From the NCBI GenBank assembly GCA_900321965.1, contig ONYA01000020.1, forward strand, positions 1 through 44,471: DNA of 44,471 bases, written 5' to 3'. How positions within the stretch are numbered: the first letter of the stretch is position 1; every line of letters starts with the position of its first letter. A program made the position numbers and the translations under genes. This DNA is from an uncultured Prevotellaceae bacterium. GTDB taxonomy: Bacteria; Bacteroidota; Bacteroidia; Bacteroidales; Bacteroidaceae. Of the stretch, positions 1 to 44,471 are shown piece by piece. Below the pieces are notes generated by a model. That model made no database searches and had not been told where the DNA came from. It worked only from the letters and a program-made list of their open reading frames with translations.

Positions 1-7
1 CGCAATG

Positions 8-39
8 CAAAGGTACGACAAAAGAAGTGAACCACCAAA
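8..39 (-). promoter_or_regulatory. Leftward promoter for a gene beyond the left edge
   Basis: Read on the minus strand there is TTTG (36-39), a 20-nt spacer and TACCTTTG (8-15), an exact fit to the Bacteroidota -33/-7 promoter. The gene it serves lies outside the window. Confidence 0.6.
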
Positions 40-66
40 TGTTTTTAGTTTTTTTCAGATATAAAC

Positions 67-97
67 AGAGCCGCAACGACTGATGCGTTGCGGCTCT
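67..97. terminator. Strong 12-bp hairpin, possible terminator
   Basis: AGAGCCGCAACG (67-78) pairs perfectly with 86-97 around a 7-nt loop. It lies downstream of the Rpn remnant and upstream of the leftward promoter at the window edge. There is no long T-run directly after it on either strand, so terminator function is inferred from position and stem strength. Confidence 0.45.
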
Positions 98-177
98 GCA
101 AATCTAATCCTGTATAGTATGTAATACCTTATTTGTTGAACGGATAATATACTGTTGACAATGACAACGTAATGGTG

Positions 178-270
178 TTAGCAGGATTTTCTACGTCTTG
201 CAGAATAAGCACCGACGGGCAGCAGACGTTTCAGGGCCCAGTCAAAGCTGATGAATGTACGTTCTCTCAT
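178..270 (-). pseudogene. Remnant 5' end of an Rpn-family (PD-(D/E)XK) nuclease gene
   Basis: A 30-codon reading frame begins with residues including FISFDWALKRLL, which resembles the N-terminus of Rpn-family recombination-promoting nuclease/putative transposase proteins common in Prevotella and Bacteroides. Those proteins are normally about 300 aa. After RLL the frame no longer resembles the family and it stops soon after. A consensus promoter still stands directly upstream (293-324). The most likely reading is the decayed stump of an Rpn gene. The family call rests on a short match recalled from memory. Confidence 0.45.
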
Positions 271-292
271 AGCAATATCCTTTCTTTGGCTG

Positions 293-324
293 CAAAGTTA
301 GCAAATTATTTGGAAAACTGCAAA
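293..324 (-). promoter_or_regulatory. Consensus promoter of the Rpn remnant
   Basis: On the minus strand TTTG (321-324), a 20-nt spacer and TAACTTTG (293-300) give a perfect Bacteroidota promoter. Transcription would start about 15 nt upstream of the remnant's ATG at 270. Confidence 0.65.
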
Positions 325-334
325 TAATAGAAAG

Positions 335-372
335 AAAAACAGACGACACTCATGATGAGGAGAGCCGTCTGC
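335..372 (-). terminator. Intrinsic terminator of the left SusCD-peptidase operon
   Basis: On the minus strand CAGACG (366-371) pairs with CGTCTG (340-345), with an inner CTC/GAG pairing, and a T-rich tract (TTTTTCTTTC) follows directly. It lies about 30 nt after the stop codon of the C10 peptidase gene. Confidence 0.65.
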
Positions 373-399
373 TGATGCAAGGGTTATTAGGTGTAGCTG

Positions 400-2094
400 T
401 TAGCGAACGAATTTCTTTCCGTTTTTAATATAGATTCCTTTCCACTCACGTGCTACCTTCTGACCGCTGAGGGTGTAGAGCCCGTCAGTCAGTCTTTGGC
501 TGTTCGCTTTCACGTTATTGATAGCCGTAGGCAGCCCTTCTGTCAGGTTCAGCGACCCGTCTTCGCCCTTTATGAGGGTATACTTGCAGACAGTGCCGTG
601 GATAGCATGGACAAGCGTTGGTTCGTCTTCAAGCAGGCCTTGGGACACCAGTGTCAAGGCGTATGTACCCGGCTTAATTATTTCATCTTTTAGCCAGACG
701 AGTCCTTCGCTACCTGTCGACTCTTGGTCTTCTGAGAATGAGAAGCCATAGGCAAAAGGAATTGGCCCTTCCTTCTCTCCGTCCTCGTTTTCAAGTTCAG
801 AGTCATAGATGATGATTTTGTGGCTGTCATCGTCAGATCCATTGACGTTGTCCATAGCAAGAAATACCTGACCATAGAAATCGCGGTGACCTATATTAAA
901 GAGCATATTCGTAGTTAGTACCAGTGAATCAGTCTCGTCGATAGATAGTTCACATGGTGCGCCTGCTGCCCACATCGTTTTCTCTTTAGCACCTTCTGCC
1001 GGTGTGTCATGTGGAGTGAAGCCTATGAGCATATTGTTGCTGTAACTATAGTCGCCTTTCTGCTCTGCAGTCGCGCCGGGATTAAGAAAGGTTATATTGA
1101 AATAGCCATCGCACTTGCCAGCCCACCCCCAGTTGACGTGTACCCTGCCGTCGCTATCAATGCCGTCGAACACAAACGCATGGCCGGCAGAACCATCCTT
1201 CGGACTTCCTGCGTAGAGTATGGGGCGATGCTCGTTAACCAACTCGTTGACCAACAGTTCATTCCACTCTTCTTCGGTAAAGAAGTCTCGGTAACAGAGC
1301 CGAAGAGCTAATGAGTCATACTGAAAGTTTTCGCCCAAGCCTTTAGCACATGCCTGAAGGTTGGTGCCGCCGTATGAAACCGTATAGGACATGCCCGAAG
1401 CCATACCAACATCTGATATCAGCTGTGCTACAGCACGATTGGCATCGGTCAGAGACTTCTGTGTCGAAGCATAATAATCCTTCATGTTTGACCAGTCGTA
1501 GACGCTCTCGATGCTGGCCGTCTTTTTTATGCCATTCTTCGTATAGGTAGCCTCGCCACGACCTTGTGCCGGATAGTTGAAGAATTTCATAATTTGCGCT
1601 GACGCCGTTGCCACACAGCCTGCAGGGCAACGCGAAGTAGCCACTTTCGGACAGAGCAGGTTATAGGGCTCACTTTGGCTCCACTGGGTAGTGAGCATAG
1701 GCTCCACCACCTGCGTTGTCTCAAGAGCGGTATACCAACCGCCTGTAACTGCCAGCTGTTGCATAGATTGGCTGACCTCCTCAATCCACCACTTGAATCC
1801 TTCTGGCATGTCGGACGTGTTGAACTTCGTATCAGAATAACCGATGACGGCCGGAAAACGGTCGTCGCGGCTGACAACGACAAAGCCCCCTGCATCGGAA
1901 CCATAGACCGACAAGCCACGGTCTTTCATCAGCAATTTCACCTCTTGAGGCTGGAGAGACCGGCTGCCATTGACTGTCGCCCCAGTCAGTTGTCGACAGG
2001 CGGCTGTCAGCATATCAGCATCCCTGCGCTCAGAAGCATTAGTGGCTACCTCAAGGATAGCCACTAAAGTTGTTAAAAAGACTAAACGCTTCAT
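400..2094 (-). CDS. C10 family (streptopain/interpain-like) cysteine peptidase, left operon
   Basis: This 564-residue secreted cysteine peptidase starts with a signal peptide (residues 1 to about 20). A propeptide of about 130 residues follows. The catalytic domain has the nucleophile in PAGCVATASAQ (Cys160), the histidine in AGHAFVFDGID (His305) and the downstream NWGWAGKCDGYF motif. All match the C10 family, typified by streptococcal SpeB and Prevotella interpain A, which cleave host proteins. The C-terminus ends in LSGQKV...GIYIKNGKKFVR, which looks like a short Prevotella-type sorting tail for type IX secretion; that is an inference. Its ATG overlaps the stop of the upstream lipoprotein gene by one base (TAATG), so translation is probably coupled. 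It is the last gene of the left operon and should be expressed only when the promoter switch faces left. Confidence 0.9.
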   Translation of the reverse strand: MKRLVFLTTLVAILEVATNASERRDADMLTAACRQLTGATVNGSRSLQPQEVKLLMKDRGLSVYGSDAGGFVVVSRDDRFPAVIGYSDTKFNTSDMPEGFKWWIEEVSQSMQQLAVTGGWYTALETTQVVEPMLTTQWSQSEPYNLLCPKVATSRCPAGCVATASAQIMKFFNYPAQGRGEATYTKNGIKKTASIESVYDWSNMKDYYASTQKSLTDANRAVAQLISDVGMASGMSYTVSYGGTNLQACAKGLGENFQYDSLALRLCYRDFFTEEEWNELLVNELVNEHRPILYAGSPKDGSAGHAFVFDGIDSDGRVHVNWGWAGKCDGYFNITFLNPGATAEQKGDYSYSNNMLIGFTPHDTPAEGAKEKTMWAAGAPCELSIDETDSLVLTTNMLFNIGHRDFYGQVFLAMDNVNGSDDDSHKIIIYDSELENEDGEKEGPIPFAYGFSFSEDQESTGSEGLVWLKDEIIKPGTYALTLVSQGLLEDEPTLVHAIHGTVCKYTLIKGEDGSLNLTEGLPTAINNVKANSQRLTDGLYTLSGQKVAREWKGIYIKNGKKFVR

Positions 2095-2903
2095 TATTCA
2101 CTCACTACGAAAGCATCATAATATGAACCATTGAAACTTACACCGGCAGCTGGTATGACGTATTTAAACCCGAAATAATAGGCATTGTCATCGGGATCAA
2201 ACATAGAAGCCTTGTCAGCAGCTTGCTGTGCATAGACGTCACCGTAACCAGGATATGCCCAGCCCTGTGAGATGGAAGGTTCGTTGATGGTTATGTTGTT
2301 CTCGTCATCGACGGTGAACGTGAAGGTGTGAGCCATTGCTTCATCGTCAATTTTGATACGATAACATTTCAGAATCTCTGAGAACTCCAGAACGCTGTTA
2401 GCTACCTCTGCCTCGTTGAACTGCGAGTAGTATGTGCCAGTCTTGTAAGGCTTGAAGTCCTCCTTCACTACGCTCAGTTCAGCACGTGGGCAGTTGACGA
2501 TGGTGTCGGCATACTGTGTGGTGAACTCCTCGGGAACAGTGATGGCAGCTCTGTAAGTCTTGAACATCTCCATGTTGTCGCTACATTGAATGGTTATGGT
2601 TGCTGTCTCGTCACCATCGTTGAAGGTTACCTGAGAAGGTACGCCAGTAAAGATGTCAGGTGTAGCAGTGGCAAACACCACGGGAACGGTCAGTGCTCCG
2701 CTCTTGTTGTTGCGGGCGTATGTCACCTCGAATGTGTTGCCATCCGAAGGTACGGTGATGCTGTTAGACGATGCGATAAACACATTCAGTCCTTGGGCAT
2801 TAGTAGGTGCACCTGCCGACCAATCATCGTCGTCGCTGCATGAGGCTGCCATCAGACTCATCACGGCAAGGCCTGTCATCAGGAATAATTTATTGAGTTT
2901 CAT
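2094..2903 (-). CDS. SusD-linked surface lipoprotein with Calx-beta-like N-terminal domain
   Basis: This 269-residue predicted lipoprotein has a signal peptide ending in MAASC, followed by an SDDDD stretch of the kind that favours surface export of Bacteroidota lipoproteins. Residues about 40-145 form a beta-rich, Calx-beta-like module (VTFNDGDETATITIQ). The C-terminal half (about 150-269) is unassigned and has several Tyr and Trp residues that could serve ligand binding. It sits third in the left operon, after SusC and SusD. This is where Sus-type loci carry extra surface binding lipoproteins, and it mirrors the 292-residue lipoprotein of the right operon. The ligand is unknown. Confidence 0.7.
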   Translation of the reverse strand: MKLNKLFLMTGLAVMSLMAASCSDDDDWSAGAPTNAQGLNVFIASSNSITVPSDGNTFEVTYARNNKSGALTVPVVFATATPDIFTGVPSQVTFNDGDETATITIQCSDNMEMFKTYRAAITVPEEFTTQYADTIVNCPRAELSVVKEDFKPYKTGTYYSQFNEAEVANSVLEFSEILKCYRIKIDDEAMAHTFTFTVDDENNITINEPSISQGWAYPGYGDVYAQQAADKASMFDPDDNAYYFGFKYVIPAAGVSFNGSYYDAFVVSE

Positions 2904-2935
2904 AATCTTTATGTCTTTTTTTTGTTGATTATTAA

Positions 2936-4567
2936 TTAATCGGTCACACCGTCACGCAAGTTAGGATACTGATCCTGCTCAGGCTGGTGACTGCCAGAGT
3001 TGTCGACGATACCAGCATTCGTGTTGGTCTCGGTGTCGCAGAAACGCATCAGCAACCAAGGATCGTCGGCAGGAATGTTGAAGCGGAAGGCAGTAGGCTG
3101 GTTGTTGGTGTCGTCGTGGAAACGAACCACCGGCTTCTGCAGACGCATGATGTCGCTCATGGCGAAGCCCTCGCCCCACAGCTCTACGCGGCGCTGATAC
3201 CAGATCTCGTCTGACAGTGAACGACCAGCTGCAGCTGATGAGTACTCAGGATCGCGGTAAGTCTTCACGAAGCTCTCCAGCACGTTACGTGCCTCAGCCT
3301 CCTGGCCGCTCTTAGCCAGACCCTCAGCCTTGATGAGAATCATCTCCTCAACACGCATCAGAGGATAGTCGTTGATGTTGTTGGTTGAGCCGATACCGTC
3401 TTTCATGCCGAACTTCACGTTAGCATACGGTGTGAAGGCCATCTTCACGTCGTCAATCTCCAATGTGCAAATATCGTCACCCACAGCGTCACCCCAGCTT
3501 TCGTTGGCCAGCAGCGGTGAGTGGAGGTCTTCGTCGACCCACCAGCCCTTACGGACGTCGGTCTCAGGAATCTTGTTCCACAGCAGGGTGTTGATGCTTG
3601 CATAACATGCGCAGGCAGCAGCATAGCCGTCACCACTGAATGAGCTGAGCCATGAAGAGCTGGTAGCGTATGCATAGTTAGTACCGATGGTCATGTTCTG
3701 TGTAATCTCGATACCCCAAATCCAGTTAGGCTCGCTGAGGTCGCAGAAAGCAGGACCGGTAATCGTAGCAGGCTCGTAGCCAGCCATAGCCTTGTCGGCG
3801 TCGGCAGCGGCGTCAGCCCAGTTACCCATAATCAGGTTGACACGGGCACGGAGACCATAGGCCACCTGCTGGTTCACGCGCGTCTTGTTGGTACGCTTGT
3901 TGTCCAGATTGTTGATGGCATAGGTCAGGTCATCCATGATGAGCTTGAACACAGCCTCCACTGTGGCGCGGGGGTTGTTTGAAAGCTGATCGTCAGGCGT
4001 CTCCTCGGTGACGATGGGCACAGCGGGCTTATCCTTGGCAATCTGGTAGTTGAACTGGAAGTACTGTACCAGTGCCAGATAGTCGAAAGCACGGATAGCG
4101 TGAGCCTGAGCGCACATGTTTTTACCAACGCTGTCGGTAGCCTCTTTGTTCTCCCTGATCAGGTCGTTAGCCATCTTAATCTGGTTGTACGGCGTAGCGT
4201 AGCGGATGTAAGGATTGGCGTAGTTAGCATTACGTGAAGAATACTCACCGCAGACGCTGAACCAGTTGTAACCGCTGTCGTCATAAATGTAGTCAGGACC
4301 CTCGCAGTCGCAAGAAATGGCCTGAGTGATGAATCCGAAGTCGTCAGCACGCGACGAGCTACGGTTAAATACACCGTTGGGCTGTCCCATCATGTTGAAC
4401 ATAGATGAGAACGAAGCCTCTGCACGGGCAGGAATCATATCCTTGGAAGTCTTCACCTGGTCTTCGGTAATGCTGCCGCTTGCCGGCTCCATCTCGTCGA
4501 TGTCGCTGCACGAAGCAAGGGTCATCAGACCGGCTAATGCAATGAATGAAATTTTATACAGTTTCAT
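2936..4567 (-). CDS. SusD/RagB family outer-membrane lipoprotein, left operon
   Basis: This 543-residue lipoprotein has the lipobox LASC at about residue 20. It has SusD-family features: helical TPR-like segments (ICAQAHAIRAFDYLALVQYFQ-like region near residue 150 and GLRARVNLIMGNWADAAADADKAM near 240) and the C-terminal motif with RRVELWGEGFAMSDIMRLQ. SusD proteins cap the SusC channel and capture the nutrient at the cell surface. It lies about 30 nt after the left susC and should be co-transcribed with it. It shows little similarity to the right-hand SusD, so the two states of the switch probably recognise different ligands. With a peptidase in the same operon, a peptide or glycoprotein ligand is as likely as a glycan. 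Confidence 0.93.
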   Translation of the reverse strand: MKLYKISFIALAGLMTLASCSDIDEMEPASGSITEDQVKTSKDMIPARAEASFSSMFNMMGQPNGVFNRSSSRADDFGFITQAISCDCEGPDYIYDDSGYNWFSVCGEYSSRNANYANPYIRYATPYNQIKMANDLIRENKEATDSVGKNMCAQAHAIRAFDYLALVQYFQFNYQIAKDKPAVPIVTEETPDDQLSNNPRATVEAVFKLIMDDLTYAINNLDNKRTNKTRVNQQVAYGLRARVNLIMGNWADAAADADKAMAGYEPATITGPAFCDLSEPNWIWGIEITQNMTIGTNYAYATSSSWLSSFSGDGYAAACACYASINTLLWNKIPETDVRKGWWVDEDLHSPLLANESWGDAVGDDICTLEIDDVKMAFTPYANVKFGMKDGIGSTNNINDYPLMRVEEMILIKAEGLAKSGQEAEARNVLESFVKTYRDPEYSSAAAGRSLSDEIWYQRRVELWGEGFAMSDIMRLQKPVVRFHDDTNNQPTAFRFNIPADDPWLLMRFCDTETNTNAGIVDNSGSHQPEQDQYPNLRDGVTD

Positions 4568-4597
4568 ATTTTCTATCTTTTTTACGTTTCTACTTGA

Positions 4598-7500
4598 TTA
4601 GAATGTTACCGTCAGGCCAGCCGTGATAGTGCGCATAGCAGAATATGAAGAAGTGCTCATACCCATACCAGACGAGTAACCACCAACAGTCATAGAGTAA
4701 CGAGGATCAAGACCCTTGCGCTTTGACCATACATACAGGTTCTCACCCGATACATAGAGGCGCAGCGAGGTCAGTGTAAGCGGAGCGATGAGCTTCTTGG
4801 GGAAGGTGTAGCCCAGCTGAACGTTGTTGATGCTCAGGTAGTTTGAGCTGATGAGGAAACGGTCGACAGAAGTCTGACCAACCTGTGTGTCACCATCCAG
4901 ACGGGGGATGTCGCTACCCTGGTTGGTGGGTGACCATGCATCGAGGGCGTCCTTGTGCCAAGCACTACCGATATTGTTCTGAGTGTGCATCAGAGCCTGA
5001 TACTGAGAGTCGTAGACCTTACCACCCAGCTGGTAGCTTACCTGTGCGCTCAGGTCGAAGCCGTAAGCACGTGCGTTGAGGCCGAAACCACCATAGATGT
5101 CAGGCATAATAGTACCCAGCTCATACTGGTCAGCGTCAGAGAATACGTCAGTCGTCAGGTCACGGCCAGTGTAGATCTTCTTGCCATTGGCATCGAGCTT
5201 GGCGCTACCGTCTTCGTTCTTCTCATATTCCTTATAGTAGTAGAGAGCCTTACCTGTTGAAGGATCAACACCGGCGTAGCGGCGCATATAGGCGTCATAG
5301 ATAGAACCGCCGATCTTGATGATACGAGAACCGCTCTTGAGACCTTCCTCAGCTACAGAGGGGTCGAGCTCGGTAATCTCGTTCTTCACGTGAGTCAGGT
5401 TCATGTTCAGACCAATCTCGATGTCGTTGTTCTTGTAGAGGATACCATCGAGGTTCAACTCAATACCCTTATTGGTCATCGAACCAATGTTCGTGGTGAC
5501 GAAACCTGTCACGTTACCTGATGACAGGGGCACATCCTTGAAGTACAGCATGTCGCTGGTCTTACGTGAGAAGTACTCGATGGTACCGGTCAGGCGGTTC
5601 TTCAGCACGGCGAAGTCGAAGCCGATGTTGAAAGCCTTCGAGCTCTCCCATGTCAGATCTTCATTGCCCTTCCAAGTCATCTTCAGGCTGTAGCCTGCCG
5701 TCGAGCTCCAAGAAGGCTTGTACTGAGTGATGTAGGGATAGTACTGGTCGTAGCCGTTGTTGTCAAGAATGTTGTCGTTACCCTGCACACCGTAGCTGGC
5801 CTTGAACTTCAACATATCCAGCCAGTCAACCTTCTCCATGAACTTCTCCTTGGCAATCTCCCAAGCAACACCGACGCTGCCGAAGGTACCCCAACGGTGA
5901 CCGGGAGCGAAGCGGCTCGAACCGTCGCGACGGATAGAACCGTTCAGGAAGTACTTCTCCTGGAAGTCATACTGCAGACGGCCCAAGAAGCCTTCTGTCA
6001 TATAGTTGTCGACACTTGACTTCGGGTCCTTGTTCTCAGAACCTAAGGCATTGTCCAGTTCACCAATGTACGGATCGTACAGGTGGTCGTTCTCACCGGA
6101 GAGTTCCTGAATCTTCAGCTTGTACTGCTCGTAACCTGCCAGCAGCTCCAAGTGGTGCTGGTCGTCGAGGAAGCTGGTCTTGTAGTTGGCCAGATACTGG
6201 TTGGTGACGGCGAAGACACGCTGATTGTAGACGTATGCCGAACCGTCGACACTGCTGCCAGAGCCGAAGGTGCTGGCGAGTGAGTTGTAGCGGCGGTTGC
6301 GTGCCGATACCGACAGGTTGGCGCTCAGTGTCAGACCCTCGATCGGGGTAAGAATAGCCGAGAACTTGCCGTTGTAGTGGTCGCGGTAGTCCTTACGCGT
6401 GTTTAGCTCGTTGTCGCGGATGGCGTTGCCTACTACGCTCGGACGCTTGAAGTTGGTCTGGTTGGCATCGTAGACGGTCAGTCCGTTGTCGTCGTGCTTG
6501 ATGCTGCCGTCAGCATTGCGGACGTAGAGGGGATAGATGGGACCCATGTTGTTGGCAATGTAGAACAGGTTGCCGCTCGAACCCCATGTAGAGCCGTAGG
6601 AAGGCTGCTCAGAGTCTACGTGCGTGTAGCTCATGTTGGTGCCGACCTTCAGCCACTTCTTCACCTGGTAGTCCACGTTCAGTCGGGCGCTGTAACGCTC
6701 CATATTAGAGTTGTTCACCACACCGCCGTCGTTCAGGTAACCTACGCTGGCGTAGTAGTTCAGACGGTCGGTAACGCCGCTGAACGATGCGTTATACTCC
6801 TGACGGAACGAGTTGTGGAATGTCTCGTCGTACCAGTCATCGGGCGTATAGTAGTATTTGCCGTCGCTGTAACCCAGCGTAGCGTTCGGGTTCAGTTTGA
6901 AGTTCGTACCGATGAGCTTCTCACCCTCGGGAACGGTGTAGACCTGGTAGCCCAGACCGCCGTTCTTCTCGTTCAGCAGGTTGGCATCAGCAAAGGCATA
7001 AGCCTCAGCAGCCGACTTGCCAGCATAGATCTGCGAGTTGTACAGCTTCTGATAAGCCAGCTCGTAGTACTGTCCGGGATCTTTGATGATATCGTACTGC
7101 GGAATCAGACGTGAGTTAGAACCCCACTTGGCGTCGAAGCGGATCTCGGCGTCCTGGTCGCGGCCCTTCTTGGTGGTGATAAGCACAACACCGTTGGCAC
7201 CGCGGGCACCGTAGATAGCTGATGCAGAGGCGTCCTTCAACACAGTCATCGACTCAACATCCTGCGGGTTGATGGCGTTGATGGGGCCGTCGTAAGGCAT
7301 ACCGTCAACCACATACAGCGGGGTGTTTGATGCATACAGCGAACCTACACCGCGGATGCGGAGGGTAGGAGCGTTGGATGCGGGGTCGCCGCTCGACTGG
7401 ATAATCTGCACGCCAGGTGTGGTACCAGCCAGTGCCGATGTCACGTTGGTGGCAACGTGTGTCTCGATGGTCTTCGAGTCAATCTGTGTGGCTGAGCCGG

Positions 7501-7846
7501 TGAAGGCCGACTTCTTTTGTGTACCGTAGGCTACGACGAGCACCTCGTCGAGTGAAGCGGCATCCTGCTTTAGGAACACGCGCATACCATTCTTAGCCGC
7601 CACCGTCTTAGGCTCATAGCCTAAGTATGACACGGTAATCTGTGTCTTACCTTGAGGCAACGTCACAGAGAAACGGCCGTTAACATCAGTCAACATACCG
7701 GTTTTGGCACCCTCAACACGAACGGCAGCACCGATAATCGGCTGGCCGTCCTCTTGTGAGAGTACTGTTCCGCTGACTTTTGTCTGGGCAACAGCCACTA
7801 CACAGAGCAGCATCGTTGCCATTAACATCGTTAGTCTTTTTTTCAT
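4598..7846 (-). CDS. SusC/RagA family TonB-linked outer-membrane transporter, left operon (predicted OFF)
   Basis: This 1082-residue TonB-dependent importer has a signal peptide (1-20), a carboxypeptidase-D-regulatory-like domain (about 22-98), a TonB-box-like VVAYGTQ (about 105), a plug domain with LRIRG, PLYVVDGMP and VLKDASASAIYGARGANGVVLITT segments (about 120-225), and a large beta-barrel ending in an aromatic residue (AGLTVTF). The first ~96 codons and the leader are about 95% identical to the oppositely oriented susC at 10121; after that the proteins diverge to ordinary family similarity. In this orientation no TAnnTTTG promoter lies upstream on the minus strand between 7850 and 8100. 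The gene is therefore predicted silent until the 7954-10031 segment inverts. Confidence 0.95.
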   Translation of the reverse strand: MKKRLTMLMATMLLCVVAVAQTKVSGTVLSQEDGQPIIGAAVRVEGAKTGMLTDVNGRFSVTLPQGKTQITVSYLGYEPKTVAAKNGMRVFLKQDAASLDEVLVVAYGTQKKSAFTGSATQIDSKTIETHVATNVTSALAGTTPGVQIIQSSGDPASNAPTLRIRGVGSLYASNTPLYVVDGMPYDGPINAINPQDVESMTVLKDASASAIYGARGANGVVLITTKKGRDQDAEIRFDAKWGSNSRLIPQYDIIKDPGQYYELAYQKLYNSQIYAGKSAAEAYAFADANLLNEKNGGLGYQVYTVPEGEKLIGTNFKLNPNATLGYSDGKYYYTPDDWYDETFHNSFRQEYNASFSGVTDRLNYYASVGYLNDGGVVNNSNMERYSARLNVDYQVKKWLKVGTNMSYTHVDSEQPSYGSTWGSSGNLFYIANNMGPIYPLYVRNADGSIKHDDNGLTVYDANQTNFKRPSVVGNAIRDNELNTRKDYRDHYNGKFSAILTPIEGLTLSANLSVSARNRRYNSLASTFGSGSSVDGSAYVYNQRVFAVTNQYLANYKTSFLDDQHHLELLAGYEQYKLKIQELSGENDHLYDPYIGELDNALGSENKDPKSSVDNYMTEGFLGRLQYDFQEKYFLNGSIRRDGSSRFAPGHRWGTFGSVGVAWEIAKEKFMEKVDWLDMLKFKASYGVQGNDNILDNNGYDQYYPYITQYKPSWSSTAGYSLKMTWKGNEDLTWESSKAFNIGFDFAVLKNRLTGTIEYFSRKTSDMLYFKDVPLSSGNVTGFVTTNIGSMTNKGIELNLDGILYKNNDIEIGLNMNLTHVKNEITELDPSVAEEGLKSGSRIIKIGGSIYDAYMRRYAGVDPSTGKALYYYKEYEKNEDGSAKLDANGKKIYTGRDLTTDVFSDADQYELGTIMPDIYGGFGLNARAYGFDLSAQVSYQLGGKVYDSQYQALMHTQNNIGSAWHKDALDAWSPTNQGSDIPRLDGDTQVGQTSVDRFLISSNYLSINNVQLGYTFPKKLIAPLTLTSLRLYVSGENLYVWSKRKGLDPRYSMTVGGYSSGMGMSTSSYSAMRTITAGLTVTF

Positions 7847-7893
7847 AATCTCTCTCGTTTTTTGGTTTATAATATATTAATGATTCGTTTCGC

Positions 7894-7919
7894 GCGTGTA
7901 CCTTATATAATATGTACGC
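7894..7919. other. Candidate recombinase crossover site, left copy
   Basis: This 26-bp imperfect dyad has GCGT and ACGC at its ends and the perfect palindrome TTATATAA at its centre (7903-7910); 18 of 26 positions are symmetric. The same sequence occurs inverted at 10047-10072 in the other arm. Tyrosine recombinases usually bind dyads around a 6-8 bp core, so this is a candidate strand-exchange site. The assignment is by symmetry only. Confidence 0.35.
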
Positions 7920-7942
7920 CTCGATATAATATGTACGCCTCG
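7905..7942. repeat. Two tandem 19-bp units in the left arm
   Basis: The unit ATATAATATGTACGCCTCG occurs twice in exact tandem (7905-7923 and 7924-7942). The right arm has a single copy (10043-10061). The extra unit is the main difference between the arms upstream of the start codons. Confidence 0.95.
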
Positions 7943-7985
7943 GCGCACGAGGTGGGCGATTAATACTGTTTTGAACCATAATTTC

Positions 7986-8001
7986 GCCTTTTTTAAAAGG
8001 C
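7986..8001. terminator. 16-bp palindrome, possible insulator or terminator
   Basis: GCCTTTT and AAAAGGC pair with a 2-nt loop, inside the invertible segment between the recombinase start and the left arm. It might stop transcription crossing toward the OFF operon. The loop is too tight for a canonical terminator. Confidence 0.25.
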
Positions 8002-8062
8002 TGTGATAACTAAAAGTTCAAGAAAACCGTTATACGAATGTATTTATTCACCAAAAACGCTT

Positions 8063-9046
8063 ATGACTATGATAAAAATCAGTTTCCACTTTTACTTCCG
8101 AGTCCATGTTGTCCGCCAGACAAAGTCCCTGACACCTGCACAGTCTGCAAGAAAACCAGCAGATGTACCCTTGTTCTACGAGGCATTCTTGGCAAAGGTT
8201 AACGAACTGGGCAGCAGCGTCAGCGACTCTACGCGCAGCAACTACCTGACCGCCTTGCGTTCACTACGCAGTTTCGCCGGCAATGGCCTGCGCCTGTGTG
8301 ATGTTAATGCGACGCTACTCCAGCGTTATGAGCGATGGCTGCGCGACTGCGGGATATGCCCTAACACCACCTCCTGTTATATGCGCTCGTTGCGAACCAT
8401 CTTGTCGAAGTTGTTGCCGCGAGAGGAAGTGCTTGCCTCTTTTTCCAACGTCTATACTGGACGTGCTGCTACCGACAAACGGTCTGTTGACAGAGAAACC
8501 GTCAGCAAGGTGAAGAACCTGCAGCTGAAGGAACGGTCGGCACTGTCGCTGGCACGCGACATCTTTCTATTCTGCTTCTACGCCCTCGGCATGCCCTTCG
8601 TCGACGTGGCTTTCCTGCGCCGACAGCAGGTAAACGGTGACCAGATCGTCTACTACCGCCGCAAAACGGGTGCACGTGTCACCGTGCCGCTGCTGCCATG
8701 TATGAGAGACATCATGGGTAGGTACCAGAACAATACCTCCGACTACGTGTTCCCACTGCTTAGCAGCACCGACCCGCAGACGGCGTATAACGAGTACCTG
8801 ACGAAGCTCAACTGGTATAACCGCGCCCTGAAAAGACTGGCCCGGCGGGCAGGCGTGTCGGAGACGCTGACGAGCTACACCACTCGCCACACATGGGCTA
8901 CCACCGCCTACCACAACTGTGTTGAGCTGCCCGTCATATCGAAGGCACTGGGGCACAGTAGCCCGCAGACTACGCTGACTTACCTTCGCGAGATAAACGA
9001 CCACCGCCTGATGGAGGCCAACAGTCGTATTGTGCAACTGGTTTGA
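8063..9046 (+). CDS. Tyrosine site-specific recombinase (Bacteroidota DNA-invertase type)
   Basis: This is a 327-residue recombinase from the ATG at 8063; an in-frame GTG at 8003 would add 20 residues. A SAM-like core-binding domain (about 35-125) is followed by the catalytic domain. Visible catalytic elements are the beta-hairpin lysine in RRKTGARVTVPL (about K201), TSYTTRHTWAT with the second arginine (R275), ALGHSSPQTT (H298) and the nucleophile in TLTYL (Y307). The first box reads YALGMPFVDVAFL. Relatives that I recall have Arg just before Gly-Met, whereas here it is Leu. There is no arm-binding domain, as expected for an invertase rather than a conjugative-element integrase. It lies inside the segment that it probably inverts. 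Confidence 0.88.
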   Translation: MTMIKISFHFYFRVHVVRQTKSLTPAQSARKPADVPLFYEAFLAKVNELGSSVSDSTRSNYLTALRSLRSFAGNGLRLCDVNATLLQRYERWLRDCGICPNTTSCYMRSLRTILSKLLPREEVLASFSNVYTGRAATDKRSVDRETVSKVKNLQLKERSALSLARDIFLFCFYALGMPFVDVAFLRRQQVNGDQIVYYRRKTGARVTVPLLPCMRDIMGRYQNNTSDYVFPLLSSTDPQTAYNEYLTKLNWYNRALKRLARRAGVSETLTSYTTRHTWATTAYHNCVELPVISKALGHSSPQTTLTYLREINDHRLMEANSRIVQLV

Positions 9047-9194
9047 AATCGTACTTGCATGATTTCCCGTAAGTCAAAGATCGCTTCGCCCATGCTTGGG
9101 GGCTTGTTGATAAAGTAGTTTGTCACTCTTCGTACCAGCGGCGCCAAGTAAAACGAGGCAGACGCGTCTGGCAGTTTGTGCGGTGACGGTGTGA

Positions 9195-9262
9195 GGGACA
9201 GACGGTGCACAGAAGAACCTCTTATAAGGTTTAACGCGACGACGCGCTCTGTCCCGAATTGC
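9195..9262 (-). ncRNA. Possible structured RNA downstream of the 9268-9298 promoter
   Basis: An RNA started at about 9262 and read leftward would fold: 9248-9255 pairs with 9195-9202 (8 bp, TCTGTCCC/GGGACAGA), and inside it 9216-9220 pairs with 9227-9231. No convincing reading frame follows. Farther left the transcript would run antisense to the 3' end of the recombinase gene (stop at 9046). The whole assignment is inference. Confidence 0.3.
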
Positions 9263-9267
9263 GGCTG

Positions 9268-9298
9268 CAAAGTTACGCATTCCTGACCGCCGGCACAA
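9268..9298 (-). promoter_or_regulatory. Leftward promoter facing the recombinase gene
   Basis: On the minus strand TTG (9296-9298), a 20-nt spacer and TAACTTTG (9268-9275) match the Bacteroidota consensus. It points toward the 3' end of the recombinase gene, with no clear protein gene behind it. Confidence 0.5.
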
Positions 9299-9426
9299 GA
9301 CTTTGGGGTGGGTCAGAAGAATCCTAAAATACAAACTTGCTGATAGTCAATGCAGTTCACGGGCCATAGCTGAAATCCTATAGTTCAGCGTAGGGGTACA
9401 TTTAATCTCTTAAAACTTCTATGGTG

Positions 9427-9783
9427 ACACCTGGCGCACCTGACACTTAACTTGCTGATTACCAATATTGTTCTTTCTGGGTGGAGGTCGCACCTGAGGT
9501 GACACCTGAGGTCGCACCTAAGCTGATACTTGGGGTAGATCCTAAGTTTGTTTCCGAAGGTGAAAGACTTGGATATGTTTCACGATTGGGCCTAAAAAAA
9601 TATAGGCGTCTGGTGAAAAAATATAAGCCTCTCGTAAAAAAATAACGGCCGTTTAGAAATGTTTCACGGTTGTTGGTAAAGGAGATTGGAGTGGTGCGAC
9701 CTTTGGTGCGACCTTTGGTGCGACCAACGTTTGAAAAATAGATGTTGATAATCAACGGGTTAAGTGTCAGGTGCGCCAGGTGT
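9427..9783. repeat. MITE-like palindromic element with internal tandem repeats
   Basis: Terminal inverted repeats of 25 perfect bases (9427-9451 and 9759-9783) continue inward imperfectly for about 20 bases. The interior is itself repetitive: GGTCGCACCT-type units on the left, inverted GGTGCGACCTTT units three times in tandem on the right (about 9694-9728), and about three 20-bp AT-rich units in the middle (about 9593-9655). No transposase is encoded. It looks like a non-autonomous element or a repeat family dispersed in the genome. Confidence 0.5.
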
Positions 9784-9973
9784 TAGCATAGTCTGTTTTG
9801 TAGATCCTGGGCCGTTACCTTGAAGAACGCTATTTTGCAAGCCAAAGACAATTCCACAGGAGAAAACGATTACGAATAGAGTCTAAATTGTAACATTTTT
9901 ATAGTTTCCACTTCTAAAATGGCACTTAATTGTTAACAAAAAGGATAGAATTGTAATTTTTTGATAAATTTAT

Positions 9974-10004
9974 TCGTTTTTTTAATTCTTATATATTATC
10001 TTTG
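9974..10004 (+). promoter_or_regulatory. Switch promoter, facing the right SusCD operon
   Basis: TATCTTTG (9997-10004) is an exact TAnnTTTG -7 box. Twenty nt upstream, TTCG (9973-9976) is one mismatch from TTTG. A start near 10011 gives a leader of about 110 nt before the susC ATG at 10121. A 10-bp palindrome, TTGTTAACAA (9930-9939), lies upstream and could be an operator. The promoter is inside the invertible segment 28 bp from the right arm, and the inner side of the left arm has no equivalent. Confidence 0.7.
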
Positions 10005-10015
10005 CAAACTGAATT

Positions 10016-10047
10016 GGTGGGAAACCACTCTACCTCGTGCGCCGAGG
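10016..10047 (+). promoter_or_regulatory. Two small hairpins in the susC leader
   Basis: GTGG-GAAA-CCAC (10017-10028) is a tetraloop hairpin just before the arm. CCTCG-TGCGC-CGAGG (10033-10047) straddles the beginning of the arm. Both would lie in the 5' leader of the transcript. A role in RNA stability or recombinase binding is conjecture. Confidence 0.3.
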
Positions 10048-10408
10048 CGTACATATTATATAAGGTACACGCGCGAAACGAATCATTAATATATTATAAA
10101 CCAAAAAACGAGAGAGAATTATGAAAAAAAGACTAACGATGTTAATGGCAACGATGCTGCTCTGTGTAGTAGCTGTTGCCCAGACAAAAGTCAACGGAAC
10201 GGTACTCTCACAGGAGGACGGCCAGCCGATTATCGGTGCTGCCGTTCGTGTTGAGGGCGCCAAGACCGGTATGTTGACTGATGTTAACGGCCGTTTCTCT
10301 GTGACGTTGCCTCAAGGTAAGACACAGATTACAGTGTCATACTTAGGCTATGAGTCGAAGACGGTTGCCGCCAAGAACGGTATGCGCGTGTTCCTGAAGC
10401 AGGATGCC
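10032..10408. repeat. Right arm of the long inverted repeat bounding the switch
   Basis: This is the inverted counterpart of 7559-7953, covering 89 bp of leader and the first ~96 codons of the right susC. It has one 19-bp unit instead of two and one extra A before the start codon. The 86 bases 10032-10117 match the left arm apart from the missing unit. Confidence 0.93.
10047..10072. other. Candidate recombinase crossover site, right copy
   Basis: Inverted copy of the 26-bp dyad at 7894-7919, with the TTATATAA core at 10056-10063. It lies between the transcription start and the susC ATG, so exchange here would move the promoter but neither coding sequence. Confidence 0.35.
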
Positions 10409-13117
10409 AAAGCCCTCGACGATGTGATTGTCGTTGGTTATGGTACGCAGCGCCGTGAGGCCAAGACGGGTTCTATCACGACCGTCTCTGGTAACGAGAT
10501 TGCCGATATCCCTGCCACTTCGCTCGACAAGATGCTCGGTGGTAAACTGGCCGGTGTTACCATCACCCAGCAGTCTGGCCAGCCGGGTTCTATGTCAAGC
10601 ATCCGTATCCGCGGTAACAGCTCTATCAATGCCGGTAACGACCCTCTGTATGTGGTTGACGGTATTCCCGTCATGAGCGGTAACGATGCTGAGATGACGA
10701 ACACGTCGAACCCTATTGCCACCATCAACCCCGACGATATCGAGTCAATCACCGTGCTGAAGGATGCTGCTGCAGCTTCTGTCTACGGTTCGCGTGCTGC
10801 TAACGGTGTCATCCTGATTACCACCAAGAGCGGTAAGGAGGGCAAGTCGGTGTTCACCGTGCGTGCCAAGTACGGTGTGTCGTCGCTGGCTAATGACAAT
10901 GACTACGGCGTGATGACCGGACAGGAACTGCTGGAGTATCAGCGCGACGCTGTCAGAAATGCCGGTAAGAATCCTGACGATCCCACAGCCGGCGCTTCTT
11001 ACTATCGTCCCTACGAGCTGCTGACCCGTCCTCAGACCAACTGGATGGACCACTTCACCCGTCAGGGCAAGACCCAGGAGTATGAGATTACCATGTCGGG
11101 TGGCTCTGCCAAGACCAAGTACTACAACTCACTGTCGTATCACAAGACCGACGGTATCTACTACGGTGTCGACTTCGAGCGTATGCAGGGTCGTATCAAC
11201 GTAGACCACGAGATACTCTCGAACCTGAAGACCGGCACCCGCGTCAACCTGGGCTACACCGAGTCCAACGACGTGCCGATGCAGTCGCTCTACTATTCTA
11301 ACCCTGCCTTCGCCGGTATGACCATCCTGCCTTGGACGCCTGCCTATGACGAGAAGGGTAACTTCAACTCGAACATTCCCGAGAACTCTAACTCGAACCC
11401 CCGTGCCACGGCAGCCTATGACGACCAGTGGCAGAAGACCTACTTCGTCAATGCTAACTTCTACCTGGAGTGGAAGCCCATCAAGCAGCTGACCCTGAAG
11501 ACCACCAATGCCGCTGAGCTCAAGTTCGTCGAGAGCCGCCGCTACTGGTCGAAGGAAGCCCACAACAACGCTACGGGCTACCCCGAACTGCAGATGATTG
11601 ACAGCCAGCGCCGCAATCTGACGACCTCGAATACCGCAACGTGGGAAGACACCTATTTCGAGAAGCATAACCTCCGCGTCCTGCTCGGTCAGGAGGCCAA
11701 CCACTACCACTATCAGTATCTGTACGCTATGGCCGAGAACCTGAACCCGCAGATTCCCTACCTGCGTTCTGGCGACTCGTCGAACCATCCTGTTGAGGAC
11801 TACGATATGAACCGCACGATGCTGTCATACTTCGGTATCCTCGACTACAACTTCGACTCACGCTACTACCTGCAGGCCAGTATCCGTACCGACGGTTCGT
11901 CGCGTTTCGGTGAGAACAAGCGCTGGGGTACGTTCTGGTCGGTAGGTGCCAGCTGGAACATCCACAACGAGGCCTTTATGAAGGATATGAGCTGGCTCGA
12001 CATGGGTAAGCTGCGCGCCAGCTACGGTGTCAACGGTAACGATAACATTGCCGACTACCAGCAGTACGGTACTTACAGCACCAGTGTCTACAACGGTCTG
12101 ACCGGCCTGCGTCCCTCGACGCCCGCCAACCCCGACCTGTCGTGGGAGAAGAACTACGCCTGGAACATCGGTCTCGACTTCCGCTTCCTGAAGCGCTTCT
12201 CGGGTAGCATCGATGTCTACTCGCGTAAGACCGAGGACATGCTGCTCGACAAGGCTCAGTCTTCTACTTCTGGCTTTAACACCGCTACCGTGAACGTCGG
12301 TTCGATGCGTAACACGGGTGTTGAGTTCCAGTTCGACGCTGACATTATCGACAAGGGCGATTGGAAGTGGACTGCCGGCTTCAACATTGCTCACAACAAG
12401 ACGAAGATCCTCGAGCTGGCCGGCGACGAGATGATGACCTACTACACGGAGGATGGCGACGCTGAGAACCGTCTGAAGCACATCGTGGGCGAGTCGATGC
12501 TCACCTTCTGGCTGAAGGACTATGCCGGTGTGAACCCCGTCAACGGTGAGGCTCTCTGGCGCGACAAGAACGGCGAGCTGACCAACGACTACAATGCTGC
12601 TGCCGAGGTGAAGAGCGGTAGCCCCGAACCTACCTACACGGGTGGCGTGAACACCACCGTGAGCTGGAAGGGTCTTCAGCTGAGCATCGTCGGTGAGTTC
12701 AAGGGTGGCAACAAGGTGATGATCATCGAGAACCGCTACCTGACCTCTGACGGTAACCAGATGTCGATGAACCAGCAGAAGCACGCTCTCGACTATTGGA
12801 AGAAGCCGGGCGACACGGGCGTGAACCCCAAGCCTATTGCCGGTAATGCTACCAACTCATACAGCTTCTCTTCAAACCGCTTCATTGAGAAGGGCGACTA
12901 CTTCCGTATCAAGGATATCACGCTGTCTTACCAGTTGCCTAACACCCTGCTCAACAAGGTGGGCCTGAAGTCTACCCGCATCTATGCCAGCGGTCTGAAC
13001 GTCTATACCTTCCACGACGTGAACTTCTGGGATCCCGAGCGTGGCGTCGACGGTATGGGCTATGGTATCTATCCTGTCTCTAAGTCATTTATCGTAGGTC
13101 TCGACCTGTCGTTCTAA
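10121..13117 (+). CDS. SusC/RagA family TonB-linked outer-membrane transporter, right operon (predicted ON)
   Basis: This 998-residue SusC-like importer has a signal peptide (1-20), a carboxypeptidase-D-regulatory-like domain (about 22-98), a TonB-box-like DVIVVGYGTQ (about 100-109), a plug with IRIRGNSSINAGNDPLYVVDG and a VLKDAAAASVYGSRAANGVILITT segment (about 150-225), and a barrel ending in IVGLDLSF. It shares its leader and first ~96 codons with the left susC, but its plug and barrel differ and it is 84 residues shorter. The switch promoter at 9974-10004 faces it, so it is the predicted ON gene in this assembly. It imports an unknown ligand with the SusD encoded 43 nt downstream. Confidence 0.95.
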   Translation: MKKRLTMLMATMLLCVVAVAQTKVNGTVLSQEDGQPIIGAAVRVEGAKTGMLTDVNGRFSVTLPQGKTQITVSYLGYESKTVAAKNGMRVFLKQDAKALDDVIVVGYGTQRREAKTGSITTVSGNEIADIPATSLDKMLGGKLAGVTITQQSGQPGSMSSIRIRGNSSINAGNDPLYVVDGIPVMSGNDAEMTNTSNPIATINPDDIESITVLKDAAAASVYGSRAANGVILITTKSGKEGKSVFTVRAKYGVSSLANDNDYGVMTGQELLEYQRDAVRNAGKNPDDPTAGASYYRPYELLTRPQTNWMDHFTRQGKTQEYEITMSGGSAKTKYYNSLSYHKTDGIYYGVDFERMQGRINVDHEILSNLKTGTRVNLGYTESNDVPMQSLYYSNPAFAGMTILPWTPAYDEKGNFNSNIPENSNSNPRATAAYDDQWQKTYFVNANFYLEWKPIKQLTLKTTNAAELKFVESRRYWSKEAHNNATGYPELQMIDSQRRNLTTSNTATWEDTYFEKHNLRVLLGQEANHYHYQYLYAMAENLNPQIPYLRSGDSSNHPVEDYDMNRTMLSYFGILDYNFDSRYYLQASIRTDGSSRFGENKRWGTFWSVGASWNIHNEAFMKDMSWLDMGKLRASYGVNGNDNIADYQQYGTYSTSVYNGLTGLRPSTPANPDLSWEKNYAWNIGLDFRFLKRFSGSIDVYSRKTEDMLLDKAQSSTSGFNTATVNVGSMRNTGVEFQFDADIIDKGDWKWTAGFNIAHNKTKILELAGDEMMTYYTEDGDAENRLKHIVGESMLTFWLKDYAGVNPVNGEALWRDKNGELTNDYNAAAEVKSGSPEPTYTGGVNTTVSWKGLQLSIVGEFKGGNKVMIIENRYLTSDGNQMSMNQQKHALDYWKKPGDTGVNPKPIAGNATNSYSFSSNRFIEKGDYFRIKDITLSYQLPNTLLNKVGLKSTRIYASGLNVYTFHDVNFWDPERGVDGMGYGIYPVSKSFIVGLDLSF

Positions 13118-13160
13118 GAAGAATTGAAGAATTTGAATCATTGAAAAATTGAAGTAAGAT

Positions 13161-14588
13161 ATGAAAAAGACAATTATAGGACTGGCACTCATTGCCACCG
13201 CTGGCACGTTCACTGCTTGCAACGGCTTCCTTGAGGAAGAGCCGCTGATGAAGCAGAGCAACGAGCTTACCTTTGCCACTTACGAAGGCTTGAACCAGGC
13301 TGGTGCTGCCATCTATGGTATGATGCAGAGCGATGCTTGGTACGACGGACAGTTTGTACTGCAGTCAGAACTGCGCGGCGGTAACGCCAAGAACCCGCTT
13401 TCGATACCCGGTTCCGGCCGCTATCGTCAGGACGCACAGTGGAACTATACCGAGAGCAACACATCGTCACTGTGGACCTACGGATACTATACCATCTCAT
13501 GGTGTAACAACATTATCAACAGTCTGGAGACCACTGACAAGGGTGACGCTACCGCTCAGGATCTTAACAACCTGAAGGCCGAGGCTCTGTTCATGCGTGC
13601 TCTCTGCCACTTCGAGCTCGTCATCACCTACGCCCAGCCTTACAAGGCCGGCCGCGACAACATGGGTGTCCCCGTCGTGCTGAAGACCGAGAACGGACAG
13701 CCCAGCCGTAACAAGGTGGGTGAGGTCTACGACCAGGTCGTCAAGGACCTGCTGGAGGCTGAGAGCATCATCAGCGACAACTTCAAGCGTAGCGGCGTCG
13801 ACGACAATGCTGCCGTGGCTTCTAAGCCCGCTATCCAGGCACTGCTCTCGCGCGTCTACCTCTATATGGAGAACTGGCAGGGTGCTGCTGACTATGCTAC
13901 GAAGGTTATCAACAGCGGTAAGTTTGCACTTGCTTCTGGCGATGACTACCTCAACATGTTCAGCGCTGCTACTGCTCCCGAGGGTGGCGAGATTATCTTC
14001 GAGGTCTATGGTTCGAAGAAGAATGGCTACTGGGACGGTTCCGGTTGGACCCACCTGGCCTACATCACCAGCTGGGGTAACGGTAACGACGGTTCTGGCG
14101 ACGTGTGCGCCACGACTGACCTGGTGAACCTCTACGAGGCTGGCGACATCCGTCTGAACCTGTTCGCAAAGAACGAGAACGACAACCTCATCCTGAAGTA
14201 CAAGGGTAAGGAAGGCTCCGTTCCCCGTGAGACCAACGTGCCCATCCTCCGTCTGTCGGAGATGTACCTGAACCGTGCCGAGGCTATCCTCAATGGTGCC
14301 AGCGTTAGCGGTGCCAGCGCACGTGGTGACTTGGAGGCTGTTGCCTCAAAGCGTGGTGCTACCGTTCCTGGTCAGTTTAATGTGTTAGAAGAGCGCCGCA
14401 AGGAGCTGATGTTCGAGGGTCATATCGTCTATGACCTCGCCCGTACGATGAGCCCGCTCAACCGTACCGACTTCGACGGCACGATGAACCAGAATCTGCC
14501 CGCTGCTCCTGACTACCACTGGGCTATGCCTATCCCCAAGCGCGAGCGCGATGCAAACCCGAACGTAGAGCAGAATCCGGGATATTAA
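13161..14588 (+). CDS. SusD/RagB family outer-membrane lipoprotein, right operon
   Basis: This 475-residue lipoprotein has the lipobox FTAC at about residue 20. It shows the SusD fold pattern: LKAEALFMRALCHFELVITY near residue 140, a TPR-like segment YLYMENWQGAADYATKVI near 230, and the C-terminal RLSEMYLNRAEAIL and ERRKELMFEGHIVYDLART motifs. It would cap the 998-residue SusC. The 43-nt gap before it is made of ATTGAA-type short repeats. Its sequence is clearly different from the left-hand SusD (543 aa). Confidence 0.93.
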   Translation: MKKTIIGLALIATAGTFTACNGFLEEEPLMKQSNELTFATYEGLNQAGAAIYGMMQSDAWYDGQFVLQSELRGGNAKNPLSIPGSGRYRQDAQWNYTESNTSSLWTYGYYTISWCNNIINSLETTDKGDATAQDLNNLKAEALFMRALCHFELVITYAQPYKAGRDNMGVPVVLKTENGQPSRNKVGEVYDQVVKDLLEAESIISDNFKRSGVDDNAAVASKPAIQALLSRVYLYMENWQGAADYATKVINSGKFALASGDDYLNMFSAATAPEGGEIIFEVYGSKKNGYWDGSGWTHLAYITSWGNGNDGSGDVCATTDLVNLYEAGDIRLNLFAKNENDNLILKYKGKEGSVPRETNVPILRLSEMYLNRAEAILNGASVSGASARGDLEAVASKRGATVPGQFNVLEERRKELMFEGHIVYDLARTMSPLNRTDFDGTMNQNLPAAPDYHWAMPIPKRERDANPNVEQNPGY

Positions 14589-14626
14589 GCAATTGAAAAT
14601 TGATAATTGAAAATTGAATTAAAGTT

Positions 14627-15505
14627 ATGAAGCTATTTAAATTAACATACGGACTGATGGCTGCTTCGATGCTCGCTTTGGCATCGTGCGACCTCAACGA
14701 GTATCCTGAATTCGACGATGCTGATGCATTCATCGCATTCACAAGCAGCACTGCCTCTGTTGGTGAGGAAAGTGGCTCGTTGGAAATTCCTGTTCTTTTA
14801 ACATCGAAGTCGGGCATGACGGCTACTGCTGAAATAGAAGTTGTGGCTGATGCTGAGGGAACCACTGCTTTTGAGGGTACTGACTATACCATTGAAAACA
14901 AGACCTTGTCGTTCTCTGGTTTGGAAGGTGCCACACAGAAAATAAAGATCAATATCGTTGATAATGATGTCTTCAGTGGCAATAAGACGTTCAAGATCCG
15001 CCTGAAAGATGGTGGAAGTGTTAAGCTGGGAGCTGCCAAGACTTGTACGATTACCATCCAGGACAATGAGCACCCGCTCGCATTCATCCTTGGAACCTAT
15101 GGTGCATCGGCTGACTCTTACTTCTCAAGCCGTGGCCACTTTGATTGGGATATCACCATCACTCGTGATGATAACGATATCTCGAAGGTATGGATTGGCA
15201 ACCTCGATCCTTATTTCGCTGTAAACGGATATAACGTTTCTCGTAACTGCAATATCTTCTACGGCGTCGTTAATGATGAGAAGACCCAGATTCTTGTACC
15301 CGCAGGACAGAAACTCGGTTATGAGAATACGGAATTGGCTGCCTTTGTCGCTGCTGATCCTGACGAAGATGAGACTGAGGGTGATAACGTCGTTATCGAT
15401 ATCCAGGATAATGGTAACACGCTCGTCATTACCAATGCATGGGGTATTTATGATGATGGTTGGTGGAACTTGTTCCGTGGACCGATTACTCTGAGAAAGA
15501 AATAA
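14627..15505 (+). CDS. Surface lipoprotein with Calx-beta-like domain, right operon
   Basis: This 292-residue predicted lipoprotein has the lipobox LASC at about residue 21. Residues about 30-147 resemble a Calx-beta domain (ASVGEESGSLEIPVLL ... FSGNKTFKIRLKD ... CTITIQDNEHP). The remaining ~140 residues are unassigned and end in GWWNLFRGPITLRKK. It holds the same operon position, with the same architecture, as the 269-residue lipoprotein of the left operon, so the two are probably functional counterparts. A surface binding role next to SusCD is inferred. Confidence 0.72.
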   Translation: MKLFKLTYGLMAASMLALASCDLNEYPEFDDADAFIAFTSSTASVGEESGSLEIPVLLTSKSGMTATAEIEVVADAEGTTAFEGTDYTIENKTLSFSGLEGATQKIKINIVDNDVFSGNKTFKIRLKDGGSVKLGAAKTCTITIQDNEHPLAFILGTYGASADSYFSSRGHFDWDITITRDDNDISKVWIGNLDPYFAVNGYNVSRNCNIFYGVVNDEKTQILVPAGQKLGYENTELAAFVAADPDEDETEGDNVVIDIQDNGNTLVITNAWGIYDDGWWNLFRGPITLRKK

Positions 15506-15529
15506 ATAACGTTAAAAAGAAGAAAGATT

Positions 15530-17158
15530 ATGAAGAAACTGATATATAGTTTAGCAACCGTTCTTCTGGGTCTGGCCAGCTGTACCAGCTTTGACGACCC
15601 CACAACGGAGAACTATGGTGCCGGTCCCAGCGTTGATGTTACCATCACTGCCGGCACGCCCAGCGACTCAGCTTTCACCGTCGTTATTACGCCGGCTGCA
15701 GGCTCACTCTACTATGCCTATGCCATTAGCGAGGGCACACGGGTTGCTGTTGACTCTGCCACTCTTTACAAGGGTGGTTACAGTAATGATGTTGTCAAGG
15801 TGGCTGACAAGGCTACAACCACCCTTACGATTGACGATGCTAAACCCAACACCACGTACTACGTCTATGCTGTTGCAGGTAGCGACAAGGGTATTATTGG
15901 TAACATGACGGTTCAGAGCATCACGACTACCGACGTGCTGAGTCCTGGTCCGAAGACCATCCAGAAGGACGAAGACAATGCTGCTGTTAAGCTGACGTTC
16001 TCTGAGGCTATTCAGCGTGGCGAAGGTGCTGTGACGGCCCTGTACTACAAGGAGTGGGATATCTTGAGGCCCGTCGAAGTGCCTGCTGAGGATCTCACTG
16101 TTCAGGTGAGTGGTAGCTCAGTCATCTTTGCTGCTGATAATATTCCTGCCGGTGCCTACCTGTGCTTCTCGTATGCTGAGGGCGCTTTCAAGGATGCTAA
16201 GGGAAACCTCTGTCGCGCCTTGAATAGTGGTTTGGATTTGAGCAAAGGTCAGTTCACTGGTGCTTGGGTACATGTGACCAACGCTCCTTTCGAGATTACT
16301 GACGAATACGTGACCGCTCCCGAGGCTGGTGCCCTCATCGCAAAGGTTGAGGACTTCAAGGGCGAGATAACCCTGCCTTTCAATGTCTATCGTAATGATG
16401 AGGATGTGGCTGACGGCGCTATCAGCGTCACCTATACTAATAAGAAGAGTACCAGCACCTACAAGCTGAGTGCTCAGGACTGGAGTATCAGTGAAAACAA
16501 GGTCAACTTCGTGCTGCCCGCTGAACCTAAGGGTGGCGATGCCATTACCGTTTCCGTTGCCGAAGGAGCTATCTTCGATGTCTATGGTAATCCGAATGAA
16601 GAATTTACCAGTGAGATTGAATGGTACTATTTCGTTCCCACTAAGGAGAATGTGCTGGGTACTTTCAATATGGGTATCACCTATAAGGGCGAACCTTCTG
16701 ATCTCGGTAAATTCACTATCGTAGAGGATGCCACGGCTGAGAATCCGACAGGACTGCTCTTCAAGGATTTCTATCTCGAAGGTGCTGAACTGAGTGGTTA
16801 CTACGATCTCGATAATGCCAAGATGTATATCGGTGATGGTCAGATCGTCGGTAAGTACACTAACAGTAAGGGTACTACTTATGGGCTGGTATTCTACAAT
16901 GCAGAGAATGAGACAGAAGATCTCATTCCCGTTCCTTTCACCATCAATGCTGACGGAACGCTGACTGCAGATGTCATCTGGGGTATCTATGCATTTGACG
17001 AGAATTTTGAGACTCCTGCCGGATGGTTTGAGGTTGCTCAGACCTGTACTCTGACACCTGCTAAGGCTGCTGCCCGTAAGGCTGCTGCCCGTGGTAAGGC
17101 AAGCAAGACAGTGAAGGTTTCTGCTCGCAACCTGAAGAAAGGGTTTGTCCGCAAATAA
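15530..17158 (+). CDS. Surface lipoprotein with Ig-like/FN3-like domains, right operon only
   Basis: This 542-residue predicted lipoprotein has the lipobox LASC at about residue 18. Residues about 33-135 look like an FN3-type beta-sandwich (TYYVYAVAGSDKGIIG near its end). Residues about 140-380 resemble tandem bacterial Ig-like (Big_5/SbsA-type) repeats with FSEAI and IFDVYGNPNEEF motifs. The C-terminus is unusually basic (Lys/Arg/Ala-rich, ending LKKGFVRK). The left operon has no counterpart. It may be a cell-surface binding or adhesin-like component; the ligand is unknown. A strong terminator follows at 17175-17219. Confidence 0.7.
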   Translation: MKKLIYSLATVLLGLASCTSFDDPTTENYGAGPSVDVTITAGTPSDSAFTVVITPAAGSLYYAYAISEGTRVAVDSATLYKGGYSNDVVKVADKATTTLTIDDAKPNTTYYVYAVAGSDKGIIGNMTVQSITTTDVLSPGPKTIQKDEDNAAVKLTFSEAIQRGEGAVTALYYKEWDILRPVEVPAEDLTVQVSGSSVIFAADNIPAGAYLCFSYAEGAFKDAKGNLCRALNSGLDLSKGQFTGAWVHVTNAPFEITDEYVTAPEAGALIAKVEDFKGEITLPFNVYRNDEDVADGAISVTYTNKKSTSTYKLSAQDWSISENKVNFVLPAEPKGGDAITVSVAEGAIFDVYGNPNEEFTSEIEWYYFVPTKENVLGTFNMGITYKGEPSDLGKFTIVEDATAENPTGLLFKDFYLEGAELSGYYDLDNAKMYIGDGQIVGKYTNSKGTTYGLVFYNAENETEDLIPVPFTINADGTLTADVIWGIYAFDENFETPAGWFEVAQTCTLTPAKAAARKAAARGKASKTVKVSARNLKKGFVRK

Positions 17159-17174
17159 CTAATTGCCAAATAAA

Positions 17175-17219
17175 GTCCTCTTTCTGCTCTGCCTTGTGTG
17201 GGGCGAAAGAGGGCTTTTT
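17175..17219 (+). terminator. Intrinsic terminator between the lipoprotein and C10 peptidase genes
   Basis: A 10-bp stem (17175-17184 with 17205-17214, one G-T pair; CCTCTTTC/GAAAGAGG at its core) is followed directly by TTTTT. It should end most transcripts of the right operon before the peptidase gene. I saw no consensus promoter between it and the ATG at 17242, so the peptidase depends on read-through or on a promoter I cannot recognise. Confidence 0.75.
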
Positions 17220-17241
17220 AGTGTTAATAAGGAAACAAAGA

Positions 17242-18807
17242 ATGAAAATGAAAAAGATTTTACTGCTCTTTGCTGTGCTGCTTCCTTTGGGACTTCAGGC
17301 CGATGAGGTCAGCCATGAGCGTGCCGCCGCTACGGCCCAGACTTTGATGTCCGACCGTGTGGAAGGCTTTGAAGGCAAAGTGCAGTCGGTGAAAACCGTC
17401 TATTACGGAGGTCAGAAGGCTTACCATGTGGTACAGTTTACCCCTGCCGGTTGGACGCTTATCTCAGCTGACGACCTCTCTGACCCGCTGATCGGCTACA
17501 GCCCCGATGGCACTTATCCCACAGACGAGGAGATGCCGGAGAACATGCGGGGCATGATGAACTGGTATGGCGATCAGGTGGTGAACAACGCCCGTCAGGC
17601 TGGTCGTCGTCACGTCGGTTGGGAATTAGCTTCTCGTCCGGCTGGCGCACGCCGTCAGGCCAGCAGCAAGGTTGAACCGCTGATTAAGGTGAACTGGAAC
17701 CAGACAGGCGCCTATCAGAAATACTGCCCGAAGAACTCTGCTGGTCAGGCTGTCGTAGGCTGTGTGGCCGTAGGTATGGCGCAGTCGATGAGCGTCGCTA
17801 AATGGCCCGACCGCCCCGTAGGGAAATTCGGTTACGACCATCCCGATTTTGGTAACATCTATGTCGACTACGATGCAGAGCCTGCATATGATTGGAATGC
17901 AATCCTGAGCGGTGCCAACGGTAAGGACGATGTGGCCAAGTTGCTCTATCACTGCGGTGTCAGTGTCAGGATGGACTATGGCGTCGATGGCTCTGGTAGC
18001 CAGACTTCTCGTGTGGCCACGGCCCTGCTACAGTATTTTAAGTACCCGCAGTCTGTCCGTTTCTACAACCGTCAGAACTATGATGACGCAGAGTGGATTT
18101 CTATGATACAGACGGAGCTGCAAGAGGGCCGTGCCGTGACCTACGCCGGTAATGACCCTGTGAAGAAATATGGCCACTGTTTCAATATCGACGGCTTCGA
18201 TGGTTCGTCGGCCTATCACCTCAATTGGGGATGGGGCGGTACTGGCAATGCCTACTTCCAGCTGAACGGCCTGAAGGATGCTGCGATGGATATGAACTAC
18301 ACCAATGGTCATGAGATGGTTATCGGCATCCGTCCGCCGTCGGATAAGCCCAGTAACATCACGTTGTCGAACCATTCCGTGCAGGCCATGAAACCGGCAG
18401 GTACGGTAGTCGGCAATGTGGACGTTGAGAGTGAGGCTGAGAATCCTACTTACGACTTCAAGGTGGTGGGACCATATAGTGTGATTTTCCACACCAACAT
18501 GCCTGCTCCCTTCAAGGTGGTCGATGGCCAGTTGGTGACTACTGAGGAGCTTTCGCAAGCTGATGGCGATCGCGAGATTGAGATTACGGCTACCAACAAG
18601 CAGAATAAAGCTTCTGTGACACGCCACTTCACGATTCTCGTCACTGGCACTGATGGCATTACGCTCGTGGAAACCGATCCTACGGTTGCCGGCGAAGAGG
18701 GCTACAGCCTGAGCGGTCAGCGTACAGCTGCCGGTTCGAAGGGTGTCAGCCTGATACGTCAGCGTATGAGCGACGGCAGTTATAAGACAGTCAAGAAGGT
18801 CAATTAA
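17242..18807 (+). CDS. C10 family (streptopain/interpain-like) cysteine peptidase, right side
   Basis: This is a 521-residue secreted C10 peptidase. The ATG at 17242 is preferred because AAGGAA lies just upstream and MKMKKILLLFAVLLPLGLQA is then a proper signal peptide; an upstream in-frame ATG at 17194 lies inside the terminator. A propeptide of about 140 residues is followed by the catalytic domain with Cys174 (VVGCVAVGMAQSM), His312 (KYGHCFNIDGFDG) and LNWGWGGTGNAYF. The C-terminus (GYSLSGQRTAAGSKG...) resembles a degenerate sorting tail. It is only distantly similar to the left-hand C10 peptidase, so the two may cut different substrates. It is followed almost at once by the gene at 18810. 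Confidence 0.9.
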   Translation: MKMKKILLLFAVLLPLGLQADEVSHERAAATAQTLMSDRVEGFEGKVQSVKTVYYGGQKAYHVVQFTPAGWTLISADDLSDPLIGYSPDGTYPTDEEMPENMRGMMNWYGDQVVNNARQAGRRHVGWELASRPAGARRQASSKVEPLIKVNWNQTGAYQKYCPKNSAGQAVVGCVAVGMAQSMSVAKWPDRPVGKFGYDHPDFGNIYVDYDAEPAYDWNAILSGANGKDDVAKLLYHCGVSVRMDYGVDGSGSQTSRVATALLQYFKYPQSVRFYNRQNYDDAEWISMIQTELQEGRAVTYAGNDPVKKYGHCFNIDGFDGSSAYHLNWGWGGTGNAYFQLNGLKDAAMDMNYTNGHEMVIGIRPPSDKPSNITLSNHSVQAMKPAGTVVGNVDVESEAENPTYDFKVVGPYSVIFHTNMPAPFKVVDGQLVTTEELSQADGDREIEITATNKQNKASVTRHFTILVTGTDGITLVETDPTVAGEEGYSLSGQRTAAGSKGVSLIRQRMSDGSYKTVKKVN

Positions 18808-18809
18808 TC

Positions 18810-19496
18810 ATGATGATGAGAAAAGTTTTTTCTGTGATAGGGCTTTTGCTGCTCACGGTGGTGGCTTATGCCCAGAAGTTTGAACCCAACACGAAGTGGC
18901 CTTATGTCTATGAGAACTTCATGCCGGGAACCATCTATTTCGAAGGTAACGAGAAGTCGACGGCCGACATGAACATCCACCTCTGGGGCAACGTGCTGCA
19001 CTACGTCAAGGCCGACGGGAAGATCTATCAGAGCGACGACCGTAAGGTAATGCGCGTAGAGATCGGCGACGATGCCTATATCTACTCTGACCATAAGCTG
19101 GTGAAGCTGCTTGCCAATCAGGGCACGAACCTTCTGGTACTGTTGACGAAAGGCGATTTCGATGCCATGCGGTCGAGTGGGGGCGGAGCCTACGGCTCCA
19201 GCCTGAACTCGTCGGCCTCACGCGACCTTTCCTCGCTGGGCTTCGATCTTGGCGGGTTGGAGCAGCCGGAGTTGGGATTGATGCTTCAGGAGAAGAAGGA
19301 AGGTCGCACCATCCCTCTCGTCTACCAGTACTTCTTCATTATCGGCGGTCAGCAGATAGAGGCTACCAAGAAAGGAGTTGGCAAGTTCTTAGGCGACGCA
19401 AAGGCCGATGCCTGGAAGCAGTTCCAGAAAGAGCATAAGATTAAGTGGAAGCAGGAGGAGAGCCTGAAGGAGGTGCTCCTGTTCTTGGGACAATAG
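18810..19496 (+). CDS. Secreted protein of unknown function, coupled to the C10 peptidase
   Basis: This 228-residue protein has a signal peptide (MMMRKVFSVIGLLLLTVVAYA). The first three codons from 18810 are all ATG, so the exact start is uncertain. It begins 2 nt after the peptidase stop and is almost certainly co-transcribed with it. I do not recognise the family. Visible features are a Gly/Ser-rich stretch near residues 123-138 and a lysine-rich C-terminal helix (about 195-228). Proteins encoded beside C10 peptidases are sometimes their inhibitors, but nothing here supports that directly. Confidence 0.75.
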   Translation: MMMRKVFSVIGLLLLTVVAYAQKFEPNTKWPYVYENFMPGTIYFEGNEKSTADMNIHLWGNVLHYVKADGKIYQSDDRKVMRVEIGDDAYIYSDHKLVKLLANQGTNLLVLLTKGDFDAMRSSGGGAYGSSLNSSASRDLSSLGFDLGGLEQPELGLMLQEKKEGRTIPLVYQYFFIIGGQQIEATKKGVGKFLGDAKADAWKQFQKEHKIKWKQEESLKEVLLFLGQ

Positions 19497-19500
19497 ACCC

Positions 19501-19944
19501 TTACCTCTTCTGTTTGAAGAAATCTTGCATCAGCTGGCGGCACTCCTCTTCAAGGATGCCGCCAGTTATTTTTGTCTTGGGATGCAGGGCGCGGGGAGCA
19601 TACTCGTGATAGCCGCGCTTCTCGTCGGTGCAGCCGTAGACGATGCGGGGAATCTGCGACCAGCCTAAGGCACCGGCACACATAGGGCAGGGCTCGACAG
19701 TGACGTAGAGTGTACAGTCCGTCAGATACTTGCCGCCAAGGGTGTTGGCAGCGGCGGTGATGGCCTGCATCTCGGCGTGAGCCGTGACGTCGCAGAGCGT
19801 CTCCGTCAGGTTGTGGCTGCGAGCTACGACGCGGTCTCTACATACCACAATGCAGCCGATGGGAATCTCTCCTTCATCGGCTGCCTTGTGGGCTTCGTCG
19901 AGTGCTAAACGCATATAGCGTTCGTCTTTTTCTTGTTCAGTCAT
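19501..19944 (-). CDS. tadA: tRNA-specific adenosine deaminase TadA
   Basis: This 147-residue cytidine/deoxycytidylate-deaminase-fold enzyme converts wobble adenosine 34 to inosine in tRNA-Arg(ACG). The zinc and catalytic motif HAEM (in VTAHAEMQAI) and the PCPMC motif (EPCPMCAGAL) are both present. The start at 19944 gives MTEQEKDERYMRLAL, a normal TadA N-terminus; the longer frame reading to 20058 runs inside the upstream gene and is rejected. Its ATG overlaps the stop of the alcohol dehydrogenase gene (ATGA), so it is the last, coupled gene of the sugar operon. Its 3' end faces the plus-strand gene ending at 19496. Confidence 0.93.
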   Translation of the reverse strand: MTEQEKDERYMRLALDEAHKAADEGEIPIGCIVVCRDRVVARSHNLTETLCDVTAHAEMQAITAAANTLGGKYLTDCTLYVTVEPCPMCAGALGWSQIPRIVYGCTDEKRGYHEYAPRALHPKTKITGGILEEECRQLMQDFFKQKR

Positions 19945-20963
19945 TCGAAATCTACGAGTATGCGGAATACCTTGCCGGGATTCTCGCTCCACCAGTGCAT
20001 CGTGTCGAGCGCCTCTTCCGGACGTATCACCTTCGTGATGAGGCGGTCGGTAGGACATGTGCCGCGTTCCAGATAGTGGATGACGGCGCGGAAGTCTGAG
20101 GGCTGCGCATTGCGTGAACCACGGATGTCGAGCTCTTTCTGTACGAAATACTTTGTTTGGAACGATACTTCGGCCTTGGCGTAGCCAATGCAGACGACTC
20201 GGCCGGTGAAGGCCACTTCGTCGACAGCCATCTGGTATGTTGGTGTGCTGCCCACAGCCTCGATGACCACGTCGGGGCCGAAACCGCTCGTCATCTCCAA
20301 CAGCCGCTGGTGGACGTCCTCTGTGCGGGTGTTGATGGTGTACGATGCCCCCATTTCCTTTGCCAGTGCCAGTTTCTCGTCATCAATGTCGGCAGCCACA
20401 ACGGTAGCACCGCGCATGGCCGAGCGCACAACGGCACCCATGCCCACCATGCCACAGCCTATGACCAGCACGACGTCGATGTCAGTGACCTGAGCGCGAC
20501 TGACGGCATGGAAACCTACGCTCATCGGTTCTACAAGGGCACAGACCTTCGGCGTGAGCAGTCCGGCGGGGATGACCTTCTCCCACGGCAGCACGATATA
20601 CTCGCGCATGGCACCGTGACGCTGTACGCCGAGGGTCTCGTTATGCTGGCAGGCGTTTACGCGCTGGTTACGGCACGAGGCACACTTGCCGCAGTTGGTA
20701 TAGGGGTTGCAGGTGACGACCATGCCGGGCTTCAGACCATCGGGTACGCCGGGGCCGACAGCCTCGATGGTAGCCCCCACCTCATGGCCGGGGATAACGG
20801 GGTTCAGCGCCATGGAGTTACGCCCCATAAACGTGTTGATATCTGAGCCGCAGAAGCCTACATAGTGTAGCTTCAGCAGTATCTCGCCCTGACCAGGAGC
20901 CTGAGGGCGCTCGATGTCGATGATGTTCAGTTCTTGCTTGTGTGAAATTTGTATTGCTTTCAT
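19941..20963 (-). CDS. Zinc-dependent alcohol dehydrogenase, LgoD-like (putative L-galactonate 5-dehydrogenase)
   Basis: This 340-residue medium-chain dehydrogenase has the catalytic zinc site (GFCGSD, PGHE), the structural zinc cysteines (NCGKCASC...NACQ, about 91-107) and the Rossmann motif VIGCGMVGMGAV (about 168). Its length and segments such as GSRNAQPSDF resemble, from memory, E. coli L-galactonate 5-dehydrogenase (LgoD/YjjN), which makes D-tagaturonate. In this operon it follows an L-galactose-dehydrogenase-like reductase and a putative lactonase, which fits that step. A sorbitol- or threonine-dehydrogenase-like activity, or a step in L-fuconate oxidation, remains possible. The gene overlaps both neighbours by 4 nt. 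Confidence 0.8.
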   Translation of the reverse strand: MKAIQISHKQELNIIDIERPQAPGQGEILLKLHYVGFCGSDINTFMGRNSMALNPVIPGHEVGATIEAVGPGVPDGLKPGMVVTCNPYTNCGKCASCRNQRVNACQHNETLGVQRHGAMREYIVLPWEKVIPAGLLTPKVCALVEPMSVGFHAVSRAQVTDIDVVLVIGCGMVGMGAVVRSAMRGATVVAADIDDEKLALAKEMGASYTINTRTEDVHQRLLEMTSGFGPDVVIEAVGSTPTYQMAVDEVAFTGRVVCIGYAKAEVSFQTKYFVQKELDIRGSRNAQPSDFRAVIHYLERGTCPTDRLITKVIRPEEALDTMHWWSENPGKVFRILVDFE

Positions 20964-21850
20964 TCTGACATATTTTTAATATAAGGTAATTCTGGTAGAT
21001 TCTTGAAGCCGTAGAAGCGGCAGGCATTCTCACCGAGGAAGAGCGCCTTCTCGTCGGTCGTCAGTTCTGCTGACTTCTCGACGAAGTCGTACGACATACG
21101 ATAGGTGATGGCGGTGATGGTGCGCGGATAGTCGGAACCCCACATCAATCGTTCCCAGCCAACGAGGTCGGCGGCTTCGCGGATGCGGCGTATGGCCGTA
21201 GGGTAGGGGTAGAACTCGGGATGGTAGAGCCAGGTGATGCCGCCAGACTCCACCATGACGTTCTCGCCCCGGCGGGCTAAGAGCACCTGACTGCGAAATG
21301 AGGCTGTCGTCGGCATACCGAAGTGGCCGATGGCAACCTTCAGCTGTGGACACTCCTCGATGACCTCGCCCATCTCTGCTATCTGCCGCTCGTCATCGGC
21401 CAGGCATATTGAGAGTACCATTCCCTGCCGTTCCATCAGCTTGAAGACCGGCATCAGTGTCGTCAGCGGCTGCTGCATACGGTGGCCGGGATAGGCAATG
21501 CCCTTTAGACCTGCGTCAATGACAGCCTGGGCTTCGTCAGCGTTCCACGCCATGCCCATACAGAAGAAACGGTCAGAGAACCGGCGCTGTACGTCGGCGA
21601 GATAGTCGTTCTGACAACCGTCAATCAGCTCCTGCACAACGACGGCAGCACCTACCTGAGCGTAGTCCATGTTCGACAGGAATATTTCTGCCGTGTTCTG
21701 TCCGTCAATGATAAACGGCGGAACCATTTGCACCTCCTCGTCCATGAAAATGCTGCGCCCGTTTTTCAGCGACAAGATACGCTTGCCGTCAACGTAGGTG
21801 TCCTGCTTCAGCCAAAGATGGCTGTGAGCGTCGATTATGAGTTTGCCCAT
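20960..21850 (-). CDS. Amidohydrolase family protein (putative sugar lactonase)
   Basis: This 296-residue amidohydrolase-2 (TIM-barrel) protein has metal-site motifs DAHSHLW (residues 7-13), a histidine in IGHFGMP (about 174) and the catalytic aspartate region WGSDYPRT (about 238). This family includes fuconolactone and other sugar-lactone hydrolases. Its place between an aldose 1-dehydrogenase and an alcohol dehydrogenase suggests that it opens the lactone made by the former. It overlaps the upstream reductase gene by 16 nt and the downstream dehydrogenase by 4 nt. Confidence 0.82.
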   Translation of the reverse strand: MGKLIIDAHSHLWLKQDTYVDGKRILSLKNGRSIFMDEEVQMVPPFIIDGQNTAEIFLSNMDYAQVGAAVVVQELIDGCQNDYLADVQRRFSDRFFCMGMAWNADEAQAVIDAGLKGIAYPGHRMQQPLTTLMPVFKLMERQGMVLSICLADDERQIAEMGEVIEECPQLKVAIGHFGMPTTASFRSQVLLARRGENVMVESGGITWLYHPEFYPYPTAIRRIREAADLVGWERLMWGSDYPRTITAITYRMSYDFVEKSAELTTDEKALFLGENACRFYGFKNLPELPYIKNMSE

Positions 21851-22782
21851 GTTACGCGCTGTTGGTCGCCGATAATCTCCTTTACTTCACGCACCAGATT
21901 CCAGTCCGGTTCCTCGTTGGCCCACTCGATATTGCGGCGCACGTTGTCGGGGTTGGCCGACGAGAAAAGCGTCGAAGCGATGCGCGGACAACTGACACTG
22001 TATTGCACAGCCAGTTTCTCAATGGGGTAGCCCTTTTCGCGGCAGAACTCTGCAGCCCGCTGACAGGCTTTCACCAGTTGTTTTGTGGCGGGATGCCAGT
22101 CGGGCACGCCGCGTTGTGAGAGTAGTCCCATCGACAGCGGGGAAGCGTTGATGACACCAACACCGTACATCTCGAAAAATCCGAGATAGTCTTCGAGGGC
22201 ATCGTCATTCAGCGTATAGTGGCAGAAGTTCAAGATGCTCTCCACGGCTCCTTTTTCGCTGTGCTCGACAACCCATTTCAGGTTCTGTAGCTGTAGGTCG
22301 GTGATGCCGACATGACCTGCGATGCCCTTGGCCTTCAGTTCGAAGAGGGCAGGCAGTGTCTCGTCTACCACTTTCTGCAGCCCCCCTGGCAGATTGGCTT
22401 GGAACTCAATGTCGTGGACGTTGATGAGGTCAATGAAGTCGACACCCAGTCGCTCCATACTCTCGTAGACGCTGTCGGTGACACGTTGGGCAGAGTAGTC
22501 CCAGGTGTTCTTGCCGTCCTTGCCGTAGCGGCCAACCTTGGTGCTGAGGAAATAGCGGTCGCGGGGGATGTTGCGGAGCGCTTTACCCAGTACGGTCTCA
22601 GCCTTGTAATGGCCGTAATAGGGACTGACGTCGATGAAGTTGATACCACCCTCGATGGCTGCTTCAACAGCCTCGAAGCTTTCTTTCTCCTTGGTTTCAC
22701 GGAAGACGCTGCCTAATGACGAAGCGCCGAAACTGAGATGGGAAATCTTCATTCCCGTCTTTCCTAATTCTGTATATCTCAT
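21835..22782 (-). CDS. Aldo/keto reductase, L-galactose/L-fucose 1-dehydrogenase-like
   Basis: This 315-residue AKR-fold enzyme contains FGASSLGSVF, INFIDVSPYYG, the tetrad lysine in LSTKVGRY, NVHDIEF, NFCHYTLND and INASPLSMGLLSQRG. These segments closely parallel plant L-galactose dehydrogenase as I remember it, more than generic AKRs. The expected reaction is NAD(P)-dependent oxidation of L-galactose or L-fucose at C1 to the lactone. It starts 3 nt after the FucP-like permease gene, which supports a deoxy- or L-hexose substrate. Confidence 0.85.
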   Translation of the reverse strand: MRYTELGKTGMKISHLSFGASSLGSVFRETKEKESFEAVEAAIEGGINFIDVSPYYGHYKAETVLGKALRNIPRDRYFLSTKVGRYGKDGKNTWDYSAQRVTDSVYESMERLGVDFIDLINVHDIEFQANLPGGLQKVVDETLPALFELKAKGIAGHVGITDLQLQNLKWVVEHSEKGAVESILNFCHYTLNDDALEDYLGFFEMYGVGVINASPLSMGLLSQRGVPDWHPATKQLVKACQRAAEFCREKGYPIEKLAVQYSVSCPRIASTLFSSANPDNVRRNIEWANEEPDWNLVREVKEIIGDQQRVTWANS

Positions 22783-22785
22783 TTT

Positions 22786-24096
22786 TTAGTGAATGGTTTT
22801 CAGGTGTGAACGCCAGCCGTAGGCGATGATGAGGATGAAGCAGAAGAGCGGCAGCACAAACGAGACGTTGACGGCCGGGTGGCCTACGATTGTCTGCTGG
22901 TCGATAATCATTCCCTGCAGCGGTGGCATCAGGGCGCCTCCCACAATGGCCATCACCAGGAAGGCGGCACCGAGGGTGTGGTCGCGGCTGTCGACGTCTT
23001 CCAGGGCAATGCCGTAGATGGTGGGGAACATCAGCGACATAAAGAAGCTGATGCCGACAAGGCAGTAGAGTCCCGCCATGCCCACGATGACAATAGCTCC
23101 GATGGAACAGAGGGCTGCTCCGCAGCCGAAAGCGGCTAACAGCAGGCGGCCGTTGACGTATTTCATGAGGAACGTCGAAATGAATCGGCTGCTGAGGAAG
23201 AGCGTCATGGCGATGATGTTATACGTCTGTGCTATGGCCTTGTTGATGCCTAAGTTATCGGCATACTGGATAATGAACGTCCACGTCATGATTTGTGCGG
23301 CGACGTAGAACATCTGTGCTACGACACCCTCGCGGTAAATGGTGTTATGCCAAAGGTTATGAAGTGTCTGGCGCGTGGTGTGTGTGTCTCCCTGTGATTT
23401 CTGTTCCTCGCTCTGTGTTTTCGGCATCTTTGTCAGCGCAATGATGATGCCCACTGTCACGACTACCAATCCTATAGCCACATAGGGATCGCGGATGATG
23501 GCCAGATCATGCAGGCGGATATCGGCCTTCTCTGCCTCTGACAGGGTGCTAAAGATGATGTGTCCCGCCTCGTCGCGACGGTCGCTCAAGAGTTGTGGCA
23601 GGACGATGAGCGAAGCCACGCTCATGCCGCAGAGCGATCCCATGGGGTTGAAGGATTGTGCGAAGTTGAGCCTTCGTGTGCTCGTCTCCTTGTCGCCTAA
23701 CGACAGGATGAAGGGGTTGGCCGTCGTCTCGAGGAATGCCAGTCCGAAGGTCAGGATATAGAGCGACAGACAGAAAAAGGTGAAGCTCTGCTCTGCTGCC
23801 GCTGGTATAAAGAGAAAAGCCCCCGTGGCGTAGAGTGCCAATCCCAGCAGGATGCCGCTCTTGTAGCTGTACTTCCTGATAAACAGGGCGGCGGGAATGG
23901 CCATCGTGGCGTAGCCGCCGTAGAAGGCAAACTGCACCATCGACGCTTTGGCTGCCGTCAGTTCCATGAGTGTCTGGAATGCTGCCACCATCGGGTTGGT
24001 GATGTCGTTGGCAAAGCCCCACAATGCAAACAATGATGTGACAAGGATGAATGTCACCAGGTATTTCCTTTCAATTAAGGCCTTATGGTCTTTCAT
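22786..24096 (-). CDS. fucP: FucP-type sugar:H+ symporter (major facilitator superfamily)
   Basis: This 436-residue inner-membrane transporter has about 12 hydrophobic segments. The N-terminal region LFALWGFANDITNPMVAAFQ and YGGYATMAIPAALFIRKYSYKSGI, and later FLETTANPFILSLG and SFFMSLMFPTIYGIAL, are characteristic of the FucP/GluP branch. FucP imports L-fucose and also accepts L-galactose. It is the first gene of the minus-strand sugar operon, with a probable promoter at 24126-24133. The exact sugar is not proved by sequence; glucose/galactose (GluP-like) is the alternative. Confidence 0.88.
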   Translation of the reverse strand: MKDHKALIERKYLVTFILVTSLFALWGFANDITNPMVAAFQTLMELTAAKASMVQFAFYGGYATMAIPAALFIRKYSYKSGILLGLALYATGAFLFIPAAAEQSFTFFCLSLYILTFGLAFLETTANPFILSLGDKETSTRRLNFAQSFNPMGSLCGMSVASLIVLPQLLSDRRDEAGHIIFSTLSEAEKADIRLHDLAIIRDPYVAIGLVVVTVGIIIALTKMPKTQSEEQKSQGDTHTTRQTLHNLWHNTIYREGVVAQMFYVAAQIMTWTFIIQYADNLGINKAIAQTYNIIAMTLFLSSRFISTFLMKYVNGRLLLAAFGCGAALCSIGAIVIVGMAGLYCLVGISFFMSLMFPTIYGIALEDVDSRDHTLGAAFLVMAIVGGALMPPLQGMIIDQQTIVGHPAVNVSFVLPLFCFILIIAYGWRSHLKTIH

Positions 24097-24125
24097 TTGT
24101 TGTTATAATTTGGTTATTGGTTCTG

Positions 24126-24133
24126 CAAAGTTA
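24126..24133 (-). promoter_or_regulatory. -7 box of the fucP operon promoter
   Basis: TAACTTTG on the minus strand, 30 nt upstream of the fucP start. No clear TTG is seen 19-20 nt farther upstream, so an activator may be needed. Confidence 0.5.
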
Positions 24134-24152
24134 CATAAAAAAACTGATTCGC

Positions 24153-24183
24153 TTGGTGTTGTTCTGTTTTTTTTGTATTTTTG
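24153..24183 (+). promoter_or_regulatory. birA promoter
   Basis: TTG (24153-24155), a 20-nt spacer and TATTTTTG (24176-24183) match the Bacteroidota consensus. The predicted leader before the birA ATG (24230) is about 40 nt. It is back-to-back with the fucP promoter. Confidence 0.65.
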
Positions 24184-24229
24184 CCGATGGAAAATGAGAC
24201 ATTTGTCTATAATGAAAAACTTTTGAAAC

Positions 24230-24928
24230 ATGGAGTGGGATGTCCGGCATATTGACGAGACAGATTCGACGAACCGTTGGTTGCTGAATCATGGTGGTTC
24301 GAAGAATATGGTTGTCGTGGCCGACTACCAGACGGCGGGTCGTGGCTGCGGCACAAACCGTTGGGAGTCGGAGCGCGGCAAGAACCTGCTATTCTCTATG
24401 CTGATTCATCCGAATGACGTGCCTGCCAGTCGGCAGTTTCGTCTCTCGATGGCCGTCTCACTGGCCATCTGCGAAGCCTTGGGCCAGTATATTGGCGATT
24501 TGAGTATCAAGTGGCCCAACGATATTTATTGGCGTGACGGCAAGATCTGTGGTATCCTGATAGAGAATACCCTCACGGGTGCTGTTATCAAAGACAGTAT
24601 CATTGGCGTGGGCTTGAACGTCAACCAACGGGCTTTCCATAGTGATGCCCCCAACCCCGTTTCACTTTGGCAGATAAGCGGTCAAGAGACCGACCGCGAC
24701 GCGCTGCTCCATCATATTCTGGAACGCTTCGGACAACTGTTGACACAGGATGTGCGTCAGCGCTACCTCTCGAAACTATATCGGCGCAAGGGCTTTTTCC
24801 CTTACGCCGATGAAAATGGTGCATTTATGGCTGAGTTCGTCGATGTGAAAGACGACGGCCACTTGGTGTTGAGAGACGATGGCGGCACATTGCGCACCTA
24901 CGCCTTCAAGGAGGTTCGCTTTATTTAG
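24230..24928 (+). CDS. birA: Biotin--[acetyl-CoA-carboxylase] ligase (BirA, no DNA-binding domain)
   Basis: This 232-residue enzyme forms biotinyl-AMP and attaches biotin to the carboxyl-carrier protein. It has DSTNRWLL near the N-terminus, the nucleotide-binding [17 protein letters not shown] (about residues 38-54) and the catalytic region [21 protein letters not shown] (about 88-108). It lacks the N-terminal helix-turn-helix of the E. coli repressor form, so it is a monofunctional ligase. Its 3' end overlaps the convergent pyrH gene by 4 nt. Confidence 0.93.
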
Positions 24929-25635
24929 TTGTGTACCAGCGTACCAATCTCCTCGCCGTCCATCACCTTCTTCAGGTTACCCACTACGTCCATATTGAAG
25001 ACATAGATGGGCAGGTTGTTGTCCTGACACATACAGATAGCCGTCAAGTCCATGACCTTCAGACCACGGGCCAGCACTTCCTTGTAAGTGATCTCATTGA
25101 ATTTCGTGGCTGTCGGGTCTTTCTCGGGGTCAGCGGTGTAGACACCGTCCACACGGGTGCCTTTCAGCATGACGTCGGCCTCAATCTCAATGCCGCGCAG
25201 CGACGAGCCGGTGTCTGTGGTGAAATAAGGTGAACCGGTGCCGGCTGAGAAGATACATACATAACCCTGCTCCATCGCCTCGATGGCCTTCCATTTCGTG
25301 TAGAACTCGCCGATAGGCTCCATGCGGATGGCTGTTAGTACGCGGTTCTTCACACCGACGGCTCCTAACGCTGACGATAGTGCCAGCGAGTTGATGACTG
25401 TGGCACACATACCCATTTGGTCGCCCTTGACACGGTCGAAACCTTTCTGGGAGCCAGATAAACCACGGAAGATATTGCCGCCACCGATGACGATGCCTAT
25501 CTGCACCCCCATCTCGCTCACTTCCTTAATTTGACGAGCATAGTCGCTCAGTCGTTCAGGGTCAATGCCGTAACCCTGCTTACCCATCAGGCTCTCGCCC
25601 GATAGCTTCAGTAGTATTCTCTTGAATCTTGCCAT
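24925..25635 (-). CDS. pyrH: UMP kinase PyrH
   Basis: This 236-residue amino-acid-kinase-fold enzyme phosphorylates UMP to UDP in pyrimidine synthesis. It shows [11 protein letters not shown] (residues 8-18), the [11 protein letters not shown] loop (about 49-59), [10 protein letters not shown], and a [13 protein letters not shown] segment (about 162-174), all typical of bacterial PyrH. Its length is standard. It follows the pssA/DUF4834 genes after a 51-nt spacer made of short AATTATCC-type repeats and is probably the last gene of that run. Confidence 0.95.
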
Positions 25636-25686
25636 ATCCTAATTATCCTAATTATCCATTATCAATTATCCATTGTCAATTAGAAA

Positions 25687-26094
25687 TTATTTAATTTCTT
25701 CAAACTCGACGTATTCCCCCTCACTGTCGTCGAAGATCTTGCGGTCAGTCTGCTTGTCACTGCGGTCGTCGATTATCGTTACACCACTGTCTGTCTGTGT
25801 CGTGCGACGGGCAGTGGTTTCCTGTTGCGGTTTCTGCTGGGGTTCCTCGGGGTCGCTGCTCTTGAAGTAGTCGTCGTGGAACTTCGGCGCATCCTCCTCT
25901 TCATCCTTGTGATAATGCTTAGTCGACGTGCGCTTAAAGTATTCTTCCTCTTCGGCTATCCGTCGTGCCTCACGTGCCTCGGCAGCCTGCTTCAGCATTT
26001 TCCTGAACTGGCTGATGGACTTGTGGAACAAGATGGCCATGACAATAATGATGAAAAGAACAATGCCAAGGATAGTTAATAAGATTTCTTTCAT
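25687..26094 (-). CDS. DUF4834-like small membrane protein
   Basis: This 135-residue protein has one N-terminal membrane helix (residues 4-25, TILGIVLFIIIVMAILF), a basic helical segment (about 28-52) and a charged, low-complexity tail rich in Asp, Glu, Gln and Thr. The layout matches the Bacteroidota DUF4834 family. Function is unknown. It lies 11 nt after pssA and is probably co-transcribed with it. Confidence 0.7.
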   Translation of the reverse strand: MKEILLTILGIVLFIIIVMAILFHKSISQFRKMLKQAAEAREARRIAEEEEYFKRTSTKHYHKDEEEDAPKFHDDYFKSSDPEEPQQKPQQETTARRTTQTDSGVTIIDDRSDKQTDRKIFDDSEGEYVEFEEIK

Positions 26095-26105
26095 AGGACT
26101 TAGTG

Positions 26106-26810
26106 TTAACGGTTAGTAAGAATCGAGAGCACAACATACCATGCAATGATAACTGCTAAACCGCTGATGCCGAAGAAAAGCAGCAGGGGTATGCATGTCA
26201 GTAGGAAGATGTACTTTACCTCATTGCCCTTCCAGCCCCAAGTCTTGAATTTCAGAGCAAACATGGGTATCTCGCAAACTAGCAGAAAACAGCTAACGAA
26301 AGTGCCCAGCAGGATGAGGTAGGGGGTGTAGGATAGGGGAGCCATATAATCGCCTGCACCAACAATGAGTGAGCCCCAGAACAATGCATTGGCAGGCGTC
26401 GGCAGGCCGATGAACCCTAAGGCCTGACGCTCGTCAAGATTGAACTTTGCCAGTCGCAGTGCTGAGAATGCAGCCATGATAAATGCCAAGTATGGCATTA
26501 ATTGACAATTGAGAATTGACAATTGACAATTATTAGCTTGCGCCAGGCATTGTCCATTGAGGAAGCTGAATGCGATGGCCGACGGTGCGAAGCCGAAGGT
26601 GATGTCGTCAGCTAATGAGTCAAGTTCCTTACCGATGGGCGACGAGACATGGAGCAGACGGGCCGTCATGCCGTCGAAGAAGTCGAAGACCGCACCGATG
26701 ACGATAAACAGCAGGGCCAGCCGGTAGTCACCCTGAAAGGCCCAGTATGTAGCGATGCAGCCTGAAATCAGGTTACAGCACGTAATGGTATTGGGAATAT
26801 GCTTCTTCAA
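26106..26810 (-). CDS. pssA: CDP-diacylglycerol--serine O-phosphatidyltransferase PssA
   Basis: This 234-residue integral-membrane enzyme makes phosphatidylserine. The CDP-alcohol phosphotransferase motif, D-G-x2-A-R-x8-G-x3-D-x3-D, is present: FDGMTARLLHVSSPIGKELDSLAD (about residues 45-68). Several membrane helices follow. Residues about 93-105 (NCQLSILNCQL region) are encoded by an AT-rich short-unit repeat (26500-26530) that looks inserted in frame into the loop before the PYLAF helix. The gene lies 20 nt after psd, which takes the next step of phosphatidylethanolamine synthesis. Confidence 0.93.
   Translation of the reverse strand: MKKHIPNTITCCNLISGCIATYWAFQGDYRLALLFIVIGAVFDFFDGMTARLLHVSSPIGKELDSLADDITFGFAPSAIAFSFLNGQCLAQANNCQLSILNCQLMPYLAFIMAAFSALRLAKFNLDERQALGFIGLPTPANALFWGSLIVGAGDYMAPLSYTPYLILLGTFVSCFLLVCEIPMFALKFKTWGWKGNEVKYIFLLTCIPLLLFFGISGLAVIIAWYVVLSILTNR
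26500..26530. repeat. AT-rich short-unit repeat inside pssA, in frame
   Basis: AATTGAC/AATTGAG-type 7-mers occur about four times in tandem within the pssA coding sequence and translate without a frameshift. Equivalent repeats otherwise fill intergenic gaps in this window (for example 25640-25680 and 14589-14620). Confidence 0.75.
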
Positions 26811-26830
26811 TTCTTTAATACTTCAATTTT

Positions 26831-27541
26831 TCAATTTTTCAATTTCGCAATCACCGTCTGGTCGCCAGTCGTGGGCTGGTCCATTGTGACGCAGACCTTG
26901 GAGTTGATGGGCAGGAAGACGTCGACGCGCGATCCTAACTTGATGAAGCCGAGGTGCTGGTCGATGTAACACTCCTCCTCTGGCTTGGCATAGGTGACAA
27001 TGCGGCGTGCCAGCGCACCCGCTATCTGGCGCACCAGGATGTCCTCGCCCTCCGGGGTCTCAATGACGATGTCGGCTCGCTCGTTCTCTTCGCTGGCCTT
27101 GGGCAGCCACGCCTTGTGGTAGTTGCCGTCATGATGCTCGACGAGCTTCACGCGGCCGTCGACGGGGAACCAGTTGGCATGTACGTTCCACGGACTCATG
27201 AAGATGCTGATCATTAGTCGTTTGTCGTGGAAATAAGTGTTTTCCTCCACTTCTTCAATCACTACAATCTTGCCGTCGGCAGGAGCCACCACCGTTCGCT
27301 CGGAATCGCCGTTGAAGTAGCGTATCGGGCAGCGGTAGAAGTTCAGCGCTATCAGCCAGGCAGTCACCAGAATGGCAGTGATGAGTGGCACAACGATGTT
27401 GCAGACAAGCGGACTGACGGCTTGCAGGGCATACCATAGTCCGGTGCATACAGCTAAAATCAGAATCGCACTATAGATTAATTCCGAAGTGCCTTCACGG
27501 TGGATTCTTATCTTTTTGAGTTTCTTGATTCTCTCTCCCAT
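26831..27541 (-). CDS. psd: Phosphatidylserine decarboxylase proenzyme
   Basis: This 236-residue PSD of the short Bacteroidota type decarboxylates phosphatidylserine to phosphatidylethanolamine. It has two N-terminal hydrophobic segments (about 20-66), the family region [23 protein letters not shown] (about 108-130) and the self-cleavage motif LGS (in [11 protein letters not shown], about residue 200), where the serine becomes the pyruvoyl group. It is the first gene of the psd-pssA-DUF4834 run, with a promoter at 27567-27597. Confidence 0.94.
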
Positions 27542-27566
27542 GGGTTAGTATTAAGTAATTGCGATG

Positions 27567-27597
27567 CAAAGATAATGCTTTTTTGTCAATTAACAAA
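27567..27597 (-). promoter_or_regulatory. psd-pssA operon promoter
   Basis: On the minus strand TTTG (27594-27597), a 19-nt spacer and TATCTTTG (27567-27574). The predicted start is about 20 nt upstream of the psd ATG. Confidence 0.6.
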
Positions 27598-27612
27598 CTT
27601 TTTGACCGTTTC

Positions 27613-27645
27613 TTTTGGCAATATCAACTTTTCAGCGTAACTTTG
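27613..27645 (+). promoter_or_regulatory. dnaE promoter
   Basis: TTTTG (27613-27617), a 20-nt spacer and TAACTTTG (27638-27645) form a near-perfect consensus. The ATG at 27659 lies only about 13 nt beyond the -7 box, so the transcript would have almost no leader. Confidence 0.65.
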
Positions 27646-27658
27646 ACGCTCAATTCTG

Positions 27659-30600
27659 ATGGAAATGGAAGATTTCATACATTTACACGTACATACATAC
27701 TATTCTATTCTCGACGGGCAATCGAAAATTTCGAAGCTCGTCGACAAGGCTATAGGCAATGGCATGAAGGGTATGGCCATTACTGATCATGGCGACATGT
27801 TCGGCATCAAGGAATTCCACGACTATTGTATTGGCGTGAACAAAAAACGGACCAAGGAGGGGCTGGAACCCTTTAAGCCTATCTTTGGCTGTGAGATGTA
27901 TGTGTCGCGCCACGGCTCGAAGTCGTTGCGTCGCGGCAAGGAGGATCAGAGCGGTTACCACCTTATTGTATTAGCAAAGAACTATCAAGGCTACAAGAAC
28001 CTCATCAAGCTGGTCAGCAACTCCTGGGTGGACGGCTACTATATGCGTCCCCGTACCGACCGTGAGGATTTGGAACGCTATCACGAGGGACTGATTGTCT
28101 GTTCGGCCTGTCTTGCTGGCGAGGTGCCCAGAAAGATTAGCAGTGGAGACATGGCTGGTGCCCGCGAGGCTATAGAGTGGTATCACAACCTCTTCGGCGA
28201 CGACTACTATCTGGAACTGATGCGTCACGAGGTGAAAGACCCTACGGTGCGTGCCAACCGTGAGACGTTTAAGGAGCAGGAACCCGTCAATCAGGAACTC
28301 ATCAAGCTGTCTCGTGAATACGGCATCAAACTCGTCTGTACCAACGATGTCCATTTCGTTGACGAGGAGAATGCCGAGGCTCACGACCACCTGCTGTGTC
28401 TCTCTACGGGTAAGGAGTTGGACGACCCCACGCGTATGCTTTATTCGAAGCAGGAGTGGTTCAAGACCCGTGAGGAGATGAACGCCATCTTCAGCGACGT
28501 GCCCGAGGCGCTGTCGAATACGCTTGAGATATTAGATAAGGTGGAAATCTACTCCCTCGACCACGACCCCATCATGCCGTTCTTCCCCATCCCTGAGTCG
28601 TTCGGCACCGAGGAGGAGTGGCGTCAGAAGTTTACCGAGGAAGACCTCTTCCGTGAGTTCACCTCTGACGAGAACGGCGAAAACCCGTTGCCTCGCGAGG
28701 AAGGTGAGAAGAAAATCAAGAAGTTAGGCGGCTACGATAAGATCTACCGTATTAAGTTCGAGGCCGACTACTTGGCGAAGTTAGCGTATGAGGGGGCGTA
28801 TCGGCGCTATGGCGTGGCCCCCCCTACGGCCCCCGAGGGGGCTTCTATAGCTGCCAGCGAAACTATTGTAGCCCCCTCGGGGGCAGAAGGGGGGGCTTCC
28901 GAGGTGTTGGACCGCATCCGCTTCGAGTTGCACATCATGAAGACGATGGGTTTCCCGGGTTACTTCCTTATTGTGCAGGACTTCATCAACTCTGCCCGCG
29001 ACGAGCTGGGCGTGATGGTGGGCCCGGGACGTGGTTCGGCAGCCGGTTCGGTGGTGGCCTATTGCTTAGGCATCACGAAGATTGACCCGCTGAAGTACGA
29101 CCTGCTGTTCGAGCGTTTCTTGAACCCCGACCGTATCTCATTGCCCGATATCGATACCGACTTCGACGACGACGGTCGCGGCCGTGTGCTGAAGTGGGTG
29201 GAGGACAAGTACGGTCACGAGAACTGCGCCCACATCATTACCTATGCGTCGATGGCCACGAAGAACTCTATCAAGGATGTGGCACGTGTGGAGAAGTTGC
29301 CGCTGTCCGTCTCGAACGCGCTGTGCAAGGCTATCCCTGACCGTCTGCCAGACGTCGACGGCAAGACGCCGAAGATGAACCTGACGAACGCCATCAAGGC
29401 CGTGCCGGAGTTGCGCGATGCCGAAGCTTCTGCTGACCCCGTGCTGGCCAACACCATTAAATATGCCAAGATGCTGGAGGGTACTGTCCGTGGTACGGGT
29501 ATCCATGCCTGCGGCTTCATTATTTGCCGCGACCCTATCAGCGACTGGGTGCCTGTCTCTACGGCTGACGACCCCGACTTCAAGGACACCAAGACCAACT
29601 GCACGCAGTACGACGGTCACGTCATTGAGTCGACGGGGCTTATCAAGATGGACTTCCTCGGTCTGAAGACCCTTTCCGAGTTGAAGGAAGCCTGTGCCAA
29701 TATCAAACTGACGCGTGGCATTGACGTTGACCTCGATACCATCCCTATCGACGATGCCAAGACCTACGAGCTATACCAGCAAGGCCGCACCATCGGCACG
29801 TTCCAGTTTGAGTCGGCTGGTATGCAGAAATACCTGCGCGAGCTGAAGCCCACCGTCTTTGAAGACCTCATCGCCATGAACGCCCTCTACCGTCCAGGAC
29901 CTATGGGCTACATTCCTCAGTTCATCCGTCGTAAGCACGGTGAGGAACCTATCACCTATGATATTCCTGTGATGGAGAAGTACCTGAAGGACACCTACGG
30001 CATTACCGTTTATCAGGAACAGGTGATGTTGTTGTCGCGTCTGCTGGCCGACTTCACCCGTGGCGAGAGCGACGCCCTGCGTAAGGCGATGGGTAAGAAG
30101 AAGAAGGACATTGTCGACGCCATGAAGCCGAAGTTCATCGAGGGTGGCAAGAAGAACGGTCACGACCCGAAGGTGCTCGACAAGATATGGAGCGACTGGG
30201 AAGCTTTCGCGTCTTACGCTTTCAACAAGTCGCATGCCGCTTGCTACTCGTGGGTGGCTTATCAGACCGCCTATCTCAAGGCCAACTATCCGGCAGAGTT
30301 TATGGCAGCCATCATGAGCCGTCGTCGTGACCAGATTACGGAAATCACGAAACTGATGGACGAGTGCAAGCAGATGAAGATCAATACGTTGGGACCTGAT
30401 GTGAATGAGTCGTATCAGAAGTTCGGCGTGAACCACAATGGCGACATCCGCTTCGGTCTTGCTGCCATCAAGGGTTTGGGCGATTCTGCTGCACAGGCCA
30501 TCATTGACGAGCGTGAGAAGAACGGGCCTTACAAGAGTATCTTCGATTTTGCCCAGCGCGTGCCCACAGCCAGCCTGAACCGCAAGGGCTACGAGTCGTT

Positions 30601-31468
30601 GGCACTGAGCGGCGGCTTTGACTCCTTTGGCATCCGCCGAGAGCAGTTCTTTGCCACAAATAATAAAGGTGAGGCGTTCCTTGATACGCTGGTGCGCTAT
30701 GGACAGCTTTATCAGCAGGAGAAGCAGCTGGCCCAGAACTCGCTCTTCGGTAGCTTCGACGACGGTGTCGAGATAGCGACACCGCCCGTTCCCAAAACTG
30801 ATGAGCGTTGGAGTGACATCGAGCGTCTGAACAAGGAGCGCGACCTTGTTGGCATTTATCTCTCCGCTCATCCGTTGGACGAATATAAGGTCGTGCTCGA
30901 CAACCTCTGTAATGCCCGTTGTACTGAACTGGCCGATCGTTGTGCTGCCTTAGTTGATCGCGAGGACATCGCTCTTGGCGGCATCGTCACCGGGTCGCAG
31001 ACGCGTTTCAGTGCCAAAACCAACAAACCCTGGGGTATTGTCACGCTTGAAGACTTTGAAGGTTCGGGCGAACTGGTACTCTTCGGTGACGATTGGCTCA
31101 ACTTGAAAGGCAAGTTCATCGAGGGAGCTGCAGTTTGTATTACCGGTAAGATGCAATCGCGTTTCCGTGACTCCCAGCAGAAGGAGTTTAAGGTGACGAA
31201 CGTCGAATTGTTGCAGACTGTCAAGGAAAAAGCGATTGACCGCATCACCATCCAGATGATTACCGACCTGCTTGACGATGAGATTGTGGCCGATTTGACA
31301 GAAATTATCCATGAGCATCCTGGCAAGACGAAACTCTTTTTCCAGTTGCGCGATTCTGTAGGCAAACACCACGTCCTGCTGCAGTCCAAGAACAGCAGCG
31401 TTGACGTGCGCTACCAGCTCATTGACTATATTGAGCATCACGAGGCATTAGACTATAAGATAAATTAG
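27659..31468 (+). CDS. dnaE: DNA polymerase III alpha subunit
   Basis: This 1269-residue replicative polymerase is given from 27659 (a second in-frame ATG at 27665 is equally possible). The N-terminal PHP domain begins FIHLHVHTYYS. The palm domain carries the catalytic aspartates in LPDIDTDFDDDGRGRV (about 495-510). The fingers (KKDIVDAMKPKF region), the HhH region and the C-terminal OB fold (IALGGIVTGSQTRFSAKTNKPWGIVTLEDFEG, about 1100-1130) follow. Residues about 386-413 (APPTAPEGAS ... GAEGGAS) are low in complexity and are encoded by a GC-rich palindromic insertion (28816-28896). They fall just before the conserved palm entry RIRFELHIMKTMGFPGYF, at a domain boundary where an insertion can be tolerated. 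The frame is intact. Confidence 0.97.
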   Translation: MEMEDFIHLHVHTYYSILDGQSKISKLVDKAIGNGMKGMAITDHGDMFGIKEFHDYCIGVNKKRTKEGLEPFKPIFGCEMYVSRHGSKSLRRGKEDQSGYHLIVLAKNYQGYKNLIKLVSNSWVDGYYMRPRTDREDLERYHEGLIVCSACLAGEVPRKISSGDMAGAREAIEWYHNLFGDDYYLELMRHEVKDPTVRANRETFKEQEPVNQELIKLSREYGIKLVCTNDVHFVDEENAEAHDHLLCLSTGKELDDPTRMLYSKQEWFKTREEMNAIFSDVPEALSNTLEILDKVEIYSLDHDPIMPFFPIPESFGTEEEWRQKFTEEDLFREFTSDENGENPLPREEGEKKIKKLGGYDKIYRIKFEADYLAKLAYEGAYRRYGVAPPTAPEGASIAASETIVAPSGAEGGASEVLDRIRFELHIMKTMGFPGYFLIVQDFINSARDELGVMVGPGRGSAAGSVVAYCLGITKIDPLKYDLLFERFLNPDRISLPDIDTDFDDDGRGRVLKWVEDKYGHENCAHIITYASMATKNSIKDVARVEKLPLSVSNALCKAIPDRLPDVDGKTPKMNLTNAIKAVPELRDAEASADPVLANTIKYAKMLEGTVRGTGIHACGFIICRDPISDWVPVSTADDPDFKDTKTNCTQYDGHVIESTGLIKMDFLGLKTLSELKEACANIKLTRGIDVDLDTIPIDDAKTYELYQQGRTIGTFQFESAGMQKYLRELKPTVFEDLIAMNALYRPGPMGYIPQFIRRKHGEEPITYDIPVMEKYLKDTYGITVYQEQVMLLSRLLADFTRGESDALRKAMGKKKKDIVDAMKPKFIEGGKKNGHDPKVLDKIWSDWEAFASYAFNKSHAACYSWVAYQTAYLKANYPAEFMAAIMSRRRDQITEITKLMDECKQMKINTLGPDVNESYQKFGVNHNGDIRFGLAAIKGLGDSAAQAIIDEREKNGPYKSIFDFAQRVPTASLNRKGYESLALSGGFDSFGIRREQFFATNNKGEAFLDTLVRYGQLYQQEKQLAQNSLFGSFDDGVEIATPPVPKTDERWSDIERLNKERDLVGIYLSAHPLDEYKVVLDNLCNARCTELADRCAALVDREDIALGGIVTGSQTRFSAKTNKPWGIVTLEDFEGSGELVLFGDDWLNLKGKFIEGAAVCITGKMQSRFRDSQQKEFKVTNVELLQTVKEKAIDRITIQMITDLLDDEIVADLTEIIHEHPGKTKLFFQLRDSVGKHHVLLQSKNSSVDVRYQLIDYIEHHEALDYKIN
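28816..28896. repeat. GC-rich palindromic element inserted in frame in dnaE
   Basis: GCCCCCGAGGGGGC (28829-28842) recurs inverted at 28871-28884, and outer C7/G7 tracts (28818-28824 and 28889-28895) extend the pairing. About 81 bp are added with no stop or frameshift, encoding an Ala/Pro/Glu/Gly/Ser-rich linker. Similar GC-rich palindromes are dispersed in Bacteroidota genomes, usually between genes. Confidence 0.75.
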
Positions 31469-31537
31469 CGGGCTTTGCCCTAAAGAATAAAGATTAAACA
31501 TTAAACATTAAACAATAAACATTAATACTTGAGAATT

Positions 31538-31852
31538 ATGGAAGTAACAATCACAAGCGAGAACTTTGAGAGTCTGAAGAAAGGCAAGCAGCCGTTAGTC
31601 GTTGATTTCTGGGCTACATGGTGCGGTCCCTGCCGCATGGTGGCACCTATCATTGCCGAACTGGCCAAAGAGTATGATGGCCAAATCGTCGTCGGCAAAT
31701 GCGACGTCGAGGAGAACGAAGAGTTGGCTTTACAGTTTGGCATCCGCAATATCCCCACTATCCTCTTCTTCAAGGGCGGTCAGGTGGTCGACAAGCTGGT
31801 GGGTGCCCAGGCCAAAGCTAAGATTGACGAGAAATTTAAAGCCCTGTTGTAA
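31538..31852 (+). CDS. trxA: Thioredoxin
   Basis: This 104-residue cytoplasmic thioredoxin has the redox motif WCGPC (in FWATWCGPCRMVAP, about residues 26-39) and the cis-proline region RNIPTILFF (about 70-78). The ATG at 31538 (MEVTITSENF) is preferred over an in-frame TTG at 31529. It follows dnaE after a 69-nt gap filled with ATTAAAC-type repeats. Confidence 0.95.
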   Translation: MEVTITSENFESLKKGKQPLVVDFWATWCGPCRMVAPIIAELAKEYDGQIVVGKCDVEENEELALQFGIRNIPTILFFKGGQVVDKLVGAQAKAKIDEKFKALL

Positions 31853-31855
31853 GCT

Positions 31856-32176
31856 ATGCCCAGTTTTGAAGACGAACTTCGCATGGACGAAGAAGAGAAC
31901 CGCCGTGAGATAGCGTTTATCTATGAGCGGTTGCCGCAGGAGCTGAAGACCACCTTCAGCGATGACGACCTGTACTACTTCATCGATGCCATTGTCGACT
32001 ATTATTACGACAGTGGCATTCTGGAGTCAACGGCAGAGGAAGTGGATATCGACCTGCAGCAGGTGGCTGAGGCCGTTGCGGAACAGGCTCGGCGTGACAA
32101 GGTTGGCACGTTCAGTGCCGACGATGTCTATTATGTCGTTGAGGCCGATATGGACTTTCAGGAACAGAATCTTTAG
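31856..32176 (+). CDS. Small acidic conserved protein of unknown function
   Basis: This 106-residue, strongly acidic soluble protein starts 3 nt after trxA and is surely co-transcribed with it. I do not recognise a named domain. Visible features are repeated acidic/aromatic stretches (DDDLYYFIDAIVDYYYDSG, about 38-56, and ADDVYYVVEADMDF, about 89-102) and no signal peptide or membrane helix. Its stop overlaps the convergent tsaE by 4 nt. The coding call rests on spacing and codon use. Confidence 0.7.
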   Translation: MPSFEDELRMDEEENRREIAFIYERLPQELKTTFSDDDLYYFIDAIVDYYYDSGILESTAEEVDIDLQQVAEAVAEQARRDKVGTFSADDVYYVVEADMDFQEQNL

Positions 32177-32595
32177 GCTGTTACCAGTCTACTACCATCC
32201 TCCTGCTCGACGATGCTCACCTTGACGGCATCCTCGGGTAGGAGTTCTTCTATTAGTTCCGGCCATTCTATGAAACAGAGGGCACCGCTGTAGAAATAGT
32301 CTTCGTAGCCCATGTCGTAGACCTCTTCTAACTTCTTGATGCGGTAGAAGTCGAAGTGGTAGATTTTCGAGGAAGGTAGAAGGTCGGAGGAAGGCGAATA
32401 CTCGTTCACAATGGCGAAGGTAGGGGAGGTAATGACATCGGTGACACCCAGTTCTTCGCAGACGGCCTTGATGAATGTTGTCTTACCAGCACCCATAGTG
32501 CCGTAGAAGGCGAAGACGCGTCGGTTGCCTATCTCGCTGACAAACTGGCGGGCAGCCTCGCGAATCTCGTTGATGCTTTTAATTTGAATATTCAT
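32173..32595 (-). CDS. tsaE: tRNA threonylcarbamoyladenosine biosynthesis ATPase TsaE
   Basis: This 140-residue P-loop protein has the Walker A motif GTMGAGKTTF (about residues 33-42), the TSPTFAIVNEY segment (about 57-67), HFDFYRI (about 79-85) and a C-terminal FIEWPELIEELLPED (about 108-122). All are typical of TsaE (YjeE), which works with TsaB and TsaD to make t6A37 on ANN-decoding tRNAs. Its start overlaps the end of the upstream 191-residue gene by 17 nt. Confidence 0.94.
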   Translation of the reverse strand: MNIQIKSINEIREAARQFVSEIGNRRVFAFYGTMGAGKTTFIKAVCEELGVTDVITSPTFAIVNEYSPSSDLLPSSKIYHFDFYRIKKLEEVYDMGYEDYFYSGALCFIEWPELIEELLPEDAVKVSIVEQEDGSRLVTA

Positions 32596-33154
32596 CTTCT
32601 CTCAATCCTAATTCGGAACTGTTGCTCCAGTCGTCGCTGCTGTTGGTGACGGTGGTAGTGCTTTCGATGATTTTCTGTTCGTAACCTTTGTGCATGGGGC
32701 CGATTCTGAAGAGAAAATCATTGAAGTTGACAGTGGGGATAACGATGCCGAAGATGCCGATGCCAGCACGTATGCCCTCCGGCTTGAAGTTGTTATGCAA
32801 CAGTGTGGTAGCGTAGAAGCTGTGACGGTAGTACTTCAGCTCATTACATTGGTTGAAGTTGTCAATCAGTTCCTGGTCAGGTATGCTGTCGGCAGTGGTG
32901 AAGATATAGCCCACGTTGTTGACGGCATCATCAATCCAGTCGGTTTTGATGCTGTCGTTGGCTTCGATGCACTGTCGGATGTTATCATCCATCTCAGCCA
33001 TCATCGTTTCCTCGTCAGGTATGGTGAAGTGGCCGACGACAATCATCACAATGACAACCCCCACCAAGGCGAGGAGTTTTCCAAAACAACTGTGCCAAAG
33101 CTGGCTGGTCATTGACTCTCTGGTCTTATAATTACCTCTGTCGGTCTGTTGCAT
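32579..33154 (-). CDS. Membrane-anchored protein of unknown function
   Basis: This 191-residue protein has one hydrophobic segment (about residues 25-46, FGKLLALVGVVIVMIVVGHF). The remainder is soluble and contains a Tyr/Phe/Asn-rich centre (NELKYYRHSFYATTLLHNNF) and a Ser/Thr/Asn-rich tail. No family is recognised. An ATG 14 codons in (33112) is an alternative start. It overlaps tsaE by 17 nt. Confidence 0.65.
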   Translation of the reverse strand: MQQTDRGNYKTRESMTSQLWHSCFGKLLALVGVVIVMIVVGHFTIPDEETMMAEMDDNIRQCIEANDSIKTDWIDDAVNNVGYIFTTADSIPDQELIDNFNQCNELKYYRHSFYATTLLHNNFKPEGIRAGIGIFGIVIPTVNFNDFLFRIGPMHKGYEQKIIESTTTVTNSSDDWSNSSELGLREDEYSN

Positions 33155-33169
33155 GGTGTTTCTTTGAAA

Positions 33170-33751
33170 TTAGTGCGAGATGAGGTTCATGAACTCCTGG
33201 CGCGTCTTAGCCTGATCGAAGGCACCGCTGAACTCGCTGGTGGTGGTGATGCTGTTCTGCTTTTCCACGCCGCGCATCTGCATACACATGTGCTTGGCTT
33301 CGACGACGACCATGACGCCGAGGGGATGAAGCGTCTCCTCGATACACTGTCGTATCTGCATGGTCATACGTTCCTGCACCTGCAGGCGGTGGCTATAGAT
33401 GTCGACGACGCGCGCTATCTTCGACAGTCCGGTGATGTAGCCGTTGGGAATGTAAGCTACGTGGCACTTGCCGTAGAATGGCAGCATGTGGTGCTCGCAG
33501 AGCGAGAAGAAGTCGATGTCCTTCACGATGACCATGTGGTTGTAGTCCTCCTTGAACAGGGCATCGGTGAGCACCTTGTGGGCGTCCATCTCATAGCCGC
33601 GTGTCAGTACCTGCATGGCCTTGGCCACGCGCATCGGAGTCTTGAGCAGTCCGTCGCGGCTGGGGTCTTCGCCCAGCAGTGTGATGATCTGCTTGTAGTG
33701 GTCGGCCAGTTCGTCGAGGCCTTCACGGAAGATTTCGTTTTCTGGATACAT
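33170..33751 (-). CDS. folE: GTP cyclohydrolase I
   Basis: This 193-residue enzyme converts GTP to 7,8-dihydroneopterin triphosphate, the first step of pterin/folate synthesis. It has the zinc-binding CEHHMLPF (about residues 84-91), the [23 protein letters not shown] helix region (about 109-131) and the second zinc cysteine in [10 protein letters not shown] (about 157). The gene begins directly after the SPOR protein stop, with no gap. Confidence 0.96.
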
Positions 33752-34336
33752 TTAGTATGATGGTACGGTTATTTTCCCTTTGACGATAGAGGCACCGCTG
33801 ATGCCCAGCTTGTTGCGGATGTTCATCAGCATCTCGTGGGCCTCCTCATAGGTACGATAGTTGCCTACGCGACAAATCCATCGTGGTGAATAGAAGTGGA
33901 CGTAGACCGGGGTGTCGGGGTAGTGGGCCTTGATGGTGTTACCCACCTGTTCGGCTTTCTGGCGATCCTTGCGCTGGTTGCCTCCTGCGAAAGCCTGTAC
34001 GCGGTATCCGTTAATTTTGTAGCCGCCACGCATTACCTTGCGGCGGGTGTCTACCGGCACGCTGTCGTTAACGTTGTCGCGGTACTGGTCTTTGTGAGCC
34101 GTTTCAGGCTTTTTCTGGGCGGGAGACTCTTGGTCGTCCTGCTTGTCTTGATTGTCCTGGTTCCGCTGGTTGGCAGCCTGTCCGTTGACCAGGTCGTCGA
34201 TGGCCTTGTCGTGGTTGACGGTCACTGTACCTTGCCCTGCCTGTGTCTTCTGCTGTAGACGCTGGGTAAAGGACTGTGCACCAACTGTCAGGAAACAGCT
34301 GGCACACAGTATGACGATAGTGACAAGACGTCTCAT
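33752..34336 (-). CDS. SPOR domain-containing secreted protein
   Basis: This 194-residue protein has a signal peptide (MRRLVTIVILCASCFLTVGA), a Gln/Asn/Asp/Lys-rich linker (about 30-95, NQRNQDNQDKQDDQE) and a C-terminal SPOR domain (about 108-182: GYRVQAFAGGNQRKDRQKAE ... YPDTPVYVHFYSPRWICRVGNY). SPOR domains bind denuded septal peptidoglycan. It is placed between tpiA and folE, an order widespread in Bacteroidota. Confidence 0.88.
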   Translation of the reverse strand: MRRLVTIVILCASCFLTVGAQSFTQRLQQKTQAGQGTVTVNHDKAIDDLVNGQAANQRNQDNQDKQDDQESPAQKKPETAHKDQYRDNVNDSVPVDTRRKVMRGGYKINGYRVQAFAGGNQRKDRQKAEQVGNTIKAHYPDTPVYVHFYSPRWICRVGNYRTYEEAHEMLMNIRNKLGISGASIVKGKITVPSY

Positions 34337-34340
34337 CTGC

Positions 34341-35102
34341 TTATTTCTTCCAAGCGTCGATAATACCCTTGAAGTCGGCAGCCTTCAGTGAGGCACCGCC
34401 GATGAGACCGCCGTCGATGTCGGGCTTTGCGAACAGCTCAGGAGCATTCGAAGCCTTGCAGCTGCCACCGTAGAGGATGGTGGTGTCGTCGGCAACGGCC
34501 TGACCATACTTCTCAGCGATGATAGAGCGGATGTAAGCGTGAATCTCCTCGGCCTGCTCAGCGGTAGCGGTCTTGCCGGTACCGATGGCCCAGATGGGCT
34601 CGTAGGCGATAACGATCTTGCGGAAGTCCTCTTCGCTCAGGTTGAAGACGCTGCCCTCAAGCTCGGCCTTCACCACCTCGTTCTGCTTGCCGGCCTCGCG
34701 CTCTTCGAGCGACTCACCGATACAGAAGATCACCTTCAGGTCGTTCTTCTGAGCCAGCAGCACCTTCTCTTTCAGAATCTCGGGTGTCTCCTTGTAGTAC
34801 TCGCGACGCTCGCTGTGGCCGAGGATCACGTACTGTGCACCGGTAGACTTCACCATCTCAGCGCTTACCTCACCGGTGAAAGCACCCTTCTCCTTGTCAG
34901 CGCAGTTCTCAGCACCCAGGCCGATGATGTCCTGGTCGAGGAACTGTGCGATAGAAGCTAAGTGGATGAACGGTGTGCAGATAACCACACCGCAGTTGGG
35001 CTTGTCAGCCTTCAGAGTTTCGTTCAGCTCCTTTGCAAGAGCAATACCGTCCTGGAGATTCATGTTCATCTTCCAGTTTCCTGCAACAATTTTCTTTCTC
35101 AT
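34341..35102 (-). CDS. tpiA: Triosephosphate isomerase
   Basis: This 253-residue TIM-barrel enzyme interconverts glyceraldehyde-3-phosphate and dihydroxyacetone phosphate. Lys in GNWKMN (about 12), His in ILGHSERRE (about 97) and the catalytic Glu in [14 protein letters not shown] (about 169) are all present, along with the LLIGGASL-type phosphate loop (GGLIGGASL). Its ATG overlaps the stop of the upstream DoxX-like gene by 4 nt. Confidence 0.97.
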
Positions 35103-36289
35103 TTTTTTTCGTTTTTATATTGTTTGGGTTGATTATTATGTACTCGTTTCGACAGCTTTGAGCGGCGGCGCAGCCAGTGTGTCCACATCCATAGGCGGTC
35201 GGCCATTGTCAGCAGGGTCAGCGGCAATACAAACCACAGCAGAATCAAGGCTATCTTGCGTGCCGGGCCGTCGGTAGGCATCTTGCCTATTTCCAGCTGC
35301 TCCAATGGCAGGGCGCCCTCTGTCTCGCTGAGCTCGGGCAGGTCGTTGTGGCTCCACTTGCGGATGATGACACCGTCCTTCAGCAGGAGTAGGCCCGGAT
35401 TGCTGCGGATGATGGTCTTCAGCGTGGTGCCATCGGTCTGGCAGAAGGGGTATTCGGCTCCTGTGATGTCACGCCATATCCTGATGGGCTTGGCGGAGCT
35501 TGCCGTCAGACAGTAGAAGACGTAGTCGTGCTCCTGGGCATACTCGTAGAGCTGGTTGATCAGGTCGAGCCTGGAGTCGTCGGCCTGTTCCAGATAGGGC
35601 GAGACGAGCAGGAACGTGTAGCTTGAGTCTGCCAGTACCTGCTCGGTGATGTCGCCGTCGCTACTTTCGATGAAGAAGTCTGCGTAGGGCAGGTCTTCGC
35701 CATCCATCGTCCGCTGCCACTGCTGGCGCAGGTCGGTGCCGATGTGGTATGGACGGAAGTCGAACATCGGCAGGTAATACAGGCTCCATAGTGCCATGCT
35801 GACGATAAACACCATTGAGTAGTTGATGACTATCCACTGGTTTGACCTGGTGACGAATCGGAACATCTCCTGTGGCCACCGTGCCACGATGACGGCACAG
35901 GCGAGCAGAACGACATTCTTCCAGAAGGTCTGCCAGTTGGTGAGTACAATGGCATCGCCGAAGCAGCCGCAGTCGCTGATGGGGTTGGCCAGTGCCAGCC
36001 AGAGCGTCAGTGCGGTCATTACCACCATCATCAGTAAGATGCATCTCGATGTCAGCCGCCGCTGAATCGCAAACAGCAGGAAGATGCCGAGGCAGAACTC
36101 CACTGCCGCTAAGACGACGCTTGCCCCGAGAGACGCCAGGTCGGGGAGCAGTCCCCCCAGGTGCATGGCTCCGAGGTAGTCGTCAATCTTATATTGTGTG
36201 CCTAACGGGTCGACGGCCTTGACAAATCCTGAAAGGATGAATGTGACGGCCAGGACCAGTCGGCAGACATTTACTGTCAGTTTCTTCAC
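35099..36289 (-). CDS. DoxX-like/MauE-like inner-membrane protein
   Basis: This 396-residue membrane protein has an N-terminal DoxX-like four-helix region (residues about 5-150) with [18 protein letters not shown] and [22 protein letters not shown] further helix lies near 155-175, then a long extracytoplasmic region with a thioredoxin-like flavour (about 180-345), and a last helix (about 348-368). This architecture always sits between DUF1599 and tpiA in many Bacteroidota. Its role is unproven; the CGC motif and MauE similarity suggest redox or quinone-linked electron transfer. Confidence 0.78.
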
Positions 36290-36834
36290 GCTTCGCTCAA
36301 CTTGATAACGCCGAAGACGGCATAGTTGATGATGTCCATATAGTTGGCATCAATACCCTCGGAGACGAGTGTCTGTCCGCCAAGGTCTTCCATCTCCTTG
36401 ATGCGCTCAATCTTCGTCAGGATGAGGTCGGTGTACGAGCTGACGCGCATGGAGCGCCACGCCTCGTCGTAGTCGTGGTTCTTGCGCTTCATCAGTTCCA
36501 AGGCCTCACGGGCATAGCGGTCGTAAAGCTGCAGGGCCTCGTCGTTGCTGATGTCGACGGTGTCGGCAAAGCCGCGTTCTAACTGTATCAGCCCGACGAT
36601 GCCGTAGTTGATGAGCCCGATGAACTCTGGCCGTATGCCTTCGCCCACCAGACTCTCTTTCTTCACCTCTAACGAGCGTATGCGCTTGGCTTTGATGAAG
36701 AGTTGGTCGGTGAGGGCCGTCGGGCGCAGGATGCGCCATGAGGCCCGATAGTCGTGCAGTTTCTTCTCGAAGAGTGCGCGACACTCGGCTATAGCCTGCT
36801 CAAACTGGGCGTTTGTTTCTTCGAACTTATCCAT
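36286..36834 (-). CDS. DUF1599 domain protein
   Basis: This 182-residue cytoplasmic protein has two tandem copies of a ~70-residue unit: ECRALFEKKLHDYRASWRILRPTALTDQLFIKAKRIRSLE and ALELMKRKNHDYDEAWRSMRVSSYTDLILTKIERIKEME are not quoted in full here but align at K-x2-DY-x2-(A/S)W-x2-(M/L)R and (T)DL/Q-x4-KxxRI. The start at 36834 is chosen because the next in-frame start, a TTG at 36846, lies within the -7 box (36844-36851). DUF1599 is annotated as nucleotide-modification-associated; its function is unclear. It overlaps the DoxX-like gene by 4 nt and leads the operon. Confidence 0.85.
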   Translation of the reverse strand: MDKFEETNAQFEQAIAECRALFEKKLHDYRASWRILRPTALTDQLFIKAKRIRSLEVKKESLVGEGIRPEFIGLINYGIVGLIQLERGFADTVDISNDEALQLYDRYAREALELMKRKNHDYDEAWRSMRVSSYTDLILTKIERIKEMEDLGGQTLVSEGIDANYMDIINYAVFGVIKLSEA

Positions 36835-36843
36835 TTCGGGGTG

Positions 36844-36851
36844 CAAAGGTA
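36844..36851 (-). promoter_or_regulatory. -7 box for the DUF1599-DoxX-tpiA-SPOR-folE run
   Basis: TACCTTTG on the minus strand, about 10 nt before the ATG at 36834; the mRNA would be nearly leaderless. No clear -33 TTG is seen. Confidence 0.45.
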
Positions 36852-36890
36852 CGGATTTTTTTTAAATATTAATGCTTAACACTCAATTTT

Positions 36891-37343
36891 TTATAGTTCT
36901 TTCTGCTTTTTGTGAATATAGCGGATCTTGGCGCAGAGCACGTCGAAGGACGTCTGCAGCGAGTCACGGCGCACACGCGTCTTCGTCAGCATGGTCAGCT
37001 CTTCGGGCGTGGCGCGCAGTTCCTGCTTGTCTTTCTCCACCTTTTGCTTCTGGTATTCGTAGTCGTGCTTGACGGCTTGCAGCATGCTGTCAACCCGCGA
37101 TAGCTCCTCCTGCGACCGCTTCAGCTCGATGCTCTGTTGCAGTCGCAGGGCCTGCTTGCGCGTCTCGATGGCGCTGGGATAGACCTTGCGCAGCGAGTCG
37201 ATGACGATGAGGGCACGGTCATAGCGCTGCTCGTCAAACAGCTGGTGAGCCTTTGCCAGCATCTCGTTAGCCTCCTTCTGCTGGTTGTCACGACAGGCGG
37301 AAAGAAGGACGATAGCCATCAGTGCTGTTAGAATGTATCTCAT
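36891..37343 (-). CDS. Coiled-coil lipoprotein of unknown function
   Basis: This 150-residue predicted lipoprotein has a signal sequence ending LLSAC (Cys17). A TPR-like helix pair (about 22-55, ANEMLAKAHQLFDEQRYDRALIVIDSLRKVYP) is followed by a heptad-rich coiled coil (about 60-115) and a basic C-terminus. The PAP2 gene begins 3 nt after its start region on the same strand, so the two form an operon with the PAP2 gene first. No specific function can be given. Confidence 0.75.
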   Translation of the reverse strand: MRYILTALMAIVLLSACRDNQQKEANEMLAKAHQLFDEQRYDRALIVIDSLRKVYPSAIETRKQALRLQQSIELKRSQEELSRVDSMLQAVKHDYEYQKQKVEKDKQELRATPEELTMLTKTRVRRDSLQTSFDVLCAKIRYIHKKQKEL

Positions 37344-37346
37344 CGA

Positions 37347-39164
37347 TTAAAAATTTACAAGGAACGACATGCCGATGGTGAAATAGTTCATCTTTTTCTC
37401 CTTTTTGTACACCAGCGGGCTGAGGATGGCGTAGTAGTCAGCTGTCTTGGGGTTCGAGACGAGGCTATACAGGTTCTCGCCCAATGCTGACTTCAGGTAA
37501 TAGAACGGGTCAACGGTCATGGTGTATTTCTTCTTCGTATAGTCGTAGTCGCAGAACAGACGCCACGAGAAGTTCGATTTGTAGCGGTAGGTCAGCGACA
37601 GGCCGGTACCCCACGACGTGGAGTTGTCTGCACTGATGTTTAGGTAGTCCCACTCTTCCTTGTAGGTCTTGTAGGTGCCGTCAGCGTTCTTGACACCGTC
37701 GGGCTGGTTGATGCCAAGAAATGTCAGTTCGTTGTTTGTGATAACCATTCCGTAGTTGGCATCCTTGACATAGCCTTCGGCGTAGCCGTCGATCTCAAGA
37801 TCCTGGTTGATAGAGCGTCCTACGAGCAGTTTAGTGCCCAACGAGAAATGCTCGTTCAGCGGCAGGTTCAGGTAGAGACCGGCGCTGGCAGTGAACTCCG
37901 TGAGGTGGTCGCTCTGCACGATACCGCCCATGTTTGTCACGGCAGCACCGTTCTTGTTGACGGCGTCAATGTCGAGGGGTTCCTGTTCTTCGTACAAGTC
38001 GTGAGCCTTTTCGAAGGGATTGTCGACGAGGAAGAACCAAGCTGCGTCGTTGTCCTCTGAGGTGATGTCGGCATACTGTCCGAACGATTTGGCCGACATG
38101 GCGCGTACGCGGAGGCGCCCGCCAATGCCTACGTACTTATTGAAGAAGTAGGCACCTTCGGCGTCGACCACCGTAGCAGCACGGAACTGTACGCGGTCTT
38201 CTTCGCTGAGGTCGTAGAGTTCTTCGCTGTAGCGTTCCTTGTTCTCTAATCCCTCGTAGTCGAAGTCGATGTCCTTGCTGCCTAATCCCAGACCCATGCT
38301 GATGCTGAAGAACGACGGGTTCTCGCTGTCAAGTTCCAGATTGTTACGCAAGAGCCCCTTGCCCTTGAACAGTACGTCGCTCAGGGCATAGCCCAGCTCG
38401 GTAGACATGATACCGATGCCGGCCCCCGACATCACGTCGCTGATCCAGTGGCGGTTGTTCAGAATTCGCATGACGCCCGTCGCCGTTGCCACGCCGTAGC
38501 CGGCCACTGAGTACCAGGGCGAGCGCGTCAGACCGTACTCCTTGTGCAGCAGCGAGGCACCGACGAAGGCTGTGGCCGTATGGCCCGACGGCCATGAGTT
38601 GGCCGATGAACCGTCGGGGCGCATCTCCTTGGCGGTGTACTTGATGCCGTTGACGAAGCCGGCCATGATGCCGTACGACATGGCGGCGCTAGCCAGCAGG
38701 CGGGGCCAGTCGCTGCGTCCTTCGACGCCTGCCAGTTTCAGTCCGACTGTCATCATCGGGCCGAAATATTGCGTGTAGTCGTCAATACCCGTCTTGAAGT
38801 CTGTCAGCAGCTGGGTGTTGGCCTTCTTGCTCTTGTTGTTCTGGGCAAACATAGCCTTGTCGCCCTTGATGGCCCAGCCGGCCGCAAACAGGGGGATGCC
38901 GACAAACGACAGGTCGTCCATCACCTTGTAGGGCTTTACGCCGGGGGTGGTCTTCGTCTTGAAGAAGCTGAAGTCGCCGAAGGTGGTCGGCGTGACTGTC
39001 GGGGTGTATGAGCCTCTGAGGTTTGCGTTATCGACAGTCACCAGTCTTGGCTCTATCTCCGGTACGCTGAGCTTCAATGGCTCTTGGTTGGTGAAATCAC
39101 TGGCTACGGCGTTAAGCGCAGCTGTCAGGCAGATGACTGCCAGCAAATAAAACCTGTTTTTCAT
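37347..39164 (-). CDS. PAP2-family phosphatase with C-terminal outer-membrane barrel-like region
   Basis: This 605-residue protein is read from the ATG at 39164, which gives a clean signal peptide (MKNRFYLLAVICLTAALNAVA). The PAP2 phosphatase motifs lie at about residues 180-260: KEMRPDG, WPSGHTATAF and RILNNRHWISDV (R-x5-H-x3-D). The last ~290 residues alternate hydrophobic and polar residues and end in IGMSFLVNF, an outer-membrane barrel signature. A lipid or undecaprenyl phosphate phosphatase in the outer membrane or periplasm is likely, perhaps lipid A- or PE-related. The substrate cannot be read from sequence. Confidence 0.82.
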   Translation of the reverse strand: MKNRFYLLAVICLTAALNAVASDFTNQEPLKLSVPEIEPRLVTVDNANLRGSYTPTVTPTTFGDFSFFKTKTTPGVKPYKVMDDLSFVGIPLFAAGWAIKGDKAMFAQNNKSKKANTQLLTDFKTGIDDYTQYFGPMMTVGLKLAGVEGRSDWPRLLASAAMSYGIMAGFVNGIKYTAKEMRPDGSSANSWPSGHTATAFVGASLLHKEYGLTRSPWYSVAGYGVATATGVMRILNNRHWISDVMSGAGIGIMSTELGYALSDVLFKGKGLLRNNLELDSENPSFFSISMGLGLGSKDIDFDYEGLENKERYSEELYDLSEEDRVQFRAATVVDAEGAYFFNKYVGIGGRLRVRAMSAKSFGQYADITSEDNDAAWFFLVDNPFEKAHDLYEEQEPLDIDAVNKNGAAVTNMGGIVQSDHLTEFTASAGLYLNLPLNEHFSLGTKLLVGRSINQDLEIDGYAEGYVKDANYGMVITNNELTFLGINQPDGVKNADGTYKTYKEEWDYLNISADNSTSWGTGLSLTYRYKSNFSWRLFCDYDYTKKKYTMTVDPFYYLKSALGENLYSLVSNPKTADYYAILSPLVYKKEKKMNYFTIGMSFLVNF

Positions 39165-39197
39165 ACACCTAATTATTATATTTTTTTGTTTTCGGTG

Positions 39198-39205
39198 CAA
39201 AGATA
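39198..39205 (-). promoter_or_regulatory. -7 box for the PAP2 gene
   Basis: TATCTTTG on the minus strand, 34 nt upstream of the ATG at 39164. A matching -33 element is not evident. Confidence 0.45.
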
Positions 39206-39548
39206 ATCATTTTTTTTGTATTCTCCTCTTTTTGGGGAAATTATTTGCTCAGCCAAGCCCTTTTTCTAAGCGTCCATATAAAACACGCTTTGCACAAAAT
39301 GTTTGATGTTAGATGTTAGATTGGCGCTTTCTGCAGTGAAATGGCTTATTTCGGGTTGAAGACCTTGTGCATAGTAGTCCACTTGTGGAAAAAAGGCTAT
39401 CGGAAATGTTTGATATTCCCTTAAGAATGTTCTATTTCTGCTTGCGGTAACAAAAAAATAGAAATAGAGCGTTTTTTAGTAAATTTCGAACAGCAATAAT
39501 CGGATATTTATTGCGACATTTGCACCCTGAAAAGTAAAAAAGAACAGA
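39206..39548. other. Divergent intergenic region with an AT-rich hairpin
   Basis: This is a 343-bp gap between the PAP2 and AraC genes. A 9-bp perfect inverted repeat (TCTATTTCT 39431-39439 with AGAAATAGA 39460-39468) is followed by GCGTTTTTT, so it may be a terminator or an operator of the AraC regulator. A GATGTTA doublet lies near 39303-39320. I see no coding frame or RNA gene. Confidence 0.4.
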
Positions 39549-40445
39549 ATGGAGATACAAGATCTTAAACCAAGGAGTGGTTCAGACACCCTGCGTATAG
39601 GCGATAGCGACGATTTGGTCGTGATGGAGAACTTTGGAGCATTGCCCAAGGGTAAACTTCGTCTCGACAATCAGGGACTCATTGTGATTTGCACCGATGG
39701 CATGGCTCAGTTCGACTACGACGGCCAGCAGATCCTCCTTCGCAAGAATGACCTTTACCTCTATATGGCTCATAGCGTTGCCTCTAATTTTATGGCCTCG
39801 GCCGACTTCAACTGCCGTCAGATTTGGTTTACCCGTAGCGAGCTGTGGAACATCGACATGCATGGCGAGGTGAGCTTGGCGGATTTGGCTTACCTGAAGC
39901 AGCATCCCGTGGTGCATCTTACCCCTGACGATGTTACGCTGCTTGATGATTACTTCCAGCTGCTGTGTCGCCGAATGCGAGACCAGTCGCCGCTGCTTTA
40001 TCCGGATATTGTGAGGTCGCTCGTCAGCACGATGATGCTGGAAATGCTCTGCATGATGCGGCGCAACAAAGAGCAATATGCTGTGACGAAAGATCTGGAG
40101 AATACGAATCCGGGCGTTCACAAACGACTGCTGGCCGACAAGTTCATTCAGCTTGTTGAGCAGAGTGACGGGCGCATCCGCAAGGTGGACGACTTCGCCA
40201 AGCAGTTGAACGTCACGCCCAAATACCTGTCGACCATCTTGAAGGATACCATCAACCGCCGGCCGAGCATGATGATAGAGCACTTCACGATGGGGGCCAT
40301 CGAGCGCCGCCTGCGCTATACCGACATGACGATGCAGGAGATAGCCAACGACCTGAACTTCCCCAATGCCTCGTTCTTCGGAAAATACTTTAAGGAACAC
40401 GCTGGCATGACGCCGCTGGAGTATCGTAAGAAATTCCAGAAATAA
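39549..40445 (+). CDS. AraC family transcriptional regulator
   Basis: This 298-residue regulator has an N-terminal cupin-like sensing domain (about 1-160) and a C-terminal AraC double helix-turn-helix (about 190-298). The second HTH shows the family signature MTMQEIANDLNFPNASFFGKYFKEHAGMTPLEYRKKF; only its key residues (IA-x2-L-F-x3-F-x3-FK-x3-G-x-TP-x2-YR) matter. It is encoded 62 nt upstream of the efflux operon in the same direction, a common arrangement in Bacteroidota. It probably controls TolC-HlyD-ABC expression. The inducer is unknown. Confidence 0.9.
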   Translation: MEIQDLKPRSGSDTLRIGDSDDLVVMENFGALPKGKLRLDNQGLIVICTDGMAQFDYDGQQILLRKNDLYLYMAHSVASNFMASADFNCRQIWFTRSELWNIDMHGEVSLADLAYLKQHPVVHLTPDDVTLLDDYFQLLCRRMRDQSPLLYPDIVRSLVSTMMLEMLCMMRRNKEQYAVTKDLENTNPGVHKRLLADKFIQLVEQSDGRIRKVDDFAKQLNVTPKYLSTILKDTINRRPSMMIEHFTMGAIERRLRYTDMTMQEIANDLNFPNASFFGKYFKEHAGMTPLEYRKKFQK

Positions 40446-40507
40446 TGGAGAAGTGAAAAGTGAAGAATTGGCTACCGCACAGAAAGTAATGACAATTATA
40501 AATAATA

Positions 40508-42058
40508 ATGTGCATGAGAACTAAGAAGAAAAAAAGTACAGTGGTGGCGCGAGTGATAGGGCTCGGGCTATTGGTGCTATTGCCGTCTGTGGCGGGTGCT
40601 CAGCGGATGCTGACGCTCGACAGCTGCAGGGCGATGGCGCTGAGGAACAACAAACAGATGAGCGTGGCGAAGATGAAGCAGGAGGTGAACGCCAACCTGC
40701 GGAAGTCGGCACGTACAGCGTATCTGCCGAAGGTGAACGCCGTGGGCGGGTACATGTGGATGAGTCGCGAGATGTCCATCCTCAACGACGACCAGAAGGA
40801 GGCGCTGGGCAACATGGGCACGAACACGACGGCGAAGCTGCAGGATGCACTGGCGCCGTTGGCATCGCAGTTGCCGGCAGCGACACAACAGAAGATGGCT
40901 GGCGACATGGCGGCCTTCGGCGGTGCGCTGAACCAGGTGGGCGAGGGCATCGTGGAGGGTTTCCGGACGGACACGCGGAATATGTTCGGCGGCGCGGTGA
41001 CGGTGACACAGCCCGTGTTCATGGGCGGCGCTTTGGTGGCGGCGAACAAGATAGCCGACATCAACGAAAAGATGGCTGCGAACACATTAGAGATGAAGCG
41101 GCAGAACACCTTATATAATATAGACCAGGTGTACTGGCAGGTGGTGTCGCTCCGTCATAAGCAGACGTTAGCCGAGAGCTACGTGGAGCTCGTGAAGAAG
41201 CTGAAGGGCGACGTGCAGAAGATGATCGACCAGGGCGTGGCCACGAAGGGCGACGGGCTGAGCGTCGGCGTGCGCGTGAACGAGGCCGAGATGGCACTGA
41301 CGCAGGTGCAGGACGGCCTGGCGCTGTCGAAGATGCTGCTGTGCCAGCTGATTGGGCTGGACGAGGACGAGGCAATAGAATTAGCCGATGAGACGACCCA
41401 CCCCCAACCCCACCCTGTGAGGGAGGGGAGTGATTACTCTCAAGGCGGATTATCAGCGGAAGAACTAACTACTCCCCTCTCTGTCAGGGAGGGGCTGGGG
41501 GGAGGGTCTTCCCGCCCTGAATTGAAGATACTGCAGAACACCGTTGACCTCAGTAAGCAGACGACGAACGCGCTGAAGGCGGGGAACCTGCCGACGGTGC
41601 TGCTGATGGGCGGATACATGGTGTCGAACCCCAACACGTTCAACGGCTTCGAGAAGAAGTTCGGCGGCGTGTGGAACGTGGGCGTTGTGGTGCGCGTGCC
41701 AGTGTGGAACTGGGGCGACGTGAAGTATAAGGTGCGCGCCTCAAAGGGTGCCACGGCCATGGCGAACCTCGAACTGGACGACGCGCGGGAGATGATCAGC
41801 CTGCAGGTGAGACAGAGCAACTTCAAGGTGAAGGAAGCTCAGAAGAAGCTGACGATGGCGCAGTCGAACGTGGCGAATGCCGACGAGAACCTGAGGATGG
41901 CGAACCTCGCCTTCAAAGAGGGCACAGCATCGTTCACGACGGTGATGGAGGCGCAGACGGCGTGGAACGCGGCGCAGTCGCAACTCATCGACGCGGAGAT
42001 CGGCGTGAAGCTCTCAGAGGTCGAACTGCAAAAAGCCCTCGGAACGCTTTCGAATTAA
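40508..42058 (+). CDS. TolC family outer-membrane efflux protein
   Basis: This 516-residue protein has a signal peptide (about residues 1-32; ATG at 40508, or 40514). It has the long-helix, internally repeated architecture of the TolC family: LTLDSCRAMALRNNKQMSVAKMK (about 35-57) and later RQSNFKVKEAQKKLTMAQSNVANADENLRMANLAFKEG-type helices near the C-terminus. Residues about 297-334 (THPQPHPVREG ... VREGLGGGSS) are foreign-looking and are encoded by a palindromic repeat (41395-41508) inserted in frame in the loop before RPELKIL. It forms the outer-membrane channel of a tripartite export system with the HlyD and ABC-2 genes downstream. Confidence 0.92.
   Translation: MCMRTKKKKSTVVARVIGLGLLVLLPSVAGAQRMLTLDSCRAMALRNNKQMSVAKMKQEVNANLRKSARTAYLPKVNAVGGYMWMSREMSILNDDQKEALGNMGTNTTAKLQDALAPLASQLPAATQQKMAGDMAAFGGALNQVGEGIVEGFRTDTRNMFGGAVTVTQPVFMGGALVAANKIADINEKMAANTLEMKRQNTLYNIDQVYWQVVSLRHKQTLAESYVELVKKLKGDVQKMIDQGVATKGDGLSVGVRVNEAEMALTQVQDGLALSKMLLCQLIGLDEDEAIELADETTHPQPHPVREGSDYSQGGLSAEELTTPLSVREGLGGGSSRPELKILQNTVDLSKQTTNALKAGNLPTVLLMGGYMVSNPNTFNGFEKKFGGVWNVGVVVRVPVWNWGDVKYKVRASKGATAMANLELDDAREMISLQVRQSNFKVKEAQKKLTMAQSNVANADENLRMANLAFKEGTASFTTVMEAQTAWNAAQSQLIDAEIGVKLSEVELQKALGTLSN
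41395..41508. repeat. Palindromic repeat element inserted in frame in the TolC gene
   Basis: The 36 bases 41395-41430 pair imperfectly (about 30 positions) with 41472-41508 and are rich in CCCC/GGGG with GAGGGAGGGGAG at the inner edge. The 114-bp unit adds 38 codons without a stop. Elements with this GACCCACCCCCAA/GGGAGGGG look are dispersed in Prevotella-type genomes, normally between genes. Confidence 0.8.
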
Positions 42059-42143
42059 GAGTTGTCGGCTACGCCGAGTAAGAATTACAAATTAAGAATT
42101 AATTCTAAACTCCTAATTCCTAATTGCCAAAGGCAACAACTCT
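42058..42143. repeat. Intergenic palindromic element after the TolC gene
   Basis: AGAGTTGT (42058-42065) and ACAACTCT (42136-42143) form the ends. Inside are two mini-hairpins, CGGC-TAC-GCCG (42066-42076) and TTGCC-AAA-GGCAA (42124-42136), and an AATTAAGAATT-type AT-rich centre. It lies between two co-transcribed genes. Confidence 0.6.
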
Positions 42144-42187
42144 AAATTCTAAAGTCTAAATTCAAAATTTAAAAACAAAACATCATT

Positions 42188-43135
42188 ATGGCAGACAAAG
42201 CAAAAGAACAGCATAACAATATCCTGCTGGCCGTTGGCGGCTTTTCAGCAGTAGTAGCAATCGTGGCGCTCATCGGTTTCCTCGCCTTGGGGCGCGACCC
42301 GGAAGTGATACAGGGCGAGATGGAGGTCGAGGAGTACCGCGTGTCGGGCAAGGTGCCCGGGCGCATCCTGGAACTCCGTGTGAAGGAGGGCGACATGGTG
42401 GCGAAGATGGCGCAGGCACAGAGTGCCGTGGACGCCGCCGCCGCTATGGAGCAGATGGCCAAGAACGGCGCGCGCAAGGAGCAGATTCAGGCCGCCAAGC
42501 AGCTCTTGGAGCAGGCCAAGGCCGGACTGGAGGTTGCCGAGAAGTCGTACAACCGCGTGAAGGCGCTCTTTGAAGAGGAGGTGGTCAGCGCGCAGAAGTT
42601 CGACGAGGCCGAGGCGATGTACAAGTCGGCGCAGGCCCAAGTGAAGGCCGCGCAGAGTCAGTATGACATGGCCGTCAACGGTGCCCGCGCCGAGGAGAAG
42701 CGCGCCGCATCGGCCACGGTGGGTCAGGCCCGCGGTGCCGTGCAGGAGGTGACCAGCTACATCAAGGAGACGGTACAGGTGGCACAGATGGCCGGCGAGG
42801 TGACCGACGTCTACCCGAAGGTGGGTGAACTCGTCGGCACAGGTACGCCGATTATGTCGATTGCCGTGATGGACGACCAGTGGGCGACGTTCAACATCCG
42901 CGAGGACCAGCTGAAGGACATCAAGGTGGGTGCGGAGCTAAAAGTGAGGATTCCCGCCCTCGACGCGGAAACGACGATGAAGGTGACGTCGATGAAGGAC
43001 AAGGGCTCGTTCGCCGTGTGGAAGGCCACGAAGGCCAGCGGCCAGTACGACCAGAAGACGTTCGAGGTGAAAGCCCGTCCGACCACTGCCGTGAAGGACG
43101 TCCGTCCGGGCATGTCGGTGATACTGGAGAAGTGA
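42188..43135 (+). CDS. HlyD/EmrA-type periplasmic adaptor (membrane fusion protein)
   Basis: This 315-residue adaptor has one N-terminal membrane helix (about 14-36), a first lipoyl/barrel half starting VSGKVPGRILELRVKEGDMV (about 52-71), an alpha-helical hairpin rich in Ala/Gln/Lys/Glu (about 75-175) and the second barrel half (DVYPKVGELVGTGTPIMSIAVMDD, about 203-226). It links the ABC-2 inner-membrane pump to the TolC-like channel. It is third in the AraC-TolC-HlyD-permease series. Confidence 0.92.
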   Translation: MADKAKEQHNNILLAVGGFSAVVAIVALIGFLALGRDPEVIQGEMEVEEYRVSGKVPGRILELRVKEGDMVAKMAQAQSAVDAAAAMEQMAKNGARKEQIQAAKQLLEQAKAGLEVAEKSYNRVKALFEEEVVSAQKFDEAEAMYKSAQAQVKAAQSQYDMAVNGARAEEKRAASATVGQARGAVQEVTSYIKETVQVAQMAGEVTDVYPKVGELVGTGTPIMSIAVMDDQWATFNIREDQLKDIKVGAELKVRIPALDAETTMKVTSMKDKGSFAVWKATKASGQYDQKTFEVKARPTTAVKDVRPGMSVILEK

Positions 43136-43168
43136 ATAGTGAACAGTGAATAATTTGCTTCCGCTATA

Positions 43169-44221
43169 ATGAAATATCTCACAAATATCGGAAACATCGC
43201 GCTGCGCGAACTTGACATCATCATCCGCAAGAACCGCATCTACGGCTTCTGCATGGTGGTGTTCCCCGTGCTGCTGGTGGTGTTCTTCACCACGATGCTC
43301 GACGACGGCGTGGCTCTGGACCTGCCCGTCGGCGTGGTCGACCAGGACAACTCGGCGACGTCGCGCGGTCTCATCCGCAACCTCGACGCCATGCAGTCGT
43401 CGCGTGTGGTCTATCGGTTTGCCAACGTCACCGAGGCGCGCAATGCGATGCAGGAGGGCAAGGTGTATGCTTACCTGCTCATCCCCGAGGGCACGTCGGC
43501 CAAGCTGCTCGCGGGCCGTCAGCCGACGATTTCGTACTACTACACGATGACCTGCATGACGGCCGGCTCGATGGCTATGAAGGACATGAAGACCATCGGC
43601 ACGCTGGGCTCGGCGGCCGTCGGACAGTCGATGCTGGCGGCCAAGGGTGCCTCGAAGCAACAAATCAAGGCGGCGCTGCAGCCTGTCACCGTCGATGCGC
43701 ACATGATAGCCAACCCGCAGGGCTCGTACAACTACTCGCTGACGACGGTCTTCGTGCCGGGCATCCTGATGCTCTTCATGGCACTGCTCTCGGCCTACGC
43801 CCTCGGCATGGAAATGAAGTTCTTTGACGTGCTCCACTTCCCGCGACTCGGCGGCGTATGGAGCATCGTGCGGCTCACGCTGCTGCAGGTGTCAGCCGGC
43901 CTCGGCTTCGGCATCTTCGCCTTCGGACTGATGCCGTCGCTGCGCATGTCAATGAGCATCTCGTCCCTGTGGTCGGTGCTCTCCATCTCGATGTGTGGCT
44001 CGGCGTTCCCCGTAGCCGGCATGGACCCCGCGTTGCAAGCCATGTCGTGGCTGTTCCCGCTGCGTCATTACTGGATGATTTATCAGGCCACCGTGCTGAA
44101 CGGCTTCCCCGTCATCGACGTCTGGTTCTACCTCGTGGCACTCGTGGCCTTCACGCTGCTGCCCTGGTTCGTACTTAGTAAAGTCAAAAACGCAATGCTG
44201 AATTATGTCTACATTCCTTAA
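43169..44221 (+). CDS. ABC-2 type transporter permease (first copy)
   Basis: This 350-residue inner-membrane permease has one N-terminal helix (about 24-45, IYGFCMVVFPVLLVVFFTTML), a large periplasmic domain (about 46-190, including DLPVGVVDQDNSATSRGLIRNLDA) and five or so C-terminal helices (about 190-345) with the AFPVAGMDPALQAMSWLFPLRHYW motif. It belongs to the YhhJ/YbhR-like group. No ATPase gene is visible in the window. The next gene overlaps it by 17 nt. Confidence 0.9.
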   Translation: MKYLTNIGNIALRELDIIIRKNRIYGFCMVVFPVLLVVFFTTMLDDGVALDLPVGVVDQDNSATSRGLIRNLDAMQSSRVVYRFANVTEARNAMQEGKVYAYLLIPEGTSAKLLAGRQPTISYYYTMTCMTAGSMAMKDMKTIGTLGSAAVGQSMLAAKGASKQQIKAALQPVTVDAHMIANPQGSYNYSLTTVFVPGILMLFMALLSAYALGMEMKFFDVLHFPRLGGVWSIVRLTLLQVSAGLGFGIFAFGLMPSLRMSMSISSLWSVLSISMCGSAFPVAGMDPALQAMSWLFPLRHYWMIYQATVLNGFPVIDVWFYLVALVAFTLLPWFVLSKVKNAMLNYVYIP

Positions 44222-44471
44222 CCGACTACGCGAGCACTTCACCGACGTGCTCCATATCTTCCGCAACGAGCTGGTGAAGGTTGTCAAGGACGAGGGTGTG
44301 CTGATGTTCCTCGTCGTGGTGCCACTGGGCTACCCGCTGCTCTACTCGTGGATATACAACAACGAGACGCTGCATGAGACGCCCGTGGTGGTCGTCGACC
44401 AGTCGCACTCGGCACTGTCGCGGCAGTTCATCAACGACTGCGACGCCTCGCCCGACGTCTGCATCAAGTAT
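44205..44471 (+). CDS. ABC-2 type transporter permease (second copy, cut by the window edge)
   Basis: The first 89 codons are visible. The ATG at 44205 opens inside the end of the previous permease gene. The translation has an amphipathic start (MSTFLNRLREHFTDVLHIF), a membrane helix (about 33-49, VLMFLVVVPLGYPLLYSW) and then ETPVVVVDQSHSALSRQFIND. The last part is parallel to the VVDQDNSATSRGLIRN segment of the first permease, so the two are paralogues that probably form a heterodimer. Confidence 0.85.
   Translation, partial: MSTFLNRLREHFTDVLHIFRNELVKVVKDEGVLMFLVVVPLGYPLLYSWIYNNETLHETPVVVVDQSHSALSRQFINDCDASPDVCIKY

Follow-up and report, generated by a model that had tools for sequence, protein, structure and literature searches.

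Organization of the locus

The window (the whole stretch of DNA analysed, 44,471 nt, from an uncultured Prevotellaceae bacterium) carries two susC genes that face apart, each followed by a susD gene, with a tyrosine recombinase gene between them. This arrangement, including the placement of the recombinase inside a segment of ~2.1 kb, agrees with the first-pass annotation. On both sides a TonB-dependent SusC precedes a SusD, with Plug, CarbopepD_reg_2, SusD-like_3 and SusD_RagB domains. The features are the following.

400..2094, minus strand: left C10 (streptopain-type) cysteine peptidase with I69 inhibitor domain (PF01640, E 3.8e-60; PF13734)
2094..2903, minus: left-operon ORF of 269 aa, without a Pfam match at E <= 0.001
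2936..4567, minus: left susD (PF14322, PF07980)
4598..7846, minus: left susC, predicted OFF in the assembly (PF07715 Plug, PF13715)
7518..7953, minus: left arm (site, leader with an extra 19-bp unit, first ~97-110 susC codons)
7938..7953, minus: candidate left recombination site ACCTC-GTGCGCC-GAGG, 7-bp core 7942-7948
7942..10043, no strand: putative invertible segment, core to core, placed from where the sites lie and where arm identity ends
8069..9046, plus: tyrosine recombinase, putative invertase, frame open from 8003 (PF13102 Phage_int_SAM_5, PF00589 Phage_integrase)
9973..10004, plus: predicted outward promoter facing the right susC, TTCG (9973-9976), 20 bp, TATCTTTG (9997-10004)
10032..10047, plus: candidate right recombination site ACCTC-GTGCGCC-GAGG, core 10037-10043
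10032..10449, plus: right arm (site, leader, first ~97-110 susC codons)
10121..13117, plus: right susC, predicted ON in the assembly (PF07715, PF13715)
13161..14588, plus: right susD (PF14322, PF07980)
14627..15505, plus: right-operon Calx-beta domain protein (PF03160)
15530..17158, plus: right-operon ORF of 542 aa, without a Pfam match at E <= 0.001
17194..18807, plus, first ATG 17242: right-operon C10 peptidase with I69 domain (PF01640, E 1.9e-51; PF13734)

A C10 peptidase gene is thus present in both window operons; its presence in every switched operon was rejected as a rule, being found on only 23 of the 60 sides for which 5.5 kb or more of downstream sequence was available. Rfam models gave no match in the window at their gathering thresholds.

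Both recombinase domains score well above their Pfam cut-offs (PF00589, 48.8 bits vs 27.1; PF13102, 50.7 vs 22.3). Residues K199, R273, H296 and Y305, which by motif we take to be the catalytic Lys, Arg and His and the nucleophilic Tyr, are invariant across 15 aligned recombinases including that of the window, and the usual first catalytic Arg is apparently replaced (GMPFVD), a replacement familiar from other Bacteroidota integrases. In other genomes, too, relatives of the recombinase sit between susC genes that bear arms, and 36 of 101 distinct recombinases from the fetched loci sit between two divergent susC genes. This genomic position clusters on the recombinase tree, whose bootstrap is unsettled, with 17 changes vs a shuffled mean of 29.8 and none of 500 shuffles as low. 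An IMG/VR scan with the recombinase returned 18 stretches matching a pattern, none encoding a relative, and the entire segment, compared as DNA with 60 relatives, produced no more than short matches, in 9 of them.

Inverted arms and candidate recombination sites

Long inverted repeats extend over the leaders and the first ~96 codons of the two susC genes and then diverge abruptly, as the first-pass annotation described; its figure of about 95% identity is replaced by a measured 93.5% excluding gaps (390 matches, 27 mismatches, 20 gap columns). There are no mismatches across 10032 to 10170, and they become dense from ~10409, which corresponds to codon 97. The extra unit in the left arm is a 19-bp tandem copy (7905-7923 / 7924-7942). 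The two SusC proteins share 96% identity over their first 100 residues vs 37% over their bodies, and at identical degenerate amino acids they use the same codon at 79 of 90 positions in the first 100 residues vs 177 of 289 in the body. The same holds when 36 loci are pooled (1964/2623 vs 6394/11472), with five loci in which codon identity is not raised (L089, L091, L093, L109, L124). Arm identity is therefore not explained by protein conservation alone.

Across loci the arms measure up to several hundred bp with 75-98% identity. Exchange between the window arms is suggested by three sites only: one leader base common to both of them and absent from both arms of the two nearest relatives, L088 and L089, and two coding sites at which the right arm has the left-type base whereas L088 and L089 carry another base in theirs. 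The signal peptide and N-terminal domain, to ~codon 97-110, form a second conserved block, probably kept alike by arm-to-arm exchange, and this shared block could be used as homology when one operon replaces another.

The palindrome ACCTC-N7-GAGG(T) is found near the inner arm edge, at 89 bp upstream of the right susC and 107 bp upstream of the left susC. An identical CTC-N7-GAG occurs on both sides in 25 of 34 loci, while spacers of 4-6 and 8-11 are found in 1-3 loci and shuffling gives no such case in 20 runs. The 7-bp core is common to both sides of a locus, and cores mostly differ among loci. Several loci, L102, L127 and L140 among them, keep the site as an identical island, with diverged leader between it and the conserved block at the start codon. 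The recombining element is most likely this short ACCTC-N7-GAGGT palindrome, as judged from sequence, and not the whole arm. Ten of 36 loci are without an identical CTC-N7-GAG pair: L126 has one core mismatch, and L092, L093, L096 and L137 look like carriers of a variant site. The others are L091, L097, L109, L158 and L193. A third exact copy of the 16-bp site in the window's own genome was rejected as a member of the switch, since its identity is confined to 17 bp without arm homology and it lies within a TonB-receptor-like coding frame.

A predicted one-sided promoter inside the segment

A promoter consensus of -33 TTTG / -7 TANNTTTGY is given in a passage of PMC8748976, and TAnnTTTG was taken as the Bacteroidota-type -7 element. 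The predicted promoter of the window lies ~37 bp inside the right-hand site and faces the right susC, and no TAnnTTTG toward the left susC was found between the recombinase and the start codon of that gene. By sequence, the predicted promoter is situated between the candidate inverted recombination sites, which is the arrangement of an inverton. Of the 26 loci with site pairs, 25 have TAnnTTTG on a single side, no more than 95 bp inward of the site (on the recombinase 3' side in 21, on the 5' side in 4), and one has it on neither side; in shuffled 3'-side segments it appeared in a mean of 2.0 and a maximum of 8 of 26 (200 runs). None of the 26 has the element on both sides, on which ground a symmetric arrangement with a promoter next to each site was rejected. 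The bipartite form TT[TC]G-N18-22-TAnnTTTG is present in 33 of 36 loci, a count made without a shuffle control, and on both sides in L193. A scan of the entire non-coding stretch finds TAnnTTTG toward the left susC in 6 of 33 loci, three of which (L097, L102 and L103) have it toward the right as well. In the present assembly the left susC is accordingly predicted to be OFF and the right susC ON.

Orientation and possible operon exchange among related loci

Orientation was compared among related loci, as the first-pass annotation proposed. The window, L088 and L089 share one orientation (n=3), a weak instance of the outcome which that annotation named as refuting. L108 and L119, which have both operons in common (SusC bodies 92% and 90% identical), carry the segment inverted, which counts for inversion. 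The segments of L108 and L119 are not recent copies of each other, with recombinase DNA 72% identical vs 83-85% for the operons, and with different cores. Among locus pairs sharing both operons at 75% or more, the recombinase is inverted in one of three; the inverted arrangement is seen only between related genomes. Of the pairs of SusC bodies at least 85% identical, 9 lie on the same side of the recombinase and 8 on opposite sides. Counts of loci throughout are not independent, several loci being near relatives (window/L088/L089, L098/L100, L124/L130). With the promoter element as the reference, L115/L124 change from opposite to same and L127/L197 from same to opposite. Opposite-side orthologues with a different partner could also result from operon replacement.

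In several locus pairs the switch is kept while one or both operons differ. A module of 3,053 bp, 96% identical, is common to L126 (MAG RUG318) and L128 (Hallella mizrahii) and ends ~330 nt into each of the two susC genes. Beyond its ends the fetched loci gave no DNA match of at least 100 bp on either strand, and identity between the SusC bodies is 28-41%. The pairs window/L088, L094/L137, L095/L096 and L124/L130 have different left operons, and in them the breakpoint falls within the arm. The operons behind the switch appear exchangeable. On a more tentative reading, to which we give slightly less than even odds, the arm-recombinase-arm module would be a 'socket', a platform for swapping whole SusCD operons between strains and species, whose locus-specific 7-bp core prevents cross-reaction with other switches. 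If true, fast switching would be linked with the horizontal diversification of importers at the surface, C10 peptidases accompanying some of these.

Proposed switch and alternative explanations

The anatomy, the common site, the one-sided promoter element and both arrangements among related loci, all observed at the level of sequence, are best accounted for by a self-contained site-specific DNA-inversion switch in which one promoter toggles two SusCD operons (probability about 0.85). The recombinase would recognise the two inverted ACCTC-N7-GAGG(T) copies, strand exchange would proceed across the shared core GTGCGCC, and inversion would shift the start of transcription from one operon to the other. 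Because the segment has a single outward promoter, inversion should turn one operon on and the other off; in the present orientation the right operon (SusC-SusD-Calx-beta-ORF-C10 peptidase) would be on. We infer that the recombinase acts on these sites, that inversion occurs in this strain and that the unfaced left operon is silent. The binary promoter flip proposed by the first-pass annotation thus gains support from the shared-core palindrome, the one-sided -7 element and the inversion between L108 and L119.

Recombination of the arms by a RecA-type homologous process or gene conversion, with the recombinase as a bystander or relic, would draw on the length and identity of the arms, the allele transfer between those of the window and the raised codon identity over 36 loci. 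It is quite improbable, given a short palindrome of constant 7-bp spacing with a locus-specific shared core, an island even amid diverged leader, and given that the best recombinase matches between susC pairs contain no internal stop. A pair frozen in one orientation, with arm identity left by past duplication or conversion, is very improbable: it is consistent with the single orientation shared by the window, L088 and L089, but both arrangements exist among orthologous loci, and the divergence of the SusC bodies relative to their first 100 residues excludes a recent whole-gene duplication. That the system is a shufflon, with further silent susC cassettes bearing the same arm elsewhere, is unlikely. 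In its favour, an arm-like start is seen on a third susC at the edge of the L096 locus, a Bacteroides fragilis recombinase, Tsr0667, is described in PMC4747536 as acting on several clusters, and the window assembly is only 78.7% complete; within that assembly, however, a search with the right arm found nothing but the arm itself and the left arm, the latter in two pieces (E <= 0.001), and the third site copy is of the coding-frame kind noted above.

Relation to known systems

The inversion switch proposed here resembles the Salmonella Hin flagellar switch, in which a recombinase gene and one promoter lie within a single invertible segment. Hin is a serine recombinase and its other state is expressed elsewhere, whereas the window has a tyrosine recombinase and two flanking operons. 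SusC/SusD inversion is itself established in Bacteroides, as the first-pass annotation stated: in the descriptions given in PMC4747536 and PMC11852207, Tsr0667 of B. fragilis (Nakayama-Imaohji 2009) drives shufflon-type multiple inversion at three SusC/SusD clusters and nine further regions. A site-specific recombinase and DNA inversion change which SusC/SusD outer-membrane genes are expressed there, and would do so here, as predicted from promoter position. As far as that description of Tsr0667 goes, one recombinase serves many regions there, whereas here it lies inside one two-operon segment with a mostly locus-specific core; two arms were found in the incomplete window assembly, and not the more than two sites or cassettes of a Tsr0667-type system. 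Bacteroidales invertible promoters that adjoin an invertase gene are also described for the IP-ARG classes (in part of PMC8748976) and for capsule promoters (in part of PMC12118408), but there, as described, a single operon is activated or silenced and the invertase is located next to the invertible region, while here it lies inside and the choice is between two operons. Among the listed papers on SusC inversion in Prevotella, judged by title, opening of the abstract and selected passages, no description of this switch was found. On this comparison, the predicted switch of the window is a self-contained binary variant of known SusC/SusD inversion, with locus-specific cores. The same predicted design recurs in related species, making the switch family a recurrent one in Prevotellaceae.

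For this family, the analysis provides a precise and testable rule of site and promoter. With it, the expressed one of two importer operons can be predicted from sequence, and it could account for changes of partner between strains. The locus-specific cores would form a natural set of recombinase/site pairs, and switching may affect nutrient choice, phage receptors and antigenicity.

Organization of the probable switch locus

We regard the locus as a switch that selects between two operons by site-specific inversion, a reading to which we give a probability of about 0.85; a segment carrying the recombinase and one outward promoter would flip between the inverted arms. The window corresponds to contig C44 in a genome of 2.92 Mb and 92 contigs (estimated completeness 78.7%). 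Gene order was derived from ORFs and Pfam domains:

400-18,807, two divergent operons
4598-7846 (-), left susC, first gene of an operon that continues with susD, an ORF and a gene for a C10 peptidase carrying an I69 inhibitor domain
7518-7953, left arm
7942-7948 and 10037-10043, predicted core GTGCGCC
8069-9046, tyrosine recombinase, between the susC starts at 7846 and 10121
9973-10004, predicted promoter TTCG-N20-TATCTTTG, facing the right susC
10032-10449, right arm
10121-13117 (+), right susC, first gene of an operon that continues with susD, a gene for a Calx-beta protein, an ORF and the second C10 peptidase gene

Besides the recombinase, about 1 kb of non-coding DNA lies between the susC starts. 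Within the putative invertible segment, 9419-9791 holds non-coding imperfect repeats of the GGTGCGACC / ACACCTGGCGCACC type, a dispersed family with 57 matches in its own genome, itself included, many of them short.

The inverted arms at the divergent susC pair and the abrupt divergence past the susC 5′ ends, both described in the first-pass annotation, are borne out: the arms (436 and 418 bp) align with 390 matches, 27 mismatches and 20 gap columns, free of mismatches from 10032 to 10170, and mismatches become dense from about codon 97. This identity exceeds what protein conservation alone explains, because identical degenerate residues of the window SusC pair use identical codons in 79 of 90 cases within the first 100 residues versus 177 of 289 in the body. 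Of the 33 named loci in which susC genes flank the recombinase on either side, 16 have a main arm match that stops 289-385 nt into the left susC, close to where the N-terminal CarbopepD_reg_2 domain finishes (window residues 24-104); in the others it stops elsewhere or is absent. In many loci (recombinase-bearing loci fetched from other genomes, designated L), the arms comprise two conserved blocks, namely the site and a block running from about -35 into susC. The L057 contig stops within its second arm (15023-15158), which over 136 bp is 99% identical to the first; such a break is to be expected when an assembler runs into an inverted arm.

Predicted recombination site and promoter element

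When the left leader was aligned with the right one in each of 28 loci, most showed a short palindrome, (C)ACCTC-N7-GAGGT(G), at the arms' inner edge. Identical CTC-N7-GAG occurs on both sides in 25 of 34 loci (hand-listed), while control spacings of 4, 5, 6, 8, 9, 10 and 11 gave 2, 3, 1, 2, 3, 1 and 1 loci of 34, and shuffled sequences gave none in each of 20 runs. A 7-bp overlap is used by some Bacteroidota integrases. Most loci have their own core, near relatives sharing one (window/L088/L089; L098/L100), and in L102, L127 and L140 the site is kept with a leader diverged from site to start codon.

Removing near-identical recombinases reduced 146 to 101 distinct ones, flanked by susC on both sides in 36 cases, on one side in 10 and on neither in 55. 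A promoter consensus of -33 TTTG / -7 TANNTTTGY is given in PMC8748976. In the 26 loci with an identical site pair, TAnnTTTG within 95 bp inside the site lies only on the recombinase 3′ side in 21, only on the 5′ side in four (L124, L130, L144, L197), on both in none and on neither in one, mostly 35-46 bp from the site; shuffled 3′-side segments contained it in a mean of 2.0 and at most 8 of 26. Scanning the whole non-coding stretch of 33 loci gives a less clean picture, with the motif directed toward the right susC in 29, toward the left in 6, and in both directions in L097, L102 and L103; in the window none points toward the left susC. The bipartite form TT[TC]G-N18-22-TAnnTTTG is present in 33 of 36 loci, is found only far away in L085 and is lacking in L090, L091 and L158. 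In L193 the recombinase is flanked on each side by promoter-like bipartite matches. Nine of 33 loci, the window not among them, carry a further TAnnTTTG starting 34-43 bp ahead of the recombinase gene, which suggests that the recombinase may have its own promoter.

Orientation across loci and among near relatives

SusC bodies, compared with the first 130 residues removed, pair on the same versus the opposite side of the recombinase in 5 versus 2 cases at ≥95% identity, 9 versus 8 at ≥85% and 27 versus 32 at ≥75%. Both operons are common at ≥75% in three pairs: the recombinase lies the same way round in window/L089 and L127/L197, and is inverted in L108/L119. The last pair, whose operons align in reverse at 83-85% DNA identity with the recombinase region forward at 72%, represents an old difference and not a recent flip, given these unequal identities and the different cores. 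If orientation is judged by the promoter element instead, L115/L124 becomes same-oriented and the L127/L197 promoters face different operons. Pairs with one common operon, such as L102/L109 (SusC 99%), are weaker evidence, because operon replacement can mimic inversion.

The comparison of orientation among close relatives that the first-pass annotation proposed drew on one scan of named genomes (best 80 of 343 loci), which yielded two near loci, L088 and L089, both oriented as the window (n = 3 with the window). Both are Prevotellaceae MAGs (RUG14573, recombinase 99%; RUG200, 97%), presumably rumen genomes by their RUG names. L089 has both window operons (SusC bodies 99% and 88%); each of its arms is about 100 bp short of the window's, at different places, which we take as an assembly fault. 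One leader base common to both window arms is replaced by a different one in either arm of L088 and of L089; at two coding positions the window right arm has the left-type base where their right arms have another. These three sites form a trace of exchange between arms.

Differing operons behind a common putative switch

L126 (RUG318) and L128 (Hallella mizrahii) have 3,053 bp in common at 96.4% identity, bounded 330 nt inside the left and 328 nt inside the right susC; beyond this stretch and the arms themselves no match of at least 100 bp was found on either strand within the fetched loci, and the SusC bodies are 28-41% identical. Breakpoints inside the left susC lie at 326-330 nt in L094/L137 and L095/L096, 402 nt in L124/L130 and 179 nt in window/L088. 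L088 has the right operon of the window, but on the left another SusCD operon, whose SusC body is 29% identical over 299 residues; DNA identity outside the replaced operon is 97% (window 1-234). The resumption of similarity outside the differing operon in window/L088 and L094/L137 points to replacement in place. The left operon of L088 (2431-9797) is unlike the window's, with switch and outer flank alike; the two arms of L088 agree over the leader and roughly six initial codons (80% over 271 bp in all).

Related systems and cargo

In its mode of action the switch appears to resemble the SusC/SusD inversions known from Bacteroides fragilis: according to PMC4747536, Tsr0667 drives shufflon-type inversions in three SusC/SusD clusters plus nine further regions. 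These inversions also figure in PMC11852207 and the review PMC12632263. Unlike that shufflon, the window's assembly shows no more than two cassettes, and the switch is therefore not classed with it. No description of such a switch in Prevotella was among the literature matches listed, which does not establish its absence from print. In L096, positions 1-1954 next to the two-operon switch hold the start of a third susC with arm-like sequence (651 aa, truncated where the locus ends), and some loci may be three-way shufflons. Bacteroides heparinolyticus has at least five related recombinases of this family (L131, L132, L133, L134, L139), and in the fetched loci none of these has a susC gene within 6 kb; genome G355 has four related copies without susC (L186, L188, L209, L210).

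In the window's genome there are five matches to C10, of which one is partial, and 15 to SusD_RagB; the locus described here accounts for two of each. Across the 36 loci, 60 sides extend 5.5 kb or more downstream and 23 of these have a C10 peptidase, so peptidase-bearing operons are frequent and not general; where both sides are long enough (24 loci), it is on both in 5, on one in 7 and on neither in 12. The operons may serve in the use of peptides, in changing antigens or in escape from phages.
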